The notes beneath the pieces were generated by a model. It had not been told where the DNA came from, did not search any database, and saw nothing but the letters and a program-made list of their open reading frames with translations. A program made the position numbers and the translations under genes. Below are positions 1 through 64,000 of a stretch of DNA of 64,000 nucleotides, in pieces. Source of the stretch: Microbacterium sp. SY138 (GTDB lineage: Bacteria; Actinomycetota; Actinomycetes; Actinomycetales; Microbacteriaceae); NCBI RefSeq assembly GCF_039729145.1, contig NZ_CP155793.1, forward strand, positions 3,534,001-3,598,000. The letters are read 5' to 3'. Position 1 is the stretch's first letter; each line of letters starts with the position of its first letter.

Positions 1-1320
1 CTGCGAGTTGTACGTGTCCATGGAGGGGAAGTGCGTGAACACCTGCGAGCCGTCGATGCCCTCCCAGAGGAACGAGTGGTGTGGGAAGACGTTCTGCTGG
101 TTCCACGAGATCTTCTGCGTGAAGAACCACTCGAAACCGGCACGGCGCATCAGCTGCGGCAGGGCGGGCGAGTAGCCGAAGCTGTCCGGCAGCCAGACCC
201 CCTTCGAGCGGATGCCGAACTCGCGCTCGAAGAACCGCTGCCCGTGCGAGAACTGCCGCACGAGCGATTCGCCGGTCGGCATCACGGTGTCGGACTCGAC
301 CCACATGCCGCCCAGCGGCAGGAATCGCCCGGAGGCGACAGCGGCCTTGACCCGCTCCCACACCTCGGGGCGGTGCTCCTTGATCCAGGCGTACTGCTGC
401 GCGCTGGACATGCCGTACTGGAACTCGGGCTGCTCGTCGATGAGCGTCGTCATCGACGAGGTCGTGCGTGCGACCTTTCGGATCGTCTCGCGCACCGGCC
501 ACAGCCAGGCCGAGTCGATGTGCGCGTGCCCGACGGCCGAGATGCGGTGCGCACTCGCCTCGGCCCGAGCGGCCAGCACCTCGGCGAGGCGGGCGCGGGC
601 GTCGGGAGCGGTCTGCACGATGTGCTGCAGATCGAGCACGTCGAGGGCATCGTCCATGGCCTGCAGGATGCGCATGCGGCGGGGCGACGTCGCCGGCAGC
701 TCGGCCTGCAGCTCGAACAGCACCTCGAGGTCGAGGGACAGGTCGAAGACCTCCTGCTCGAACACGGCCAGGTCCATCCGCCGCGCGCGGTAGAGCGGCT
801 CCTTCGAGGAGGTGAGGATGTCGCCCTCCTGCGTGGGCAGGAAGGGGTGGTAGTCGAGGAGCACCGGGTTGGACGCGGCCTCGAGGTACAGCTCGACGGG
901 CTCATCTCCCGCAGCCGTCTCGGCGATCGGAACCCACTGGTTGCGCGGATTGATGCTCTTCACGGGAATCGGGTCGCCGTCCGCGCCACCCGGGCGATAG
1001 GCCAGGGCCTCGCATTGGAAACCGGTCATGTTCACGTCGAAGCCGAGGTCGATGAGAGCTTCGACACGCCGCCCCGCCCATTCGGACGGCACCAGACCGG
1101 TGAGCTTGAACCACGTGGTGCCCCACGCGGGACCCCAGGGAGCGCCGACAGCGCCGGGCGCGTAGTCGAGGGCGAGTCCCTCCGCGGGCGCGATCGGCTC
1201 GCCGGGCAGCTCGTGGATCTCGACGTCCAACGGCACGGAGGCCGAGTGGATCGCCGGGCGGATGCGCTCTTCGAGTACGCGCTTGACGCGGCCGACGGTG
1301 AGCGAGGTGTCGTCATGCAT
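1..1320 (-). CDS. GH38 alpha-mannosidase, N-terminal 440 residues (runs off the window)
   Basis: The reverse strand reads open from an ATG at 1320 to the window edge. About residues 265-269 read GHAHID followed by SAWLW, the zinc-binding HxD of family GH38, and WLPDSFGYS puts the likely nucleophile at D379. Roughly 260 residues of a non-catalytic N-terminal domain come first, as in bacterial GH38 enzymes of about 1000 residues; the C-terminal half lies outside the window. No signal peptide is visible, so it should act in the cytoplasm, where GH38 enzymes remove alpha-1,3- or alpha-1,6-linked mannose. The start lies within the last codons of the GH20 gene (8-base overlap ATGCATGA), so the two are probably translationally coupled. 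Confidence 0.9.
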   Translation of the reverse strand, partial: MHDDTSLTVGRVKRVLEERIRPAIHSASVPLDVEIHELPGEPIAPAEGLALDYAPGAVGAPWGPAWGTTWFKLTGLVPSEWAGRRVEALIDLGFDVNMTGFQCEALAYRPGGADGDPIPVKSINPRNQWVPIAETAAGDEPVELYLEAASNPVLLDYHPFLPTQEGDILTSSKEPLYRARRMDLAVFEQEVFDLSLDLEVLFELQAELPATSPRRMRILQAMDDALDVLDLQHIVQTAPDARARLAEVLAARAEASAHRISAVGHAHIDSAWLWPVRETIRKVARTTSSMTTLIDEQPEFQYGMSSAQQYAWIKEHRPEVWERVKAAVASGRFLPLGGMWVESDTVMPTGESLVRQFSHGQRFFEREFGIRSKGVWLPDSFGYSPALPQLMRRAGFEWFFTQKISWNQQNVFPHHSFLWEGIDGSQVFTHFPSMDTYNSQ

Positions 1321-1340
1321 GGGTGGATCTCCGGGCTCGA
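1302..1340. repeat. 39-bp direct repeat, copy 1 (start region of the GH38 gene)
   Basis: This stretch matches 2884-2922 with two mismatches. It carries the ribosome-binding sequence (GGAGAT on the reverse strand), the ATG and the first six to seven codons (MHDDTSL) of the GH38 gene. Because it lies at the 3' end of the GH20 gene, it also encodes the last residues of that protein. Confidence 0.9.
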
Positions 1341-2902
1341 AGGTGGGTGGTGGCGGTCGTGTGGCTGGTGGCGGTCGTGTGGCTGGTGGATGCGGTCGTG
1401 GTGACGGCAGTCGGGACACCGATCGCCGCATCGATCGCGCAGAAGTCGTCGTGCGAGAGCGAGCTCCCTCCGTTCCAGGCGCGCTCGGCCATGGCGCGAA
1501 GTGGTCGACGGATGCCGTCTGCGACCTCGACCGGCGTCTGCGCTGCGGCATCGTCCGACCAGACCGAGAACGACGCTCCGAGGAGCCGCTGCGGATAGGG
1601 CGGCCGGATCTCCTGCCGCGCCCCGCCAGGAAGAGACGGAAACAGCCCGGGATGCCAGTCGGCTTCCCAGATGCGCTCGCTCGTCGGGTAGAGGTAGCCC
1701 GCCTTCTCTCCGAGGACGTAGTAGAACAGCGCATCGTGGAAGTTCACCAGCGGATTGCCGGCTTCGATGCCCACCCCGAGGGACGGCATCTGCGCATGCC
1801 AGTTCGTCCACCAGGTCAGCACGATGTCGTGATCGAGGACGACTTCTCCACTACGCAGCATCCCGTCGTTCCAGACCCGGGGGGCGAGCCCCTTCGCACG
1901 GAGATGCACGGCGATCTCGTTCACGAAACCCGTCAGCAGGTCGAAACCGGTGCCGGATGGCCCATGCCGCTCTCGTGCCGCTTCTGCGAGCGCGGGGTAC
2001 TCGTCGATGCGGGCGAAGTCGACGAACTCGTCTCCGCCGAGGTGCCAGTTCGTGCTGTGCGGGAACACGGCGGCGACGTCGTCGATCAGCGCCGACGCGA
2101 AGTCGATGGACTCGGCACGGGTGATGTCGAGCGCATGGTCGGTGCACGGTCCGCCAGCTGCCGGCAGCCGATGCTCCGGGTGCACGGAGAGGGCGTGGCG
2201 GAGGTGCCCTGGCATGTCGAGCGAGGGCACGAGGTCGATGTGCAGGTCAGCGGCCGCGTCCGCCACGGCCGCTGCCTCCACGCGGGTGACGTGCGCGGGG
2301 GAGACGATCTCGGGGAAGGCTGTCGACCCGATGCGGAAACCCTCGTTGTCGGAGACGTGCCACTGGAACGTCGTGATCCCGACGTCGGCGAGCGCGTGCA
2401 GCAGTGCGATGATCCACGAGGCAGCAAAGTAGCGGCGGGCGGCGTCGAGGTGGAAGCCCCGTTCCGCCACCACAGGGACCGATGACACCCGCCCCTTCGG
2501 CACCCGCCCCTGCGCGCGCAGGTTGTGCAGCAGCTGTCGCGTCGCCCGGAACGCTCCGGCGGCTCCGGCCGCCCGCACGTCGATGTCGGCGTCGACGTCG
2601 ATCTCGAACGACTCGCTGTCGCCGGCCGTGTCGCCGTCGCCGTCGGCGTCCCCGCGCCGCAGCCGAATCACCGCGGCCTCGCCGCTCGGGATGCCGAGGG
2701 CTGCGAGCTCGCCCGACAGCCGTTCCGCCTCCCGCGCGTACTCGGGCTCCTCGGCGATGACCCGTACGGATGACGGGCGCCAGGCCCCGACCCTGAGCGC
2801 GAGGGTCGTCGGCTGCGGGATCGCCAGCCATCGCGCGATCTCCTCACCTCTTGCCGACTGCAGACGAGTGCCCACCTCGGCGAGCGACGTGTCGTCATGC
2901 AT
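1313..2902 (-). CDS. GH20 beta-N-acetylhexosaminidase
   Basis: 529 residues. RGFHLDAARRYF (about 148-159), WHVSDNEGFR (181-190) and HLGGDE (287-292) are GH20 signatures; D291-E292 are the substrate-assisting Asp and the acid/base Glu. A GH20b-like domain precedes the barrel and contains an odd acidic insert (DADGDGDTAGD, about 85-95). There is no signal peptide, so it is probably cytoplasmic; in this locus it would remove terminal GlcNAc from hybrid glycans or split chitobiose. The C-terminus is a Thr/His-rich tail (SHTTAT repeated) that ends inside the start region of the downstream GH38 gene. Two LacI-type operators lie 79 and 132 bases upstream. Confidence 0.92.
   Translation of the reverse strand: MHDDTSLAEVGTRLQSARGEEIARWLAIPQPTTLALRVGAWRPSSVRVIAEEPEYAREAERLSGELAALGIPSGEAAVIRLRRGDADGDGDTAGDSESFEIDVDADIDVRAAGAAGAFRATRQLLHNLRAQGRVPKGRVSSVPVVAERGFHLDAARRYFAASWIIALLHALADVGITTFQWHVSDNEGFRIGSTAFPEIVSPAHVTRVEAAAVADAAADLHIDLVPSLDMPGHLRHALSVHPEHRLPAAGGPCTDHALDITRAESIDFASALIDDVAAVFPHSTNWHLGGDEFVDFARIDEYPALAEAARERHGPSGTGFDLLTGFVNEIAVHLRAKGLAPRVWNDGMLRSGEVVLDHDIVLTWWTNWHAQMPSLGVGIEAGNPLVNFHDALFYYVLGEKAGYLYPTSERIWEADWHPGLFPSLPGGARQEIRPPYPQRLLGASFSVWSDDAAAQTPVEVADGIRRPLRAMAERAWNGGSSLSHDDFCAIDAAIGVPTAVTTTASTSHTTATSHTTATTHLRARRSTHA
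1349..1384. repeat. 18-bp tandem repeat in the 3' end of the GH20 gene
   Basis: Two perfect 18-base units (1349-1366, 1367-1384) and a degenerate third unit encode the SHTTAT repeat near the GH20 C-terminus. It looks like slippage-prone low-complexity sequence between the catalytic domain and the copied start region of the GH38 gene. Confidence 0.85.
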
Positions 2903-2922
2903 GGGGGGATCTCCGGGCTCGA
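2884..2922. repeat. 39-bp direct repeat, copy 2 (start region of the GH20 gene)
   Basis: Partner of 1302-1340, with two mismatches. It contains the ribosome-binding site, ATG and first codons (MHDDTSL) of the GH20 gene. This is probably the parental copy, since here it sits in a normal intergenic position. Confidence 0.9.
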
Positions 2923-2980
2923 CGGTGAGGGCTGATTCGGGTCTGCTGGTGATGCGCTGCGACTGATGCTATCTGGTGTA

Positions 2981-2994
2981 CTAAAGCGATCTAG
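2981..2994. promoter_or_regulatory. Predicted LacI-type operator 1 of the N-glycan regulon
   Basis: CTAAAGCGATCTAG: CTA and TAG half-sites around a central CG, as usual for LacI-family operators. It lies between the divergent GH20 and lacI-type genes. Read on the other strand it fits CTANAWCGCTTNAG, shared by five sites between 2981 and 13080. Confidence 0.7.
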
Positions 2995-3033
2995 TCGAAG
3001 AGTCTAAGGCACGTCGGCGCTTCTTTCCCGAGG

Positions 3034-3047
3034 CTAAACCGATCAAG
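3034..3047. promoter_or_regulatory. Predicted LacI-type operator 2, next to the regulator start
   Basis: CTAAACCGATCAAG, the weakest of the five related sites. It ends 14 bases before the start codon of the LacI-type gene at 3062, a position that would let the regulator control its own synthesis. Confidence 0.55.
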
Positions 3048-3061
3048 TAGGGTGAGGGACT

Positions 3062-4093
3062 ATGAGCCCGGCGAAACGCGTGACGATCGCCGATATCGCG
3101 CGCATGGCGGGGGTCTCCCCCGGTGCGGTGTCGTTCGCGCTGAACGGCCGCCCCGGCGTGAGCGACGAGACCAGGCATCGCATCCTCACGATCGTCGAGG
3201 AGAACGGCTGGCAGCCGAGCTCCGCGGCGCGGGCACTCGTCGGGGCCCGCGCGAACACGGTCGGATTCGCCCTCGCCCGCCCCGCCCGCTCCCTCGGCTC
3301 CGAGGCCTTCTTCACCGACCTGATCGCGGGCATCGAGTCGCGGCTGTCGGAGAGCAAGGTGAGCCTGCAGTTGCGACTGGTCGCCGACATCGCGGAGGAG
3401 ATGGAGGTGCACCGCCAGTGGCGCTCCTCCAACCAGGTCGACGGCTTCATCTTCATCGACCCCCGCGACGACGACCCGCGCATCGGACGCATCGAGGCCC
3501 TCGACGCGCGCGCCGTCATGATCGGGTCCGAGCCCTCCCCCGAAGGCTCGGTGCCGAGCGTCTGGATCGGCGACGACACGGTCGCCGAGACCCTCTTCTC
3601 CTACCTCGCCGCCCTCGGCCACGCCCGCATCGCCTACGTGGCCGGTCCGGCCGAACTCGAGCACACCCGACTGCGCGCCGAGGTGCTCGAGCGCATGACC
3701 GTCGACGGCCTCGAGGGCGAGGTCATCACGACCGACTTCTCCCCCGCCCGCGCCTCTGCCGTGACGCGGGCGCTGCTGTCGGGCCGGCAGCGTCCGACGG
3801 CGATCGTCTACGACAATGACGTGATGGCCGTCGCCGGCCTGCGCGTCGCGCAGGAGATGGGACGCGCGGTTCCGCGCGACGTCTCGCTCGCCTCGTTCGA
3901 CGACTCGGTGATCGCCGGTCTGATCAACCCCTCGATCACGGCGATGACGCGCGACACCTTCGAGCTCGGCGAACGCGCCGCCACTCTCCTGCTGCAGCAG
4001 ATCGAGGCGGGAGCCAACCTGCCCAGCGTCGAGGGTCCGACACCCGTGCTCACCGCGCGCGAGAGCACGGCCCCGCCCTCCCGCCTCGGGTGA
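3062..4093 (+). CDS. LacI-family transcriptional regulator of the N-glycan locus
   Basis: 343 residues, the usual LacI/GalR length. The N-terminus carries the helix-turn-helix (VTIADIARMAGVSPGAVSF, about 7-25) and hinge helix, followed by a periplasmic-binding-protein-like effector domain ending in the family's ITAM-type segment (about 300). It is transcribed away from the GH20/GH38 genes and converges with the GH5 gene, 7 bases apart. The identical palindromic sites before the GH20, GH5, transporter and Endo H-like genes make it the likely local repressor, presumably relieved by a glycan fragment. That assignment is inference. Confidence 0.93.
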   Translation: MSPAKRVTIADIARMAGVSPGAVSFALNGRPGVSDETRHRILTIVEENGWQPSSAARALVGARANTVGFALARPARSLGSEAFFTDLIAGIESRLSESKVSLQLRLVADIAEEMEVHRQWRSSNQVDGFIFIDPRDDDPRIGRIEALDARAVMIGSEPSPEGSVPSVWIGDDTVAETLFSYLAALGHARIAYVAGPAELEHTRLRAEVLERMTVDGLEGEVITTDFSPARASAVTRALLSGRQRPTAIVYDNDVMAVAGLRVAQEMGRAVPRDVSLASFDDSVIAGLINPSITAMTRDTFELGERAATLLLQQIEAGANLPSVEGPTPVLTARESTAPPSRLG

Positions 4094-4100
4094 GCCGCCC

Positions 4101-5414
<1,314 letters not shown>

Positions 5415-5460
5415 TCAGGCCTTTCGGACATGCCCTTCGGCGAGGGCGGATTTCGCACCA

Positions 5461-5474
5461 CTATAACGCTTGAG
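5461..5474. promoter_or_regulatory. Predicted LacI-type operator 3 (GH5 gene)
   Basis: CTATAACGCTTGAG fits CTANAWCGCTTNAG exactly. It lies 50 bases upstream of the reverse-strand GH5 gene, in the intergenic region shared with the sugar transporter operon. Confidence 0.7.
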
Positions 5475-5561
5475 CAACAGGTGATCCACCCTGCGATGCC
5501 GGTCACCGGTATTCCGTCGACGGACCGTCTTGACAGGGAGGGGATCGGATGGTTTCATCTG

Positions 5562-5575
5562 CTAAAGCGTTGTAG
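5562..5575. promoter_or_regulatory. Predicted LacI-type operator 4 (transporter operon)
   Basis: CTAAAGCGTTGTAG, whose complement fits the same consensus. It lies 68 bases upstream of the binding-protein gene and 88 bases from operator 3, so one regulator could control both divergent units. Confidence 0.7.
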
Positions 5576-5642
5576 TCCCCGGTGTGCGCAGGCCGCTGAT
5601 CCGGACGTCACGCGGATTCGCCCGCCTCGAGGAAGAAGCACG

Positions 5643-6944
5643 ATGAAAGTTCCCACACGCATTGTCGCTCTGGCAGCATTCAGCATCGGCGTTCTGGCGC
5701 TGACGAGTTGCACGGGAGGCGGGGGCTCTTCCGGCGCCTCGGGCCCCATCGACACCTCGGGCGAGCTCAGCGGCACGATCCAGTTCCAGACATGGTCGCT
5801 CAAGAACGAGAAGTTCACTCCCTATTTCGAAAACCTGATCGATGCCTTCGAGAAGGAGCACCCCGACGTCACCGTCGAGTGGCTCGACCAGCCGGGCGAC
5901 GGCTACCAGGACAAGATCCTGAGCCAGGCGAACGCCGACACTCTTCCGGACGTGCTGAACCTCCCGCCCGACATCGCCTACCCGCTGGTGGCGGCGGGCA
6001 AGCTGGTCGACCTGGAGACCGCCGACCCCGACCTGAAGTCGGGCTACAACACCGGCGCCTGGGAGGCCTACAGCCAGTACCCCGGCATGGAAGGCACCTA
6101 CGGGCTGCCGTGGTACCTCTCCAGCGACGCGTCCTGGTGGAACCTCGCCCAGCTCGCTCCCTTCGGCGTCACCCAGGAGAACCTCCCGACCACCGTCGAC
6201 GAACTCCTCACGCTCGCGAAGGACGTGGCGACGGAGTCCGGCGGAAAGGTGCAGCTCCTCTCCTCCATCCCGGCGCTGGACACCTTCACTGCCGCCGGCA
6301 TGGAGGTCATCAACGACAAGGGCGAGTTCGACTTCAACACCGACGAGGCCGCCGCGATCATCGACAAGTACGCCGACGCGTACGCGGCGGGCGCGATGCC
6401 CGCCGAGGCGTTGACCGGCGACTACGGCGGGAATGCGGAGGCGTACATCCAGGAGAAGGTCGCCTTCACGACCGGCGGCACCGGTTTCACGACCGATCTG
6501 CAGAAGGACGCACCGGCACTGCTCGAGAGCACGGTGGCCACGCCGCGGCTCGGCATCGCGCCCCTGTACGTGCAGGGCCTCAACGTCTCGGCCGACTCCG
6601 ACAACAAGGAAGCCGCACTCGCATTCGCGGAGTTCGCGACGAACCAGGAGAACCAGGTGGCCTTCTCGTCGCTCGCCGTCGGCACCGCCCCCGGCACCGC
6701 CGAAGGCGGCGACGAGGTCGTCGACAACATCGCCTCCACCGTCACCGACGAGAAGCAGCTCTCGGCGATCGATACCGTCTTCGGCGCGATGAAGGACGCC
6801 AAGGCGCTGCCGTTCCAGTGGACCTCCGACATGGCCACCTACATGACCCAGCAGATCGCCCTCGCCGTCAACGGCGAGGCGGACTCCAAGGCCCAGCTCG
6901 ACAAGATCGTCGAGTACGCCAACGCCAACCGCGTGGACAAGTAA
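5643..6944 (+). CDS. ABC transporter sugar-binding lipoprotein (N-glycan locus)
   Basis: 433 residues. The ATG at 5643 is chosen because it gives a proper lipoprotein signal (LALTSC, lipidated C23) and follows a purine-rich ribosome-binding sequence; the same frame is open far upstream but has no coding character. The mature protein is a family 1 extracellular solute-binding protein (ITVEW- and IAYPL-type segments, Trp/Tyr-rich cleft). It heads an operon with two permeases and the GH92 gene and probably binds the oligosaccharide released by the Endo H-like enzyme. It sits outside the membrane, anchored by lipid. Confidence 0.93.
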   Translation: MKVPTRIVALAAFSIGVLALTSCTGGGGSSGASGPIDTSGELSGTIQFQTWSLKNEKFTPYFENLIDAFEKEHPDVTVEWLDQPGDGYQDKILSQANADTLPDVLNLPPDIAYPLVAAGKLVDLETADPDLKSGYNTGAWEAYSQYPGMEGTYGLPWYLSSDASWWNLAQLAPFGVTQENLPTTVDELLTLAKDVATESGGKVQLLSSIPALDTFTAAGMEVINDKGEFDFNTDEAAAIIDKYADAYAAGAMPAEALTGDYGGNAEAYIQEKVAFTTGGTGFTTDLQKDAPALLESTVATPRLGIAPLYVQGLNVSADSDNKEAALAFAEFATNQENQVAFSSLAVGTAPGTAEGGDEVVDNIASTVTDEKQLSAIDTVFGAMKDAKALPFQWTSDMATYMTQQIALAVNGEADSKAQLDKIVEYANANRVDK

Positions 6945-6947
6945 GCC

Positions 6948-7874
6948 ATGCGTGCGAACACCGGCATCCGGGCCGGCAGGAAGACGATGAGAACCCATCG
7001 GTGGTTCACACCCTGGCTGCTCCTCGGGCCCGCCGTCGCCTGGGTGCTGGTGTTCGCGCTCTGGCCCTTCCTGAACACGGTCTTCCTCAGCTTCACCGAT
7101 GCCCGGCCGCTGCGGAACCCCGAGTTCGTGGGCGGGGCGAACTACGAGCGCATGTTCGGCGACGAGATGTTCTGGAACGCCCTGACGACGTGCCTCATCT
7201 ACGTCGTCGTGTGCGTGCCGCTGCTCACGATCCTCCCGCTGCTGCTGGCGCTGCTCGTGCAGAAGAAGCTCCCCGGCATCTCGTTCTTCCGCACCACCTT
7301 CTACTTCCCTGTGATCGCCTCGGTGGTCGTGGTCGCCCTCATCTGGACCTGGCTGTTCGACAGCCGTGGCATCATCAACCAGACGCTCGAGTTCCTCGGG
7401 CTGATCGACAAGCCGATGGCGTTCCTCGTCGACCGCTGGCTGCTGCTCGGCTGCGCCATCCTGCTCACGGTCTGGAAGGGCCTGGGCTACTACATGGTCG
7501 TGTACCTCGCGGCGCTCGGGAACGTCGGCAAGGAGCTGCACGAGGCCGCGATGCTCGACGGCGCCGGCTCGTTCCGCCGGTTCCTGTCCGTCACCATCCC
7601 CTCCGTGCGCGGCGCGATGCTGCTCATCTCGGTGCTCATCGCCGTGTCGGCGATGAGGGTCTTCGCCGAGCTCGACGTGCTGTCCAAGAGCACGGGCGGT
7701 CCCGGCGGATACGACATGTCGCTCGTGATGCTCATCCGTCAGGTGGGATCCGGTCTCAACGGGAACATCGGGTACGCCTCCGCCATCAGCGTGGCGCTGT
7801 TCCTGCTCACCCTCATCCCGCTCGTCGCGATCGCCGTCATGAATCGCGAGAAGAAGGCGAAGGTCTCCGCATGA
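6948..7874 (+). CDS. ABC sugar permease, MalF/UgpA type
   Basis: 308 residues with six predicted membrane helices. The EAA loop (EAAMLDGAGSFRRF, about 199-212), which contacts the ATPase, marks a binding-protein-dependent carbohydrate permease. It starts 3 bases after the binding-protein stop and its own stop overlaps the next start (ATGA). No ATP-binding subunit is encoded nearby; actinobacterial sugar importers usually share a distant MsiK-type ATPase. Confidence 0.93.
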   Translation: MRANTGIRAGRKTMRTHRWFTPWLLLGPAVAWVLVFALWPFLNTVFLSFTDARPLRNPEFVGGANYERMFGDEMFWNALTTCLIYVVVCVPLLTILPLLLALLVQKKLPGISFFRTTFYFPVIASVVVVALIWTWLFDSRGIINQTLEFLGLIDKPMAFLVDRWLLLGCAILLTVWKGLGYYMVVYLAALGNVGKELHEAAMLDGAGSFRRFLSVTIPSVRGAMLLISVLIAVSAMRVFAELDVLSKSTGGPGGYDMSLVMLIRQVGSGLNGNIGYASAISVALFLLTLIPLVAIAVMNREKKAKVSA

Positions 7875-8806
7875 GCACGCTCACGCCACCCCGTTCAGCG
7901 GAAGACGTCCGCGCCTCCGAGGAGCCGGCTGCACCGACCCGCGAGCGCATGTTCCGCCGCCGCGGCTCCGGCGACTTCAGCAAGCCGACCCTCGGCGGGC
8001 TGATCGGCCGATACGCGCTCCTCCTCTTCGTCCTCGTGATCGTCATCGGGCCGTTCCTCTGGCAGCTGTCGACCTCGTTCAAGGGCGCCCAGGAGAACAT
8101 CTACTCCTTCCCGCCCGAGCTCATCCCGCGCGAGCCGACCCTGCAGAACTACACCAGGGTCGCCGACATCGTCCCGGTGTACCTGTACGCCTGGCACTCG
8201 CTGCTCGTCTCGGTCGGCACGGTCATCAGCAACGTGGTCCTGGCCACCTTCGCGGGCTACGCGCTGGGCTGCATGCGGTTCCGCGGCAAGTGGATCGTCA
8301 TGGGGATCCTGCTCTCGACGCTGCTCTTCCCCGGCGAGGTCACGGTGACGAGCAACTTCCTCACGATCCGCGCCCTGGGCCTGGCCGACACCCTCTGGGG
8401 CGTCTTCCTCCCCGGCGCGATCAGCGCGATGAACGTGCTGTTGATCGCCACCGCCTGCCGCATGATCCCGAAGGACGTGCTGGATGCGGCGACCGTCGAC
8501 GGTGCGACGACCTGGCAGCGCATCCGGCACATCGTGTGGCCGAACATCCGCGGCATGGTCTCGGTGGTCGCGATCTTCGCCTTCATCGGCGCCTGGGACG
8601 ACTACCTCTGGCCGCTGATCGTGCTGTCCGACCCGTCGAAGTACACGCTGACGGTCGGGATGGCCTACCTGAACAGCAGCTTCTCGGTCGACCCGCGTCT
8701 GATCGCGGCCGGCACCATGATCGCTCTCGTGCCGATCGTCATCATGTTCTCGTTCACGCAGCGGTTCTTCTTCAAGGGCGTGCAGGAGGGCGCGATCAAG
8801 GGGTGA
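7871..8806 (+). CDS. ABC sugar permease, MalG/UgpE type
   Basis: 311 residues: a cytoplasmic N-terminus of about 45 residues, six membrane helices and the EAA loop DAATVDGATTWQRI. It pairs with the preceding permease, with which it overlaps by 4 bases, and its stop overlaps the GTG start of the GH92 gene (GTGA at 8803-8806). This tight coupling ties import directly to the first intracellular mannosidase. Confidence 0.93.
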   Translation: MSTLTPPRSAEDVRASEEPAAPTRERMFRRRGSGDFSKPTLGGLIGRYALLLFVLVIVIGPFLWQLSTSFKGAQENIYSFPPELIPREPTLQNYTRVADIVPVYLYAWHSLLVSVGTVISNVVLATFAGYALGCMRFRGKWIVMGILLSTLLFPGEVTVTSNFLTIRALGLADTLWGVFLPGAISAMNVLLIATACRMIPKDVLDAATVDGATTWQRIRHIVWPNIRGMVSVVAIFAFIGAWDDYLWPLIVLSDPSKYTLTVGMAYLNSSFSVDPRLIAAGTMIALVPIVIMFSFTQRFFFKGVQEGAIKG

Positions 8807-11800
8807 GCGCCGTGCATCTCACGCCGGCGGACGGGCCGGCAGATCCCCCGTCGTCCCGTCCCCGCTCGGGTGTGCTGTCGAGCCCGGTGCACGCCTTCGT
8901 GTTCGACCCCTCCGCCGGCGAGCAGCGGATCGACGTCCCGGGGTTCGACGATCTCGAGATCACCCCGGACACCGTGCTGCACTGGGCGTTCTACGCCGAC
9001 GGTCCCGATGCGACCCTGGCCCCGCACGCGGCCCTCGCCGTGACCGTCGACGTGCGCCTCGCCGACGGCACCCGACTGAGCGATGTCGCCGCCGTGCGCG
9101 ACCGCTACGACTTCCCTGTCACGGCGCACGCACAGTTCGACGCCCGGTGGAGCCTGCCCGAGCAGTGGAACGCCGACACCGTCTCGCTCGCCCCTTCGGC
9201 ACGCCGCCGCGGTGTGGTCGAGCTCGTGCTCGGCACCGCTTCGCTTTTCCACGCCGCGGACCTCCCCGCCCGATGCACGGGCTACGTGCAGGTCGAGGTC
9301 GAGCAGAAGACGCCGACGCCGGCCGACGTCGCCCCCGTCGAACGCGTCGACACCCGACGCGGCTCGCACTCCGGCCCGCGGTTCTCGCGCGGCAACACCA
9401 TCCCGGCGGTCGCCCTCCCCCACGGATTCACGTTCGTCACGCCGTCGACCGATGCGGAGGACTCCCGCTGGCCCTACCGCCCCTTCGTGCACGACGACCC
9501 GCAGGGGCGTCGTCTCGAAGCCCTGCAGTTCTCCCATCAGCCGAGCCCCTGGATCGGCGATCGTTCCGTGCTGCAGCTGATGCCGTTCCTCGGCACGCCC
9601 ACCTCGCACCGCGCCGGCCGCCGCCGCTGGATCACTCGCGGTTCCGAGCGTGCGCGACCGCACGAGTACGCGGCGGAGCTCGGCGACGGCCTGCGCGTCG
9701 AGATGACCGCGACCGCGCACGGGGCCGTCTTCCGCGTGCACAGCGCAGACCCCGATGCCCCGGTCGGCTTCGTCATCGACCAGCTCACCGACGACGGGCA
9801 CCTCGCCTGGACGGACGCCGAAGGATTCGAGGGGTGGATCCCGGAGGGATCCGAGGAGTGGGGGAACGCTCCCCGGTGCTACTTCGCGGGCGCCATCCTG
9901 CCTGCCAGGGGCGACGTGCAGGGGGCCGTGGGGGCTCCCGAGCACGGCCCGCTCGATGACGACGGACGCGGCGAGGTCGCGGGCTACGTCGCCGGACGCG
10001 GATCGCTCGAGGTGCGGATCGGCCTCTCCTTCCTGTCGGTGGAGCAGGCCCGGCATGCTCTGCAGACCGAGGCACCGCCCTCGGTGGCCTACGAGGAACT
10101 GCGAGACGCCGGCGCCGCCTCGTGGAATCGGCTGCTGTCGCGCGTGACGATCCCGCCGCTGCCCGACGCCGACCTTCCGTATCGCACGCTCGCCGACGAA
10201 GAGCATCGCTCCCGGATCGCCGGGGCGTTGCACCGCATGCACCTGTACCCCAACAGCGCGGCCGAGAACGTGGGCACCCCGGAGACGCCCGCCTGGCGGT
10301 TCGCCGATGTGTTCGCCGCACGACACCCCTCGGGCGAGGGTGCACCGGCCGTCGACGGGGAGCTCGTCGTGAACAACGGGTACTGGGACACCTATCGCAC
10401 GGAGTGGCCGGCGCTCGCCCTGCTCGATCCGGGGCTCGCCGGTACGCTGCTCGACGGCCAGCTCGAGCAGTATCGCCGCGGAGGGTGGATGGCGAGATGG
10501 AGCGCGCCGGGGTACGTCGACAGCATGGTCGGCACCTCGAGCGACCAGATCTTCGCCGACGCGGCCCGCTGGGGCGTGGAGTTCGACCGGGTCGGCGCAT
10601 TCGAGAGCGGGTGGCGGAACGCCTGCGAGCCGGGGCCGGACGCACGCCGCGGGCGCAAGGGCATCGCGAGGGGCCGATTCACGGGGTATATCTCCGCGGA
10701 CGTACCGGAGGGCATGAGCTGGAGCATCGAGAACGCGGTGAGCGATGCCGCACTCGGCCGCTTCGCCGCGCAGCGGGCTTCCGACGTCGGATCCGGATCG
10801 GAATCAGCACGCTATCGATCCTTCGCCCGGTACTTCGCGAATCGATCCCGGTCGTATCGCACACTGTTCGACGAGGGCACGGGGTTCTTCCGGGGAAGGG
10901 ACGACAGCGGTGCGCGCACCCCCGGATTCGATCCGCGATCCTGGGGCGGAGACAACGTCGAGACGAATGCCTGGGGCATGTCGGTCGGGGCTGTGCACGA
11001 CGGAGCAGGCATCGCCGAGCTCTACGGGGGTCCAGCGGGCTTCGGCCGCCACCTCGACGCCCTCTTCGCGGAGCCGGAGACCGCGGACGAACGGTTCGGC
11101 GGCGCGTACGGCACCGTCATCCACGAGCAACGCGAGGCGAGGGCGCTGCGTTCCGGGATGTGCGCGATCTCGAACCAGCCCGCTCACCACATCCCCTTCA
11201 TGTACGCGTTCAGCGATCGCCCGTGGCGGTCGGCGCCCCTCGTGAACGAGCTCGCCGGACGGCTGTTCGCCGGCGGGCACATCGGCCAGGGTTTCCCCGG
11301 CGACGAGGACAACGGCGAGATGAGCGCGTGGTGGCTGTGGGCGGCGCTCGGGCTGTACCCGCTCGAGCTCGCCTCCGGACATCTGCGGATCGGATCACCG
11401 CTCTTCGACGACATCCGCGTGGATCGCGGCGACGGCTCTACCCTGCGCATCCGGTCCCGACGCTCCTCCCCCTCGGCCCACGTGCTGCAGGAGGCGCGAC
11501 TCGACGGGGCTCCCATGGCGTCGGCCACGCTGCCGATCGACGCTCTCGCCGGCGACGTCGTGCTCGACCTGGTCTTCGGCGACGACCCCGTGTGCGCGCT
11601 CGAGACCGGCGAGCCGACTCCGCGCGACACCCCCGAACCCTGGCGCGCGGACCTGACTTCGACCGGGGGCGAGGTCATCTCCTCCGTGGCGCTCGCGCAC
11701 CCCGAGCGCGTCTTCGACGACGGGGATCCGGCGGGGGATCCCGGCGTCACCCTCCGCGCCGGGGAATGGGTCGGGTGGCGGTTCCCCGAGCCGCGCGGCG

Positions 11801-12033
11801 TCAGCGACCTCAGTGTGACGACGACGGCCGCCTCGAACTCGTCTGCACTGGGCTGGGAGATCCTGGGAGCGGACGAGAACTGGACTCCCGTGACGACGAC
11901 GCATCAGGAGGCTCTGCTTCGCGATCGCACGACGCCGTTCACGCTCACCGACCGGGTCGTGACCCCGGCGCTCCGCGTGCGTGCGGAGGCCGAGGTCACG
12001 ATCCGTCAGCTCGAGGTGTTCGATCTGGACTGA
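8803..12033 (+). CDS. GH92 alpha-mannosidase, cytoplasmic
   Basis: 1076 residues from the GTG at 8803, which has AGGAGG 13 bases upstream; a second GTG at 8812 is possible. The (alpha/alpha)6 catalytic part contains GFPGDEDNGEMSAWW, with D834-E-D836-N the conserved acidic cluster of calcium-dependent GH92 mannosidases, followed by LGLYP. An N-terminal beta-rich segment (about 20-200) and a C-terminal beta module of about 110 residues (galactose-binding-like) extend it beyond the usual 750 residues. No signal peptide. GH92 enzymes remove alpha-1,2-, 1,3- or 1,6-linked mannose, so it should trim imported high-mannose chains. Last gene of the operon. Confidence 0.92.
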   Translation: MSAVHLTPADGPADPPSSRPRSGVLSSPVHAFVFDPSAGEQRIDVPGFDDLEITPDTVLHWAFYADGPDATLAPHAALAVTVDVRLADGTRLSDVAAVRDRYDFPVTAHAQFDARWSLPEQWNADTVSLAPSARRRGVVELVLGTASLFHAADLPARCTGYVQVEVEQKTPTPADVAPVERVDTRRGSHSGPRFSRGNTIPAVALPHGFTFVTPSTDAEDSRWPYRPFVHDDPQGRRLEALQFSHQPSPWIGDRSVLQLMPFLGTPTSHRAGRRRWITRGSERARPHEYAAELGDGLRVEMTATAHGAVFRVHSADPDAPVGFVIDQLTDDGHLAWTDAEGFEGWIPEGSEEWGNAPRCYFAGAILPARGDVQGAVGAPEHGPLDDDGRGEVAGYVAGRGSLEVRIGLSFLSVEQARHALQTEAPPSVAYEELRDAGAASWNRLLSRVTIPPLPDADLPYRTLADEEHRSRIAGALHRMHLYPNSAAENVGTPETPAWRFADVFAARHPSGEGAPAVDGELVVNNGYWDTYRTEWPALALLDPGLAGTLLDGQLEQYRRGGWMARWSAPGYVDSMVGTSSDQIFADAARWGVEFDRVGAFESGWRNACEPGPDARRGRKGIARGRFTGYISADVPEGMSWSIENAVSDAALGRFAAQRASDVGSGSESARYRSFARYFANRSRSYRTLFDEGTGFFRGRDDSGARTPGFDPRSWGGDNVETNAWGMSVGAVHDGAGIAELYGGPAGFGRHLDALFAEPETADERFGGAYGTVIHEQREARALRSGMCAISNQPAHHIPFMYAFSDRPWRSAPLVNELAGRLFAGGHIGQGFPGDEDNGEMSAWWLWAALGLYPLELASGHLRIGSPLFDDIRVDRGDGSTLRIRSRRSSPSAHVLQEARLDGAPMASATLPIDALAGDVVLDLVFGDDPVCALETGEPTPRDTPEPWRADLTSTGGEVISSVALAHPERVFDDGDPAGDPGVTLRAGEWVGWRFPEPRGVSDLSVTTTAASNSSALGWEILGADENWTPVTTTHQEALLRDRTTPFTLTDRVVTPALRVRAEAEVTIRQLEVFDLD

Positions 12034-12076
12034 GCACTCGAGACGGCACGTGGCCGGCTCGCGGCACATGGCCGGA

Positions 12077-13003
12077 TCACGGCGCAGCCGTGTACTGCGT
12101 CGCCTCTCCCTTGAGCTGCTGCGTGATCCCGGACAGCAGCGCGGACTGGTCCGTCGCGGTGAGGTTGTACGCGACGTACACGCCGTACCCGTCGGCCACC
12201 GTGCGCTCGGCGAAGTCCGCGGCCGTCGACGAGCTCACGTTCGCGAGGTCGATCGCCGCAGCCCCGAGGCGGGTCTTGTCCCCGAAGCCCGGGATGGTCG
12301 GCGCGTCGTACGTGGGGTAGTACGGGTTCCAGGCGTAGTCGATCACGCCCGCGACGTCGAACAGGCTGAAGTCGGTCACGGTGTACGTCTCGCCGATCGC
12401 GTACAGGCTGATGATCTTGTCGGGGCCCAGGCGATCGCGGAGAGCCGTCGCCAGCCATCCGAACGACTGCGCGTTGGGCTGCGGCGTGCCGTCGACTCCG
12501 TACTGCGCGTACTCGTCATCGAAGTCGATGCCGTCGAGCCCGTAGGTCGTCACCGCGTCGGCGAGTTGGGCGGCGAAGGCATCGGCTTCTTCGTACGAGG
12601 TGAAGTTCGCGAATCCCGCCCCCTGATGGTTGCCGAGCACGGAGAGCAGCACCTTGGTGCCGCGCGCCTGCACAGGGCGGATCTGGTTCTCGGCATCGTC
12701 GAGCGTCGCGGTGACGCGGTCGTTGAAGTGCAGGTATGCCTTCTCGCCGTCGTAGTTGATGTTGGCGGCGAAGATGATCGCCATGTCGACGGCGGGCGTG
12801 CCCGAATCCGCCAGCGTGTAGTCGGCCACGTTCGCTAAATCGTTCGAGTTCACCTCGACGTACGCCACCACCTTCGGATCGGTCGCGGGGCTCTCGGCGA
12901 CAGCCGGCGAGGCGGCGACGGCTCCTACCGTGGCGAGCGCCACCCCGGCGAGCGCCGCGAGCCCCTTTCGGAACCGGTGAATCTTGACGTGTGACTGAGT
13001 CAT
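12077..13003 (-). CDS. Secreted GH18 endo-beta-N-acetylglucosaminidase, Endo H-like
   Basis: 308 residues with a Sec signal peptide (basic MTQSHVKIHRFRK, hydrophobic stretch, cleavage near ASPAVA-ES, about 37). The GH18 motif DGIDFDDE occupies 157-164, with D162 and E164 catalytic. VAYVEVNSN, FAANINYDG, LLSVLGNHQGAGFANF and the GYGVYVAYNL segment near the C-terminus closely follow Streptomyces Endo H, which cuts between the two core GlcNAc residues of high-mannose and hybrid N-glycans. It is the only glycosidase here with an export signal, so it should act outside the cell and feed the ABC importer. AGGAG lies upstream of its start and a LacI-type operator 64 bases upstream. Confidence 0.93.
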   Translation of the reverse strand: MTQSHVKIHRFRKGLAALAGVALATVGAVAASPAVAESPATDPKVVAYVEVNSNDLANVADYTLADSGTPAVDMAIIFAANINYDGEKAYLHFNDRVTATLDDAENQIRPVQARGTKVLLSVLGNHQGAGFANFTSYEEADAFAAQLADAVTTYGLDGIDFDDEYAQYGVDGTPQPNAQSFGWLATALRDRLGPDKIISLYAIGETYTVTDFSLFDVAGVIDYAWNPYYPTYDAPTIPGFGDKTRLGAAAIDLANVSSSTAADFAERTVADGYGVYVAYNLTATDQSALLSGITQQLKGEATQYTAAP

Positions 13004-13066
13004 GGCTGATCGTCTCCTTCATCATCGATATCGAGATCAGGCCGCTTCGGTGCGACCTGCGGCTGA

Positions 13067-13080
13067 CTATATCGCTTAAG
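13067..13080. promoter_or_regulatory. Predicted LacI-type operator 5 (Endo H-like gene)
   Basis: CTATATCGCTTAAG, an exact fit to CTANAWCGCTTNAG. It lies 64 bases upstream of the Endo H-like start and puts the secreted enzyme in the same predicted regulon as the importer and the intracellular glycosidases, 7.5 kb from the nearest other copy. Confidence 0.7.
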
Positions 13081-13206
13081 TGGACGGAGGTGAAGAAGTC
13101 GATGAAGTGGATGATTCTCTCCTCCTGCACCGGAGCCGCAGGAGGCGACCTCCCCACAACGACTGGGTACGTCACCCACGGACACCGGAATACCGCGACA
13201 ACCTGG

Positions 13207-13326
13207 CCGCTCCTCTCGGCGCGCATCGACGGCATCGACGGTCGACTCGGACGCATCGAATCGACGCTCGGCGACCTCGACACGGAGCTGACGAATCTCG
13301 CGACGCGTTTCTGGCGATCGCAGTAG
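13207..13326 (+). pseudogene. Truncated copy of the small membrane coiled-coil protein at 16700-16990
   Basis: The frame ends in NLATRFWRSQ, identical to the C-terminus of the 96-residue protein at 16700-16990, after a similar coiled-coil segment (RIDGIDGRLGRIESTL). No start codon or membrane helix precedes it. The upstream block (13184-13206) also matches the region before the intact gene (16664-16686), so the promoter-proximal part and the 3' end remain while the N-terminal coding half is deleted. The rest of the 335-base gap to the isomerase gene holds the Endo H-like promoter and nothing else I recognise. Confidence 0.75.
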
Positions 13327-13338
13327 CTCCCGAGCCGA

Positions 13339-14973
13339 TCAGACCGCCACGTCTCCCACCAGGTTGACCTTGATGCCCATGCCGGCGAACATCGCGGCCT
13401 TCGCGATCAGGGCCTTGTCGGCCGTCTCGGCATCCGGGGCGTAGACCAGCTGCGCGTGGTTGGCCTTGTGGCGGGCCATGAACTGGTCACGCGAGATGCC
13501 GTGCAGCACCACGTGCGCGATCGGCCATTCCGGGTTGGTGGCGTCCTTGCGCCGCTGCGTCTCCTCGGCAGGAAGCTCGACGACCGAGGCGCGGAAGATG
13601 TCGGCCTGCAGGATCCCCTCGGCGATGAACACCCGCGACAGCACGATCTCACCCGGCTTCGAGACGCCGTTGATGGTCGCACCGCCGGCCGGGAAGAACA
13701 CGTGGCCCTGGCGCCAGCCCTCGGCGTTCTGCCACCCGCCCAGGTGCGAGGCGGGCACCGAGCCGGAGATCTCGTAGACCCAGACGAACTGCCCGTCGTA
13801 GTCCTCACCCCAGCGCACGTCGTGCAGGGTGTTGTCGGGCACGAGACCCATCGCGCGCCACACCCGGTCGGTCACGAGCGCGTCGACCGCGACCCCCTCG
13901 TCGGCTTCGTTGAAGTGCGGGAACGCGCGCCCCTCGTGCAGCACGCGTGAGCCGTCGCGCGAGGTGACGGGCGGCCGCTCGGTCGAGTTCAGGATGCCCT
14001 CGGCCAGGTCCGACGCCGGCACCAGGTCCTTGAGCCCCTGCTGGTACTGGATGCCGACCGCATCGAGTCCGAAGTCGTCGGCGATGCGGAGCGCGGCGAT
14101 GTACATCTTCAGCTGCCACTGCACCTGTTCGCGCGTGAGCTCGGTGACGGCGTCGTCGCCGTAGCGGAACGTCATGCCCGCATCGATCAGCCAGTCGTAG
14201 GCGGCATCCGCCTCGTCCTCGGTGACGTTCAGCATCTCGGCGTACAGCGCCGACTGCGACAGCCGCTCCTTGTAGATGCCGGTCCCGTTGAGCAGCTCGT
14301 CGTCGAAGATCGCGTTGTACATGCCCATGCATCCTTCGTCGAAGACCCCGATGATCGCCTTCTCGGCGCGCAGCTCGGCCGCGAGCGCCTCACCCAGCTG
14401 CTTCTCGGGGCTCTCCGGCAGTGCGGGCAGTGCGCGCACGTGCGAGGCGTCGTGGGCGATGGCACCGGTCTCGGTCCATTCCCTGATGCCGTCGGTGAAC
14501 CACTGATCGGTGAAGTCGACCGACCACGTCGTCGCATAGGGCTTGTCCATCTTGGTCAGACCCGCGTTCAGCCCGAGCAGCCCGACGAGTCCGGGCCAGT
14601 CCCCCGCGAAGTTCGCGACGGTGAGGATCGGCCCCTCATGCGACCGCAGACCGGCGAGCACGTGGTGGGAGTACTGCCAGTTGGCGATGGCGACGACGAG
14701 GGGAGCATCGACGGGAATGCTCTTGAACACCTCGAGTCCCATCCGCTGGCTCGAGATGAAGCCATGGCCGGTCTCGGGGTCGACGCCGAACGGGCGGATG
14801 ACTTCCCAGCCGAGCGCGTTCAGCACACCGGTCACGCCGCTCTCCAGCTCGACCTGCGTCGGCCAGCCGGCGACGTTCGCCGACTCGCGCAGGTCTCCGG
14901 ACGTGATGATGTATGCCGTCTTCGGCGCGGTGGCCGGACGGGTCGCCGGCGTCGGCAGGGTGTAGGTGGTCAT
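13339..14973 (-). CDS. L-fucose/L-arabinose isomerase-family protein
   Basis: 544 residues. The fold and motifs (NFAGDWPGLVGLLGLNAGL, FDEGCMGMYNA, IADDFGLDAVGIQYQQGLKDL, and acidic/His metal-ligand candidates) match the fucose-isomerase-like family, which interconverts aldoses and ketoses in a metal-dependent way. It is shorter than E. coli FucI (about 590). The ATG at 14973 is chosen because it overlaps the stop of the upstream FGGY kinase (ATGA). The pair suggests isomerisation then phosphorylation of a pentose or 6-deoxyhexose; the exact sugar cannot be told from sequence. Confidence 0.82.
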   Translation of the reverse strand: MTTYTLPTPATRPATAPKTAYIITSGDLRESANVAGWPTQVELESGVTGVLNALGWEVIRPFGVDPETGHGFISSQRMGLEVFKSIPVDAPLVVAIANWQYSHHVLAGLRSHEGPILTVANFAGDWPGLVGLLGLNAGLTKMDKPYATTWSVDFTDQWFTDGIREWTETGAIAHDASHVRALPALPESPEKQLGEALAAELRAEKAIIGVFDEGCMGMYNAIFDDELLNGTGIYKERLSQSALYAEMLNVTEDEADAAYDWLIDAGMTFRYGDDAVTELTREQVQWQLKMYIAALRIADDFGLDAVGIQYQQGLKDLVPASDLAEGILNSTERPPVTSRDGSRVLHEGRAFPHFNEADEGVAVDALVTDRVWRAMGLVPDNTLHDVRWGEDYDGQFVWVYEISGSVPASHLGGWQNAEGWRQGHVFFPAGGATINGVSKPGEIVLSRVFIAEGILQADIFRASVVELPAEETQRRKDATNPEWPIAHVVLHGISRDQFMARHKANHAQLVYAPDAETADKALIAKAAMFAGMGIKVNLVGDVAV

Positions 14974-16505
14974 GATGCCTCCGGGGCGGTGGGGGTCGGG
15001 TTGTCGATGGTCGCGGGCGTGCCGCGCTGGGCAGCGGCGAGTTCGTGGACGACGGGCTTCGACCCCTCGTACAGCCGCACGTAGCGGTCGAAGAGGGCGT
15101 CGTAGAGCGGGCGCACCGCCTCGTCGGGGTGGATGCGCTCGGAGATCGGGTTCCAGTCGGCGATGACCGGAGTCCCGTCTGGTGCGGCCGTCGCGGTCGC
15201 GGCGAGGAATGCCGCCCCGTAGCTCGCCCCGATCGTGGTCGCGGGCACCTCCTGCACGAGTCCGGTGACATCGGACACGATCTGCAACCACAAGCGCCCC
15301 TGGGTGCCGCCGCCGACCGCGACGATGCGGAGGATGTCCGCCCCCGCCGCGCGCATGGTCTCGACGTTGTGGCGCACCCCGAGAGCCGTGGCCTCGAGCG
15401 CGGCCCGGTAGAGGTCACCGCGGGTGTGGTCGAGCGTGAGTCCCGCGATCACCCCCCGGGCGTCCGGGTCCTGGATCGGCGTGCGTTCGCCCGCGAAGTA
15501 GGGCAGGACGAGGAGGCCCCGCGCTCCGGCCCCCGAGGTCTCGGCTTCGGCGAGCAGCTCGGGATAGTCGGCGCCGGTCAGCCCCACGAGCCAGGCCGTC
15601 AGCGCGCCCGAGGTCGAGAGGCCGCCGGCGAGGTTGCGGGTGCCGGCGAAAGCACCGGCCGTGGTCCACATCGATGGCGTCCGCAGCGTCTCGGCACCGT
15701 TCGTGAAGACCATGAACATCGTGGTGCCGTACATCAGCATCAGGTCGCCGACCTCGTGCGCGCCGACGCTGACGGCCTCGGTCCAGGCGTCGATCGTGCC
15801 CGTGATCACGGGAGTGCCTGCGGGGATTCCGGTGAGCGCCGATGCCTCGGCCGTGACTTCGCCGGCGACATCTCCCGCCCACTGCAGAGTCGGCTGCTCG
15901 ACATGCGCCGCGTATCGGTCCCACCAGGGGCCGTGCCAGCATTCGCCTTCGATGTCATAGAGGGGGGACACCTGACTGGCGGACTGGTGATCGAGCACGT
16001 AGGCGGCGGTGAGCTTGCGCACGAGCCACGTCGCGGGCATGTACAGCCGCCGCGCCCGTTCCCACGCCGCGGGCTCCTCGTCGGCGACCCAGGCGATCTT
16101 CGGTCCGCCCGCCTGCGAGGTCAGCGTCGACCCGCCGATGCGAGTGATGTCGTCGACGCCCAGCTCCCGGGTGAGGCGCTCGATCTGCACGGTCGAACGG
16201 GTGTCGACGCCGTACAGGATCGCCGGGCGCACCGGGACGTCATGCTCGTCGGCGAGGAGGATGCAGGGGCCCATTCCGCTGACGCCCACGCCGACGATCT
16301 CAGCGTCCGGGACTGCGGCGAGCAACTCCCCCGAGATCGCGACGAACTCGTCCCACCAGATCGCGGCGTCCATCTCGACCCAGCCCGTGCGCGGACGATC
16401 GACATCGTGCGCCCTGGTCGCCGATGCCAGGATTCCACCGCCGGCATCCACCAGCACGCCCTTGCTGCTGGACGTGCCGATGTCCACCCCGAGGGTGCAG
16501 CGCAT
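14970..16505 (-). CDS. FGGY-family carbohydrate kinase (first of two)
   Basis: 511 residues. The N-terminal ATPase domain begins LGVDIGTSSSKGVLVD (phosphate 1 motif); the catalytic region reads ITGTIDAWTEAVSVGA, and the C-terminal FGGY domain includes VAVGGGTQGRLWLQIVSDV. Members phosphorylate ketoses such as xylulose, ribulose or fuculose. It forms a two-gene operon with the isomerase-like protein and differs from the second kinase (20617-22128). A perfect GAAATCGATTTC palindrome lies 55 bases upstream of the start. Confidence 0.9.
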   Translation of the reverse strand: MRCTLGVDIGTSSSKGVLVDAGGGILASATRAHDVDRPRTGWVEMDAAIWWDEFVAISGELLAAVPDAEIVGVGVSGMGPCILLADEHDVPVRPAILYGVDTRSTVQIERLTRELGVDDITRIGGSTLTSQAGGPKIAWVADEEPAAWERARRLYMPATWLVRKLTAAYVLDHQSASQVSPLYDIEGECWHGPWWDRYAAHVEQPTLQWAGDVAGEVTAEASALTGIPAGTPVITGTIDAWTEAVSVGAHEVGDLMLMYGTTMFMVFTNGAETLRTPSMWTTAGAFAGTRNLAGGLSTSGALTAWLVGLTGADYPELLAEAETSGAGARGLLVLPYFAGERTPIQDPDARGVIAGLTLDHTRGDLYRAALEATALGVRHNVETMRAAGADILRIVAVGGGTQGRLWLQIVSDVTGLVQEVPATTIGASYGAAFLAATATAAPDGTPVIADWNPISERIHPDEAVRPLYDALFDRYVRLYEGSKPVVHELAAAQRGTPATIDNPTPTAPEAS

Positions 16506-16559
16506 GGAGTCCTCCTCGTGCCCGGACGACGGAGTCCGGGCTTCATCGCCACTTTACGC

Positions 16560-16571
16560 GAAATCGATTTC
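16560..16571. promoter_or_regulatory. Candidate LacI-family operator before the kinase-isomerase operon
   Basis: GAAATCGATTTC is a perfect 12-base palindrome with a central CG, a common LacI-family half-site arrangement. The nearest regulators are the LacI-type gene at 17008-17994 and the DeoR-type gene at 18152-18949; the former is the likelier partner. It differs from the five N-glycan-locus sites. Confidence 0.55.
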
Positions 16572-16699
16572 ATGACGCAAGGCGCGAGTCGTCCTGCACC
16601 ACTCACGCCGAAGGGTGATGCGCCCACCGACCGCAGCTTTCTGGCTGACCAGGACCGGAATACCGTGACATTCTGGGCACCCCGAATCAGACTGGAGGC

Positions 16700-16990
16700 A
16701 TGCGCTTGGACGACCCGCAGGTATGGACGCTGATCGGCGTGTTCACGACCATGATGCTCGGCGGCATGACCCTCATGACGATGCAGTTCAGCCGGGTGAT
16801 CCGCGCCGAGGTCGGTGGCCTGCGCGGCGAGCTGCGGGGCGAGATCGGCGGACTGCGCGGCGATCTGAGCGGGCGGCTGGAGAGTCTCGAGGGCCGGCTC
16901 ACCGGCCGCATCGACGCCCTGGAGCACAAGGTCGACAGCCTCGACAAAGAGGTGGCGAACCTCGCGACGCGGTTCTGGCGCTCGCAGTAG
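16700..16990 (+). CDS. Small membrane-anchored coiled-coil protein
   Basis: 96 residues. One membrane helix (about 8-28, VWTLIGVFTTMMLGGMTLM) is followed by a charged coiled coil to the end, with GLRGELRGEIGGLRGDLSGR in an 11-residue-type pattern and the terminus NLATRFWRSQ. No function is recognised; the build is that of a short tethered stalk. A decayed paralogue lies at 13207-13326, and both share an upstream block (accggaataccgYgaca) that may hold the promoter. It stands alone, converging with the LacI-type gene. Confidence 0.75.
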   Translation: MRLDDPQVWTLIGVFTTMMLGGMTLMTMQFSRVIRAEVGGLRGELRGEIGGLRGDLSGRLESLEGRLTGRIDALEHKVDSLDKEVANLATRFWRSQ

Positions 16991-17007
16991 CCGGCCCGAC
17001 CGCCCGC

Positions 17008-17994
17008 TCAGCTCCGCACGGCGCTCGCGGGCTGAAGCTCGTTGCGCAGCACGACCGTGCGCGCCGGCTGGGTATCACCCTTGATCCGTTCGAGCAGCAT
17101 CCGCGCCGCGGTCACACCCATGTGCCGCGCCGGAAGGCGCACCACGGTCACGACACTCGGCGAGAGCGTCGTGAACGGCAGCGAGCCGATCACGGCGACA
17201 CCCACGTCCGGCGGGGTGAGTCCGTGCTCCGTGAGCACCTGGATCGCTCCGACACCGATCAGATTGTTGCCGGCCACCACCGCATCCGGAGGTTCCGGGA
17301 GGGCGAGCAGTTCCTCCATCGCGGCACGCCCGCCGTCGACGCGGAACGTCGCGAAGCGCTCGAGGCCGTCGAGGGCGAGATCGGGATATGCCGCGGCGAG
17401 CGCGGAACGCCATCCCGCAGCGCGCTCGGCGGCGGTGTCGATGTGCGCGGGCCCTCCGATATAGGCGATGCGACGGTGCCCGGCATCGATCAGACTCCGC
17501 GTCGCCGATGTGCCTGCCGCCCGATTGGCCATCACCACACCGTCGATGTCGTAGGTCGTGCTGCGGTCGACGGCCACGACCGGCCGGCCGGTGGCGAGGA
17601 GGCTGTCGAGGTCGGAGTGCTCATCAGCGGTCGCGATGATCACGCCGGACATGTTCTCGGCGATCGCGATGCGGAGGTACGTGGCCTCCTTCTCCACCTG
17701 CGCATCGGAATTGCAGAGCACGACGGAGTACCCGGCCTCCGAGGCGACATCCTCGACCCCTCTCGCCATCTCGGTGAAGTACGGGTTCTCGATGTCGGGG
17801 ATCACGAGGGCGATGACCTCGGAACTCTGTCGACGCAGCGAGCGGGCGGCCCGATTGGGCGTGAAGTCGAGCGTCGCGGCGGCCGCACGGACGGCGGCGA
17901 CCTTCTCGTCCGACACGCTCGTGCCGTTGAAGACGCGCGAGACCGTCGCGGGCGAGACGCCGGCGAGCGCGGCGACGTCGTAGATCGTTGCCAT
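17008..17994 (-). CDS. LacI-family transcriptional regulator
   Basis: 328 residues from the ATG at 17994, which puts the helix-turn-helix (TIYDVAALAGVSPATVSRVF) at the very N-terminus as the family requires; the frame stays open further upstream without it. A type 1 periplasmic-binding fold follows (VVLCNSDAQVEKE, GVIIATADEHSD, FTTLSPSVVTV). It is divergent from the DeoR-type gene. It probably senses the sugar handled by the neighbouring isomerase/kinase genes. Confidence 0.92.
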   Translation of the reverse strand: MATIYDVAALAGVSPATVSRVFNGTSVSDEKVAAVRAAAATLDFTPNRAARSLRRQSSEVIALVIPDIENPYFTEMARGVEDVASEAGYSVVLCNSDAQVEKEATYLRIAIAENMSGVIIATADEHSDLDSLLATGRPVVAVDRSTTYDIDGVVMANRAAGTSATRSLIDAGHRRIAYIGGPAHIDTAAERAAGWRSALAAAYPDLALDGLERFATFRVDGGRAAMEELLALPEPPDAVVAGNNLIGVGAIQVLTEHGLTPPDVGVAVIGSLPFTTLSPSVVTVVRLPARHMGVTAARMLLERIKGDTQPARTVVLRNELQPASAVRS

Positions 17995-18071
17995 GCGCTC
18001 CTCTGCTTCCCGCCGACTGCTGCTGCCCCGGCTCGCCCGCCGACAACGCCCGGATGATGCGGCAGCCGGGT

Positions 18072-18089
18072 GGTGCAACAGGTGCAACA
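18072..18089. promoter_or_regulatory. Tandem GGTGCAACA pair between divergent LacI and DeoR genes
   Basis: Two directly adjacent copies of GGTGCAACA lie 78 bases upstream of the LacI-type gene and 63 bases upstream of the DeoR-type gene. Direct repeats are typical DeoR-family binding sites, so this may be an autoregulatory site; the evidence is only the repeat and its position. Confidence 0.35.
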
Positions 18090-18151
18090 GTATCGCGCGG
18101 CGCCGGCGGCGCACCCGTCGGCTGCTCCGCCGTCCCGAGTACGCTGAGGGG

Positions 18152-18949
18152 ATGCCAGAGTGGTCGCAGACGGTCCCCGCAACGGTGCGGCGCGAGCAGA
18201 TCGTGTCGATCATCGAGCGTCAGGGCTTCGCCCGCGTGCAGGAGCTGAGCCGCACCCTCAGCGTGTCCGAGGTCACGGTGCGCAGCGACCTCGACCTCCT
18301 CGCCGAGGAGAACGTCATCCAGCGCGTTCACGGCGGAGCGATCTCGGGCATCAAGTCCACCGCCCACTCCCCGGACTACGAGCGGGCCCTCACGCGCGCC
18401 GTCACCGAGAAGCGACGCATCGGCAATGCTGCGGCCGCGCTGGTCGAGAGCGAGATGGCGATCCTGCTCGATGCCGGGACGACGACGCTCGCGATCGCCC
18501 GCGCCCTGCGAGCCCGGGAGGATCTGCGCGGCGTCGTGGTGTTCACCAACTCCCTCACGATCGCGCTCGAGCTCGGCGTCGCGGAGCCGCACCAGATCAC
18601 TGTCGTCGTCACCGGCGGCACCGTGAACTACAAGCAGCGCTCGCTCATCGACCCGATGGGCGACATGTTCATCGGGTCCGTGCACAGCGACATCTGCTTC
18701 ATCGGCTGCAACGGGGTGTCGGAGCGGGGGTTCACGAACTCCAGCCTCCCCGAGGTCACCATGAAGAGGCGCTACCTCGACTCGGCGGCGCGGGCCATCG
18801 TGGTCGCCGACAGCTCGAAGATCGGCAAGAGTCAGGTGATCCAGGTGGCTCCGCTCGCGCGCGTCGACGTGCTGATCACCGGCGTCGAAGCGCCTCCGGC
18901 CGAGCTGGAGACGCTTCGAGAGGCCGGACTCGCGATCGAGCTCGCCTGA
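18152..18949 (+). CDS. DeoR/GlpR-family sugar-operon regulator
   Basis: 265 residues. The N-terminal winged helix reads RREQIVSIIERQGFARVQELSRTLSVSEVTVRSDLDLL (about 12-49; family signature VxVRxDLxxLxE) and is followed by the sugar-phosphate sensor domain (LDAGTTTLAIA near 105, GGTVNYKQRS, GCNGVSERGFTN). The ATG at 18152 fits the family start. Such regulators are usually repressors released by a phosphorylated sugar, which would suit control of the adjacent aldolase/kinase/ABC operon. Confidence 0.92.
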   Translation: MPEWSQTVPATVRREQIVSIIERQGFARVQELSRTLSVSEVTVRSDLDLLAEENVIQRVHGGAISGIKSTAHSPDYERALTRAVTEKRRIGNAAAALVESEMAILLDAGTTTLAIARALRAREDLRGVVVFTNSLTIALELGVAEPHQITVVVTGGTVNYKQRSLIDPMGDMFIGSVHSDICFIGCNGVSERGFTNSSLPEVTMKRRYLDSAARAIVVADSSKIGKSQVIQVAPLARVDVLITGVEAPPAELETLREAGLAIELA

Positions 18950-18966
18950 CCTGCGAGATCGAGCTC

Positions 18967-19005
18967 GTCGCGCCTCACCCGCGGGGCCGGGGCCTCAGGC
19001 GCGAC
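18967..19005. terminator. Hairpin at the convergent DeoR/aldolase ends
   Basis: GTCGCGCCT (18967-18975) pairs perfectly with AGGCGCGAC (18997-19005) around a GC-rich loop. It lies 18 bases after the DeoR-type stop and overlaps the stop codon of the converging aldolase gene, so it could end transcripts from both sides. No U-run is visible, as is common in actinobacteria. Confidence 0.45.
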
Positions 19006-19954
19006 CCGAGGAGCCGAACTCACGCATGCGCTGCGTGACCATCGCCCGGAATGCGCCCATCGCGGGGCGCAGCTGCTCGCTGGGCTCGACCACCGCGGGG
19101 TTCTCCTGCAGGAATGTGCGCAGCGCGGCACTCCAGGCCAGGTGGGAGTCGGTGCCCTGATTGATCTTGCGGATGCCTGCGGCGATCCCCTCCGCCTTCT
19201 GCTCAGGCGAGATCCCGTACGAGGGCCGCACGTCACCGCCGTGTGCGTTGATCCTGGCGACCGCCTCGGCGGGCACCGACGAGGAACCGTGCAGCACCAG
19301 GAAGGTGTCCGGCAGACGTCCTCTGATCTCCGAGATGAGGCCGAGCCGCAGCCGTTGGCCTCCGGCCTCGTCGGTGAACTTGACCGAGCCGTGACTCGTG
19401 CCCACTGCCACCGCGAGCGCGTCCACCCCGGTCTGTTCCACGAACTCGACGGCCTGATCGGGGTCGGCGAACACGATCTCCTCGAGCACCCCGGTGACAC
19501 CCGCCTCCGCCCCGCCGATCGTGCCGAGCTCGCCCTCGACGCTCACACCGAAGGGCACGGCCGCCTCGACCACCCGACGCGTGAGCGCCACGTTGTCGGC
19601 GAAGGAGGCGGGTTCATCGGTGCCGCTCGCTCTGCTGGCGTCGATCATCACGCTGGTGAAGCCGTGGTCCATGGCCCGCGCGCAGTCGTCATGGGTGCGT
19701 CCGTGATCGAGATGCAGCACTGCGGGGACATGCTCGTATTCGGCGACCAGACCCCTCAGGCGGTGCCACCAGCGCGATTCGTCGTCGTAGGCGGACATCC
19801 CGGCGATCGCCTGCACGATCACGGGCGAACGCTCCGTCTCGGCGGCATCGAGCACCGCGATCGCCTGATCGATGCTCGACACGTTGAAGGCGCCGACGGC
19901 GTAGCCGCCCGCGTCGGCGTCGGCGAGCGCGGTACGCAGAGTCTGCAGTGCCAT
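18995..19954 (-). CDS. Class II fructose/tagatose-bisphosphate aldolase-family protein
   Basis: 319 residues. VGAFNVSSIDQAIAVLDAAE, LHLDHGRTHDD (zinc His), DASRASGTDEP, VEGELGTIGGAE and AVAVGTSHGSVKF trace the class II FBA/GatY/KbaY family. The enzymes cleave ketose bisphosphates to DHAP and an aldehyde with zinc. It is the last gene of the six-gene reverse-strand operon, 9 bases after the other aldolase. With two aldolases of different families, the operon may handle more than one phosphorylated sugar. Confidence 0.85.
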   Translation of the reverse strand: MALQTLRTALADADAGGYAVGAFNVSSIDQAIAVLDAAETERSPVIVQAIAGMSAYDDESRWWHRLRGLVAEYEHVPAVLHLDHGRTHDDCARAMDHGFTSVMIDASRASGTDEPASFADNVALTRRVVEAAVPFGVSVEGELGTIGGAEAGVTGVLEEIVFADPDQAVEFVEQTGVDALAVAVGTSHGSVKFTDEAGGQRLRLGLISEIRGRLPDTFLVLHGSSSVPAEAVARINAHGGDVRPSYGISPEQKAEGIAAGIRKINQGTDSHLAWSAALRTFLQENPAVVEPSEQLRPAMGAFRAMVTQRMREFGSSGRA

Positions 19955-19963
19955 CCGTGATCC

Positions 19964-20620
19964 TCAGAGCGACTCGGTGATGCCGAGCGTGTCGTAGTCG
20001 AGCACGATCGGGGTGTCGGTGAGCGCGCGGGCGTAGGCCTGCACCTTGGCCGCCGACTCCACCGCGACACTGGTCTTGAACGCGTCACGCAGGTTCGGCC
20101 CGACGGTGAGCAGGCCGTGGTTCGCCCACACCACCGCGTTGAGGTCGCCCATCGCGTCGCACATGTGCTCGCCGAATTCGGTGTTGTTGCTGAGCTCGAA
20201 CGGCATGATCGGCACGTCGCCCTTGGTGTAGATCACCATGTTCACCAGCGTCCCGAGGATCGGCGACCCCACGACGCCCCAGACGTTGGAGAACACCGGC
20301 TCGGAGTGCACGATCGCGTTCACGTCGGGTCGACGCCGGTAGACGGCCATGTGCACGGTGACCTCGCTCGACGGCCCGAGCCGTCCGTCGATCACCTCGC
20401 TGTCGCCGTTCACGAGCACGATGTCATCGGCGCTCATCTTGTCGTACTCGAGGTCGGTCGGCGTGATCAGGAACCGGTCCTCGACGCCGGGAACGCGGAT
20501 GCTGATGTTGCCCTGCGTGTTGAAGTTGAGTCCGTACTCCATCGAACGCAGGCAGTAGTCGAGGATCTCCTCGCGCGCGGCGTCGATGTCGAAGTCGAGC
20601 TGGAGCGTCGTCTCGGTCAT
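19964..20620 (-). CDS. Class II aldolase/epimerase of the FucA/AraD family
   Basis: 218 residues. NTQGNISIRV, FLITPTDLEYDKM, PSSEVTVHMAVYRRRPDVNAIVHSEP and WANHGLLTVGPNLRDAF are the substrate- and zinc-binding segments of L-fuculose/L-rhamnulose-phosphate aldolases and L-ribulose-phosphate 4-epimerases. The motif around E and HxH is intact. The ATG at 20620 overlaps the kinase stop (ATGA), so the phosphorylated ketose made by that kinase is the likely substrate. Confidence 0.88.
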   Translation of the reverse strand: MTETTLQLDFDIDAAREEILDYCLRSMEYGLNFNTQGNISIRVPGVEDRFLITPTDLEYDKMSADDIVLVNGDSEVIDGRLGPSSEVTVHMAVYRRRPDVNAIVHSEPVFSNVWGVVGSPILGTLVNMVIYTKGDVPIMPFELSNNTEFGEHMCDAMGDLNAVVWANHGLLTVGPNLRDAFKTSVAVESAAKVQAYARALTDTPIVLDYDTLGITESL

Positions 20621-22128
20621 TTCGTGTTCTCCTTCTGGTGGGGCGGTTTCTGGGTCGGCCACGATGGCCGGGCCAGGTGCGGCGCGATGCCGCGGGTCAC
20701 GTCGTAGAGGGCGGCGTAGGCGGCTCGCTGCGCGGCGTACCACTCGCCCGATGCGGGGTCGGGCTCGGCCGCAGCAGCGGGGTCGGGGGCGACGAGGAGA
20801 TCCGAGGAATCGGCGCCGAGACCGCGGAGCGCGAGCATCGCCGCCCCACGGGCGGATGCGTCACGGGCGACTGGCGTGAGTCGCGTCCCGGCCGCGGCGG
20901 CACGGGCGGAGAGCGCCTCGGCGTTCTCGGAACCTGCGCCGGTGACCTGGAGGTCATCGACGCGGACCCCGTGGCGGTCCAGGGCCGCGATGATCTTGTG
21001 GAACTCGAAGCCTGCGGCCTCCACGACGGCTCGCGCCAGTTGCGGCACGGTCGTGTCGAGCGTGAGGCCGTGGATCGTTCCGCGCGCGGAGGGGTCGTTG
21101 TCGAGGGTGCCGGAGCCGGCGAGGTACGGCAGCACGAGGAGAGAGGGCGGATCCTCGGCGAGCGCGCCGAACACATCGCCGACGTCACGACCCAGGAGGG
21201 TCGCCAGCCATTCCAGCACCCATCCGCCTGCGGCGGTTCCGGCGAGGGTGATCCATGTCTCGTCATCGAGTCGGTAGCTGGCGAAGCCGGTCGACTCGAG
21301 TCCACGCGGGCGTTCGCGGGTGGCGACGGAGAGGCAGTCGCTCGACCCGAGCGCGATCACGGACCGCGCTCCCGCCTCTCCGCCGGCGCCGAGGAAGGCA
21401 GCCGCCTGGTCGTGCGTGCCGGCAACCAGGCGCGTGCCGGGTGCGACGCCGAGCACGGCAGCCGCCTGGTCGTGGACGCCGGCGATCATGGTTCCCGATG
21501 CCACGGGGACCGGGAGCCGGTCTTCCCGCACCCACGGGGCGGAGGCGGCCACGGCTTCGAGGATCTCGCTGCTCCATTCGCCTCGATCGACGTCGAGGAT
21601 GCCGGTACGCGCGGCCTGACCGAGGTCGATGGCAGCGACACCGCTCCACCGCTCGGCGACCAGATCCCCGATGCAGCGGTAACCCGCGGCCGCAGACCAG
21701 GCATCATCGCCGGCCATGATCTTGAAGACCGAGAACATCCCGTGCAACGGCTGTCCGGTGATCGCGGTGAAGCGGCCGTCTCCGAGCCGCGCACCCAGCA
21801 CGGCGGCGTGTTCGATGCCGCGCGTGTCCATGCTCACCGCCACCGGAGCGAGCGGTACGCCGGCCCCGTCGACAGGTACGACGGCCTCGCCGAGCACGCT
21901 GAAGCCGATCGCCTGCACCGCGTCGCCGAGTTGCTCTGCCTCCGCCGCCGCTGCGCGCACCACGCTCTCGGCGGCGACGATGATCTCCTCGGCATCGAGC
22001 TCGACGCGCCCGCGACCGTCGCGCCGCAGCATCAGCGGTGCCGACGCCCCACCGAGCGTCCGTCCGTCTGCGGCGAAGGCGACGGCCCGCACGCCACTGG
22101 TTCCGAGATCGAGGCCGATGACGCTCAT
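20617..22128 (-). CDS. FGGY-family carbohydrate kinase (second), with a duplicated HDQ segment
   Basis: 503 residues. It begins MSVIGLDLGTSGVRAVAF (ATP phosphate-binding loop), and GWVLEWLATLL and VTGAGSENAEALS lie in the C-terminal FGGY domain. Unusually, the segment with the likely catalytic Asp occurs twice 20 residues apart: GVHDQAAAVLG (H219-D220) and GTHDQAAAFLG (H239-D240), reflecting a roughly 45-base block repeated with 60-base spacing at 21384-21430 and 21444-21490. Family members normally show one such loop. It is linked by 4-base overlaps to the upstream permease and downstream aldolase. It probably phosphorylates the imported ketose. Confidence 0.9.
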   Translation of the reverse strand: MSVIGLDLGTSGVRAVAFAADGRTLGGASAPLMLRRDGRGRVELDAEEIIVAAESVVRAAAAEAEQLGDAVQAIGFSVLGEAVVPVDGAGVPLAPVAVSMDTRGIEHAAVLGARLGDGRFTAITGQPLHGMFSVFKIMAGDDAWSAAAGYRCIGDLVAERWSGVAAIDLGQAARTGILDVDRGEWSSEILEAVAASAPWVREDRLPVPVASGTMIAGVHDQAAAVLGVAPGTRLVAGTHDQAAAFLGAGGEAGARSVIALGSSDCLSVATRERPRGLESTGFASYRLDDETWITLAGTAAGGWVLEWLATLLGRDVGDVFGALAEDPPSLLVLPYLAGSGTLDNDPSARGTIHGLTLDTTVPQLARAVVEAAGFEFHKIIAALDRHGVRVDDLQVTGAGSENAEALSARAAAAGTRLTPVARDASARGAAMLALRGLGADSSDLLVAPDPAAAAEPDPASGEWYAAQRAAYAALYDVTRGIAPHLARPSWPTQKPPHQKENTK

Positions 22129-23012
22129 TTGATCGCTCCCGACAGGCCGTTCACCAGGTACTTCTGGATGAAGACGAACAGCAGCACGACCGGGATGGAG
22201 ATCAGCACCAGGATCGCGAACAGTGCCCCCGGCTGTGACAGGTACATGCCGCGGTAGGCGAGCGGCACGAGGGTGAGCGGCTTGAGCTCGTTGTCGCCGA
22301 GCGTGACGAGCGGCAGCAGGAAGTCGTTCCAGCTCATCATCGTCTGCCACACCGCGACCACGGCGAGGGCGGGCTTGCCGAGCGGCAGGTAGATGCGCCA
22401 GAAGATCTGCCAGCTGTTCGCCCCGTCGAGTCGTGCGGCCTCGTAGGTCTCGAGCGGGATCGCGAGGTAGGAGGTGCGGATGATGATGACCGCGAACGGC
22501 AGGCCGAGTGCGCTGTACACCAGGACGAGCCCGAGGAGGTTGTTGTACAGCTGCATCGACTGCAGGATGCGGAACGTCGCGACCACGATGCTCGACATCG
22601 GGAGGATCAGCGCGAGGATCAGCACCCCGAAGATCAGGGCCTTCAGCGGAACCCGCAGTCGGGCCAGGGCGAACGCGGTCATCGATCCGAGCAGACAGAC
22701 CAGCAGCACCGAAGGCACCGTGATGAGGAGGCTGTTGAGCAGGTGCAACAGGATCGGGTTCTGGTCCCAGATCGTGAGGTAGTTCTTGACGCTGAATTCC
22801 GCGGGGAACAGCCCGAAGAACTGCGTGCCGGGGTTGTTCGGCGGCATCATCGAGAGCCCGACGACCATGATGATCGGTACGAGCCAGAGCACGGCGAGCG
22901 GCACGAGCACGAAGTGCAGCCAGCCGACGCGGCGTCCGGGAGCACCGTGGCGGTGACGGCCGACGGTGTCCTTCGGGACGATCAGGGTGCGGGTCTCGCT
23001 CGTCGCGGTCAT
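22125..23012 (-). CDS. ABC sugar permease, MalG type
   Basis: 295 residues with six membrane helices; the EAA loop reads YEAARLDGANSWQIFWRIYLP. A basic cytoplasmic leader (VGRHRHGAPGRR) precedes helix 1. The ATG at 23012 overlaps the stop of the partner permease, and its own stop overlaps the kinase start. As in the first sugar locus, no ATPase subunit is encoded beside it. Confidence 0.92.
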   Translation of the reverse strand: MTATSETRTLIVPKDTVGRHRHGAPGRRVGWLHFVLVPLAVLWLVPIIMVVGLSMMPPNNPGTQFFGLFPAEFSVKNYLTIWDQNPILLHLLNSLLITVPSVLLVCLLGSMTAFALARLRVPLKALIFGVLILALILPMSSIVVATFRILQSMQLYNNLLGLVLVYSALGLPFAVIIIRTSYLAIPLETYEAARLDGANSWQIFWRIYLPLGKPALAVVAVWQTMMSWNDFLLPLVTLGDNELKPLTLVPLAYRGMYLSQPGALFAILVLISIPVVLLFVFIQKYLVNGLSGAIK

Positions 23013-23899
23013 TTCTCGTCTCCTGTGATGAATCCGGCGCCGAACACCCGCACCATCGAGAGCGAGCTCACGACGGCGACGACGAGCAGCACGACGCTGA
23101 TGGCCGAGGCGTACCCGACGTTCTGCAGCTGGAACGCCTCCAGGAACGCGAAGGTGGGCAGCATCTCCGACGCGTGGTTGGGTCCGCCCTGCGTGAGCAC
23201 GTAGACGAGCTCGAAGGTCTTGAGCGAACCGATGATCCCGAGGAGCACGAGCGACAGTGTGGTGGTCTTCAGCAGGGGGAACGTGATCCGCACCATGGTC
23301 TGGAAACCGTTGGCGCCGTCGATGCGCGCCGCCTCCACGAGGCTGGGATCGATCAGCTGCAGCCCCGCGAGGTAGAACAGCATCGAGAACCCGGTCCACA
23401 TCCAGACGTTCACGAAGATCACCGCGAAGATCGCCGTCTGCGGATCGGCCAGGTAGTTGCCGCCGAGGAAGGTGAGCCCTGTGGCCTTGCCGATGGCGGT
23501 GAGCACGCCGTTGAAAGGGTCGAGGATGCGCTGCCACACGATCCCGACCACGACCGGCGAGAGGATCGCGGGGATGAAGAAGATCGCCCGGTAGATCGTG
23601 CTGCCGCGGAGCCCCTGGTTGAGGGCGACGGCGAGGAGGAAGCCGATCACGCCCTGGGGGACGATCGTCAGCACGATCCAGAACGCCGAGTTGCGCAGCG
23701 TGATGAGGAACGTCGGATCCTGGAACAGCTCCAGGTAGTTGCCGATGCCGACTGCCGTGCCGACGTTGACACCGTCCCAGTCGAGCGTGCTCGCCTGCAC
23801 GTTGTACACGATCGGGTACACGACGAATACGGCGAACAGGATGAGGGTCGGTGCCAGGAAGGCCAGGCCGACCAGCCGCTCTCTCGTCAGGATCTTCAT
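23009..23899 (-). CDS. ABC sugar permease, MalF type
   Basis: 296 residues with six membrane helices; the EAA loop reads VEAARIDGANGFQTMVRITFP. The start at 23899 (MKILTRERLVGLAFLAP) is preceded by GAGGAGCGCG on its strand. Second gene of the operon, 79 bases after the binding-protein stop. Confidence 0.92.
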   Translation of the reverse strand: MKILTRERLVGLAFLAPTLILFAVFVVYPIVYNVQASTLDWDGVNVGTAVGIGNYLELFQDPTFLITLRNSAFWIVLTIVPQGVIGFLLAVALNQGLRGSTIYRAIFFIPAILSPVVVGIVWQRILDPFNGVLTAIGKATGLTFLGGNYLADPQTAIFAVIFVNVWMWTGFSMLFYLAGLQLIDPSLVEAARIDGANGFQTMVRITFPLLKTTTLSLVLLGIIGSLKTFELVYVLTQGGPNHASEMLPTFAFLEAFQLQNVGYASAISVVLLVVAVVSSLSMVRVFGAGFITGDEK

Positions 23900-23978
23900 G
23901 CGCGCTCCTCTCGGCGCAGGGTCCGGGGAAGAGGTCCCGGACCCTGCACGAACTCCACTGCTGCCACAGGTTCCTGAG

Positions 23979-25295
23979 CTACAGGGTGTCCTGGACGGCC
24001 TGGACGGATTCCGCTGCCTCCTGCGGAGTGGCGTTACCGGTCGCGATGGCGGCGAGCGCATCGGCCACGGCCTGGTCGAGCTTGGGCGACTCGAAGTAGC
24101 GCGAGTACTTCACCTGCGGGAGCCACTCGTCGACGAACAGGTTCCAGATCTGCTCCTGCTTCTCGCTCGTGAACTTCTCCGGAGCGAGACCGGTGACGGC
24201 GGGGACATCGTTCATGGTGTTGACGAGCTTCTGCGCGGCGGAGCCGGCGATGAAGTCGGTGAGCACCTTGCAGGCGAGGTCGGGGTTGGCCGTGTTCTTC
24301 GAGATGCCCAGGCTCACGTCGATGCCGCCGACGAACTGCGGCTCGGCGGCACCGCCGGGGATGGTCGGGAACAGGAACGGCTCGTACCCGGACATGCCCT
24401 CCGACAGCGGCGGGATGTCGGACTTGGTCGGGTCGGACTGCTGGATCCACCAGGCACCGAGGGGGATCATGGCGGCGTTGCCCGCCTCGAACTGGTTCAC
24501 CGCCGACGGGTAGGCGTCGAGGCCGATCGCACCGTCCTGGGCGATGCCGTCGGAGAACAGCTTGCCCCAGTACTCGAACGCCTTCACGATGGCCGGGTCT
24601 GTCCATTGCACGGAACCGGCCTCTGCCTCATAGACGGTTCCGGGCGAGACGTTGTTGGCGATCTGCAGGAAGACGACGTTGCGCAGCCAGGAGTCCTTCG
24701 CGGGCAGGAGGAACGGGGCGGCGTCGCCACCGCTCAGGTCCTTCGTGGTCTGCACGAGCTCGTCCCAGGTCTTCGGCACACTCAGACCGGCGTCGTCGAA
24801 GATCTCGGAGTTGGCCCAGAGGTTGACCGTCTGGGTGAGGATGGGGAGCGAGTAGAAGTTGTCGTCGCCCTCGGGGTTGCCCATTCGGGCCTGTTCGATG
24901 CCGATCGGGTAGAACTTGCTCTGCCAGTCGTCACCCCAGGTCTCGGCGGCGCAGTCCTGCAGAGGCATCAGGTTCTCGCGGTACTGCTGGGTGAGCGCTC
25001 CGGGCTGCAGGCCGAGCACGTCGGGCATCGTGTTCGAGCTGGCACGGCTCTGCAGGTCGACGAGGTACTCCGGGTAGTTGAAGATCGTCGCGTCGATCTT
25101 CGATCCGTCGTTCTCCGCTTGGAAGGCCTCGATCATCTGACGGGTCGTCTGCTCGATCGGGCTCCACGAGCGGAACGTGATGGTGTCGCTGGAGGCGTTT
25201 CCCGACGCGTCCGGCGCTGCGCCGCCGGCGCAGGCGGTGACTCCGAGGGCGGTGATGACCGTGGCCACTCCCGCCAGGCTCCTCTTGAGCTTCAT
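23979..25295 (-). CDS. ABC transporter sugar-binding lipoprotein (second locus)
   Basis: 438 residues. The ATG at 25295 is preferred over a TTG two codons upstream because AAGGGG lies at the right distance. The lipobox GVTAC gives lipidated C22. The mature part is a family 1 solute-binding protein (TFRSWSPIEQTTRQMIEAF, LQPGALTQQY, PLGAWWIQQSDP). First gene of the operon that continues through two permeases, a kinase and two aldolases, so it delivers the sugar those enzymes use. Confidence 0.93.
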   Translation of the reverse strand: MKLKRSLAGVATVITALGVTACAGGAAPDASGNASSDTITFRSWSPIEQTTRQMIEAFQAENDGSKIDATIFNYPEYLVDLQSRASSNTMPDVLGLQPGALTQQYRENLMPLQDCAAETWGDDWQSKFYPIGIEQARMGNPEGDDNFYSLPILTQTVNLWANSEIFDDAGLSVPKTWDELVQTTKDLSGGDAAPFLLPAKDSWLRNVVFLQIANNVSPGTVYEAEAGSVQWTDPAIVKAFEYWGKLFSDGIAQDGAIGLDAYPSAVNQFEAGNAAMIPLGAWWIQQSDPTKSDIPPLSEGMSGYEPFLFPTIPGGAAEPQFVGGIDVSLGISKNTANPDLACKVLTDFIAGSAAQKLVNTMNDVPAVTGLAPEKFTSEKQEQIWNLFVDEWLPQVKYSRYFESPKLDQAVADALAAIATGNATPQEAAESVQAVQDTL

Positions 25296-25419
25296 CTGCA
25301 ATCCCCTTACTTCGCTGTAAAAGTCCTCGGCGAGATGCCGAATGCGCTCAGTTTAGGTTTATTTGCGTATTTGGCGCCAGGAATACGGGGAACCTCAGTG
25401 AAAGTCTTTTCTTTTTTGT

Positions 25420-25447
25420 GTTTTCGCATACCTTGGTCGTCGAAAAC
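25420..25447. promoter_or_regulatory. Inverted repeat in the AT-rich promoter region of the second sugar operon
   Basis: GTTTTCG (25420-25426) and CGAAAAC (25441-25447) form a perfect 7-base inverted repeat about 125 bases upstream of the binding-protein start, in a stretch markedly richer in A/T than the rest of the window. It is a candidate operator for the DeoR-type regulator. Confidence 0.4.
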
Positions 25448-25520
25448 GAAAGCGGAGGTGCGCGTGGAGGCCGCAACGACGCGGAATGCGGGTTTCCCTT
25501 CCGCAACACACCCCGCACAG

Positions 25521-25562
25521 ACGACGGATGCCGCGACCCCTCGGGCCCGCGGCATCCGTCGT
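25521..25562. terminator. Strong hairpin downstream of the DoxX gene
   Basis: A perfect 15-base inverted repeat (25521-25535 with 25548-25562) encloses a 12-base loop. It begins 15 bases after the DoxX stop codon on the reverse strand, the position of an intrinsic terminator; no U-tract follows. Confidence 0.65.
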
Positions 25563-25576
25563 GATGCGGAGGTTCT

Positions 25577-26017
25577 TCAGCTCAGCCAGGCCGGTGCGCG
25601 TCCCCGCAGGAACGCACCGTCCAGGGAGAAACGCCCGGCGCCTGTGAGCGCGAGGGCGAGAGCTGCCGCACCGAGGACGGCGACGAACTCGTAGCCGCCC
25701 TCGCCGACCCAGAGGCCCGCGGGAAGGTGCACGGCGATGAGCGCGACGATCATGTCGATGGCCAGCAGGAGACCGACAGGACGGGTGAAGAGGCCGAGGA
25801 TCAACAGGATGCCGCCGATGAGCTCGACGAAGGCGACGACAGGGCCGGCGATCTCCGGGAGCGGAATCCCCATGCCTGCGAAGCTGCCGATCGTTCCGGG
25901 GAGCGTGAACTCGAAGATCTTCTGCGCGCCGTGTGCGGCGAAGATCGCGCCGACGACCACGCGGAGGACCAGGAGTCCCAGCGAGGGTGCGGCGGAGGGG
26001 GCTGTGGTGTTCGTCAT
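25577..26017 (-). CDS. DoxX-family membrane protein
   Basis: 146 residues with four predicted membrane helices. RVVVGAIFAAHGAQKIF near the N-terminus and the later ELIGGILLILGLFTRPVGLLLA match the DoxX/YphA family, which is associated with redox and quinone chemistry, though function varies. The ATG at 26017 is chosen for the GGAAG upstream and the immediate start of helix 1. Single gene. Confidence 0.88.
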   Translation of the reverse strand: MTNTTAPSAAPSLGLLVLRVVVGAIFAAHGAQKIFEFTLPGTIGSFAGMGIPLPEIAGPVVAFVELIGGILLILGLFTRPVGLLLAIDMIVALIAVHLPAGLWVGEGGYEFVAVLGAAALALALTGAGRFSLDGAFLRGRAPAWLS

Positions 26018-26136
26018 GAGGAGTTCTTCCTTCGTGGCAGGACACCCGCGCGCCAGGCGCGGAGCAGGGTCGTTCCCTGGTTCCACGCTAGGAAGACGAC
26101 ATTTCCATCTCCTGTGACCGTGTCACCTGTGACGTG

Positions 26137-27006
26137 TCACCGGTGCGCGGCCACCACCTCGGCGACGGCGGTGCGCTCGGCGGCACTCGGCTCGGCGATC
26201 GCCATGCGGCAGTGCGTGTCGACCACGTCGAGCACGCGGTACGCCTCCTTCATGCGGGCCATGTCGCCACCGATGAGCCCGACCACATCGTCGACCGCGG
26301 CCTGCGCAGCGACGATGGCCGCCGCGTCCCCGGACCTCCCGGCGTCGGCGAGGGCGCGGAACGGCTTCGGCGTGACGGACGACACCCCGGACACGACGCC
26401 CTGCGCCCCCACCTCGACGGCCGCGATCAGGTCGCGGTCTGCGCCGGTGTAGAGGTCGAAGTCGGCGGGCACGACGGCACGGTAGGCGGCGATGTCGTCA
26501 AGGGAGAGTTCGCTGATCTTGGCGCCCACGACGTTGGGCAGTCGTGCGAGACGCGCGAGGAGCTCCGGCGACACCGGGTTGCCGCTGCGGGCCGGGTAGA
26601 TGTACACGTACAGCCGCCCGTCCCCGACGGCCTCCGACACCGCGCGGTAGTACTCGAAGATCGCGTCGTCCGTGGCCTGCAGGTAGTACGGCGTCAGCGC
26701 GGCGAACTCGGTCGCGCCCAGTCGGCGGGCGATACGGGTCAGCCGCACGGCCTCGAAGGTGCTGGGGCGACCGACGTGCACGACCACGCGCATACGCTCC
26801 TGCAGCTCGGCCAACGCCGCTTCCACGATGGCCGCGAACTCGTCGGCGTCCACGGCGGGGAACTCGCCCGTCGTGCCGAGCACGAACGCTCCCTCGTTCC
26901 CCGAGTCGGCGACGAACCGGAAGATCGCACGCGAGCCCTCGATGTCGAGGGTGCCGTCGCGGTGGAACGCGGTGGGCACGGCGGTCAGGATGTCATAGCG
27001 GGTCAC
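26137..27006 (-). CDS. DapA/NanA-family lyase or dehydratase
   Basis: 289 residues from a GTG at 27006 that overlaps the TctA-type stop (GTGA). GTTGEFPAVDADE (about 42-54), YYLQATDDAI and VVGAKISELS (Schiff-base lysine in the K-x-S context) mark a class I pyruvate-dependent aldolase or dehydratase. Known members include dihydrodipicolinate synthase, N-acetylneuraminate lyase and 5-keto-4-deoxyglucarate dehydratase. Since it is encoded with a carboxylate transporter, an imported sugar acid is a likelier substrate than lysine precursors. Confidence 0.85.
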   Translation of the reverse strand: MTRYDILTAVPTAFHRDGTLDIEGSRAIFRFVADSGNEGAFVLGTTGEFPAVDADEFAAIVEAALAELQERMRVVVHVGRPSTFEAVRLTRIARRLGATEFAALTPYYLQATDDAIFEYYRAVSEAVGDGRLYVYIYPARSGNPVSPELLARLARLPNVVGAKISELSLDDIAAYRAVVPADFDLYTGADRDLIAAVEVGAQGVVSGVSSVTPKPFRALADAGRSGDAAAIVAAQAAVDDVVGLIGGDMARMKEAYRVLDVVDTHCRMAIAEPSAAERTAVAEVVAAHR

Positions 27007-28658
27007 TTCTCGGTCTCCTCGGAGTTCTTGCGGGTCTTGCGGGCACGACGCCCTGAGGTGTCGATGTTGCGGACGGTGGAGGTGAGCAGATCGGGCTGGG
27101 CTGCGAGCTCGTCGTGCGCCTTCTCGATCTGCTGGATGCTGTCGTCGTGCAGGATCGAGTCCGCGAGCGAGGCGCGCTCGGCACGGGGCCTCCGGGCGGC
27201 GCGGATGGCCGGCATCACGATCGAGAGCACGGCCAGGGCGAGCAGCACGAGCGCGATGGGGCTGACCACCTCGAAGAACGGACGCGTGGGGAGGATCGCC
27301 AGCGTGCGGGCGAGGTTCTCCTCGGCGAGCGGTCCGAGCAGGAGGCCGAGCACGACCGGACCGGCCGGCACCTGCATGCGCTTGAGCATCACGCCGATCA
27401 CACCGAAGACGAGCATCGTCACGACCGTCGACAGGCTGTTCGAGGTGGCGTAGGTGCCGATGATGCAGAAGATCAGGATGCCGCTCCACAGATACGGCTG
27501 TGGCACGTCGAGCAGCTTCACCATGCCCTTCATGCGCACCAGGCTGAGCGCGAGAGAGAGGATCGTCGCGATCAGCATGATGCCCACGATCGAGACGACC
27601 AGGTCGGGGCGGTTCGTGAAGAGCGTCGGACCGGGGGTGATGCCCCAGATGATCATCGAGCCGATCATCACGGCCATCACCGAGTCACCGGGGATGCCGA
27701 GGGCCATGGTCGTCGTGAGGGAGCCGCCGAGGGTGGCGCTGGAGGCGGTGTCGGAGGCGGCGACACCCTCGATCGATCCCTTGCCGAACATCTCGGGGTG
27801 CTTCGACGCCTTGCGTGCCCGCTCCCATCCGATGAGTCCGGCGATGTCCCCACCGGCCGCGGGGATGAGCCCGACACCGAGTCCGACGGCGCCGCCGACC
27901 GCGGTCGCGCGCCCGCTCTGCTTCAGTTCGGCGCGGTTCGGCCACCAGCGGCCGAGACTCGAGATCGGGCGCACGGCCGACTTCCGATGCGTGAGCAGCT
28001 GGTCGAACAGCTCGGCGATGCCGAAGAGTCCGATGATCACGGCGATGAAGTTGACGCCCTCGACGAGTTCGAGCACCCCGAAGGTGAAGCGCTGGTCGGC
28101 GGTGGCCGCGTACGTGCCGACGCTGCCGAGCATGAGTCCGAAGAGTCCGGCGAGAATGCCCTTGAGCATCGACTTCGACGAGATGCCGATCATGATCGCG
28201 ATGCCGAAGACCACGAGCGCGAACAGCTCGGGCGACTTGAAGTAGTCGCGGGCGAAGCTGGCGATCGGCACGGCGGCGACCGCGAAGAGCACGAGTGAGG
28301 CGAGGATGCCGACCGCCGAGACGATCGCCGAGACGGTGAGCGCGAGCCCCGCCCTTCCCTGCTTCGCCATCGGATACCCGTCGAGGGTGGTGGCGATGGA
28401 CGCGGGCGTGCCCGGGGTGTTGATCAGGATGGACGGCACCCGGTCGCCGAAGTTCGCCGCGACGTAGATCGTCAGCAGCACGGCGAGTCCCTGCACGGGC
28501 TCGAGGGTCATCGTGAAGCCGGCGGCGAGGGCGACGGCCATGGTCGCGGTGATGCCGGGGAACGCTCCGACCATGAACCCGAGCACGAGGCCGACGAGCA
28601 TGTAGAGCAGGATCGAGATGTCGAGGAGCGAGTTCAGCCCCTCCATGAGCGCGTTCAC
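27003..28658 (-). CDS. Tripartite tricarboxylate transporter large membrane subunit (TctA family)
   Basis: 551 residues with about 11-12 membrane helices. The TctA signature GFMVGAFPGITATMAVAL lies near residues 27-44, with GYPMAKQGRAGLAL, GLIPAAGGDIAGLIGWERARK and GGSLTTTMALGIPGDSVMAV further on. The GTG at 28658 overlaps the TctB-type stop; an ATG at 28646 is an alternative. A charged cytoplasmic tail of about 50 residues follows the last helix. It forms the channel of a secondary carboxylate importer fed by the binding protein at 29302-30270. Confidence 0.92.
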   Translation of the reverse strand: MNALMEGLNSLLDISILLYMLVGLVLGFMVGAFPGITATMAVALAAGFTMTLEPVQGLAVLLTIYVAANFGDRVPSILINTPGTPASIATTLDGYPMAKQGRAGLALTVSAIVSAVGILASLVLFAVAAVPIASFARDYFKSPELFALVVFGIAIMIGISSKSMLKGILAGLFGLMLGSVGTYAATADQRFTFGVLELVEGVNFIAVIIGLFGIAELFDQLLTHRKSAVRPISSLGRWWPNRAELKQSGRATAVGGAVGLGVGLIPAAGGDIAGLIGWERARKASKHPEMFGKGSIEGVAASDTASSATLGGSLTTTMALGIPGDSVMAVMIGSMIIWGITPGPTLFTNRPDLVVSIVGIMLIATILSLALSLVRMKGMVKLLDVPQPYLWSGILIFCIIGTYATSNSLSTVVTMLVFGVIGVMLKRMQVPAGPVVLGLLLGPLAEENLARTLAILPTRPFFEVVSPIALVLLALAVLSIVMPAIRAARRPRAERASLADSILHDDSIQQIEKAHDELAAQPDLLTSTVRNIDTSGRRARKTRKNSEETEK

Positions 28659-29212
28659 AGGGGGATCCTCAGGAGCATCCCGAACACGACGTAGACGAAC
28701 GCCGTGACGGAGGCGGAGTAGATGACGAGGCTCAGCCAGCGGCGGTGGCCGTAGAGGAGCATGAGGGTGGCCATCAGCAGGGCGGCGGCGATCGGGAAGA
28801 CCTCGATGCGGTAGCCGAACAGGATGACCGAACCCAGCGACCACAGCGCGATGAAGGCGCCGGTGATCGCGAGGGTGGCGATCACGCGCAGGTAGCCTCC
28901 TGGCTGGATGCGCTCGAGGTCTTCACGGGTGGGGGCCGGACGGGTGATCGCGACCGCGAGCAGCGCGATGGCGATGACGACGCCGGTGACCCCGATGACG
29001 AGGGGCCAGAAGCGGGCGTCGATCTGCCCGGGGGCGGCCTCGCGGCGCAGCGGGATCTGCGTTGCGAGGAAGAGGTAGCCGGCGGTGAACCCGAGGGCGA
29101 CGACCGCGAACACGATCTCGAGGGGACGCGAGGCGGAGGCGCCCTGGTACCCGTCGTCCGTGGCGGCGACGGAGGCGTGCGTTGCAGACCCGTCCGATGC
29201 GGAGGTCGACAT
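28655..29212 (-). CDS. Tripartite tricarboxylate transporter small membrane subunit (TctB family)
   Basis: 185 residues: a Ser/Ala-rich cytoplasmic start, then four membrane helices with the spacing of TctB proteins (AGYLFLATQIPLR after helix 1, FWPLVIGVTGVV in helix 2). It lies between the binding protein and TctA genes, overlapping the latter by 4 bases. It is required for transport in characterised systems, though its precise role is unclear. Confidence 0.88.
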   Translation of the reverse strand: MSTSASDGSATHASVAATDDGYQGASASRPLEIVFAVVALGFTAGYLFLATQIPLRREAAPGQIDARFWPLVIGVTGVVIAIALLAVAITRPAPTREDLERIQPGGYLRVIATLAITGAFIALWSLGSVILFGYRIEVFPIAAALLMATLMLLYGHRRWLSLVIYSASVTAFVYVVFGMLLRIPL

Positions 29213-29301
29213 GGTGCTCCTTTCCTGATCCGAGAAGTGAGGGTGGGTGCTGCGGGGGCCGGTGATGAGCCCGGCCCCGCAGCATCGGCGACCCGGTCTT
29301 C

Positions 29302-30270
29302 TCAGCCCAGGAGGTCCTTGAAGAGGTCGAACTGCTCGTCGACGAAGGTGGTCCACTCGGCGGAGTCGCGGTACACGACCAGGTTTCCGGCGTCGGCCTG
29401 GAACTTCTGGTAGCTGTCGGACTCGACGGCTTCCTTCACGGCGGCTTCGAGCGTGGTCTTGACGTCGTCAGGGAGACCCTTGGGTGCGTAGATGCCGCCC
29501 CAGCCGCCGAAGATCACGTCTTCGCCGATGGCCTCTTCGACCGTCTCGACGTCTTCCGCGTCGGGGTGGCGCACGTCGTTCATGACAGCCAGGATGCGCA
29601 CGGCCTCACCCTGCGCCAGGGCTTCGCCGAGGCCGGAGACGGCGGCGACGGTCTCACCCGATGCCGCTGCTGCGACGGCTGTCGCTCCGCCGTCGTACGG
29701 CACCGGGGTGAAGGCGGCGTCCGTCGCGTCGCCGAGCCCGATGGTGGCGGCCTCCCAGATGGAGCCGGCGCCGGAGTTGGCGACCGTCACGGCACCCGCC
29801 TTCGCCTGAGAGACGAGGTCTTCCAGCGTCTCGATACCGCTGTTCGCGCCGACCGTGACCACACCCGGGGCGAGCATGATCTGGCCGAGCAGGTCGAAAT
29901 CGTCCGGCAGCACGTTGGCGCTCTGGGTGGTGTTCAGCATCGCGATCTCGACGGGCGCGAATCCGATGACATACCCGTCGGGATCCTGCGCGCCCACGTA
30001 CTCCATGGCCAGCGCTCCGGCGGCACCGGGCATGTTCTCCGGGATGACGCTGACGCCGAGGATCTTCTCGAGTTCCGTGGCCAGCGCGCGCGACGAGAGG
30101 TCGGACCCTCCGCCGGGGTTGGCCTGGATGATGAGTCGGATGTCGCTCTCGGGGAACGTCGATCCGGCCTCCTCGCCCTCCTCGACCTTGGTGCAGGCCG
30201 AGACGATGAGAGCGGTGGCTGCGAGGGCGGCGATCGCGGCGGCCGCCCGGGTGATGCGCTTGCGGGGCAT
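29302..30270 (-). CDS. Tripartite tricarboxylate transporter binding lipoprotein (TctC family)
   Basis: 322 residues. The start at 30270 is preceded by AGGAGC; the lipobox IVSAC gives lipidated C26. IRLIIQANPGGGSDLSSRALA, IPENMPGAAGALA and GWGGIYAPKGLPDDV are typical of the TctC/Bug fold that binds carboxylates. First gene of the operon with TctB, TctA and the lyase. A 28-base perfect palindrome lies 50 bases upstream of the start codon. Confidence 0.93.
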   Translation of the reverse strand: MPRKRITRAAAAIAALAATALIVSACTKVEEGEEAGSTFPESDIRLIIQANPGGGSDLSSRALATELEKILGVSVIPENMPGAAGALAMEYVGAQDPDGYVIGFAPVEIAMLNTTQSANVLPDDFDLLGQIMLAPGVVTVGANSGIETLEDLVSQAKAGAVTVANSGAGSIWEAATIGLGDATDAAFTPVPYDGGATAVAAAASGETVAAVSGLGEALAQGEAVRILAVMNDVRHPDAEDVETVEEAIGEDVIFGGWGGIYAPKGLPDDVKTTLEAAVKEAVESDSYQKFQADAGNLVVYRDSAEWTTFVDEQFDLFKDLLG

Positions 30271-30319
30271 CTTTGCTCCTCTACGTGGGTCGACCCTGTT
30301 GTCGACTCCCCGACCGTAG

Positions 30320-30347
30320 CAGTGTTGACTGTTAACAGTCAACACTG
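30320..30347. promoter_or_regulatory. 28-bp perfect palindrome, predicted GntR/FadR-type operator
   Basis: The palindrome is centred on GTTAAC (30331-30336) and lies 50 bases upstream of the TctC-type gene and 80 bases before the divergent phosphatase gene. A 15-base core (TGTTAACAGTCAACA) recurs in degenerate form at 34956-34970, just before the GntR-type regulator gene, pointing to that protein as the binder. Confidence 0.75.
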
Positions 30348-30426
30348 ACGGGTGCGCGAGTGGCGTCCCATCGGCCATGCGTTCCTTCTAGGATGGCCGA
30401 AGGCGACCGTAGGAGGGGCGGAGCAC

Positions 30427-31581
30427 ATGTTCGACGAGCGACGGCGACAGGCAGCGCTCGAGGAACTGGGGATCCTTGACACACCACCGGACGAGCGCGT
30501 GGACCGGGTGGCACGGCTGGCGAAGGAGATGTTCGGCGTGCCGATGGTCAGCGTCTCGCTGATCGACCGTGATCGGCAATGGCGCAAGGCGCAGATCGGG
30601 CTGGGCGGGAACGAAGCCCCCCGGCAGGACTCCTTCTGCGACTACACGGTCTCGCAGGACGCGACTGTGGTGGTCGAAGATGCCCTCATCACCGATGTCT
30701 TCGCCGACAACCCGTTCGTCACAGGGGACCCGCACCTGCGTTTCTATGCCGGCCACCCGCTGCACGCGCCCGGCGGCGAGCCCGTCGGCACCCTGTGCGT
30801 GCTCGACACCGAGCCCCACACCTTCACCGAAGCACAGCGCGACCTGCTGCGCGACCTGGCGTTCTGGGTGCAGACCGAGCTCGCCCAGGACCAGGACATC
30901 GACCACGCGGCTGTTCTCCAGCGCGCGCTGCGACCACGCTCGAACCCCGAGCTCGATGGTTACACGATCGCTGCGGGTGCCGCCCCGCGCGGCATGCTCG
31001 CGGGCGACTACTACGACTTCTCGACGCACGGCGGGGCGCTGCGCATCACGGTGGCCGACGCGATGGGCAAGGGCACCGGCCCCGCACTCGTCGCCGCGAC
31101 CGTGCGAGCGTCGTTGCGGACGGCGCCCGAGCGCTCGCTCGCCGTCTCCGTGGCCGACGTCGATCGTCTGCTCGAAGAGGACCTCGCCGACACGGCGATG
31201 TTCGTCACCGCCATGGTCGCCGAGCTGCGACCCGAGAGCGGCGATCTCGACGTGATCGACGCCGGGCACAACCTCGCCTTCGTGATCCGGGCCGACGGTT
31301 CCTGGACGCACCTGCGCTCCAAGAACCTCCCGCTCGGGATGGGCATGGGCGTCGTCGATGCCCGCGTCCCGATGACCACGAGGCTCGAACCCGGCGACAC
31401 GTTCATCTGCTGCAGCGACGGACTGCTGGATGTGCTCGACGCCGACGATCCCTTCGCCCATGTGCAGCGCGTGCTCCGAGCGCTCGGCCCGGAGGGTGCG
31501 GTGCGCGAGGCGCTGCGACTCGCCGCCGACGATCGTGCGACGGACGACATCACCGTCGTGGTGGTGCGGAGGGACGCATGA
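30427..31581 (+). CDS. GAF-SpoIIE (PP2C) phosphatase of a partner-switching module
   Basis: 384 residues. A GAF sensor domain (about 15-150, with FCDYTVSQDATVVVEDA and HPLHAPGGEPVGTLCVLD) is followed by a SpoIIE/RsbU-type PP2C domain (about 175-384) with the metal-binding motifs GDYYDF, ADAMGKG, CSDGLLDV and TDDITVVVV. Such enzymes dephosphorylate STAS antagonists in response to a signal. The downstream STAS and RsbW-like genes supply those partners. ATGA overlap with the glycosyltransferase gene, which indicates co-translation. The ATG at 30427 gives a start directly before the GAF domain. Confidence 0.92.
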   Translation: MFDERRRQAALEELGILDTPPDERVDRVARLAKEMFGVPMVSVSLIDRDRQWRKAQIGLGGNEAPRQDSFCDYTVSQDATVVVEDALITDVFADNPFVTGDPHLRFYAGHPLHAPGGEPVGTLCVLDTEPHTFTEAQRDLLRDLAFWVQTELAQDQDIDHAAVLQRALRPRSNPELDGYTIAAGAAPRGMLAGDYYDFSTHGGALRITVADAMGKGTGPALVAATVRASLRTAPERSLAVSVADVDRLLEEDLADTAMFVTAMVAELRPESGDLDVIDAGHNLAFVIRADGSWTHLRSKNLPLGMGMGVVDARVPMTTRLEPGDTFICCSDGLLDVLDADDPFAHVQRVLRALGPEGAVREALRLAADDRATDDITVVVVRRDA

Positions 31582-33542
31582 CCGCCCGGTTCGCGGCGAT
31601 CCGCATCCTCGCCCTGCTCTCCGTGCTGCTGGGTGTCAACTACGTGGCATGGCGCTGGCTCGAATCGGTCAACTGGTCGGCGTGGTGGATCGCCGTGCCC
31701 CTCGTGATCGCCGAGACCTACAGCCTGATCGACACGTTCCTGTTCTGCCTCACGATGTGGCGCGCACGCGAGCGGCCGGCCCCCGTCTCGCCGCCGCAGG
31801 GGACAATCGACGTGTTCATCACGACGTACGACGAACCGGTGGCTCTGGTGATGACCACCGCCCGCGCGGCGAAGAACATCGCCTACCCCCACTCGACCTG
31901 GATCCTCGACGACGGCTCGCGCCCCGAGTTGGAGGCCGAAGCCCGAGCGGCGGGGGTCGGCTACCTCACGCGCTCGGAGGAGTGGACGGGAAAGCCGCGG
32001 CATGCCAAGGCCGGCAACCTGAACAGCGCATTGTTCCAGACCGACGGCGAGTTCCTCCTCATCCTCGACGCCGATCAGGTTCCCGATCCACTGATCCTCC
32101 ATCGCACGCTCGGATACTTCGCGGACGACGAGGAGGTCGCCCTCGTGCAGACGCCGCAGTGGTTCGTGAACGTCGATGACGCCGATCCGCTGGGCAGCCA
32201 GGCGCCGCTGTTCTACGGTCCGATCCAGCAGGGCAAGGACGGATGGAACGCCGCCTTCTTCTGCGGCTCGAACGCCGTGCTGCGACGCGAAGCCCTGATG
32301 CGACTCGGGATCGTGGGGTATGTGCGCGACGTCACCGACTCGGCCTCCCGGGCACTCAAGGCCGCCGAGACCCTGATCGCCCGGGAGGCGCAGACCGCAG
32401 CGGATTCCGCCCTGGCGACGGAGCTGTCGGCGCTGCGCATCGCGATCAGCCGCGGACGGAAGGAACTCGCGGCCGGAGAATCGGTCGCCGATGTCGCCGC
32501 GCGGGTGCGCGAGTCGGTCGACCATGCCTCACGCATCCTCATCGCGCACGATATGGACGGCATCAGGGCTGACCTGGCGGAGATAGGCGCCCTTCCGCTG
32601 CAGCAGGACGCCGAGCTGGGCGCGGTGATCGTCGACGAGGCCGGCCTCGATGCCCTCGCCGCCTCCGACCTCTCCCCGGTCACCGCCGTCGCCGCTGTGC
32701 GGGGTCTGCTGGACGCGTTGCGGTTGGACCGTGGCGACGAGGCACAGCCCATCCTCCCCCTCGCGACGATCTCGGTCACCGAGGACATGGCCACGGCCAT
32801 GCAGCTGCACGCCCTCGGCTGGAAGAGCGTGTACCACCACGAGATCCTGGCGCACGGTCTCGCTCCCGAAGACCTGCGCACGATGCTGACGCAGCGACTG
32901 CGCTGGGCGCAGGGCACTCTGCAGGTGATGCTGCGGGACAACCCGCTCGTCAAACGGGGCCTCTCGGCCGGACAGCGGTTGATGTACTTCTCCACGATGT
33001 GGACGTACCTGTCGGGATTCGCCGCGATCGTCTATCTCGTGGCCCCGGTCGTCTACCTGGTGTGGGGTGTGCTTCCGGTCACCGCCTGGTCGTTGGATTT
33101 CTTCGCCCGCTTCCTGCCGTACTTCCTCGTGAATCAGGCGCTGTTCCTCGTGGTCGCGAAGGGCGTGCGCACCTGGAGGGGGCAGCAGTACTCGCTCGCA
33201 CTGTTCCCGGTATGGATCCGTGCCTGCTGGACGGCATTCGCCAACGTCGCACTCGGCCGCCCGCTTTCCTTCGCCGTCACGCGGAAGGACGGCCGCGACC
33301 CCCGCGGCATCCCCTGGGGGCAGATCTGGCCCCAGCTCACCGCGATGGCGATGCTCGCGATCGCCCTCATCATCGGCATCACCCGCGTGATCATCGGAAC
33401 CGCCGACGGCACCGGCACGATCGTGAACACGGCTTGGGTGCTGTACGACCTGGTCGTGCTCAGCGTCATCATCCAGGCCGCCCGCTACCGCGGACCGGCC
33501 GCCCGCGCCCTCGAGAAGGAGTCGAATGAACGTCAGCACTGA
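31578..33542 (+). CDS. Cellulose-synthase-like GT2 glycosyltransferase with a 145-residue insert
   Basis: 654 residues. Two N-terminal helices (about 6-60) precede the GT-A domain: TTYDEP (82-87), DDGS (111-114), DADQ (164-167), TED (401-403) and QRLRW (439-443) are the BcsA-type catalytic motifs, and about five helices follow. Family members polymerise and extrude a beta-linked polysaccharide from a nucleotide sugar. Between the acceptor part and TED lies an insert (about 250-397), mainly helical and Ala/Arg-rich, that BcsA lacks. No PilZ domain is seen, so control by cyclic-di-GMP is unlikely. The gene sits between partner-switching genes. Confidence 0.88.
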   Translation: MTARFAAIRILALLSVLLGVNYVAWRWLESVNWSAWWIAVPLVIAETYSLIDTFLFCLTMWRARERPAPVSPPQGTIDVFITTYDEPVALVMTTARAAKNIAYPHSTWILDDGSRPELEAEARAAGVGYLTRSEEWTGKPRHAKAGNLNSALFQTDGEFLLILDADQVPDPLILHRTLGYFADDEEVALVQTPQWFVNVDDADPLGSQAPLFYGPIQQGKDGWNAAFFCGSNAVLRREALMRLGIVGYVRDVTDSASRALKAAETLIAREAQTAADSALATELSALRIAISRGRKELAAGESVADVAARVRESVDHASRILIAHDMDGIRADLAEIGALPLQQDAELGAVIVDEAGLDALAASDLSPVTAVAAVRGLLDALRLDRGDEAQPILPLATISVTEDMATAMQLHALGWKSVYHHEILAHGLAPEDLRTMLTQRLRWAQGTLQVMLRDNPLVKRGLSAGQRLMYFSTMWTYLSGFAAIVYLVAPVVYLVWGVLPVTAWSLDFFARFLPYFLVNQALFLVVAKGVRTWRGQQYSLALFPVWIRACWTAFANVALGRPLSFAVTRKDGRDPRGIPWGQIWPQLTAMAMLAIALIIGITRVIIGTADGTGTIVNTAWVLYDLVVLSVIIQAARYRGPAARALEKESNERQH

Positions 33543-33858
33543 GAACAGGGACGGCTATGCCGTGATCGCGATCACGGGGCGGCTGACCGCTTCGGGCGCG
33601 CCGCTGCTGCGAAACGCGGTGAGCGACCTCGTCACCGCAGGACAGCCCCGCATCGCGATCGATCTGCGTGGCACGGAATTCGTCGATTCCTCCGGACTCG
33701 GCGCCCTCGTCGGAGGCCTCAAGAGCGCCCGGGTCGCGGGCGGAGACCTGCGGATCGCCGCCGTGCCCGACGCGGTGAAGACGGTCCTGCACCTCACCAA
33801 CCTCGATCGCGTGCTTCGCGACTACCCCACGCCGGAATCGGCGTTCGATGGCAGCTGA
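33526..33858 (+). CDS. STAS-domain anti-sigma-factor antagonist
   Basis: 110 residues, one STAS domain of SpoIIAA/RsbV type. S55 in the DSSGLGAL loop (54-61) is the expected phosphorylation site. It overlaps the end of the glycosyltransferase gene by 17 bases and the next gene by 11. In partner switching the kinase phosphorylates this Ser and the SpoIIE phosphatase removes the phosphate; here both partners are encoded in the same unit. Confidence 0.9.
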   Translation: MNVSTENRDGYAVIAITGRLTASGAPLLRNAVSDLVTAGQPRIAIDLRGTEFVDSSGLGALVGGLKSARVAGGDLRIAAVPDAVKTVLHLTNLDRVLRDYPTPESAFDGS

Positions 33859-34282
33859 ACCGCCGGGCTTCCACATCGACGGGCGGGCAGAACTCGCCCT
33901 CGTCGACCGCGTCCTGGATGAGCTCGACCGGCTCTGGATACGCGCGCCCGGCGTCCCCGCCGAAGACCGCACCCTCTTCACGCTCGCGCTCAGCGAAGTC
34001 GCGACCAACATCGCACAGCACAGCCGGGGCATCGACGTGACGATGAGCGTGGATGTGCGCGCTTCCGACGGTGCGCTGCACGCTGAGGTCGTCGACTCGG
34101 CGGAACCGGCGACGATCGACTGGGACGGCGTCGTGATGCCCGAGCAGGCGAGCGAGAACGGACGCGGTCTTGCTCTGGCGCAGGCCGCTCTCGACGAGTT
34201 CAGCCATTCGGCGACAGCCCGCGGCAACACCTGGGGGCTGGTGCGTCGGCTGCAGGCGCATCCGAACGATCCGTCGATCTGA
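33848..34282 (+). CDS. RsbW-like HATPase serine kinase / anti-sigma factor
   Basis: 144 residues of the GHKL ATPase fold. The N box reads LALSEVATNIAQHS (E50, N54); the G1 region is atypical (VDSAEP in place of DxGxG) and G2 reads ENGRGLALA. It should phosphorylate the STAS protein next to it. No sigma factor gene lies in the unit, so its target may be a distant sigma factor or the glycosyltransferase. Ends 3 bases before the converging GntR-type gene. Confidence 0.87.
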   Translation: MAAEPPGFHIDGRAELALVDRVLDELDRLWIRAPGVPAEDRTLFTLALSEVATNIAQHSRGIDVTMSVDVRASDGALHAEVVDSAEPATIDWDGVVMPEQASENGRGLALAQAALDEFSHSATARGNTWGLVRRLQAHPNDPSI

Positions 34283-34285
34283 CGG

Positions 34286-34945
34286 TCAGCGTCCGCCCAC
34301 CTCGTGCAGCATGCGCTCGCGTGCACCGTCGAGGTGGGCGCTCAACACCTCGGCAGCAGCTTCCTGGGTACCGGTGCGCATGACCTCGAGCAGCTTCACA
34401 TGATCGTCTGACGACTCATGGAGATCCTCGTCATGGTTGATCGTGACCTCGAGCAGCGCCGTGAACGTCGGCAGGTACTGGTTCCACGCCCCCTCGAGGC
34501 GCGGGTGATCGGCGAGCGCGTAGATCTGCGAGTGGAACTCGAGGTCGGCGGTGACGAACGCCGCGTGGTCTCCGGCATCGGCGGCTTCGGCCATCCGCGC
34601 GACGGCGGCGGAGATGGCCTCCCAGCGCTCGTCGTCGTCGACGCGCATCGCTCGAGAGAGGGCGAGCTGTTCGAGAGCGCCCCGCAGGCTGTACAGCTGA
34701 TCGACGTCGTCGCGGGTGAGTCCGACGATGTAGACCCCACGCGGACGTTGCACCTCGACGAGCTTCTCGAAGCTCAGCTGCGTCAGGGCATCGCGCACCG
34801 GTCCCCGACTGACCGAGAACTCCTCGGCGAGCGCTTCTTCGGTGATGCGTGCGCCCGGGGCGAGTTCGCCGCGCACGATGCGCTGGCGGAGCACCCGCGC
34901 CACCTGGGCGCCGAGGGATTCTCCGCGCGTGACGGTCTGCGTCAT
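34286..34945 (-). CDS. GntR-family regulator, FadR/FCD subfamily
   Basis: 219 residues. The N-terminal winged helix reads GAQVARVLRQRIVRGELAPGARITEEALAEEFSVSRGPVRDAL (about 12-54), and an all-helical FCD ligand domain follows, with metal-binding His/Asp candidates at D148-like positions and in HSQIY and DDHVKLL. FCD regulators usually sense small carboxylates, which matches the TctCBA/lyase operon 4 kb away whose palindromic promoter shares a motif with this gene's own promoter. Confidence 0.9.
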   Translation of the reverse strand: MTQTVTRGESLGAQVARVLRQRIVRGELAPGARITEEALAEEFSVSRGPVRDALTQLSFEKLVEVQRPRGVYIVGLTRDDVDQLYSLRGALEQLALSRAMRVDDDERWEAISAAVARMAEAADAGDHAAFVTADLEFHSQIYALADHPRLEGAWNQYLPTFTALLEVTINHDEDLHESSDDHVKLLEVMRTGTQEAAAEVLSAHLDGARERMLHEVGGR

Positions 34946-34955
34946 GGTGACCTCC

Positions 34956-34970
34956 TGTTAACTGTTGACA
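34956..34970. promoter_or_regulatory. Predicted autoregulatory site of the GntR-type gene
   Basis: TGTTAACTGTTGACA lies 11 bases upstream of the start codon. It agrees with the core of the large palindrome at 30320-30347 at 12 of 15 positions (TGTTAACWGTYRACA), so one regulator probably binds both. Confidence 0.65.
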
Positions 34971-34997
34971 GGATACACACCACCCATCGCGAGTGAC

Positions 34998-35414
34998 CTA
35001 GGCGCTCCCGCGCGGGTCCCAGAGCACGACCTCGGTCGAGCGCCGAAGGCGGCGACCGGTCGGCATGGGCACGACGCCCGCGGACCCGGCGGCGAACACG
35101 CGCACGCCCGGACGGCTCTCGCGCTCGGTGCGCAGCGCGCTCTCGAGCACGGTGATGCGATTACGCAGCGCCCTGTTCTCGTCTTCCAGGTCGAGCAGAC
35201 GAGCGATCGCGGGAAGGCTCACCCCTTCGGAGGAGAGCTGAGCGACCTCGCGCAACTGCTCGATGTTGCGTGTCGAGTAGCGGCGCGAGCCCCCCGAGGT
35301 GCGCCCGGGGACGACGAGGCCGATGCGGTCGTACTGCCGCAGGGTCTGCGGATGGAGGCCGGAGAGTTCGGCGGCGGCGGCGATCGCGAACACCGGGGTG
35401 TCGGCATTCATCAT
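34998..35414 (-). CDS. hspR: HspR, MerR-type heat-shock repressor
   Basis: 138 residues. FAIAAAAELSGLHPQTLRQYDRIGLVVP is the MerR helix-turn-helix with the HspR-specific AAxLSGMHPQTLRxYDRxGLV pattern, followed by a dimerisation helix (about 70-97). A second ATG one codon on is equally placed behind GGAGG. Last gene of dnaK-grpE-dnaJ-hspR. In actinobacteria HspR with DnaK as co-repressor binds HAIR sites before dnaK, and such a site is present at 39027-39047. Confidence 0.95.
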   Translation of the reverse strand: MMNADTPVFAIAAAAELSGLHPQTLRQYDRIGLVVPGRTSGGSRRYSTRNIEQLREVAQLSSEGVSLPAIARLLDLEDENRALRNRITVLESALRTERESRPGVRVFAAGSAGVVPMPTGRRLRRSTEVVLWDPRGSA

Positions 35415-35451
35415 GAACGCCTCCGCCCCCGGTGTCCGCTTCGACGACCGG

Positions 35452-36435
35452 TCATCGCCGCGCCTTCGCCATCAGCTCGGCCCGCGGGTTCTCCGTGGGC
35501 TCGAGTTCCTGGAACTTCTCCAGCGCTTCGCGTGCGGCCTCATCGAGGTGCGTGGGCACCGCGACCTGAAGCTCGGCGAGCAGGTCGCCCGTGCCCTTCG
35601 AGGTGGTGACACCGCGGCCCTTGACCCGCAGCACCCGCCCGGAGGGGGTGCCGGGTGCGACGCGGAGTTTCACCACGTCGCCGCCGAGGGTGGGCACCTC
35701 GATGGTCGCCCCGAGAGTGGCCTCGGTGAACGTCACCGGGACGACGACTCGCAGGTTGAGACCGTCGCGGGTGAAGACCGGATGCGGGCGCACCGCGATC
35801 TGCACCACGATGTCGCCGCTCTCTCCGCCATCGGGCGAGGGACGACCGCGCCCGCGCAGACGGATCTTCTGGCCGTCGGCGACACCCGCAGGGATCTTCA
35901 CCTTGAACGGCTTGCCGTCTTCACCCTGCAGCGAGATGGTCTCGCCCTGCACGGCGGTGATGAAGTCGAGCGTGGTGCGGGCCGTGACGTCGGCACCGCG
36001 CTGCGGACCACCGAAGCCGCGGTAACCGCCGCTCGGCTGACCGAAGCGACCGTTGCCGAAGCTCGCGCCCTGCCCCTGGTTGAACATCGCGAAGATGTCC
36101 TCGAAGTCGGCGGTCTGCCCGCGGCCCTGCTGTCCGAAACGGCTGAACACGTCTTCGAAGCCGCCGGCTCCCTGGCCGCCCGCCGTGAAGCGGGCGCCGG
36201 AGCCCATGGCGCGGATCTCGTCGTATTCCTTGCGCTGTTCGGCGTCGGAGAGCACCGAGTAGGCCTCGCTGATCTCCTTGAACTTCGCCTCGGCCTTGGC
36301 ATCACCCTGATTGGAGTCCGGGTGATACTTGCGCGCGAGCTTGCGATACGTCTTCTTCAGGTCCGCATCGCTGACGTCCTTGGAGACCCCGAGGGTCTTG
36401 TAGAAGTCCTTGTCGAACCAATCCTGGCTGGCCAT
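35452..36435 (-). CDS. dnaJ: DnaJ-type co-chaperone lacking the zinc finger
   Basis: 327 residues. A J domain (about 8-75) with HPD (YHPDSN) is followed by a long Gly/Phe-rich linker (about 76-160) and two C-terminal beta domains with GDIVVQI and GRVLRVKGRG. The CxxCxGxG zinc-finger repeats of classical DnaJ are absent, so it is a class II (CbpA-like) protein. It delivers substrates to DnaK and stimulates its ATPase. 7 bases after the grpE stop. Confidence 0.93.
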   Translation of the reverse strand: MASQDWFDKDFYKTLGVSKDVSDADLKKTYRKLARKYHPDSNQGDAKAEAKFKEISEAYSVLSDAEQRKEYDEIRAMGSGARFTAGGQGAGGFEDVFSRFGQQGRGQTADFEDIFAMFNQGQGASFGNGRFGQPSGGYRGFGGPQRGADVTARTTLDFITAVQGETISLQGEDGKPFKVKIPAGVADGQKIRLRGRGRPSPDGGESGDIVVQIAVRPHPVFTRDGLNLRVVVPVTFTEATLGATIEVPTLGGDVVKLRVAPGTPSGRVLRVKGRGVTTSKGTGDLLAELQVAVPTHLDEAAREALEKFQELEPTENPRAELMAKARR

Positions 36436-36442
36436 CGATCAC

Positions 36443-37099
36443 CTACCCTTCCGGGACGGCGACGACGACCTTCGCGGGGCGCAGCTCGACATCACCGAGG
36501 CGGTAGCCCACCTCGACGACCTCCAGCACGGTGGTCTTCTCGGCGCCGGGAGTCGGCTGCTGGAAGATCGCCTCGTGACGCTGGGGGTCGAATTCCTCGC
36601 CCTTCTCGCCGTACGCGACCACTCCGAGACGCTCCACGACCAGCCGCACCTTGTCGGCGATCACGGCGAAGGGAGTCCCCTCCACGAGATCGCCGTGCTG
36701 GGCGGCGCGGTCGAGGTCGTCGAGCACGGGGATGAGACCCTTGGCGGCCTCGCCCTTCGCGCGCTCGCTCTCGACCTGGCGTTGCTCCTCGGTGCGGCGA
36801 CGATAGTTGGCGTACTCGGCCTGGAGGCGCTTGAGGTCGTTCAGCAGTGTGGATTCGAGGTCGGCGAGCACGGCGTCTTCCGCCGCGGCCTCGCCGGTCT
36901 GCGTGGCGCCGAGGATGTCGTCGACCGTGAGGTCGTCCGGCGCACCGTCGACGGGGGTCTCGTCCGACCCCTCGGCGGCTGCCGCTTCACGGGAGTCCTG
37001 GTGGTGCGGCGCGGGGCCGGATGCCTGAGCATCCGACCCCTCGCTGCGACCTTCGGCGGACTCAGGAAACTGGTTCTCGTCGAAGTTCTTGTCCGTCAT
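36443..37099 (-). CDS. grpE: GrpE nucleotide exchange factor
   Basis: 218 residues. A disordered acidic N-terminus (about 1-60) is followed by a coiled coil (LLNDLKRLQAEYANYRRRTEEQRQVESERAKGEA) and the C-terminal beta domain (EEFDPQRHEAIFQQP, VVEVGYRLGDVELRPAKVVV). It releases ADP from DnaK. 2 bases after the dnaK stop. Confidence 0.96.
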   Translation of the reverse strand: MTDKNFDENQFPESAEGRSEGSDAQASGPAPHHQDSREAAAAEGSDETPVDGAPDDLTVDDILGATQTGEAAAEDAVLADLESTLLNDLKRLQAEYANYRRRTEEQRQVESERAKGEAAKGLIPVLDDLDRAAQHGDLVEGTPFAVIADKVRLVVERLGVVAYGEKGEEFDPQRHEAIFQQPTPGAEKTTVLEVVEVGYRLGDVELRPAKVVVAVPEG

Positions 37100-37101
37100 G
37101 A

Positions 37102-39047
<1,946 letters not shown>

Positions 39048-39079
39048 TGTAACGAGAGGTCGCTCGAGTGTCAAATGAA

Positions 39080-39100
39080 CTTGATATGAACGGGCTCAAC
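39080..39100. promoter_or_regulatory. Degenerate second HAIR-like site
   Basis: CTTGATA-N7-GCTCAAC keeps the HAIR spacing with four mismatches, 32 bases from the good site. Tandem HAIR sites are common before actinobacterial dnaK, but this one is weak. Confidence 0.4.
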
Positions 39101-39149
39101 TTTTAACCGAGGCCCTCCCGTGCACGTTCCCGCCGGTGGCACCCCTCGC

Positions 39150-40448
39150 TCAGAACGGGGGCACGACCGGGTCGTCGACGAAGGTGACCGTGTTCTGCGG
39201 CGGTGGCCGGTCGATGTAGACCTTGCCGGTCGGGCTCGTCCAGGCATAGAGCCCCGCCCCCAGAGACTCGACCGCCCACGGCGAGTGATGTTTGAGCACG
39301 TGGTGGCGTCGGCACAGGTGGCCGAGGTTCGACTCGTCGGTGGAGCCCCCGAGCGCGGCATCGCGATGGTGGTCGATGTCGCAATCGGCGGATGCGTGCC
39401 CGCACGCGGGGAATCGGCATCGCTGGTCCCTGGCGCTCAGATGTCGCCTCAGCTCCGCACCGGGACGATAGCGGTCGACTGCGAGGAGCGCTCCGGAGAT
39501 CGGGTGCGTGAGGATCCGGTCCCACCCGGATGCCGCACCGGCGAGACGGCGGGCGGTCGCGGGATCGATCGGGGTGCGGCCGTTGAGCTCGGCCGGCGTC
39601 GCATCATCTCCGATCAGCGTCGTGACGGGAACGGTGACCGACACCGTTCCGCGGATCGCCGCGAGAAGCCCCTCGTGCGCGTCGTGGCCGGCCGGAGCGC
39701 CCGTGAGGAGCAGGTCGAGGGCGAGATCGGCGCGGCGTTGCGCGATGGAGCGCCGGTCCGGCTCCGGAGACTCGGGCTCGTGAGCGTCGACCTCCGGGGA
39801 TTCGAGCTCGCGAACGGCTGTGGCCATCTGCGTGAGCCGCTGGAAGACGCCTTGGACGAGCGCCGATGGACCGAGCAGGCCGAGCTGCGTCATCCCATCC
39901 CCGACGTCTTTCACCCACACGGCCCTCTTCTCCCTCGCGTCGAGGTGCCGCTCCGCCATCGATCGCGCCTGGAACCGCTCGGCCACCCGCCGTGCCATCC
40001 GGCCCACTCGCGCCGGAGCCTCGGTCTCGGCGAAGGCGATCATCTGCGTCGCGTAGGCATCGCGACTCATCGGGTCGTCGAGGTGCTCGCCGGCCTCGCA
40101 CACGACCCGGGCGTGCGCAGCACTGATGCGACCGGCGCCCTGCGCTTCCCAGACCATCGGGAAGCGCTCCACGACCCACGCCGCATCCGCCATCCGGCGC
40201 TGGACGGTCCGATCGCTCACACGCAGCGCCGCGGCGAACTCCGCGGCCACGGTGCGCGCCGTCATCTCCCCATGATCGGGATGCTCCGCCTGCGCGGCGA
40301 CGTCGAGCGCGAGCCGCGAGCCCACTGCGAGGATGCCGTCGCGCGCGGCCTGCAGACTGCTGATCGTGCGCTCGACCTCGACGAGCATCTCGGTGAGCGC
40401 GGCGAGGGCCCCCACCTGCTCGAGAGTCGCATCCGCCAGTGCCGTCAT
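39150..40448 (-). CDS. DUF222 / HNH endonuclease-domain protein (13E12 type)
   Basis: 432 residues. An N-terminal helical DUF222 domain (VSDRTVQRRMADAAWVV, GRISAAHARVV) is followed near the C-terminus by an HNH nuclease fold: CRFPACGHASADCDIDHH with LGHLCRRHHVLKHH. Such genes occur in many copies in Microbacteriaceae and mycobacteria; the cellular role is unknown and some are thought mobile. The ATG at 40448 is taken as the start because the frame upstream lacks coding character. Stands alone. Confidence 0.88.
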   Translation of the reverse strand: MTALADATLEQVGALAALTEMLVEVERTISSLQAARDGILAVGSRLALDVAAQAEHPDHGEMTARTVAAEFAAALRVSDRTVQRRMADAAWVVERFPMVWEAQGAGRISAAHARVVCEAGEHLDDPMSRDAYATQMIAFAETEAPARVGRMARRVAERFQARSMAERHLDAREKRAVWVKDVGDGMTQLGLLGPSALVQGVFQRLTQMATAVRELESPEVDAHEPESPEPDRRSIAQRRADLALDLLLTGAPAGHDAHEGLLAAIRGTVSVTVPVTTLIGDDATPAELNGRTPIDPATARRLAGAASGWDRILTHPISGALLAVDRYRPGAELRRHLSARDQRCRFPACGHASADCDIDHHRDAALGGSTDESNLGHLCRRHHVLKHHSPWAVESLGAGLYAWTSPTGKVYIDRPPPQNTVTFVDDPVVPPF

Positions 40449-40560
40449 GCCTTCACTGAACCAGGGACCACCGACATTCAAAGGCCCCGATCAGCGCCTG
40501 AAAACGATATACCGGAATGTGGTCGGGAGACTCTCACGGTCCGCACGAAGAGAGCCGGAC

Positions 40561-41310
40561 TCACACCCCGCCGAGCGACCGCGCCCACACCGCTCGGTGC
40601 GCTCGCACATATCGCAGCGCGTTCGCCCAATGATCGCCATGACCGTCCGTGTACATCGACGCCCACGGCTCGTGGCCGGTCGCGTGCGCCCCCTCGAGCA
40701 GCGCGAGCATCGCCGCCGTCCGTTCCTCCATCGCTCGAGGCAGATCACGGCGCACGTTCTCGTCCGCCCGATATCCGTCCACGAGCGCGGCGAGATCCCG
40801 AGCCGCGCTCTCCGGATCGCGGTCACCGCCGGACAGGGTGAACGCCTGTGCCGCGTACGCAAGATCCCAGAGACGAGTGCTCGGAGCAGCGGCGTCCCAG
40901 TCGATGAAGACCCAGCGTTCACCGATCACGAGGTTCCACGGGGCGAGGTCGTTGTGGCAGATGAGGTCGGCCGCGGGCGCAGGGATCGCGGTCTGCCACA
41001 CGGCGTGGGGCTCCGGCACGTATCGGGCGCTGGCGTCGTGGATCTCGCGGATCATCGACCCGACGCGACGCAGATCTGCCGCCGTCAGCGGAGCCCCCGC
41101 AATCGCCAGGCGCCCTGGCACGAACTCGATGACCTGTCGCCCGCGGTCGTCCCGTCCCCGCGGTTCCGGGGCATCGATGCCCTCCGCCCGCAATGCCCTC
41201 ACGAAGCGGCAGACACTCGGGGTGGCCTCCGACCACTGCTTTCGGACCGTGTCGCCGACGCGCACCACGGCCCCGCTCGTGTTCCCGCCCTCCAAGCCCT
41301 CTTCGCCCAT
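40561..41310 (-). CDS. Aminoglycoside-phosphotransferase-fold (APH) kinase
   Basis: 249 residues. The APH fold is shown by the catalytic loop ICHNDLAPWNLVIG (about 138-151) and metal motif IDWDAA (about 157-162). The N-lobe is short. Members phosphorylate small molecules such as antibiotics, choline or sugars; nothing in the sequence or neighbourhood shows the substrate, so resistance should not be assumed. Confidence 0.85.
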   Translation of the reverse strand: MGEEGLEGGNTSGAVVRVGDTVRKQWSEATPSVCRFVRALRAEGIDAPEPRGRDDRGRQVIEFVPGRLAIAGAPLTAADLRRVGSMIREIHDASARYVPEPHAVWQTAIPAPAADLICHNDLAPWNLVIGERWVFIDWDAAAPSTRLWDLAYAAQAFTLSGGDRDPESAARDLAALVDGYRADENVRRDLPRAMEERTAAMLALLEGAHATGHEPWASMYTDGHGDHWANALRYVRAHRAVWARSLGGV

Positions 41311-41405
41311 CCGTCGACGGTAGCGCGCCGAGCATCCACCCGCGCCCGCCCCTCCCCTGACGCGATACTTGACCCTGACACAGTGGCAGACCGGAGAACT
41401 GAGAC

Positions 41406-42206
41406 ATGTTGTCCATCGGAGCGTTCGCGCAGGTCGGCCAGGTGACCCATCGGATGCTCCGGCATTGGGACACCGCCGGCCTGCTCGTGCCCGCCCATGT
41501 GGACGAGTTCAGCGGCTACCGCTCCTACGATCCCTCGCAGCTGGAACGGCTGCATCGGATCGTCGCCCTGCGCCAGCTGGGTTTCGGGCTCGACGACATC
41601 TCGACGATCCTCGAACGGGGTGTCGATGCCGAGCGCATCGCCGCCCTGCTGCGGATCCGTCGCGCAGAGGTCGAGCAGGAGCATCGGATCGCCGCGGAGA
41701 GACTCGTCGACGTGGAGAGGCGCCTCCACCTCATCGAAAGAGAGAATCACATGTCTCAGATCGAGATCGTCGACAAGCCCCTCCCCGCCGTCCGCCTCGC
41801 GGCCATCCGCACGATCGTCGCCGATCAGCCGGCGGTCGCGGGGGTGGTCGGACCCGCGTTCGACGCGGTGGCGGAGATCATCGGCGACCAGCACTCCCTG
41901 TCCACCCCGATCGCCGAGTACGAGACGCTCGACGACGGCCTGCAGGTCATCGCCGGATACGCCTACACCGGCCCCGCACAGGATGGGTTCGAGATCATCG
42001 AGCTCCCGGCGGCGGCGGGCGCCGTGTGCGGCATCCACCTCGGCTCGATGGATCGCATCGCCGAGAGCTGGCAGGCGATCCACACCGAGATTTTCGCCCG
42101 CGGTCTGGTCCACGACGGCCCCTGCCGCGAGCTGTACGTGCGCGCCGTCTCGGAAGACCAGTCCGACTGGGTCACCGAACTGCAGCAGCCCGTGCGGCGC
42201 GGGTAG
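41406..42206 (+). CDS. MerR-family regulator with GyrI-like effector domain
   Basis: 266 residues. An N-terminal MerR helix-turn-helix (IGAFAQVGQVTHRMLRHWDTAGLLVP), a coiled-coil helix (about 80-112) and a C-terminal GyrI-like domain (about 116-266) match the BltR/BmrR type, which detects hydrophobic or cationic compounds. CTTGACCCTGACACAGTGGCAG at 41368-41389 may hold the 19-base-spaced promoter such activators twist. Target gene not evident; it may be the gene itself. Confidence 0.9.
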   Translation: MLSIGAFAQVGQVTHRMLRHWDTAGLLVPAHVDEFSGYRSYDPSQLERLHRIVALRQLGFGLDDISTILERGVDAERIAALLRIRRAEVEQEHRIAAERLVDVERRLHLIERENHMSQIEIVDKPLPAVRLAAIRTIVADQPAVAGVVGPAFDAVAEIIGDQHSLSTPIAEYETLDDGLQVIAGYAYTGPAQDGFEIIELPAAAGAVCGIHLGSMDRIAESWQAIHTEIFARGLVHDGPCRELYVRAVSEDQSDWVTELQQPVRRG

Positions 42207-42255
42207 GTCGGCCGGAGGGCACCGACCCGGTCAGCCGAACAGTGGCAGGATGAAA

Positions 42256-42271
42256 GTAAGGCGCGCCTTAC
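42256..42271. promoter_or_regulatory. 16-bp perfect palindrome before the flavoprotein gene
   Basis: GTAAGGCGCGCCTTAC, 73 bases upstream of the flavoprotein start. The TAAGG...CCTTA arms recall DtxR/IdeR iron boxes, but the central GCGC does not match them well, so the binding protein is unknown. Confidence 0.45.
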
Positions 42272-42343
42272 CGGCCGCCCGGCGGCGTCGCCTCGGCAGA
42301 CGCCGAGCGATGGATCCGCCCCTTTCTCGGAAGGACCACGCGG

Positions 42344-43294
42344 ATGACATCACTCACACCGAGAGCGGACGAGCCCGCCGACTACGACGTGCTCGTCGTG
42401 GGTGGCGGACCCGCCGGCCTCTCCGCTGCGCTCAACCTCGGCCGCGCCCTCGCGCACGTGCTCGTGATCGACGCCGATCGTCCCCGCAACGCGGCCACGC
42501 TGCGATCGCACGGATTCCTGACCCGCGACGGCATCCCGCCTCAAGAACTGCGTCGCCTCGCCAGGGCAGAGCTTGCGGCCTACCCGAACGTCGAGGTGAG
42601 ATCACGGACCCGCGTGGCCGCTCTCCGCCCCGCGGCCGGCGGGTTCGCGGCGGACATCGGACGGCGCGAGACCGAGGCGACCGTGACCGCCCGCACGACG
42701 CTGCTGGCCACCGGTTTGCGCGAGACGCTCCCGGATGTCCCGAACCTGCGCGGCTACTACGGCATGAGTCTGTTCAGCTGCGCCGCCTGCGATGCGTGGG
42801 AGCTGCAGGGACGCCGACTCGCCCTCATCGGCGAGACCGCGGACCTCGCGGATCGCGCGCGACTCATCGGCCGTTGGACCGAGAACCTTGCCGTCTTCAC
42901 CCACGGCGCAGACTCCGTGACACCGGACGAGGAGGCTGCCCTCGCAGCCGTCGGGATCTCCGTGCATCGGGCTCCCATCGCCGAGCTCGTGGGCGACCGA
43001 GGCCAGCTCGAAGCCATCCGCCTCGCCGACGGCACCGCGGTCGGCGTCGACGGCGGTTTCGTGCGCCCCGAGTGGGACACCACGCTGGCTTTCCTCGACG
43101 GGATCACCCCGGCGACGGACGATGCCGGGCACCTGCTCACCGACCGCTCCGGTCGCACCGACGTGCCGGGACTCTATGCCGCAGGGGATGCCGCGGCACC
43201 CGGTCCGCAGCAGCTGATCGTGGCGGCAGGGGCCGGCGCTCGGGTCGCCGCGGTGATCGTGCACGACTCGATCGGCATCGCCACCGCCCACTGA
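42344..43294 (+). CDS. Thioredoxin-reductase-like FAD/NAD(P) oxidoreductase
   Basis: 316 residues. An N-terminal FAD-binding motif (VLVVGGGPAGLSAALNLGRA), a CAAC redox pair (FSCAACDAW, about 145) and a C-terminal FAD signature (GLYAAGDAAAPGPQQLIVAAGAG) match the low-molecular-weight thioredoxin reductase family. The NADPH-binding G-x-G segment is poor (ALIGETADLADRAR), so the electron donor may differ. No thioredoxin gene is adjacent. A 16-base palindrome lies in its promoter region. Confidence 0.87.
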   Translation: MTSLTPRADEPADYDVLVVGGGPAGLSAALNLGRALAHVLVIDADRPRNAATLRSHGFLTRDGIPPQELRRLARAELAAYPNVEVRSRTRVAALRPAAGGFAADIGRRETEATVTARTTLLATGLRETLPDVPNLRGYYGMSLFSCAACDAWELQGRRLALIGETADLADRARLIGRWTENLAVFTHGADSVTPDEEAALAAVGISVHRAPIAELVGDRGQLEAIRLADGTAVGVDGGFVRPEWDTTLAFLDGITPATDDAGHLLTDRSGRTDVPGLYAAGDAAAPGPQQLIVAAGAGARVAAVIVHDSIGIATAH

Positions 43295-43358
43295 GCAGGA
43301 GTCGAGGACAGCACGGGAGTCGAGGACGGGCGCGGGGCGCGGGGCTAGGCTGGCCCGC

Positions 43359-44018
43359 ATGACGCGCACCTCCTCCATCCCCCTGCGCCTGGCCGCCACC
43401 GCGATCGCTGTCACGGGAGTGCTCTCGCTGAGCGGATGCCTGTACGCGCAGATCCCCGCGACATCGCCGTCCGACGCCACCTCGCCGAGCACGGAGACCG
43501 ATGCACCCGTCGACGAGGCGCCCGGTTCGACCCTGACCTTCGCCGAAGGCCTCGATCTCGCCGACGACACCTACATCGAATGGGGCGACGGGCTCATGGC
43601 CGACGACGGGTGGAAGACGGTCTCACCCGACGACGGCAACGGCGGCTGGACCTACGGCACGGTCGACGGCACCTGCACAGCACGGTTCTGGCAGGGGTAC
43701 ACGACCGACGTGCCCGTGGTCGCCGGGGACGACAGCGCGTCATCCGATGCGATCCTCGGTGTGCTGCTGCAGACTCCGACCAGCGAGGTCACCGCGCTCG
43801 CGACCACCGGCGAGTTCAGCTATATGGCCGGTGGGAGCGGGGGCGTCGAGATGCGCCAGGTGGTGGGCGTGGACGGCAGCCGCACCTGGCTCATGGCCGC
43901 ACGCGCATTCACTCAGACCGGAGTGGGCTTGTCGGTGATCGTGGACTGCACCGCCGCGGATGCGGAGGCGACGATGGCCGCGATCAACGAGGAGAACGCG
44001 GTCGTCGTCACTCCCTGA
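43359..44018 (+). CDS. Putative lipoprotein of unknown function
   Basis: 219 residues. A lipoprotein signal peptide (LSLSGC, lipidated C27) and a Thr/Ser/Pro-rich linker (about 30-55) precede a compact domain with four or so Cys/Trp positions (GTCTARFWQGYTTD, VIVDCTAADAEATMAAI). No family is recognised. The layout is that of a small surface-anchored protein. Converges with the DUF3817 gene. Confidence 0.8.
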   Translation: MTRTSSIPLRLAATAIAVTGVLSLSGCLYAQIPATSPSDATSPSTETDAPVDEAPGSTLTFAEGLDLADDTYIEWGDGLMADDGWKTVSPDDGNGGWTYGTVDGTCTARFWQGYTTDVPVVAGDDSASSDAILGVLLQTPTSEVTALATTGEFSYMAGGSGGVEMRQVVGVDGSRTWLMAARAFTQTGVGLSVIVDCTAADAEATMAAINEENAVVVTP

Positions 44019-44045
44019 GCGCAGCGGCGGCGCGACCGCACGGAC

Positions 44046-44507
44046 TCACTTGCCGCCCGGAGGGCCGATCAGCAACAGGATGACGTACAGCGCGACGATG
44101 CCGACGACCAGCAACAGCGCGAGCACCCATGGCCGCTGCAGGAACCAGCGCATCAGTCGGTCGTACCAGCGGCGATCCCGCGGGTCGTCCGTCGCATCGA
44201 GGCGCCAGTCGCCGGTGAGTCGACCGGTGCGATGCAGCCAGATCTCCATCGGGATCGTCGCGTAGGGGACGATGGCACTGGCCACGGCGAGCACGCCGAC
44301 GCCGACGTGCCAGCGCTGGTTCAATGCGACCAGGATCGCCGTCGCCGCGTACGACAGGAACACGAACCCGTGGATGCCACCGCCCACGGTCACCACGATC
44401 CCCGGAGCGCCGACGGCGCGGGCGATGATCGCGGCGATCAGGATCGTCCAGGTGATCGCCTCCGCGATCGCGAGAACTCGGAACAGACGGTCGGGTGTGC
44501 GGAACAC
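44046..44507 (-). CDS. DUF3817 integral membrane protein
   Basis: 153 residues from a GTG at 44507 placed 5 bases after AGGAG; upstream ATG codons in the frame lack coding character. Three helices in the first 100 residues carry the DUF3817 pattern (AEAITWTILIAA, GGIHGFVFLSYAATA, PYATIPMEIWL), and a fourth lies near the C-terminus. Function unknown. Confidence 0.85.
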   Translation of the reverse strand: MFRTPDRLFRVLAIAEAITWTILIAAIIARAVGAPGIVVTVGGGIHGFVFLSYAATAILVALNQRWHVGVGVLAVASAIVPYATIPMEIWLHRTGRLTGDWRLDATDDPRDRRWYDRLMRWFLQRPWVLALLLVVGIVALYVILLLIGPPGGK

Positions 44508-44624
44508 GGTACTCCTCGGGTGGGGTCCCTCCACCGTATCCGCCGGACATCTCGTTCGAATCAATCGAACGGTTGACCCCGCCGGCAGTGGAATAGCTCA
44601 CCGCCTCGCGATGTTGCCGAAGGC

Positions 44625-45542
44625 ATGGTGACAGTGGATGCGGACGCGCTCTCGAACGTGCTCGGCGCCGTCGACCTCCGCGTCGGCATCGGCCGGCGCA
44701 CCTCTCTCGCTGCGGGAGCGCTGCTGCCGATCCCTGCCGGTGCCATCACGCTGGTCTACGTCGTGGAGGGCGGAGTCCTGGGGCACCCTCCGCTCGGCGA
44801 CGGCTGCCGACTCGACGTCGACCCGGACTCGAAGACGCGCCCCTCCACCCCGGAGAACCGGCATGACGTGCTGGTCGCGGGCGACGCCTTCCTGACCATC
44901 GGCCGCTCAGCGTTCGTCCTCGAGGCCGCGAGCACCACGAGCCTCATGATCGCCGATATCGAACTCGCGGATGCGGCGTCGCCGCTGCCCGCACTGCTGC
45001 CGCCCTTCCTCACCGTCACCGGGTTCGACACCGTGGAGCCGGCCGCCGCGGCCCTCGCCCTGAACATGGGCGTGATCGACCACACCCTGAAGCCCGCCCG
45101 CCAGGGCGATCCCATCATCTGCCGCATGATGGCGACGACGGTGCTGCTGTCGGTCATCCGCGCCTGGGCTGCGAACGGCTGCGCTCCCTCGGGCTGGCCG
45201 TCGCTGTCGAACGACCCCTTCCTCGACCGGGTCGTCGACGCCATCCGCGAGGAGCCCGGCCGCGACTGGACGGTCGAGCGCCTCGCCGGCATCGGAGCCA
45301 TGTCGCGCTCCACGTTCGCCGAGCGGTTCCGCAGCGCCGTCGGTCGCTCGCCCGCCGACTACGTGACCGAAGTTCGCGTCGACGCGGCCAAGCGGATGCT
45401 CGACGCCGGACGGAGCGTCTCGGATGTCTCCCGCGAACTCGGCTACGCCTCGGATGAAGGGTTCAGTCGGGCGTTCCGACGCCGCACCGGACAGACCCCC
45501 TCCGCCTGGCGGCTCGCGAACCGCACTCCTGTCCCCGCCTGA
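44625..45542 (+). CDS. AraC-family transcriptional regulator with cupin-like sensor
   Basis: 305 residues. The N-terminal part (about 1-190) is a cupin_6-type ligand domain; the C-terminal 100 residues hold two helix-turn-helices (VERLAGIGAMSRSTFAERF, VSDVSRELGYASDEGFSRAFRR). It converges with the efflux-pump gene at 45573, a frequent pairing in which the regulator controls the pump. Confidence 0.9.
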   Translation: MVTVDADALSNVLGAVDLRVGIGRRTSLAAGALLPIPAGAITLVYVVEGGVLGHPPLGDGCRLDVDPDSKTRPSTPENRHDVLVAGDAFLTIGRSAFVLEAASTTSLMIADIELADAASPLPALLPPFLTVTGFDTVEPAAAALALNMGVIDHTLKPARQGDPIICRMMATTVLLSVIRAWAANGCAPSGWPSLSNDPFLDRVVDAIREEPGRDWTVERLAGIGAMSRSTFAERFRSAVGRSPADYVTEVRVDAAKRMLDAGRSVSDVSRELGYASDEGFSRAFRRRTGQTPSAWRLANRTPVPA

Positions 45543-45572
45543 AAGATCCCGCCGGAAAGATTCCGAACCCTC

Positions 45573-46769
45573 TCAGCCCCTGCTGCTGACGCGGTTCGAG
45601 GCGCCGAAGAGCACCGCGCCCGCGAGCAGCGAGATGGCGCCGATCACGTAGACCAGTTCGACGTTCAGCGTGTCGACGAGCAGTCCGCCGATGCCGGCCG
45701 CGAGCGTGATCGCCCCCTGGAAGCCCACCACGACGAGGCTGCCGCCGGCTTCGAGCCGATCGGGCATGCGGTGCCCGACCCAGGTGTTGGCGACGATCAG
45801 CCAGGACGAGAAGAAGAAGCCCCACACCAGCACGACGATGCCGACGCCGATGACCGACCCCGAGAACAGGATCATCGAGATGACGGACACCGCGATCACC
45901 AACGGCGCGAACACCGCGAAGAAGGCGAACGTGCGGTCGATGACGAGGCCGATCGTGATGTTGCCGAGCAGGCCGCCGACGCCGAACAGCGCGAGCAGCA
46001 CGACGATGGTCGAGGCGTCGACCTCCGGGATGCGCTCCAGCGCGAGACGCACGTATGTGTAGGCGAGGAAGTGCCCGAGCACGACGAGCACGTGCCCGAC
46101 CATGCCGAGACCGATGCCGGGACGGCGCAGGGTGTCGACGAGCAGACGCAGGCTCGATGCCCGTTCCGCCGGCACCGACGGCAGCGCGAACCGCAGGACG
46201 ACCGCGAGCACGACCATCAGCACACCCGCGATGGCGAAGACCATCCGCCAGTCGACGAGCTCGCTCAGCATGACGCCCAGCGGTACGCCGGCCACGGTCG
46301 CCAGCGAGACACCGGCCGAGGTGAACATCACACCGCGGCCGAGGTTCGCCGGTCCCGCGAGACGTGCGGCGACCGTGATCGACATCGCCCAGAACGCGCT
46401 GATCGCCGCCCCGAGCAGGAAGCGCGCCAGCAACACGATGATCAGATTCGGCGAGATCGCCACGATGAGGTTCGACACCGCGGCGGCGAGCGCCATCCAC
46501 ACCAGCAGCGACCGGCGGTCGAGGCGCGGGAAGATGAGTCCGACAGTCGGCGCGACCACGAGTCCGACCAGCGCGGTCACGGTCACGGTCTGTCCGGCTT
46601 GACCCGGGGTGACCCCGAGCCCGTCGGCCATCTCGGTGAGCACGCCGTTGGGCAGGAACTCGGCGGTGACCAGCAGGAAGCCCATCAGCATCAGCACGAT
46701 GAGCCCGCCGTAGCGGATGCGGGACGCTGCGGAGGACGGCAGGGTGGGAACGGGGGCGGTCGTGGTCAT
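45573..46769 (-). CDS. MFS drug/sugar efflux transporter (DHA1, AraJ-like)
   Basis: 398 residues with 12 membrane helices. The N-terminal GFLLVTAEFLPNGVLTEMA is typical of the AraJ/YdhP group, and the motif A loop appears as FPRLDRRSLL. The ATG at 46769 starts right before helix 1. It probably exports sugars or drugs and may be under the adjacent AraC-type regulator. Confidence 0.9.
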   Translation of the reverse strand: MTTTAPVPTLPSSAASRIRYGGLIVLMLMGFLLVTAEFLPNGVLTEMADGLGVTPGQAGQTVTVTALVGLVVAPTVGLIFPRLDRRSLLVWMALAAAVSNLIVAISPNLIIVLLARFLLGAAISAFWAMSITVAARLAGPANLGRGVMFTSAGVSLATVAGVPLGVMLSELVDWRMVFAIAGVLMVVLAVVLRFALPSVPAERASSLRLLVDTLRRPGIGLGMVGHVLVVLGHFLAYTYVRLALERIPEVDASTIVVLLALFGVGGLLGNITIGLVIDRTFAFFAVFAPLVIAVSVISMILFSGSVIGVGIVVLVWGFFFSSWLIVANTWVGHRMPDRLEAGGSLVVVGFQGAITLAAGIGGLLVDTLNVELVYVIGAISLLAGAVLFGASNRVSSRG

Positions 46770-46976
46770 GGTTCCACGTTCGCAGGATCGGGACGGCGTC
46801 GCCCGACCGGTCGTCCGCGGCACCCGACCATTCGTCCGGGCGCGTCGGGCCGAACCCTCGACGGAACTACCGACGGGGCGAACGTCCGCGGGTCTGGACA
46901 AGGCCGCCGCGAACGCCCTAGGCTCGACGACGCACCGGGACGAGCCCGGGAAGCCCGAGCGGAAGGAGCCGAGGAC

Positions 46977-47039
46977 ATGAACACCGTCTTTGTCGCGCTC
47001 TCCGCCGACCATCTTCCCTTCGAGGCCGCCCGCTCCTGA
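46977..47039 (+). CDS. Possible 20-codon leader peptide before the RIO-type kinase
   Basis: MNTVFVALSADHLPFEAARS, preceded by GGAGCCGAGGAC at a good distance, ends 35 bases before the GTG of the kinase gene. It could be a regulatory upstream frame or chance. The rest of the 304-base gap between the efflux gene and the kinase (46770-47073) shows only the divergent promoters. Confidence 0.35.
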   Translation: MNTVFVALSADHLPFEAARS

Positions 47040-47073
47040 TCGTGGTGTGGCCTCCTGCTCCCGGAGCCACATC

Positions 47074-47994
47074 GTGTCTGATCTCTTCGCTTCCTCGGAA
47101 GCCGCGTCCTTCGACGCATCCCCGCTCGATTCCACCGCGTTCGATCCCACCACGTTCGATCCCGCCGCCTTCGACGCCCTCGAAACCGAGCTCTCCTTCG
47201 CCGACGTCGATCCTGGCGAGGGCCAGCGCTGGTCCACGTGGCCGGCGATCACCCCCTCCGAACGCGGCCCCGAGCCGTGGCCCGCATGGGTCGTGACCTC
47301 GGCGGGCGCACTCGACACCGAGCGCGGCATCCTCAAGACCGGCAAGGAGGCCGACGTGTTCCTGCTCGAACGCGCGGTGCCGGGCGATCCCTCGCAGCAC
47401 ACGCTGCTCGCGGCGAAGCGCTACCGCAGCGCAGAACACCGCAGCTTCCACCGGTCATCCGTCTACACCGAGGGCCGCAGCACACGGAACACCCGTGATG
47501 CACGGGCCCTCGCCAAGAAGTCCGACCACGGTCGCGAGGTGGCCGCCGCGCAGTGGTCCTTCGCCGAGTTCGAGGCCCTCTGCCGCATGTGGGAGCTCGG
47601 CGCCCCGGTGCCCTATCCCGTGCAGGTGAACGGCACCGAGGTACTGATGGAGTTCCTCGGCGACGCCGACGGCACGGCCGCGCCCCGCCTGGCCCAGGTG
47701 CGCGCCGACCGCGCCGAGCTGCAGGGCTACTACGCGCAGGTGGTCGACCTGATGCGGATCTTCGCCGCAGCCGGCTTCACCCACGGCGACCTCTCGGCCT
47801 ACAACCTGCTCGTGCACGAGGGGCGCGTGCGCGTGATCGACCTGCCGCAGATCGTCGACATCATCGCGAACCCGCAGGGGCTCGACCTGCTGCACCGCGA
47901 CTGCGTGAACATCTGCGACTGGTTCACCCGCCGCCGGGTGGAGTGCGACCCCGAGGAGCTGTTCGCCGAGATGCTCGCCGCGTCGTACACGTGA
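47074..47994 (+). CDS. RIO-type atypical serine kinase
   Basis: 306 residues from a GTG at 47074 behind GGAG. A low-complexity N-terminus repeats a five-residue FDPxx unit (TAFDPTTFDPAAFDAL). The kinase core has GKEADVFLLER (nucleotide-binding loop), AAKRYR (Lys), HGDLSAYNLL (catalytic Asp) and IDLPQ (metal Asp), as in RIO1-like kinases. In archaea and eukaryotes these act in ribosome maturation; the bacterial role is not established. Confidence 0.88.
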   Translation: MSDLFASSEAASFDASPLDSTAFDPTTFDPAAFDALETELSFADVDPGEGQRWSTWPAITPSERGPEPWPAWVVTSAGALDTERGILKTGKEADVFLLERAVPGDPSQHTLLAAKRYRSAEHRSFHRSSVYTEGRSTRNTRDARALAKKSDHGREVAAAQWSFAEFEALCRMWELGAPVPYPVQVNGTEVLMEFLGDADGTAAPRLAQVRADRAELQGYYAQVVDLMRIFAAAGFTHGDLSAYNLLVHEGRVRVIDLPQIVDIIANPQGLDLLHRDCVNICDWFTRRRVECDPEELFAEMLAASYT

Positions 47995-48040
47995 GGTGTC
48001 GCCTCCGGGAGGTGTCGCCTCCGGGAGGTGTCGCATCCGG
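47993..48040. repeat. 16-bp tandem repeat overlapping the kinase stop codon
   Basis: Three units of GAGGTGTCGCMTCCGG (47993-48008, 48009-48024, 48025-48040) start within the stop codon of the RIO-type kinase gene and run into the palindromic element at 48045. Confidence 0.85.
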
Positions 48041-48044
48041 GAGG

Positions 48045-48208
48045 TTCCGGTCGCAGTTGTTGCCGCCCGGCGGCGTGCGGCGCGGCAGGAACTGCGACCG
48101 GAACCAGCGGGACGCGTGCGGCGCGGCAGGAACTGCGACCGGAACCGGCGGGACGCGTGCGGCGCGGCCGGAACCGGCGGGACGGATGCGAGCGGCAGGA
48201 GCTGCGAC
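48045..48208. repeat. Palindromic intergenic element, copy 1, with amplified right arm
   Basis: The 22-base left arm 48045-48066 pairs with 48082-48103 with two mismatches. The right arm is repeated with a 41-base period at 48123-48144, in deleted form near 48164, and partly at 48192-48208. The same hairpin occurs once, without amplification, at 55038-55096. It lies between two convergent genes and could act as a two-way terminator. Confidence 0.8.
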
Positions 48209-48209
48209 G

Positions 48210-49157
48210 TCAGGCGGCGAGGCGGGCGGCCAGCAGCGTCACGAGCTCGTAGACCACGTGGCTCGCGGCGATGCCGGTCATCTGCGCGTGATCGTAGGCG
48301 GGCGAGACCTCGACCACGTCCGCCCCGACGATGTTCTGCGATTTCAGAGCGCGCAGGATCCGCAGCAGCTCGCGACTGGTGAGCCCACCGGCCTCCGGGG
48401 TGCCGGTACCGGGTGCGTGAGCGGGGTCGAGCACGTCGATGTCGATCGACACGTACAGCGGCTTGTCGCCGATGCGCTGCAGGACGCGGGCGATGCCGGC
48501 CTCGACCCCGTGCTCCTCGATGTACTCGCTCGACACGATCGAGAAGCCCAGGCGCTCGTCGTCCTCGAGGTCCTGCTTCGAGTACAGGGGGCCGCGGGTG
48601 CCGACGTGGCAGCTGGCGGTGAGGTCGATCAGTCCCTCCTCGCTCGCCCGGCGGAAGGGGGTGCCGTGCGTGATGGGAGCCCCGAAGTAGGTGTCCCACG
48701 TGTCGAGGTGGGCGTCGAAATGCAGGACCGCGACCGGACCGTGCTTCGCGGCGACCGCCCTCAACAGTGGCAGCGCCACCGTGTGATCGCCGCCGATCGT
48801 GACGATGCGCTGCACCTGCTCGCCGAGGGCCAGCGCCGCACGCTCGACCTCGGTCACGGCCTCGGTCAGATCGAACGGGTTGACCGGGATGTCACCGGCA
48901 TCCACGACCTGCGCGATGGCGAACGGCGACACATCCTGCGCGGGGTTGTACGGCCGCAGCAGGCGCGACGACTCGCGCACGTGCGAAGGACCGAACCGCG
49001 TGCCCGGCCGGTAGCTGACGCCGGAGTCGAAGGGGATGCCGACGACCGCGATGTCGGCACGGGGCACGTCTTCGATGCGCGGCAGGCGCGCGAAGGTCGC
49101 GATGCCGGAGTAGCGGGGGTTCACGGACGCGTCGATGGGGCCCACGTTCTCGGTCAT
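48210..49157 (-). CDS. Ureohydrolase (agmatinase/guanidinobutyrase family)
   Basis: 315 residues. The binuclear manganese site is complete: GGDH (H125), DAHLD (D148, H150, D152) and SIDIDVLDP (D239, D241), and the conserved [10 protein letters not shown] follows. The enzyme hydrolyses a guanidino compound to an amine and urea; agmatine, 4-guanidinobutyrate and related substrates are possible. It follows the ThDP-enzyme gene by 44 bases in the reverse-strand cluster with an amidohydrolase and a transporter, which argues for catabolism over polyamine synthesis. Confidence 0.9.
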
Positions 49158-49201
49158 TGCTCGTTCCTGTTCGTCGGGGTGATCTGGAGGGTCAGTGGGG
49201 C

Positions 49202-50818
49202 TCAGAGGGCATGCTGCGGGATGTGCACCAGCTGCACGCCCCCGGCGGTGATCGCGGCGCGGATGCTCGACGCGATGTCGTCGCGCCGTTCCACGCGGCG
49301 GCCGGTCGCTCCGAAGGCCGTCGCGAGCGCCGCCCAGTCCGGCTGCACCAGGTCGACGCCGATCGGGGCCATGCCGCGATCGACCTCGTTCTGCCGGATC
49401 TCGGCATACCCGCCGTTGTCGACGCACACGACCGTGACATCGAGGCGCTGCTCGACCGCGGTGACCAGCTCGTTCACGCAGAACATCAGGGCGCCGTCGC
49501 CGATCACGGTCACGACCGGGTGCTCGGTCTGCGCGACCCGTGCGCCGATCGCCGCGGGCAGGCCGTAGCCGAGGGTCGCGTAGGTGGGGGTGTAGAGCAG
49601 GGAGTGGGGATGGGCCGCCCGCAGCACGCTGCCCAGCGCCATGTAGACGATCTGGGACGAGTCGCCCGCGACGATCGCATCGTCTGGCAGGGCGTCGGCG
49701 ATGATCTCGGCGAGGGCGACCGTCTCGGGTGCGGTCTCCCGCATCTCGACGTCGATCGCCGCACGTTCGGCCGTGAGGTCGCGCGGCGCGCGGGTCTCGG
49801 CGGAGAGGGACGGCAGCAGCGCCTCCAGGACGGCGGCCGCATCGCCCGCGATCCCGACGGTCGCGGCGAGGTTCTTGTCGCGCTGCGCCGGCGAGATGTC
49901 GACGCGGATCACGGTTCCACGGGCTTCGAGTCGCGGCGCCCACAGCTCGGCCTCGCCGAGCTTCGAGCCGACCACCAGCAGCACGTCGGCGGCCTCCGCG
50001 ACCGCACGGGCCGCGGCGAGCCGCAGGTTCGAACCGAGCGAGAGCGCATGCCGTTCATCGACCACACCCTTACCGTTCAGCGTGGTCAGCACCGGGGCAC
50101 CGAGTCGCTCGGCAAGGGTCGTGACCTCGTGCGCAGCATCCACCGCTCCCCCACCGGCGACGATCACCGGGGTCTTCGCGTCGGCGAGCAGACGGGCCGC
50201 CTCGGCGAGCGCGGTCGGCTCCCCGGAGACCCGGGTCGGCACCGGGCGCGGTCGCCGCGCCTCGGCGGAGACATCGGCCGGAGCCTCCAGCACGTCGAGC
50301 GGGATCTCGATGTGCACAGGACGGGGACGACCGGTGCGGAACAGTGCGAACGCATCATGGACGGCCTCGACGGCCTCGGCCGCGCTCGTCACGCGACGAG
50401 ACCACTCGGCGATCGCGCCGACCATGGCCGTGGCGTCCTTCGTCTCGTGCAGGGTGCCCACGTCGGCGAACTCCGCACCGAGGGGCACCCCCGGTGAGAG
50501 GACGATGAGCGGCCGTGATTCGCAGAACGCCGTGCCGATCGCACTCATGGCGTTCTGCAGTCCGGGGCCCGAGGTCGTGATGACGACGCCGGGGAGGCCG
50601 GTCTGCTGCGCCCAACCGTCGGCCCCGTAGCCGGAGCCCTGCTCGTGGCGGTTCGTGACCGCGCGGATGCCGAGGTCGGCGAGCGGCCGATAGAGCTCGA
50701 GGTTGTGGGTGCCGGGGATGCCGAAGATCGCGGTCACGCCGTAGGCGCGGATCGTCTCCAGCACGGCTCGCCCTGCGGTGTCGGCGTACTGCTCCGCCGT
50801 CGTGGTGTCGGTGCTCAT
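49202..50818 (-). CDS. ThDP-dependent enzyme of the acetolactate synthase / 2-oxoacid decarboxylase superfamily
   Basis: 538 residues: Pyr domain with the activating E59 in [13 protein letters not shown], central domain with [17 protein letters not shown] domain with GDG (440-442) to NGG (468-470), the ThDP-binding motif. No acetolactate synthase small subunit or branched-chain genes lie nearby. Next to a guanidino-hydrolase it recalls AruI, the 2-ketoarginine decarboxylase of the arginine transaminase route, but the substrate is not fixed by sequence. Confidence 0.88.
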
Positions 50819-50828
50819 CGTGTCATCC

Positions 50829-52496
50829 TCACACCTGGTGACGACGCGTGCCGTCGACCCAGGTCTCGCGCACCGTGATCGCCGAGATCTCCTCGGCCGG
50901 CACGACCAGCGGGTCGCCGGAGAGCACCACGAAGTCGGCGTACTTGCCGATTTCGAGCGAACCCAGGTCGTCTTCGCGCCCGATCGATACGGCACCCTCG
51001 ATCGTGTGTGCGCGCAGGGCCGCGAGCGCGGAGACCCGCAGGTCGTCCGGCCCGAGCTTGTGTCCGCGGCGGGTGACGCGGGTGACGGCGGTCTGGATGG
51101 CTTCGAGCGGGATCGGCTCGGCGACCGGAGCATCCGACGAGATGGTGAACGGCACACCCGCCCGCTCGAACTCTCCGAGCGGGTTGAAGCGCTCGCCCGG
51201 GGTGCCGATGGCCTCTTCCACGCCCTCACCCCAGTTGAAGTAGTGCTGGGTCTGGTTGACCGGACGGATTCCGGAGAGGGCCATCCGCTCGATCTGCTCG
51301 GGCGTGGGCAGGCCGCAGTGCTCGATGCGGTGGCGGGCGTCGGCATCCGGATGCTCGGCGAGCGCGGCCTCGATCGCCGACACGACCATCTCGATCGCGG
51401 TAGGCGACTGGGCGTGCGTGGCGGTCTGCAGCCCCGCGGCGTGCGCTCTGCTGATGAGCCCCGCGTACTCGGCGGGCTCGTGGTAGAGCTGCCCGGTACG
51501 GCACGGGTCGCCGACGTAGCCGTCGGGGAAGTACGCGGTCCAGCCACCGAGCGTGCCGTCGGCATAGAACTTGATGCCGGCGAAGCTCAGGTGCGCGTTG
51601 CCGAACTGCCCGACGAGCCCCATCTCGAGCGCCTCGTCGAGCAGGTGCGAGAGCAGGTACATCGACACCCGCAGCTCCAGGCGCCCGGCCTCGGCGAGTC
51701 GCAGGTACATGTCGAACTCGCGGCGCGTGACCTGCGCGTCGCCGATCGAGGTGACCCCGCCGGCGAGGAACCGCTGGGTCGCGGCGTCCAGCTGACGCAG
51801 GTGCTCCTCGGGCTCGTCGGCGAGGTGGAAGTTCGGACCGTGGTGGCCGATCTTCACGCCATGCACTCCGGTGAGGATGTTGCACGCGGCATCCGACAGC
51901 TCGCCGGTCAGCTCGCCCTCGGCATCGCGGAAGAACTCACCGCCCTCGGGGTTCGGGGTGTCGCGGTCGACGCCGTTGATCGTGAGGGTGTGCGAGTTCA
52001 CGACCCCACCGTGGCCGGAGGCGTTCATGAGGTACACCTCGCGGTCGGCGGCGACCTCGTCGAGCTCGAAGCGGGTGGGATGCCGCTTCTCGGCGAGGTT
52101 GCGCTGCTCGTAGCCGTAGCCGCGCACCGGGCGCCCCGCGGGCAGGTCGGCAGCCGCGGCCTTCAGCAGGGCCACGATCTCGGGGATGCTGCCTGCCTTC
52201 TCGGGCCCGCAGTCGACCCAGCTCATCATCTGCCCGAACATGAGCGGATGCGCGTGGGCGTCGACGAAGCCGGGGACCACGACCCCGTCGCCGAGGTCGA
52301 TGCGCTCCGGAGAGAGCCCACCCCGCTCGGCCGCGGCCTCGCAGTCGGCGAGGGTGCCGATCGCGAGGATCCGCCCGCGATCGGTCAGCATCGCCGTGGC
52401 GGTGGAGGCCGCGACATCCGCCGTGTGGATCGCGTGCGCGGTCAGCAGGACGGGTGCCGTCTGGGCCGAGCGGTCGAAGGGGGTGAGCTTTCTCAT
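50829..52496 (-). CDS. YtcJ-like metal-dependent amidohydrolase
   Basis: 555 residues. The barrel's first metal motif is FVDAHAHPLMFG (H81, H83); further ligands fall in NASGHGGVVNSH, the THAQSPTAI strand and the HRIEHCGLP strand, and TISSDAPVAEPIP supplies the last Asp. The family hydrolyses amides such as N-substituted formamides. 10 bases after it begins the ThDP gene in transcription order, so the two are probably co-transcribed. Confidence 0.87.
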   Translation of the reverse strand: MRKLTPFDRSAQTAPVLLTAHAIHTADVAASTATAMLTDRGRILAIGTLADCEAAAERGGLSPERIDLGDGVVVPGFVDAHAHPLMFGQMMSWVDCGPEKAGSIPEIVALLKAAAADLPAGRPVRGYGYEQRNLAEKRHPTRFELDEVAADREVYLMNASGHGGVVNSHTLTINGVDRDTPNPEGGEFFRDAEGELTGELSDAACNILTGVHGVKIGHHGPNFHLADEPEEHLRQLDAATQRFLAGGVTSIGDAQVTRREFDMYLRLAEAGRLELRVSMYLLSHLLDEALEMGLVGQFGNAHLSFAGIKFYADGTLGGWTAYFPDGYVGDPCRTGQLYHEPAEYAGLISRAHAAGLQTATHAQSPTAIEMVVSAIEAALAEHPDADARHRIEHCGLPTPEQIERMALSGIRPVNQTQHYFNWGEGVEEAIGTPGERFNPLGEFERAGVPFTISSDAPVAEPIPLEAIQTAVTRVTRRGHKLGPDDLRVSALAALRAHTIEGAVSIGREDDLGSLEIGKYADFVVLSGDPLVVPAEEISAITVRETWVDGTRRHQV

Positions 52497-52555
52497 GGGG
52501 AACCTGTTCGCGGTCGTGGCGTGCGGGAGGGGACGTCGTCGGGGTCGGTGCGCCG

Positions 52556-53893
52556 TCAGGGCAGGCGGTTCGCCGTCGTGTCCGTGCGTGCGGTGAAGGA
52601 CGCCGTCACGGGTGCCTCGTCGGAGTGCTGCGGCGCGAGCCGCGTGCAGATCCCGGCGATGAGCGCCATGCCGATGAACATCGCGATCACCGACCAGATG
52701 CTGCCGGTCCAGGCGATGAGCTGCGTCGCGAACCAGGGCGAGAAGCCAGCCCAGACAGCCGCGCCCACGCCGTACGACAGCGCGATCGAGGTGTAGCGAG
52801 CCTGCGGACGGAACATCTGCGAGAGCAGTGCGGCGATCGGCGCATAGGTCGCGCTCATCGCGATGCGCACCAACGAGGCGAACAGGAAGATGAGCGGCTC
52901 GATGCGTCCGGGCAGGATCAGCAGGAACGGCACGAACGTGAGCACCGAGGTGATCAGGCCGATGTACATGACGTTCTTGCGGCCCCACTTGTCGCCCAGC
53001 CAGGCGACGGGGAGGGTCACGACGAACTCCACGAAGGAGGCGATCGTCATGGCGTCGAGGATGACCTGTTCACTGATCGCGACCGTGTCGCCGGTGGCGT
53101 AGGCCGTGGCGAAGGTGGTGGCCAGGTAGTAGCCGCCGGTCGAGATCGGCAGGATGCCGATGCCGAGCAGGATCGGACGCCAGTTGGTGCGCAGGGCGAA
53201 GGCCAGCGGCATCGACTGCTTGCGTCCCTCGACCTTCGCCTCGAAGACCGGCGTCTCCTCGACGCGGTAGCGCACCCAGAAGCCGACGCCGACCAGCACG
53301 ATCGACAGCAGGAACGGGATGCGCCAGCCTCCGTTGATGATGAAGTCGTCGCCCATGCGGGTCATGATCGCGAAGATGCCCGAGGCGAGAAGGGCACCGG
53401 CCGGGTTGCCGAGCTGCGTGAAGCCGCCGTAGAAGGTCTTGGACTTCTCGGGGGCGTGCTCGACGCTCATGAGCACCGCCCCGCCCCACTCGCCGCCGAC
53501 GGCGAGGCCCTGCACCGCACGGAGCAGGATGAGGAGGATCGGGGCGAGGATGCCGATGTTCTCGTACGTGGGCAGGCAGCCCACGAGCACCGTGGCCGCG
53601 CCCATCATCAGCAGCGTGATCACGAGCGACGTGCGCCGGCCGAGCTTGTCGCCGATGTGCCCGAAGATGATGCCACCGAGCGGGCGGACGAGGAAGGCGA
53701 CAGCGAAGGTCGCGAAGGCTGCTGCGGTCTCGGCCAGTCGGTCGCCGCTCGGGAAGAACAGCGGACCGAAGACGAGCGCCGCGGCGGTCGCGTAGACGTA
53801 GAAGTCGTACCACTCGATGGTGGTACCGACGAAGGCGGCGATGCCGGCGCGGCGCGCCCGGCTGTGGGTGCCGCTGGTGGGGGTAGTGGTCAT
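52556..53893 (-). CDS. MHS-family (metabolite:proton symporter) MFS importer
   Basis: 445 residues with 12 membrane helices. GTTIEWYDFYVYATAAALVF in helix 1, HIGDKLGRRTSLV (motif A) and the charged RVEETPVFEAKVEGRKQSMP middle loop are hallmarks of the ShiA/ProP/KgtP group that imports organic acids, betaines and shikimate. First gene of the cluster, presumably bringing in its substrate. Divergent from the Lrp-type regulator gene. Confidence 0.92.
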   Translation of the reverse strand: MTTTPTSGTHSRARRAGIAAFVGTTIEWYDFYVYATAAALVFGPLFFPSGDRLAETAAAFATFAVAFLVRPLGGIIFGHIGDKLGRRTSLVITLLMMGAATVLVGCLPTYENIGILAPILLILLRAVQGLAVGGEWGGAVLMSVEHAPEKSKTFYGGFTQLGNPAGALLASGIFAIMTRMGDDFIINGGWRIPFLLSIVLVGVGFWVRYRVEETPVFEAKVEGRKQSMPLAFALRTNWRPILLGIGILPISTGGYYLATTFATAYATGDTVAISEQVILDAMTIASFVEFVVTLPVAWLGDKWGRKNVMYIGLITSVLTFVPFLLILPGRIEPLIFLFASLVRIAMSATYAPIAALLSQMFRPQARYTSIALSYGVGAAVWAGFSPWFATQLIAWTGSIWSVIAMFIGMALIAGICTRLAPQHSDEAPVTASFTARTDTTANRLP

Positions 53894-54104
53894 GGGGGGT
53901 GCCCGCTCCTTTGCGGAAGATGTCGGATAGCGAAGGATGCTACGGACGTGCAGCGCTGCCAGCAAGGGCAGAACTCCAGCGATAACGGGGATTCACTGGA
54001 TATATGATCGCGCATCCGCACAATGCACGCCTTCCCGATGGCAAGCCTGCCTCCTACACTGAACTTGCGCACGACGAAGCGTGCGATCGCGGGAAACTGA
54101 CGAA

Positions 54105-55013
54105 ATGAGCGGAACCATGGATTTCGACGCCGAACTCATCCGCGCACTGCAGGAAGACGGCCGCGCCAGCATCCTCTCGCTCGCGCAACGGCTCGGGCAG
54201 TCCCGGGCCGCGGTCGCCGCCCGGCTGCGCACGATGCTCGCCGACCGCACCGTGCGGGTCGTGGCCGCCGTCGACCCGGTCTTCCTCGGCCAGCACGTGC
54301 TCGCCCACGTGTCGATCCGCACCGACGGGTCGGTCGAACTCGTGGCCGAGCACCTGCGCGACATGAGCGAGACCGTGCTGGTGTCGGCGGTGGGCGGGGC
54401 GCACGACGTGGTCACCGAGGTGCGCGTCGGCTCGATGTCGGAGCTGCACGACCTGTTGGCCCTGATCCGCGCGATCGACGGCGTCCTCGATATCAGCACG
54501 ATCATCTACTCGACCGTGATCAAGGGCTTCTTCGTCTCGGAGTACCACGGCGGGGTCACGCTCGACACGATCGACGAGGCGCTGATCGAACAGCTGCAGG
54601 CCGATGGGCGCAAGAGCTTCCGCGCGCTGGGCGACGAGGTGCGCCTCTCCCCCTCGGCCGTCGCGACAAGGGTGCAGCGGATGATCGACGCCGGGGTGAT
54701 CAAGATCAGCGCGGTGGAGGCTCGCGGGCTCGCGCACCGGCAGCTGTCGATGGGCGTCGGCATGACGCTCGGCGACGACGACGAAGCCGTGATCGACGAG
54801 CTACGACGCGGGCGCGGTGTGGATTTCGCCGCGCGCACCCTCGGCCGTTTCGACGCCGTGGCCACGCTCGTCGAGCCATCGGCCGGAGCCCTGTACGCCA
54901 GTCTGGAGCGTCTGCGCGCGCTGCCGGGAGTCACGCGCATCGAGGCCTGGCTGCACCTCGCCGTGCTCAAGGAGGACTACGCCCGCACGTTGCGCCCTCT
55001 CCGCACGGACTGA
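54105..55013 (+). CDS. Double-length Lrp/AsnC-family regulator
   Basis: 302 residues, twice the usual 150. Two helix-turn-helix units (FDAELIRALQEDGRASILSL near residue 7 and TIDEALIEQLQADGRKSFRA near 152) are each followed by a RAM-like ligand domain, so two Lrp modules are fused head to tail. The ATG at 54105 fits the first module's start. It is divergent from the MHS transporter and is the likely regulator of the reverse-strand catabolic cluster. Confidence 0.9.
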   Translation: MSGTMDFDAELIRALQEDGRASILSLAQRLGQSRAAVAARLRTMLADRTVRVVAAVDPVFLGQHVLAHVSIRTDGSVELVAEHLRDMSETVLVSAVGGAHDVVTEVRVGSMSELHDLLALIRAIDGVLDISTIIYSTVIKGFFVSEYHGGVTLDTIDEALIEQLQADGRKSFRALGDEVRLSPSAVATRVQRMIDAGVIKISAVEARGLAHRQLSMGVGMTLGDDDEAVIDELRRGRGVDFAARTLGRFDAVATLVEPSAGALYASLERLRALPGVTRIEAWLHLAVLKEDYARTLRPLRTD

Positions 55014-55037
55014 GTCGCATCCCCCACCGTTCCTCCG

Positions 55038-55096
55038 TTCCGGTCGCAGTTGCTGCCGCCTCCGGCGCGTTCGCGCGGCAGGAGCTGCGACCGGAA
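55038..55096. repeat. Palindromic intergenic element, copy 2
   Basis: Arms 55038-55059 and 55075-55096 (22 bases, two mismatches) enclose a 15-base loop. The arms match those at 48045-48103. It lies 25 bases after the Lrp-type stop codon and 73 bases before the next gene, a suitable place for a terminator. Confidence 0.8.
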
Positions 55097-55168
55097 CGAG
55101 CGTGACCCCGGAATATCAGTACGGCGCGCCGTCACCGGGCGTTCACCGGGGACCGCCAGACTTCGAGA

Positions 55169-56575
55169 ATGAGCGAAACCGAGGGGCACGGCGCCGTGCC
55201 CGAGCCCGTGGCGACCGCGAACAGCGGCGCCGTGGCCGTCGTCGGCCTCGACCTGCGCGGCGAGACGCCGGCACCGAAGAAGCAGGTCTACTCCTGGGCG
55301 CTGTGGGATTGGGCGACGCAGCCCTTCAACACCGTCATCCTGACGTTCATCTTCACGGCGCTGTACCTGACGACCGACGCATTCCTCCCCGCCGACGTCG
55401 CCGCCCTCGACCCGAACAGCCGGGCGCACGAGGCGGCCATCGCCGATCTCACCTCAGGCCTGGGACTCGGCTCCACCATCGCGGCCTTCGCGATCCTGCT
55501 CCTCGCACCGGTGCTCGGTCAGCGCGCCGACGCGGCGGGACGGCAGAAGCTCTGGCTCGGCATAGGCACGGGCGCGCTCATCCTGTGCATGTTCGGGCTC
55601 TGGTTCGTCGAGCCCACCCCCACGCTCTTCTGGCTCGGCGTGGCACTGATCTCGGCCGGCTCGGTGTTCGGCGAGATCGCGGCGGTCAACTCGAATGCCA
55701 TGCTGATCGGCATCGCGAACCCCAAGACCGTGGGGCGCATCTCGGGACTCGGCTGGGGGTTCGGCTACCTCGGCGGCATCATCGCCCTGGTCATCGTGAT
55801 CGTCTTCTACATGATGGACTGGTTCGGCCTCCCCTCCGACGGCGGACTGCCGTTCCGCATCATCGCGGTCGGCTGCGCGGTCTGGGCGATCGTGTTCAGC
55901 ATCCCGATCTTCTTGAACGTGCCGGAGCCCTCCCTCGGCCGCCCCGAGCGCAAGGTCGGCTTCTTCGCCTCCTACGGCCTGCTGGTCAAGGACGTCATCG
56001 GCCTCTACCGCTCCCCCGAGACGCGGCCGACGTTCTGGTTCCTGCTCGCGAGCGCCGTGTTCCGCGATGGGTTGGGCGGCGTCTTCGCGTTCGGCGCCGT
56101 GATCGGGTCGACGGTCTTCCACTTCGCCTTCCTCGACATCGTGATCTTCGGCATCGCCGCCAACCTCATCGCGGGCATCTCCACGATCATCGCCGGACGC
56201 TTCGACGACCGGTTCGGCCCCAAGCGGATCATCCTGCTGTCGCTCGGCTCGATGGTGGTCGCCGGTCTCGGCGTGTTCTTCCTGCGCGACGGCGGGACCA
56301 TCGTCTTCTGGATCGGCGGACTCATCCTCTGCGCCTTCGTCGGTCCCGCACAGGCCTCCGCCCGCTCCTTCCTCGCGAGGGTCACCCCGGCCGGACGCGA
56401 GGGTGAGATCTTCGGGCTGTACGCCACGACCGGTCGGGCCGCGAGCTGGATGGCCTCCGGCGCGTGGACGCTCCTGATCGTGCTCACCGCCCAGACGGCG
56501 TTCGGCATCCTCGGCATCGTGATCGTCCTGATCGCGGGCTTCCTGCTCCTGCTGCCGGTGAAAGCGCCGCGCTGA
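55169..56575 (+). CDS. UMF1-family (Atg22-like) MFS transporter
   Basis: 468 residues, about 11-12 membrane helices. The N-terminal YSWALWDWATQPFNTVILTFIF is the UMF1 signature, GPAQASARSFLARVTPAGREGEIFGLYATTGRAASW lies in the second half. Substrates of bacterial members are mostly unknown. A perfect ACGGCGCGCCGT palindrome lies at 55121-55132 in its promoter region. Confidence 0.88.
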   Translation: MSETEGHGAVPEPVATANSGAVAVVGLDLRGETPAPKKQVYSWALWDWATQPFNTVILTFIFTALYLTTDAFLPADVAALDPNSRAHEAAIADLTSGLGLGSTIAAFAILLLAPVLGQRADAAGRQKLWLGIGTGALILCMFGLWFVEPTPTLFWLGVALISAGSVFGEIAAVNSNAMLIGIANPKTVGRISGLGWGFGYLGGIIALVIVIVFYMMDWFGLPSDGGLPFRIIAVGCAVWAIVFSIPIFLNVPEPSLGRPERKVGFFASYGLLVKDVIGLYRSPETRPTFWFLLASAVFRDGLGGVFAFGAVIGSTVFHFAFLDIVIFGIAANLIAGISTIIAGRFDDRFGPKRIILLSLGSMVVAGLGVFFLRDGGTIVFWIGGLILCAFVGPAQASARSFLARVTPAGREGEIFGLYATTGRAASWMASGAWTLLIVLTAQTAFGILGIVIVLIAGFLLLLPVKAPR

Positions 56576-56610
56576 CGACCCGTGTCGCGCGGCGGGAGTA
56601 GCCTGACCGC

Positions 56611-57528
56611 GTGACCGTGTTCCTCGCCTTCCTCGCCAACATCCTCGTCGCGGTGGCGAAGACCGTCGCCGCGATCATCACCTCGTCGGCATCGATGGTC
56701 GCCGAGGCGGCGCACTCATGGGCGGACGCGGGGAACGAGGTGTTCCTCCTCATCGCCGACCGCCGTGGGGCGAAGGCGAAGGATGCGCGGCATCCGCTCG
56801 GCTACGGGCGCAACGCGTTCGTATGGTCGTTGATCGCCGCGTTCGGGATCTTCACGGCCGGATCGATCGTGTCGATCATGCACGGCATCCAGGAGCTCTC
56901 CGACACCGGTCCGGTGGAGAGCCCGATGGTGGCCTACATCGTGCTGGGGATCTCGTTCATGCTCGAGGGTGCGTCGTTCACCCAGGCGATGGTGAAGTCC
57001 CGCCGACTCGCGAAGGAGCGCGGTTCGTCGACCTGGGACTTCGTGTTGGAGACGAGCGACACCACGCTGCGAGCCGTGTTCTTCGAGGATTCGGCGGCGC
57101 TCATCGGCCTGGTCCTGGCAGGAGGCGCCATCCTCCTGCACCAGATCACCGGCGTCGCCGCCTGGGATGCCATCGGCTCGATCCTGGTCGGTGTGCTCCT
57201 CGGCGTGGTGGCGATCATCCTCATCCGCCGGAACATCGCGTTCCTCGTGGGCGCGACGGCCGCACCCGAGCTGAGGGCGCGTGTGGGGAAGGCGCTGCTC
57301 GGCCTGCCGCAGATCGAGCGGGTGACCTACCTGCACATCGAATACGTGGGGCCGAACCGCCTCTTCATCGTCGCCGAGGTCGACCTGGCCGGCGATGCGC
57401 GTGAGCACGATGTGGCGCGGCGACTGCGTGATCTGGAACAGCGGATCGAGGAGCACGAAGCCGTCGAGACCGCTGTGCTGTCGCTGTCGGTCGACGACGA
57501 GCCGTCGGCGGAGTTCGCTTCGGCTTAG
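56611..57528 (+). CDS. Cation diffusion facilitator (CDF) metal exporter
   Basis: 305 residues from a GTG at 56611. Six helices; SSASMVAEAAHSWADAGNE carries the HxxxD metal site of helix 2, but helix 5 reads AAWDAIGSILVG where DxxxS-type ligands are reduced, and a C-terminal regulatory domain (about 215-295) follows. CDF proteins export zinc, manganese, iron or other divalent metals in exchange for protons. It converges with the MarR-type gene whose product has a His-rich segment. Confidence 0.9.
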   Translation: MTVFLAFLANILVAVAKTVAAIITSSASMVAEAAHSWADAGNEVFLLIADRRGAKAKDARHPLGYGRNAFVWSLIAAFGIFTAGSIVSIMHGIQELSDTGPVESPMVAYIVLGISFMLEGASFTQAMVKSRRLAKERGSSTWDFVLETSDTTLRAVFFEDSAALIGLVLAGGAILLHQITGVAAWDAIGSILVGVLLGVVAIILIRRNIAFLVGATAAPELRARVGKALLGLPQIERVTYLHIEYVGPNRLFIVAEVDLAGDAREHDVARRLRDLEQRIEEHEAVETAVLSLSVDDEPSAEFASA

Positions 57529-57539
57529 GCAGACCCCGC

Positions 57540-57561
57540 AGCGCAGGCCGAGCCCTGCGCT
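57540..57561. terminator. Hairpin between convergent CDF and MarR-type genes
   Basis: AGCGCAGG (57540-57547) pairs perfectly with CCTGCGCT (57554-57561) around a six-base loop, 11 bases after the CDF stop and touching the MarR-type stop codon. A two-way terminator by position. Confidence 0.55.
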
Positions 57562-58205
57562 CAGCGCTGCCAGTTGTCGGCGAGCTTGTTCAGCAGTCGG
57601 GCGAGCTCGATGCGCTCGTCGTCGGTGAACGAGGTGAGCGCGGTCGTCAGCATCTCGCGACGCTCCCCCCGCATGCCGCGGGCGAGACGTCGGCCCTCGT
57701 CGGTCAGGGCGATGCGCGTGCGACGTGCGTCGTCGGGGTCGGCCTCACGGCGCACGAACCCTCGCTCCACGCCCTGCTGCACCAGGCGGGAAGCGCGCGG
57801 CTGGTCGACGCCGATCGCCGCACCGAGGTCGCTCACGCTCAGCGGGGCGGATGCCGCGGCCAGCGCCTCCAGCATGCGCATGCGGGCCGGGCCGCCGAGC
57901 CGACCGGACGGGTCGGCCATCCACGGAGGCATCCCCGGGTGGCCGCGGTGATGCGCGAAGTGTTCGTGGGGGTCGTCGCCGTCGTGCCCACCGTCACGGT
58001 CACCGTGCGGGCCGCCGTGCCAGCCGTGGGGGCCGCCGTGACCGCGACCGCGGCCGTCCGCTCCTCTTCCCCCGGGACCCCGCTCGCCGGGTCGCCGACC
58101 ACGCAGGCGGGACAACGCCTGCGCGATGGCTTCGGCGGGATCCGGTGCGGCGTCGTTCGGTGCGGCGTCGTTCGGTGCGGCGTCGTTCGATTCGGTGGTC
58201 ACCAT
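57561..58205 (-). CDS. MarR-family regulator with a His/Gly-rich N-terminal extension
   Basis: 214 residues. The C-terminal 110 residues are a MarR winged helix (MRMLEALAAASAPLSVSDLGAAIGVDQPRASRLVQQGVERGFVRREADPDDARRTRIALTDEG split over its helices and wing). Before it lie three NDAAP repeats (about 8-22) and a Gly/His-rich stretch (about 50-95) with ten His, reminiscent of metal-binding tails. It is divergent from another His-rich winged-helix protein (58322-59074) and beside a metal exporter gene, so metal response is a reasonable guess. Confidence 0.87.
   Translation of the reverse strand: MVTTESNDAAPNDAAPNDAAPDPAEAIAQALSRLRGRRPGERGPGGRGADGRGRGHGGPHGWHGGPHGDRDGGHDGDDPHEHFAHHRGHPGMPPWMADPSGRLGGPARMRMLEALAAASAPLSVSDLGAAIGVDQPRASRLVQQGVERGFVRREADPDDARRTRIALTDEGRRLARGMRGERREMLTTALTSFTDDERIELARLLNKLADNWQR
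58144..58188. repeat. 15-bp tandem repeat in the MarR-type gene
   Basis: Three perfect copies of GGTGCGGCGTCGTTC encode the NDAAP repeats near the N-terminus of the regulator. The exactness suggests recent slippage expansion. Confidence 0.9.
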
Positions 58206-58223
58206 TCGATTTTACATGCGACT

Positions 58224-58248
58224 TGACATGCATTGAGAGTTCATGTCA
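58224..58248. promoter_or_regulatory. Inverted repeat in the divergent promoter of the two His-rich proteins
   Basis: TGACATG (58224-58230) and CATGTCA (58242-58248) form a perfect inverted repeat. The 116-base intergenic stretch 58206-58321 is AT-rich and holds at least six ACATG or CATGT words, including TACATGTA at 58252-58259, which suggests several operator half-sites for the MarR-type protein. Confidence 0.6.
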
Positions 58249-58321
58249 CACTACATGTACATGCACTGTGACATACACATGCACACTGACATCAAATCGA
58301 CACCGACAAAAAGGACTTCCC

Positions 58322-59074
58322 ATGAACACCTCTGAATCACAGAACGGGCCCGCACAGGGCCCCGAGAACACCGACCGCCCCTTCGGCTACTGGCTGAAGG
58401 CCGCCGACCGCCTCATGGCGGCCGAGTTCGCCACCGCCTTCGACAGCGAGCATGCGAGTCGTCGCGACTGGCGCCTCCTCAACATCGTCGACGGCACCGT
58501 CGCATCCGACCGTCCGCTGAGCGGCCACAAGATGCACAGACTCGTCGAGCGCGGCTGGGTCTCCCCCGAGGGAGACGGCTGGACGCTCACCGACGACGGC
58601 CGCGCAGCGAAGGAACGCCTCGGCGCCATCGTCGACGAGATCCGCGCGAAGGTCAGCGATGCCGTCTCCCCCGAGGAGATGGCCACCACGCTGGCGTCGC
58701 TCGAGAAGATCGCCCGCGCATTCGGATGGGACGAGGAGACCCCTCTCCCCCGCGGACGCCGACACGGCTTCGGCGGCCCGCGCCACGGACGCGGTTTCCC
58801 GCGCGGATTCGGACGCCCGTTCGGGCGCGGATTCGGCCCCGGACACGGCTTCGGCGCGGATGCGGATGCCGAGCACGGATGCCGCCACGGCGAGCCCGGC
58901 GCCGGTCACCGCGGTCGCGGACACGGACACCCGGGTCACGGCGACCACGGCGACCACGGCGACCACGGCGACCACGGACACCGCGGACACGGTCCGCACC
59001 GTGCGGAGCGCATCGCTCAGCACGCGTTCGAGCGCGGATTCGACGCGGGCTTCACCCGCGGTCGCGACGCCTGA
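58322..59074 (+). CDS. Winged-helix (MarR-like) protein with a His/Gly/Arg-rich C-terminal tail
   Basis: 250 residues. The first 135 residues look like a winged helix (LMAAEFATAFDSEHASRRDWRLLNIVDG, MHRLVERGWVSPEGDGWTLTDDG). The rest is a low-complexity tail: Gly/Arg/Phe repeats (RGFPRGFGRPFGRGFGPGHGF) and then a His stretch with four GDH units, about 25 His in all. The end (AERIAQHAFERGFDAGF) is helical. No exact family is known to me; regulation by or storage of metal ions is a guess from composition and the neighbouring exporter. Confidence 0.8.
   Translation: MNTSESQNGPAQGPENTDRPFGYWLKAADRLMAAEFATAFDSEHASRRDWRLLNIVDGTVASDRPLSGHKMHRLVERGWVSPEGDGWTLTDDGRAAKERLGAIVDEIRAKVSDAVSPEEMATTLASLEKIARAFGWDEETPLPRGRRHGFGGPRHGRGFPRGFGRPFGRGFGPGHGFGADADAEHGCRHGEPGAGHRGRGHGHPGHGDHGDHGDHGDHGHRGHGPHRAERIAQHAFERGFDAGFTRGRDA
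58940..58975. repeat. 9-bp tandem repeat coding for the GDH units
   Basis: Four perfect copies of GGCGACCAC, coding for Gly-Asp-His each, in the His-rich tail of the winged-helix protein. The perfection at the nucleotide level indicates recent expansion and likely length variation among strains. Confidence 0.9.
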
Positions 59075-59090
59075 CCGCGAGAAGAACGTC

Positions 59091-59132
59091 CGCGAAGCGC
59101 CTCACCCGACCCATCGGGTGGGGCGTTTCGCG
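59091..59132. terminator. Strong two-way terminator hairpin
   Basis: A 19-base stem (59091-59109 with 59114-59132, two G-U type mismatches) closes on a four-base loop. It begins 17 bases after the winged-helix gene stop and ends 4 bases before the converging TetR-type gene stop. Confidence 0.85.
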
Positions 59133-59135
59133 TCC

Positions 59136-59780
59136 TCAGAGCTCGAGCAGAGCGATGGCCGACTCGTCGGCACCCGCCGCGCGCAGCCGGGCACGCATCG
59201 CCGCGGCGGCGAGCGCATACGGTCGCGCGTCGTCCAACAGCAGTGAGCGCGAGTTGGCCTCTTCGTTCAGGGCGACCAGCTCGAACGCGAGCACCTCGGG
59301 GTCGGAGTCGACCTCGCCCGCGTCCGCCGCGTGACGCAGCTGCGCCTCGACATAGCCGTACCAGTCGACCAGCGCCGCGCGTACGGCATCGCTCACCGGT
59401 CCGGATTTCGAGTCGACGTCGGCGGCGGTCGCGGCGAAGAAGCACCCGCCGGTGAAGACACGGTCCTTCGAGTACGTCAGCGAGTTGCGCAGCAGCGCGG
59501 CGAGTCGGTGCACCCCGCGGGGGTATGCGCGCGCCGGCTCGACGATCCGGGCCGTGAAGATCTCGCGGGCAGCGGCGACCGTCGCCAGCTGCAGTCCCTC
59601 TTTGCTCTGAAAGAGTGTGGCGATGCTGCTCTTGCTCGACCCCGAGGCTTCGGCGAGGCGGCCGATCGTCAGCCCGTCGAGGCCCTCGACCGACGCGAGG
59701 TCGGTCGCGCTCTGCAGCACGATACGTCGCGACGCATCACCGCGGGCTCTCCGCCCGTCCACGACCGCACTCTCCACCAT
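59136..59780 (-). CDS. TetR-family regulator
   Basis: 214 residues. The N-terminal helix-turn-helix reads TIGRLAEASGSSKSSIATLFQSKEGLQ (about 37-64); the ligand domain contains GGCFFAATAADVDSKSGPV, as in the YcdC/AcrR-related group with a TetR_C_6-like domain. Divergent from the hydrolase/FUSC unit, with two palindromic operators in the 73-base gap, so it very likely represses both directions. Confidence 0.92.
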   Translation of the reverse strand: MVESAVVDGRRARGDASRRIVLQSATDLASVEGLDGLTIGRLAEASGSSKSSIATLFQSKEGLQLATVAAAREIFTARIVEPARAYPRGVHRLAALLRNSLTYSKDRVFTGGCFFAATAADVDSKSGPVSDAVRAALVDWYGYVEAQLRHAADAGEVDSDPEVLAFELVALNEEANSRSLLLDDARPYALAAAAMRARLRAAGADESAIALLEL

Positions 59781-59792
59781 CCGCCTAGTATA

Positions 59793-59806
59793 CGAACGAT
59801 CGTTCG
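59793..59806. promoter_or_regulatory. TetR operator 1
   Basis: CGAACGATCGTTCG, a perfect 14-base palindrome, 13 bases before the TetR-type start codon. The centre lies 23 bases from that of operator 2, about two helical turns, so two dimers could bind the same face. Confidence 0.85.
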
Positions 59807-59813
59807 CCTAATA

Positions 59814-59831
59814 TACGTATGATCGTTCGTA
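59814..59831. promoter_or_regulatory. TetR operator 2
   Basis: TACGTATGATCGTTCGTA, the same palindrome with two mismatches, 22 bases before the hydrolase start codon. Confidence 0.8.
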
Positions 59832-59853
59832 TTGTTCTGGCGAAGGAGCTCTC

Positions 59854-60810
59854 ATGCCGTCCGTTCCCGCGCTGCTCGCCCGCAGCATCCATACCGCCGC
59901 CGCGGTCTCGCCCCGGATCGCGGGCGACATCGCCTACCGCCTGTTCTTCACGACGACTCCGCGGATGGCGGTGCGCGAGGCGGATGCCCCCACCCACGCC
60001 GACGCGCGCCGCGGAGGAATCACCGTGCGCGGCGTCGACGTCGCCACGTACGAATGGGGCGCCGGGCCACGAACCCTCCTGCTCCTGCACGGATGGCGCG
60101 GGCGGGCCTCGCAGTTCGCACCGCTCGTGCGAGAGCTCGTCGCCGAAGGGTTCCGTGTCATCGCGTTCGACGCCCCGGCCCACGGCGCCTCGCCCGGGCG
60201 GGGCACCGACATCCGGGACTGGATCGATGCCGCCGAGCAGCTGCAGACCGACCACGGACCGTTCGACGCGATCATCGGACACTCGCTCGGCGCCTTGGCC
60301 GCACTGACCATCGCGCGGTCGACCGTTCCCACTCCGGCGGTCGTCGCGATCGCCGGAGCCGCGAGTCCCGACGCCTTCGTCGCCCGGTTCGCCGACGACC
60401 TCCGCCTCGACGACGCCACGACGGCGCGCCTCTCCGAGCGGTTCCGTCGGAGGCTCGGCATGGATCGGTCCGAGGTGTCAGCGCGCTATGACGCCGCCCG
60501 TCATCCGCTCCCTGCCGGCACCGCACTCCTCGTCGTGCACGACCGTGACGACCGGCGCATGCCCGACCACGATTCCCTCCGGTTGCACGATGTCCACGGC
60601 GACCGCTCGCGCCTCGTCCGCACCGAAGGTCTCGGCCACACGCGGGTGCTGTCGGCGGATGCCACGCTCGATGCGGTCGTCGCCCTTGTCACGGGCGCAT
60701 ACCCCCTGACCGCGTCGAAGGATTCCGAGGGCGACGTAGGCTGGATCGGTGGCGGATTCCCGGGGAAGAGTGTGGACCGGCGTTCTGCGCGTCGAACCGC
60801 ACCGCGGTGA
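59854..60810 (+). CDS. Alpha/beta-hydrolase
   Basis: 318 residues. LLLLHGWRGRASQF forms the oxyanion region, IIGHSLGALAAL carries the nucleophile Ser, a late Asp lies in VVHDRDDRRMP, and GLGHTRVL supplies the His, completing a triad. The N-terminal 70 residues (helical) precede the core. The last 60 bases overlap the FUSC gene and give an odd basic C-terminus (KSVDRRSARRTAPR). Controlled by the divergent TetR-type regulator; substrate unknown. Confidence 0.88.
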   Translation: MPSVPALLARSIHTAAAVSPRIAGDIAYRLFFTTTPRMAVREADAPTHADARRGGITVRGVDVATYEWGAGPRTLLLLHGWRGRASQFAPLVRELVAEGFRVIAFDAPAHGASPGRGTDIRDWIDAAEQLQTDHGPFDAIIGHSLGALAALTIARSTVPTPAVVAIAGAASPDAFVARFADDLRLDDATTARLSERFRRRLGMDRSEVSARYDAARHPLPAGTALLVVHDRDDRRMPDHDSLRLHDVHGDRSRLVRTEGLGHTRVLSADATLDAVVALVTGAYPLTASKDSEGDVGWIGGGFPGKSVDRRSARRTAPR

Positions 60811-61780
60811 CCACCGGGTGGCGCTGCGCGCCGCGGTCAGTGTGGCGGTGCCGCTGCTCGTGCTGTGGATGCTGGGACGCCTCGACCTGAGCATCTACGC
60901 GAGCTTCGGGGCCTTCGCCGCGCTCTACGGGCGCCACGACGTGTTCCGTGATCGCATTCGGATGCAGGCCAGCGCGGGTTGTGTGATCCTCGCCTCGATG
61001 CTCATCGGTACCGCGCTGTCGGTGCTCACCGCTCCCGCCGCGGTCAGCATCCTCGTCGTCGCGGTCATCGCCTCCGCCGTCACCCTGCTCGCCTACACGA
61101 TGCGGTGGCATCCGCCGGGGCCGCTGTTCCCGGTGTTCGCGGTCGGGGCGTGCGCCACGATCCCGGCCACCGCCGCCTCGTTCGGCGACGTGCTCGTGGT
61201 CGGCGGGCCGAGCGTGCTGTTCGGGCTGGCCATCACCGCGCTGGTCGGCATCTTCACGCGCAGCACCGCGGATGTGGCGCTGAAAGCCCGGCAGCCTGTC
61301 GGTCCCATCGCCGGGGAGATGGCGGTGTCGGTCGGCATCGCGATCGTGGGTGCGGGCTTCGCCGGTCTGCTGATCATGGATTCGCACTGGTACTGGGCGG
61401 CCGTCGGCGCGGTCGCCGCGGTCAGCGGGCCGCAGCTGAATGCCCGGGTGATCCGCGGCATCCAGCGCCTCGTCGGCACCCTGCTCGGCGTCCTGGTCGC
61501 AGCAGGCATCCTCGCCATCGACCTGCCGCCGCTCGCCGTCATCGCCCTCGTGGTCGTGCTGCAGGCCGCCGCCGAACTGTTCGTCGGCCGCAACTACGGC
61601 ATCGCGATGGTGTTCATCACCCCGCTCGCACTGCTCATGGTGCACCTCGCCGCGCCGACACCGGTCGACATGCTGCTGCAGGACCGCGCGATCGAGACCG
61701 TGATCGGCGTGGCTGTGGGCACTCTGGTCGCCGTGGCGTCGGCGGCCCTCCGGCGCCGGCAGCTGCCGAAGCGGGCCTGA
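60749..61780 (+). CDS. FUSC-family (aromatic-acid-exporter-like) membrane protein
   Basis: 343 residues from a GTG at 60749; a GTG at 60770 is an alternative. Nine to ten helices in two halves with the FUSC pattern (SIYASFGAFAALYGR in the first, SHWYWAAVGAVAAVSGPQLNARVIRGIQRLVGTLLG in the second). FUSC proteins are putative efflux components for aromatic acids or related compounds. The 62-base overlap with the hydrolase gene implies co-translation; with the TetR-type gene the set resembles a compound-inducible detoxification unit. Confidence 0.85.
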   Translation: MADSRGRVWTGVLRVEPHRGDHRVALRAAVSVAVPLLVLWMLGRLDLSIYASFGAFAALYGRHDVFRDRIRMQASAGCVILASMLIGTALSVLTAPAAVSILVVAVIASAVTLLAYTMRWHPPGPLFPVFAVGACATIPATAASFGDVLVVGGPSVLFGLAITALVGIFTRSTADVALKARQPVGPIAGEMAVSVGIAIVGAGFAGLLIMDSHWYWAAVGAVAAVSGPQLNARVIRGIQRLVGTLLGVLVAAGILAIDLPPLAVIALVVVLQAAAELFVGRNYGIAMVFITPLALLMVHLAAPTPVDMLLQDRAIETVIGVAVGTLVAVASAALRRRQLPKRA

Positions 61781-61794
61781 ACCTCAGGCGACGC

Positions 61795-62298
61795 CTACGC
61801 GATCGACGCGAACGAGATCGATGCCGCGAGATCGACACCGGCGACGTCTGCGCCCGCGAATGGGAAGGTCGTGGTGTTCAGCAGGTATACGCCCACGATG
61901 ATCGCGGCGACGAAGAGCAAGAACAGGAAGGCGAAGATCACGACAGTGAGCACGCGGTAGCCGCCCGATGTCGGAACCTCCGGGGCGACGGAGGGCAGCG
62001 CCCAGTCGTCGGCGACCGCGGCGGGCGGCTCCCCCTCGAGGATGGCCGGAGTCGGACGCGGACGGTCGGAACCACGACGCGTCGCGGGCGGAGGCGGCGG
62101 GATCACCGCGTCGGACGCGGATACGTCGGAGGGGATGTCCGCGGGTGGCGGGGTCAGCAGACCCTCCGGGATCGGGATCTCGGGTGGGGGCGGCGGGATG
62201 ACGACGTCGGCGGGCGGGATCAGCGGCTCGTCCGGGAGGGCGCCCGGCTCGTCCGGGACGACCGGCTCTTCCGGGGGTGTGCCGCTGACATCGCTCAT
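61795..62298 (-). CDS. Proline-rich single-pass membrane protein of unknown function
   Basis: 167 residues. The ATG at 62298 follows the dcd stop by one base and has GGAGG 5 bases upstream. The first 105 residues are acidic and Pro-rich (PPADVVIPPPPPEIPIPEG, VIPPPPPATRRG), then one membrane helix (about 114-140, VLTVVIFAFLFLLFVAAIIVGVYLL) and a short outer tail of 25 residues. No family recognised; the intracellular Pro-rich part could be a docking region. Confidence 0.8.
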   Translation of the reverse strand: MSDVSGTPPEEPVVPDEPGALPDEPLIPPADVVIPPPPPEIPIPEGLLTPPPADIPSDVSASDAVIPPPPPATRRGSDRPRPTPAILEGEPPAAVADDWALPSVAPEVPTSGGYRVLTVVIFAFLFLLFVAAIIVGVYLLNTTTFPFAGADVAGVDLAASISFASIA

Positions 62299-62299
62299 C

Positions 62300-62905
62300 T
62301 CAGCCTCCGACTGCTCCGATGTCGGTCGTGCCGACATCCGTCCGATGGAAGTTCTGGAACGACCGGGAGGCGGTCGGTCCGCGCTGACCCTGGTACCGGT
62401 TTCCGTAGGGGCCGGAGCCGTACGGGTTCTCAGCGGGCGAGGTGAGGCGGAAGAAGCAGAGCTGGCCGATCTTCATCCCCGGCCACAGCTTGATGGGAAG
62501 GGTCGCGACGTTCGCGAGTTCGAGCGTGACGTGCCCGGTGAACCCCGGGTCGATGAACCCCGCGGTCGAGTGGGTGATGAGCCCGAGGCGCCCGAGGGAC
62601 GACTTGCCCTCGAGACGTGCCGCGATGTCGTCGGGCAGCGTGACCTGCTCGAACGTCGCCCCGAGCGCGAACTCGCCGGGGTGCAGGATGAACGGCTCGT
62701 CGGGGTCGACCTCGATCAGGCGCGTGAGCTCCGGCTGGTCGACCGAAGGATCGATGAACGGATACTTGTGGTTGTCGAACAGCCGGAAGTACCGGTCCAA
62801 GCGCACGTCGATGCTCGACGGCTGGATCATCCCGTCTTCGCGCGGTTCGAGGCCGATGCGGCCGGATGCGAGTTCTGCCTTGATGTCGCGGTCGCTGAGA
62901 AGCAC
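62300..62905 (-). CDS. dcd: Bifunctional dCTP deaminase / dUTPase
   Basis: 201 residues. The trimeric dUTPase fold is shown by [33 protein letters not shown] and HVTLEL; E129 is the catalytic Glu and A115 with THSTAG matches the Mycobacterium-type enzyme that converts dCTP straight to dUMP, unlike the mono-functional E. coli deaminase. It supplies dUMP for thymidylate synthesis in the cytoplasm. 9 bases upstream lies the IclR gene stop, on the same strand. Confidence 0.95.
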
Positions 62906-62914
62906 GGGTTCAGC

Positions 62915-63709
62915 CTAGTTGCCGGGAGCGAGACCGTGGAGGCGCATCCCGGTTCGAATGCGCAGCACGGTACGTCGAAGAGGTTCCACCATCGAGTGCG
63001 GCCATCGTTCGTCAGTGCGACTGGTCGGCATCGTGATGCTCACCGCAGCGGCGACGCCCGTCTCCTCGGGCCACGTCAGCGGCATCGCCACGCATCTGCA
63101 GCCCTCGATGAACTCCTCATCATCCACGAAGTAGCCCACATCACGCCCTTTCTCGATGACGGCGAGGATGTCGTCGGGGTCGGTGATCGTCCGGGCCGTG
63201 AGCCGCGGGATCGCGACCTGATGCAGGCGGTGGATCACGTCGTCGTCGCCGAGCGTGCTCAGCAGAGCCTTCCCGATGCCGGTTGCGTGCGCATGGAGGC
63301 GCATGCCCACACTCGACGCCAGGCGCATGGGGTTCGGCGAAGGACTGATCGCGATATAGACGTTCTCCACGCCGTCCAGCCGCGCCATCTGCACGGTTTC
63401 TCCCGTCTCGTCGGTGAGCGCACGCATGAGCGCTGGCCCCGATTCGAGAAGCAGACTGTGCCCGTCGTATCGCTGCCCGATCTGCCAGGCCTTGAGCCCC
63501 AGCGAGTACCGCTTGCTCGACACGTCGTATTCGACCCACCCCGCGGCGACCAGCGTGCGGAGCAGCCCATGCGCGCTCGACCGCGGCAATCCCAGTTCAG
63601 CGAGGAGCGCAGGGAAGGTCTGACCCTCGGTCGTCGCAAGGTGCTCGATGATCTCCAGAGCCCGACCGGCGGATTTCACGGCAAGGGGGGCCTGCGCGGT
63701 GTCCGTCAT
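62915..63709 (-). CDS. IclR-family transcriptional regulator
   Basis: 264 residues. The N-terminal winged helix reads SAGRALEIIEHLATTEGQTFPALLAELGLPRSSAHGLLRTLVAAGWVEYD; the C-terminal IclR effector domain includes HATGIGKALLSTL, VDDEEFIEGCRCVAMPL and AAVSITMP. The ATG at 63709 follows GGGAG. Divergent from the MFS transporter starting at 63834, with a palindrome between them, so that transporter is the likely target. Confidence 0.93.
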   Translation of the reverse strand: MTDTAQAPLAVKSAGRALEIIEHLATTEGQTFPALLAELGLPRSSAHGLLRTLVAAGWVEYDVSSKRYSLGLKAWQIGQRYDGHSLLLESGPALMRALTDETGETVQMARLDGVENVYIAISPSPNPMRLASSVGMRLHAHATGIGKALLSTLGDDDVIHRLHQVAIPRLTARTITDPDDILAVIEKGRDVGYFVDDEEFIEGCRCVAMPLTWPEETGVAAAVSITMPTSRTDERWPHSMVEPLRRTVLRIRTGMRLHGLAPGN

Positions 63710-63783
63710 ATCTCCCTCGATGGCTGCGTTGTGTCCGACGCGAACGTGTGCCACACTATCGCGCGTTCAGGTCTGAGACATCT

Positions 63784-63801
63784 CGTTCATATACGTGAAC
63801 G
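63784..63801. promoter_or_regulatory. Candidate IclR operator between divergent genes
   Basis: CGTTCATATACGTGAACG is an inverted repeat with perfect six-base arms (CGTTCA, TGAACG) and a near-symmetric centre. It lies 75 bases upstream of the IclR-type gene and 33 bases before the transporter start. Confidence 0.6.
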
Positions 63802-63833
63802 CATTGGATTCCCTCGTCAATGGAGATGCCCTG

Positions 63834-64000
63834 ATGTCCACCCCGTCCTCCGTGCGGCCCGAACTGGCCGCCATCGTCCGCAAGGTCACGCTCCGGCTGA
63901 TCCCGATCCTGCTCCTGATGTACATCCTCGCCTTCCTCGACCGAGCCAACCTCGGATTCGCCAAGGCGGCCTGGCAAGCCGATACCGGGATCTCGGATGC
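63834..64000 (+). CDS. MFS transporter, N-terminal 55 residues (runs off the window)
   Basis: The ATG at 63834 has GGAG 9 bases upstream. The residues form a basic cytoplasmic start (LAAIVRKVTLRLIP) and helix 1 with ILAFLDRANLGFAK, the signature of the anion:cation symporter (ACS) group that imports aromatic acids, tartrate or sugar acids. The rest lies outside the window. Probably controlled by the divergent IclR-type regulator. Confidence 0.8.
   Translation, partial: MSTPSSVRPELAAIVRKVTLRLIPILLLMYILAFLDRANLGFAKAAWQADTGISD

What the first reader, a model, noticed from the sequence alone, without database searches (positions are those of the whole stretch)
1..13080. Apparent complete N-glycan harvesting locus: secreted Endo H-like enzyme, dedicated importer and intracellular exoglycosidases
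One secreted GH18 enzyme closely resembling Endo H, one sugar ABC importer, and GH92, GH38, GH20 and GH5_18-like enzymes without signal peptides form a logical route: cut high-mannose glycan from protein outside, import it with its single GlcNAc, trim alpha-mannose, split Man-beta-1,4-GlcNAc. Each family has a known activity that fits one step. This resembles bifidobacterial and Bacteroides N-glycan loci, but uses a LacI/ABC logic with an Endo H-type enzyme.
Basis: partly seen in the sequence, partly recalled or inferred. Interest (0 to 1): 0.85.

Follow-up and report, generated by a model that had tools for sequence, protein, structure and literature searches.

The report
Endo H-based N-glycan feeding locus
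A Microbacterium carries a nine-gene set, probably switched on together, that looks built to cut mannose-rich sugar chains off glycoproteins with a secreted Endo H enzyme, import them and take them apart inside the cell; it is a new version of a known kind of sugar-feeding locus.

Summary
In detail: a secreted Endo H-type GH18, a lipoprotein/two-permease ABC importer, a LacI regulator, and GH38, GH20, GH5_18 and GH92 enzymes without signal peptides. GH38 runs 1.7 kb past the window's left edge. (1) A near-palindrome, CTNAAGCGNTNTAG, lies in front of every transcription unit, Endo H included; these four are the only exact sites in the genome, and the site recurs in Microbacterium and Curtobacterium loci. 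(2) In 198 Microbacterium genomes all 27 with Endo H also have GH5_18, 25 of 27 within 16 kb. (3) Around a LacI/GH38/GH5_18 core the outer parts come in two matched sets: Endo H+GH92, or EndoS-type GH18+GH20, each with its own binding protein; the GH5_18 tree needs at least five switches. Active-site residues support high-mannose release, alpha-1,2-mannosidase and Man-beta-1,4-GlcNAc hydrolysis. The kind is known: C. acnes and B. longum have related loci, and the M. oxydans GH5_18 is in the PDB (9y4v). I call it a new variant; function is inferred, not shown.

The parts
1..1320 (-). GH38 alpha-mannosidase, N-terminal part (gene continues to about -1700 outside the window); no signal sequence
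   Evidence: Pfam GH38N, 38C, middle and C2 domains; best PDB relatives 7ufr/7ufu/7ufs/7uft alpha-mannosidases, 689-785 bits; read from L004
1313..2902 (-). GH20, predicted exo-beta-N-acetylhexosaminidase, cytoplasmic; accessory
   Evidence: Pfam GH20; RGFHLDAAR segment and GGDE motif (GGDE); overlaps the GH38 start by 8 nt; about 40 nt around the start codon duplicated from GH38 or the reverse
2981..2994 (+). operator-like site CTAAAGCGATCTAG between GH20/GH38 and LacI
3062..4093 (+). LacI-family regulator
   Evidence: Pfam LacI plus Peripla_BP_3
4101..5411 (-). GH5_18 exo-beta-1,4-mannosidase (Man-beta-1,4-GlcNAc), cytoplasmic
   Evidence: PDB 9y4v from M. oxydans, 95% identical; E150 and E265 invariant in 14 rows. 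No Pfam or NCBIfam match at E 0.001
5461..5474 (-). operator-like site CTCAAGCGTTATAG in front of GH5_18
5562..5575 (+). operator-like site CTAAAGCGTTGTAG in front of the SBP
5643..6944 (+). ABC importer binding lipoprotein (family 1 SBP)
   Evidence: Pfam SBP_bac_8; lipobox LTSC; AlphaFold2 mean pLDDT 87.7; Foldseek hits to oligosaccharide binders
6948..7874 (+). ABC importer permease A
   Evidence: Pfam BPD_transp_1
7871..8806 (+). ABC importer permease B
   Evidence: Pfam BPD_transp_1; NCBIfam MalG-like below cut-off
8803..12033 (+). GH92, predicted alpha-1,2-mannosidase; start GTG 8803 or 8812; no signal sequence
   Evidence: Pfam GH92/GH92N, NCBIfam TIGR01180 over cut-off; acid, bases and +1 triad of NnGH92 (7nsn) conserved in the alignment
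12077..13003 (-). secreted Endo H-type GH18 endo-beta-N-acetylglucosaminidase
   Evidence: NCBIfam Endoglyc_H equivalog 364.8 bits, cut-off 300; Endo H 1edt E 2.1e-86
13067..13080 (-). operator-like site CTTAAGCGATATAG; overlaps a -10-like TATAGT of a promoter-like match

Best explanation
This is a LacI-controlled locus for feeding on high-mannose (and probably hybrid) N-glycans. Endo H-type GH18 is secreted and cuts between the two core GlcNAc units. The SBP/two-permease importer, powered by an ATPase encoded elsewhere, brings in the ManxGlcNAc oligosaccharide. Inside, GH92 removes alpha-1,2-mannose, GH38 the alpha-1,3/1,6 branches, and GH5_18 splits Man-beta-1,4-GlcNAc. GH20, a recent add-on, would remove antennary GlcNAc from hybrid glycans. 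LacI holds the promoters down, including that of Endo H, until an imported sugar releases it. Shown by computation: family membership, catalytic residues, location signals, operator-like sites, conserved linkage. Inferred: ligand of the importer, inducer, repression, order of steps, growth benefit.
For: Endo H equivalog model passed; Endo H residues F44, D130, E132, Y133, Y168 are all matched in the alignment with 1edt (F44, Y133 and Y168 named in PMC3408457, passages; D130/E132 recalled). GH92 keeps the NnGH92 acid E944, bases D1056/D1058 and +1 triad W477-H996-E997 that the paper ties to alpha-1,2 specificity. GH5_18 is 95% identical to 9y4v and keeps the glutamate that is mutated in the Man-beta-1,4-GlcNAc complex 7lr8. 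The 4 exact sites in the genome all lie in this locus; 0 of 100 shuffles of the window gave as many matches. Exact site upstream of Endo H in 20 of 23 Microbacterium loci; a site with at most one mismatch in the LacI/SBP gap of 12 of 12 linked Curtobacterium loci. Endo H was found only in genomes with GH5_18, 27 of 27 of 198 searched, Fisher p 1.8e-17 without correction for kinship. In one related locus a GH85 stands beside GH5_18 instead (L112).
Against: No ATPase gene identified in the locus (one MalK-type elsewhere). SBP ligand not readable from sequence or fold: the 50 best folds bind other things at 15-24% identity (sequence search). GH20 is not needed for the route. One GH38 must take all alpha-1,3 and alpha-1,6 mannose, where B. 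longum has three GH38 and a GH125 in one operon (PMC10154615, passages). 31 of 58 GH5_18 genomes have no Endo H match, and two loci keep GH92 and the same type of SBP without Endo H in the 20 kb fetched (L094, L095). L034 and L035 have no site upstream of Endo H. No expression or growth data.
Confidence: 0.85

Rival explanations
1. The locus takes up free N-glycans (for example plant ones already carrying one GlcNAc) or fungal mannoprotein fragments; Endo H is secondary.
For: L094 and L095 keep the same type of importer, GH92, GH38 and GH5_18 with no Endo H in the 20 kb fetched, no Endo H in the genome (G126 and G135 are not among the 27 matches) and no GH85. NnGH92, the nearest GH92 structure, is discussed in its paper also for yeast mannan.
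Against: Endo H has the shared site and in L034 and L035 lies in the same direction just behind GH92. No secreted mannanase family appeared in the locus proteins scanned.
Confidence: 0.12
2. The GH18 acts on chitin or chito-oligosaccharides and its neighbourhood is incidental.
For: GH18 holds many chitinases, and weak chitinase matches appear.
Against: Endo H match E 2.1e-86 against 1.2e-9 or worse for chitinases; NCBIfam equivalog; linkage and shared site.
Confidence: 0.03
3. GH20 splits a chitobiose core GlcNAc-GlcNAc rather than trimming antennae, so the locus also takes glycans with both core GlcNAc units.
For: This is the role proposed for the C. acnes GH38/GH5_18/GH20 triad (PMC6160142, passages).
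Against: Endo H-type and EndoS-type enzymes both cut inside the chitobiose (established for the families), yet GH20 accompanies EndoS-type places 9 of 9.
Confidence: 0.3

Closest known systems
Cutibacterium acnes N-glycan-processing locus 1 (PMC6160142; passages seen)
   Same: GH38 and GH5_18 without signal peptides, GH20, a GH18 of presumed endo activity, SBP, permeases, transcriptional regulator
   Different: Its GH18 is listed without signal peptide and nearest to EndoT; a figure legend names an ATP-binding gene; no GH92 in the passages seen. Here a secreted Endo H-type GH18, GH92 and no ATPase gene identified
Bifidobacterium longum high-mannose pathway (Cordeiro et al.; primary paper not held; seen through passages of the review PMC10154615)
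   Same: Release outside, import of the whole glycan, mannosidases inside; the GH38 here is nearest to 7ufr-7uft (attribution of these entries to B. longum is recalled) and the GH5_18 is 47-51% identical to the B. longum structures
   Different: Three GH38 plus a GH125 in one operon there; one GH38 plus GH92 here; Endo H-type release enzyme here
Bacteroides thetaiotaomicron high-mannose PUL (PMC10154615, passages)
   Same: GH18 with GH92 enzymes, whole glycan imported
   Different: ABC importer and LacI here; no SusC/SusD pair among the identified genes
Streptomyces plicatus Endo H (1edt)
   Same: Catalytic domain over its whole length, active-site residues
   Different: Endo H homologues of other genera, most of them Streptomyces, had no GH5_18, GH38 or SBP match over 200 bits in the fetched flanks (0 of 44)
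M. oxydans DSM 20578 GH5_18, PDB 9y4v, released 2025-12-17
   Same: 95% identical to the GH5_18 of this locus; two M. oxydans records (L022, L023) carry the same locus
   Different: No paper naming the entry found in the library

Membership tests
Endo H-type GH18 endo-beta-N-acetylglucosaminidase | passes the Endo H equivalog model | tested here: met
   NF045482 364.8 bits, cut-off 300
Endo H-type GH18 endo-beta-N-acetylglucosaminidase | catalytic D130/E132 and substrate-lining F44, Y133, Y168 | tested here: met
   alignment with 1edt; F44, Y133, Y168 named in passages of PMC3408457, D130/E132 recalled
Endo H-type GH18 endo-beta-N-acetylglucosaminidase | secreted | tested here: met
   hydrophobic N-terminus and AVA-type cleavage site; hydropathy only, no dedicated predictor
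Endo H-type GH18 endo-beta-N-acetylglucosaminidase | cleaves high-mannose and hybrid, not complex, N-glycans | not testable with these tools
   needs an assay
GH5_18 exo-beta-1,4-mannosidase | sequence and fold of the subfamily with both catalytic glutamates | tested here: met
GH92 alpha-1,2-mannosidase | general acid, two bases, and Trp/His-Glu +1 triad | tested here: met
GH20 lacto-N-biosidase | loss of the hexosaminidase Arg in the LDxxR segment and GADE instead of GGDE | tested here: not met
   best PDB hits are lacto-N-biosidases, but the window protein has LDAAR and GGDE where they have CAC and GADE; the meaning of the Arg is recalled
LacI-controlled regulon | LacI gene plus a shared near-palindrome in front of every transcription unit | tested here: met
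   binding itself not tested
Actinobacterial N-glycan utilisation locus (C. acnes/B. longum kind) | GH38 and GH5_18 with ABC importer genes and an endo enzyme | tested here: met
Actinobacterial N-glycan utilisation locus (C. acnes/B. longum kind) | supports growth on N-glycans | not testable with these tools
   needs culture work
Bacteroides-type PUL | SusC/SusD pair | tested here: not met
   no such domain in the locus proteins scanned with Pfam

The most novel reading that the evidence does not exclude
Microbacterium uses one fixed N-glycan chassis (LacI, GH38, GH5_18) and exchanges the outer parts as matched sets: Endo H + GH92 + its own SBP/permeases for high-mannose glycans, or EndoS-type GH18 + GH20 (sometimes with GH29 or a sulfatase) + a different SBP for complex or antennary glycans. 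The class of secreted endoglycosidase would then predict the importer's ligand. The window's locus is a high-mannose version to which a GH20 of the other version has been added, which would extend it to hybrid glycans.
Probability: 0.45. Interest if true: 0.65.

Novelty: new variant of a known kind. Interest (0 to 1): 0.5.

Why it matters
Endo H is an old laboratory tool (recalled), yet the listings of my searches (open-licence library only; one search showed 10 of 1,451 papers) held no account that I recognised of a bacterium with Endo H inside a co-regulated uptake and breakdown locus. If right, it gives Endo H a feeding role in Microbacterium and Curtobacterium, and sister loci that differ in endoglycosidase, binding protein and trimming enzyme form a natural experiment on how an importer's specificity is matched to a secreted enzyme. 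It also offers Endo H and EndoS-type enzymes paired with binding proteins for glycan analysis.

Tried and rejected
Chitinase reading of the GH18: rejected. GH20 as lacto-N-biosidase, suggested by the best PDB hits: not supported by the motifs. SBP specificity from sequence or fold: nothing decisive; best matches are binders of other oligosaccharides. Downstream genes 13339-20743 as part of the locus: Pfam gives fucose-isomerase-like, FGGY kinase, DeoR, LacI and aldolases, a separate sugar cluster, and no operator-like site with up to one mismatch lies in the window beyond 13080. Three one-mismatch sites elsewhere in the genome lie in long open frames and are taken as chance. Sigma-70 scan: one promoter-like match in 2850-13400 against 0.7 expected; weak on its own. 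Kinship-aware test of the matched sets: 4 independent pairs on well-supported branches; GH92 follows Endo H in 3.8 of 4 on average, median p 0.125, which cannot reach 0.05; for GH20 the same test is not significant. Search for a paper that names 9y4v: none.
Full report
WHERE IT IS. The window is bases 3534001-3598000 of a one-contig 3.92 Mb genome. The nearest named record, Microbacterium maritypicum MF109, carries the locus at 96-100% identity for the genes inside the fetched flank (L013; GH20 only in part, GH38 not reached).

ANATOMY. From left to right: GH38 (-), GH20 (-), site, LacI (+), GH5_18 (-), two sites, SBP lipoprotein (+), permease A (+), permease B (+), GH92 (+), Endo H-type GH18 (-), site. 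GH20 and GH38 overlap by 8 nt; SBP, permeases and GH92 follow each other within 3 nt or overlap. That makes five likely transcription units: GH20-GH38, LacI, GH5_18, SBP to GH92, and GH18. The GH5_18 protein had no Pfam or NCBIfam match at E 0.001 and was identified from solved structures.

ENZYMES. The GH18 passes the NCBIfam Endo H equivalog model (364.8 bits, cut-off 300) and aligns over the catalytic domain with S. plicatus Endo H at E 2.1e-86. Residues F44, D130, E132, Y133 and Y168 of Endo H all have their match. The GH92 is nearest to NnGH92 (7nsn, 541 bits). Its general acid, both bases and the Trp/His-Glu triad at the +1 subsite, which the NnGH92 paper ties to alpha-1,2 specificity, are conserved (passages of PMC10167667). 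The GH5_18 is 95% identical to 9y4v from M. oxydans and 52% to S. cattleya GH5_18 solved with Man-beta-1,4-GlcNAc. The GH38 is nearest to four alpha-mannosidase entries, 7ufr-7uft. The GH20 hits lacto-N-biosidases first but has the LDAAR and GGDE segments of exo-hexosaminidases; 17 of 20 GH20 rows show GGDE, the other 3 show no such motif in the stretch aligned (L013, L015, L103).

REGULATION. Comparing the intergenic stretches by eye gave the 14-base near-palindrome CTNAAGCGNTNTAG. In the window there are four matches allowing one mismatch, all exact, against 0.24 expected; 0 of 100 shuffles reached four. In the whole genome there are 7 with up to one mismatch; the four exact ones are these, and the other three lie inside long open frames. 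The pattern read backwards gave 48 matches in the same genome, so composition alone does not make the motif scarce or clustered here. The pattern was derived from these four sites, so the independent test is conservation. An exact site lies upstream of Endo H in 20 of 23 Microbacterium loci, one more has one mismatch, and L034 and L035 have none there; in these two Endo H lies on the same strand behind GH92. In 12 of 12 linked Curtobacterium loci a site with at most one mismatch (exact in 9) lies in the LacI/SBP gap; the unlinked thirteenth, L036, has an exact site 255 nt before its Endo H match. Among 44 loci of other genera, 2 (both Kribbella) have a one-mismatch site. The Endo H site overlaps a -10-like hexamer.

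LINKAGE. A scan of the genome-contig collection with the GH18 found 174 relatives, of which the best 80 were kept. GH5_18 lay within the fetched flanks in 21 of 23 Microbacterium and 12 of 13 Curtobacterium loci and in 0 of 44 others, most of them Streptomyces. The two Microbacterium misses, L014 and L032, are contigs under 10 kb. In the linked Curtobacterium loci the order is LacI, SBP, permeases, GH5_18, GH38, Endo H, with no GH92. In a separate set of 198 Microbacterium genomes Endo H was found in 27 and GH5_18 in 58; all 27 are among the 58 (Fisher p 1.8e-17, not corrected for kinship). In 25 of 27 the two lie within 16 kb; in the other two, G023 and G030, they lie on different contigs of assemblies in 500 and 320 pieces.

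TWO MATCHED SETS. Of the 61 GH5_18 places used (one fragment of 62 left out), 25 have Endo H within 16 kb, 9 an EndoS-type GH18 (PF23916), 2 a GH85, and 25 none of these. GH85 was searched in only 32 genomes: the window's own and the 31 with GH5_18 but no Endo H. GH92 (E at most 1e-100) accompanies 24 of 25 Endo H places and 0 of 9 EndoS-type places; GH20 accompanies 6 of 25 and 9 of 9 (Fisher p 1.9e-7 and 9.5e-5, not corrected for kinship). Against a perfect rule: of the 25 places with no endo enzyme found, 3 have GH92 and 6 have GH20. The two EndoS-type enzymes I read have a signal-like N-terminus. Among the 7 EndoS-type loci in L094-L113, a sulfatase stands in 2 (L099, L100) and a GH29 in 1 (L100); both genes also occur in L096 and L097, where no endo enzyme was seen in the fetched stretch. 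The SBP follows the set: 64-100% identity to the window's in Microbacterium Endo H loci, 42-47% in EndoS-type ones; exceptions are L111 and the two Curtobacterium loci used, with Endo H and 43%. On the GH5_18 tree of 56 rows the change between Endo H and EndoS-type needs at least 5 switches, so this is not one old split; 19 of 53 inner branches are weakly supported and L033, L111 and L034 are long. Independent pairs on well-supported branches are only 4, too few for significance (p 0.125). L098 was scored as Endo H from a match in the locus, although its genome G181 had none at E 1e-30; its SBP is matched in two pieces. In L111 the GH92 match is 36% and counts as absent but as present.

GH20 AS A NEWCOMER. 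About 40 nt around the start codons of GH20 and GH38 are nearly identical. In 15 near relatives (L016, L017, L019-L031) GH38 stands directly beside LacI, without GH20. The GH20 of L108 and L120 is 74-75% and their GH38 93% identical to the window's, while their GH5_18 is 72-73%. This suggests that a GH20-GH38 block has moved between the two kinds of locus.

READING. The best explanation is a co-regulated feeding locus for high-mannose N-glycans with an Endo H-type release enzyme, plus a GH20 that would add hybrid glycans. Endo H is reported to cut high-mannose and hybrid glycans only (title of a reference listed in PMC10154615). Importer ligand, inducer and growth are inferred, not shown.

KNOWN OR NEW. 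The kind is known. The C. acnes locus of 2018 has GH38, GH5_18, GH20 and GH18 with SBP, permease, regulator and ATPase genes (PMC6160142, passages). B. longum and B. thetaiotaomicron also import the whole glycan (PMC10154615, passages). Someone has already solved the GH5_18 of M. oxydans (9y4v). I saw no paper on the Microbacterium or Curtobacterium locus in the listings of seven searches of an open-licence library (of only 10 of 1,451 papers were listed); subscription papers, including the main B. longum one, were not available. I therefore file it as a new variant.

Noticed in passing
L096, L097, L099, L100, L104-L106, L108, L109, L119, L121: Sister loci with GH20 and a different SBP and no GH92; nine of these eleven carry an EndoS-type GH18, while L096 and L097 show no endo enzyme in the fetched stretch; some have GH29 or a sulfatase.
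   Followed up: partly
L112, 1003-5950 (-): A GH85 and a GH3 beside GH5_18, permeases, SBP, GH38 matched in two pieces and LacI: a third solution for the endo position.
   Followed up: partly
window 1320 and 2902: About 40 nt around the GH38 and GH20 start codons are duplicated, as if GH20 was inserted at the start of GH38.
   Followed up: partly
L037 (Enterococcus sp. ZJ1622, 43% G+C in the locus): An Endo H homologue, 57% identical, in a contig labelled Enterococcus, with none of the other genes matched; gene transfer or mislabelled record not resolved.
   Followed up: no
window 13339-20743: A second sugar cluster next door: fucose-isomerase-like protein, FGGY kinase, LacI, DeoR and two aldolases.
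   Followed up: no
L098, L103: Apparently decaying versions of the locus: SBP matched in two pieces in L098, GH38 in two pieces in L103.
   Followed up: no
G000:C1:2922412-2922555 (L093): The one OB_MalK-type ATPase match in the genome, so possibly shared by several importers.
   Followed up: no
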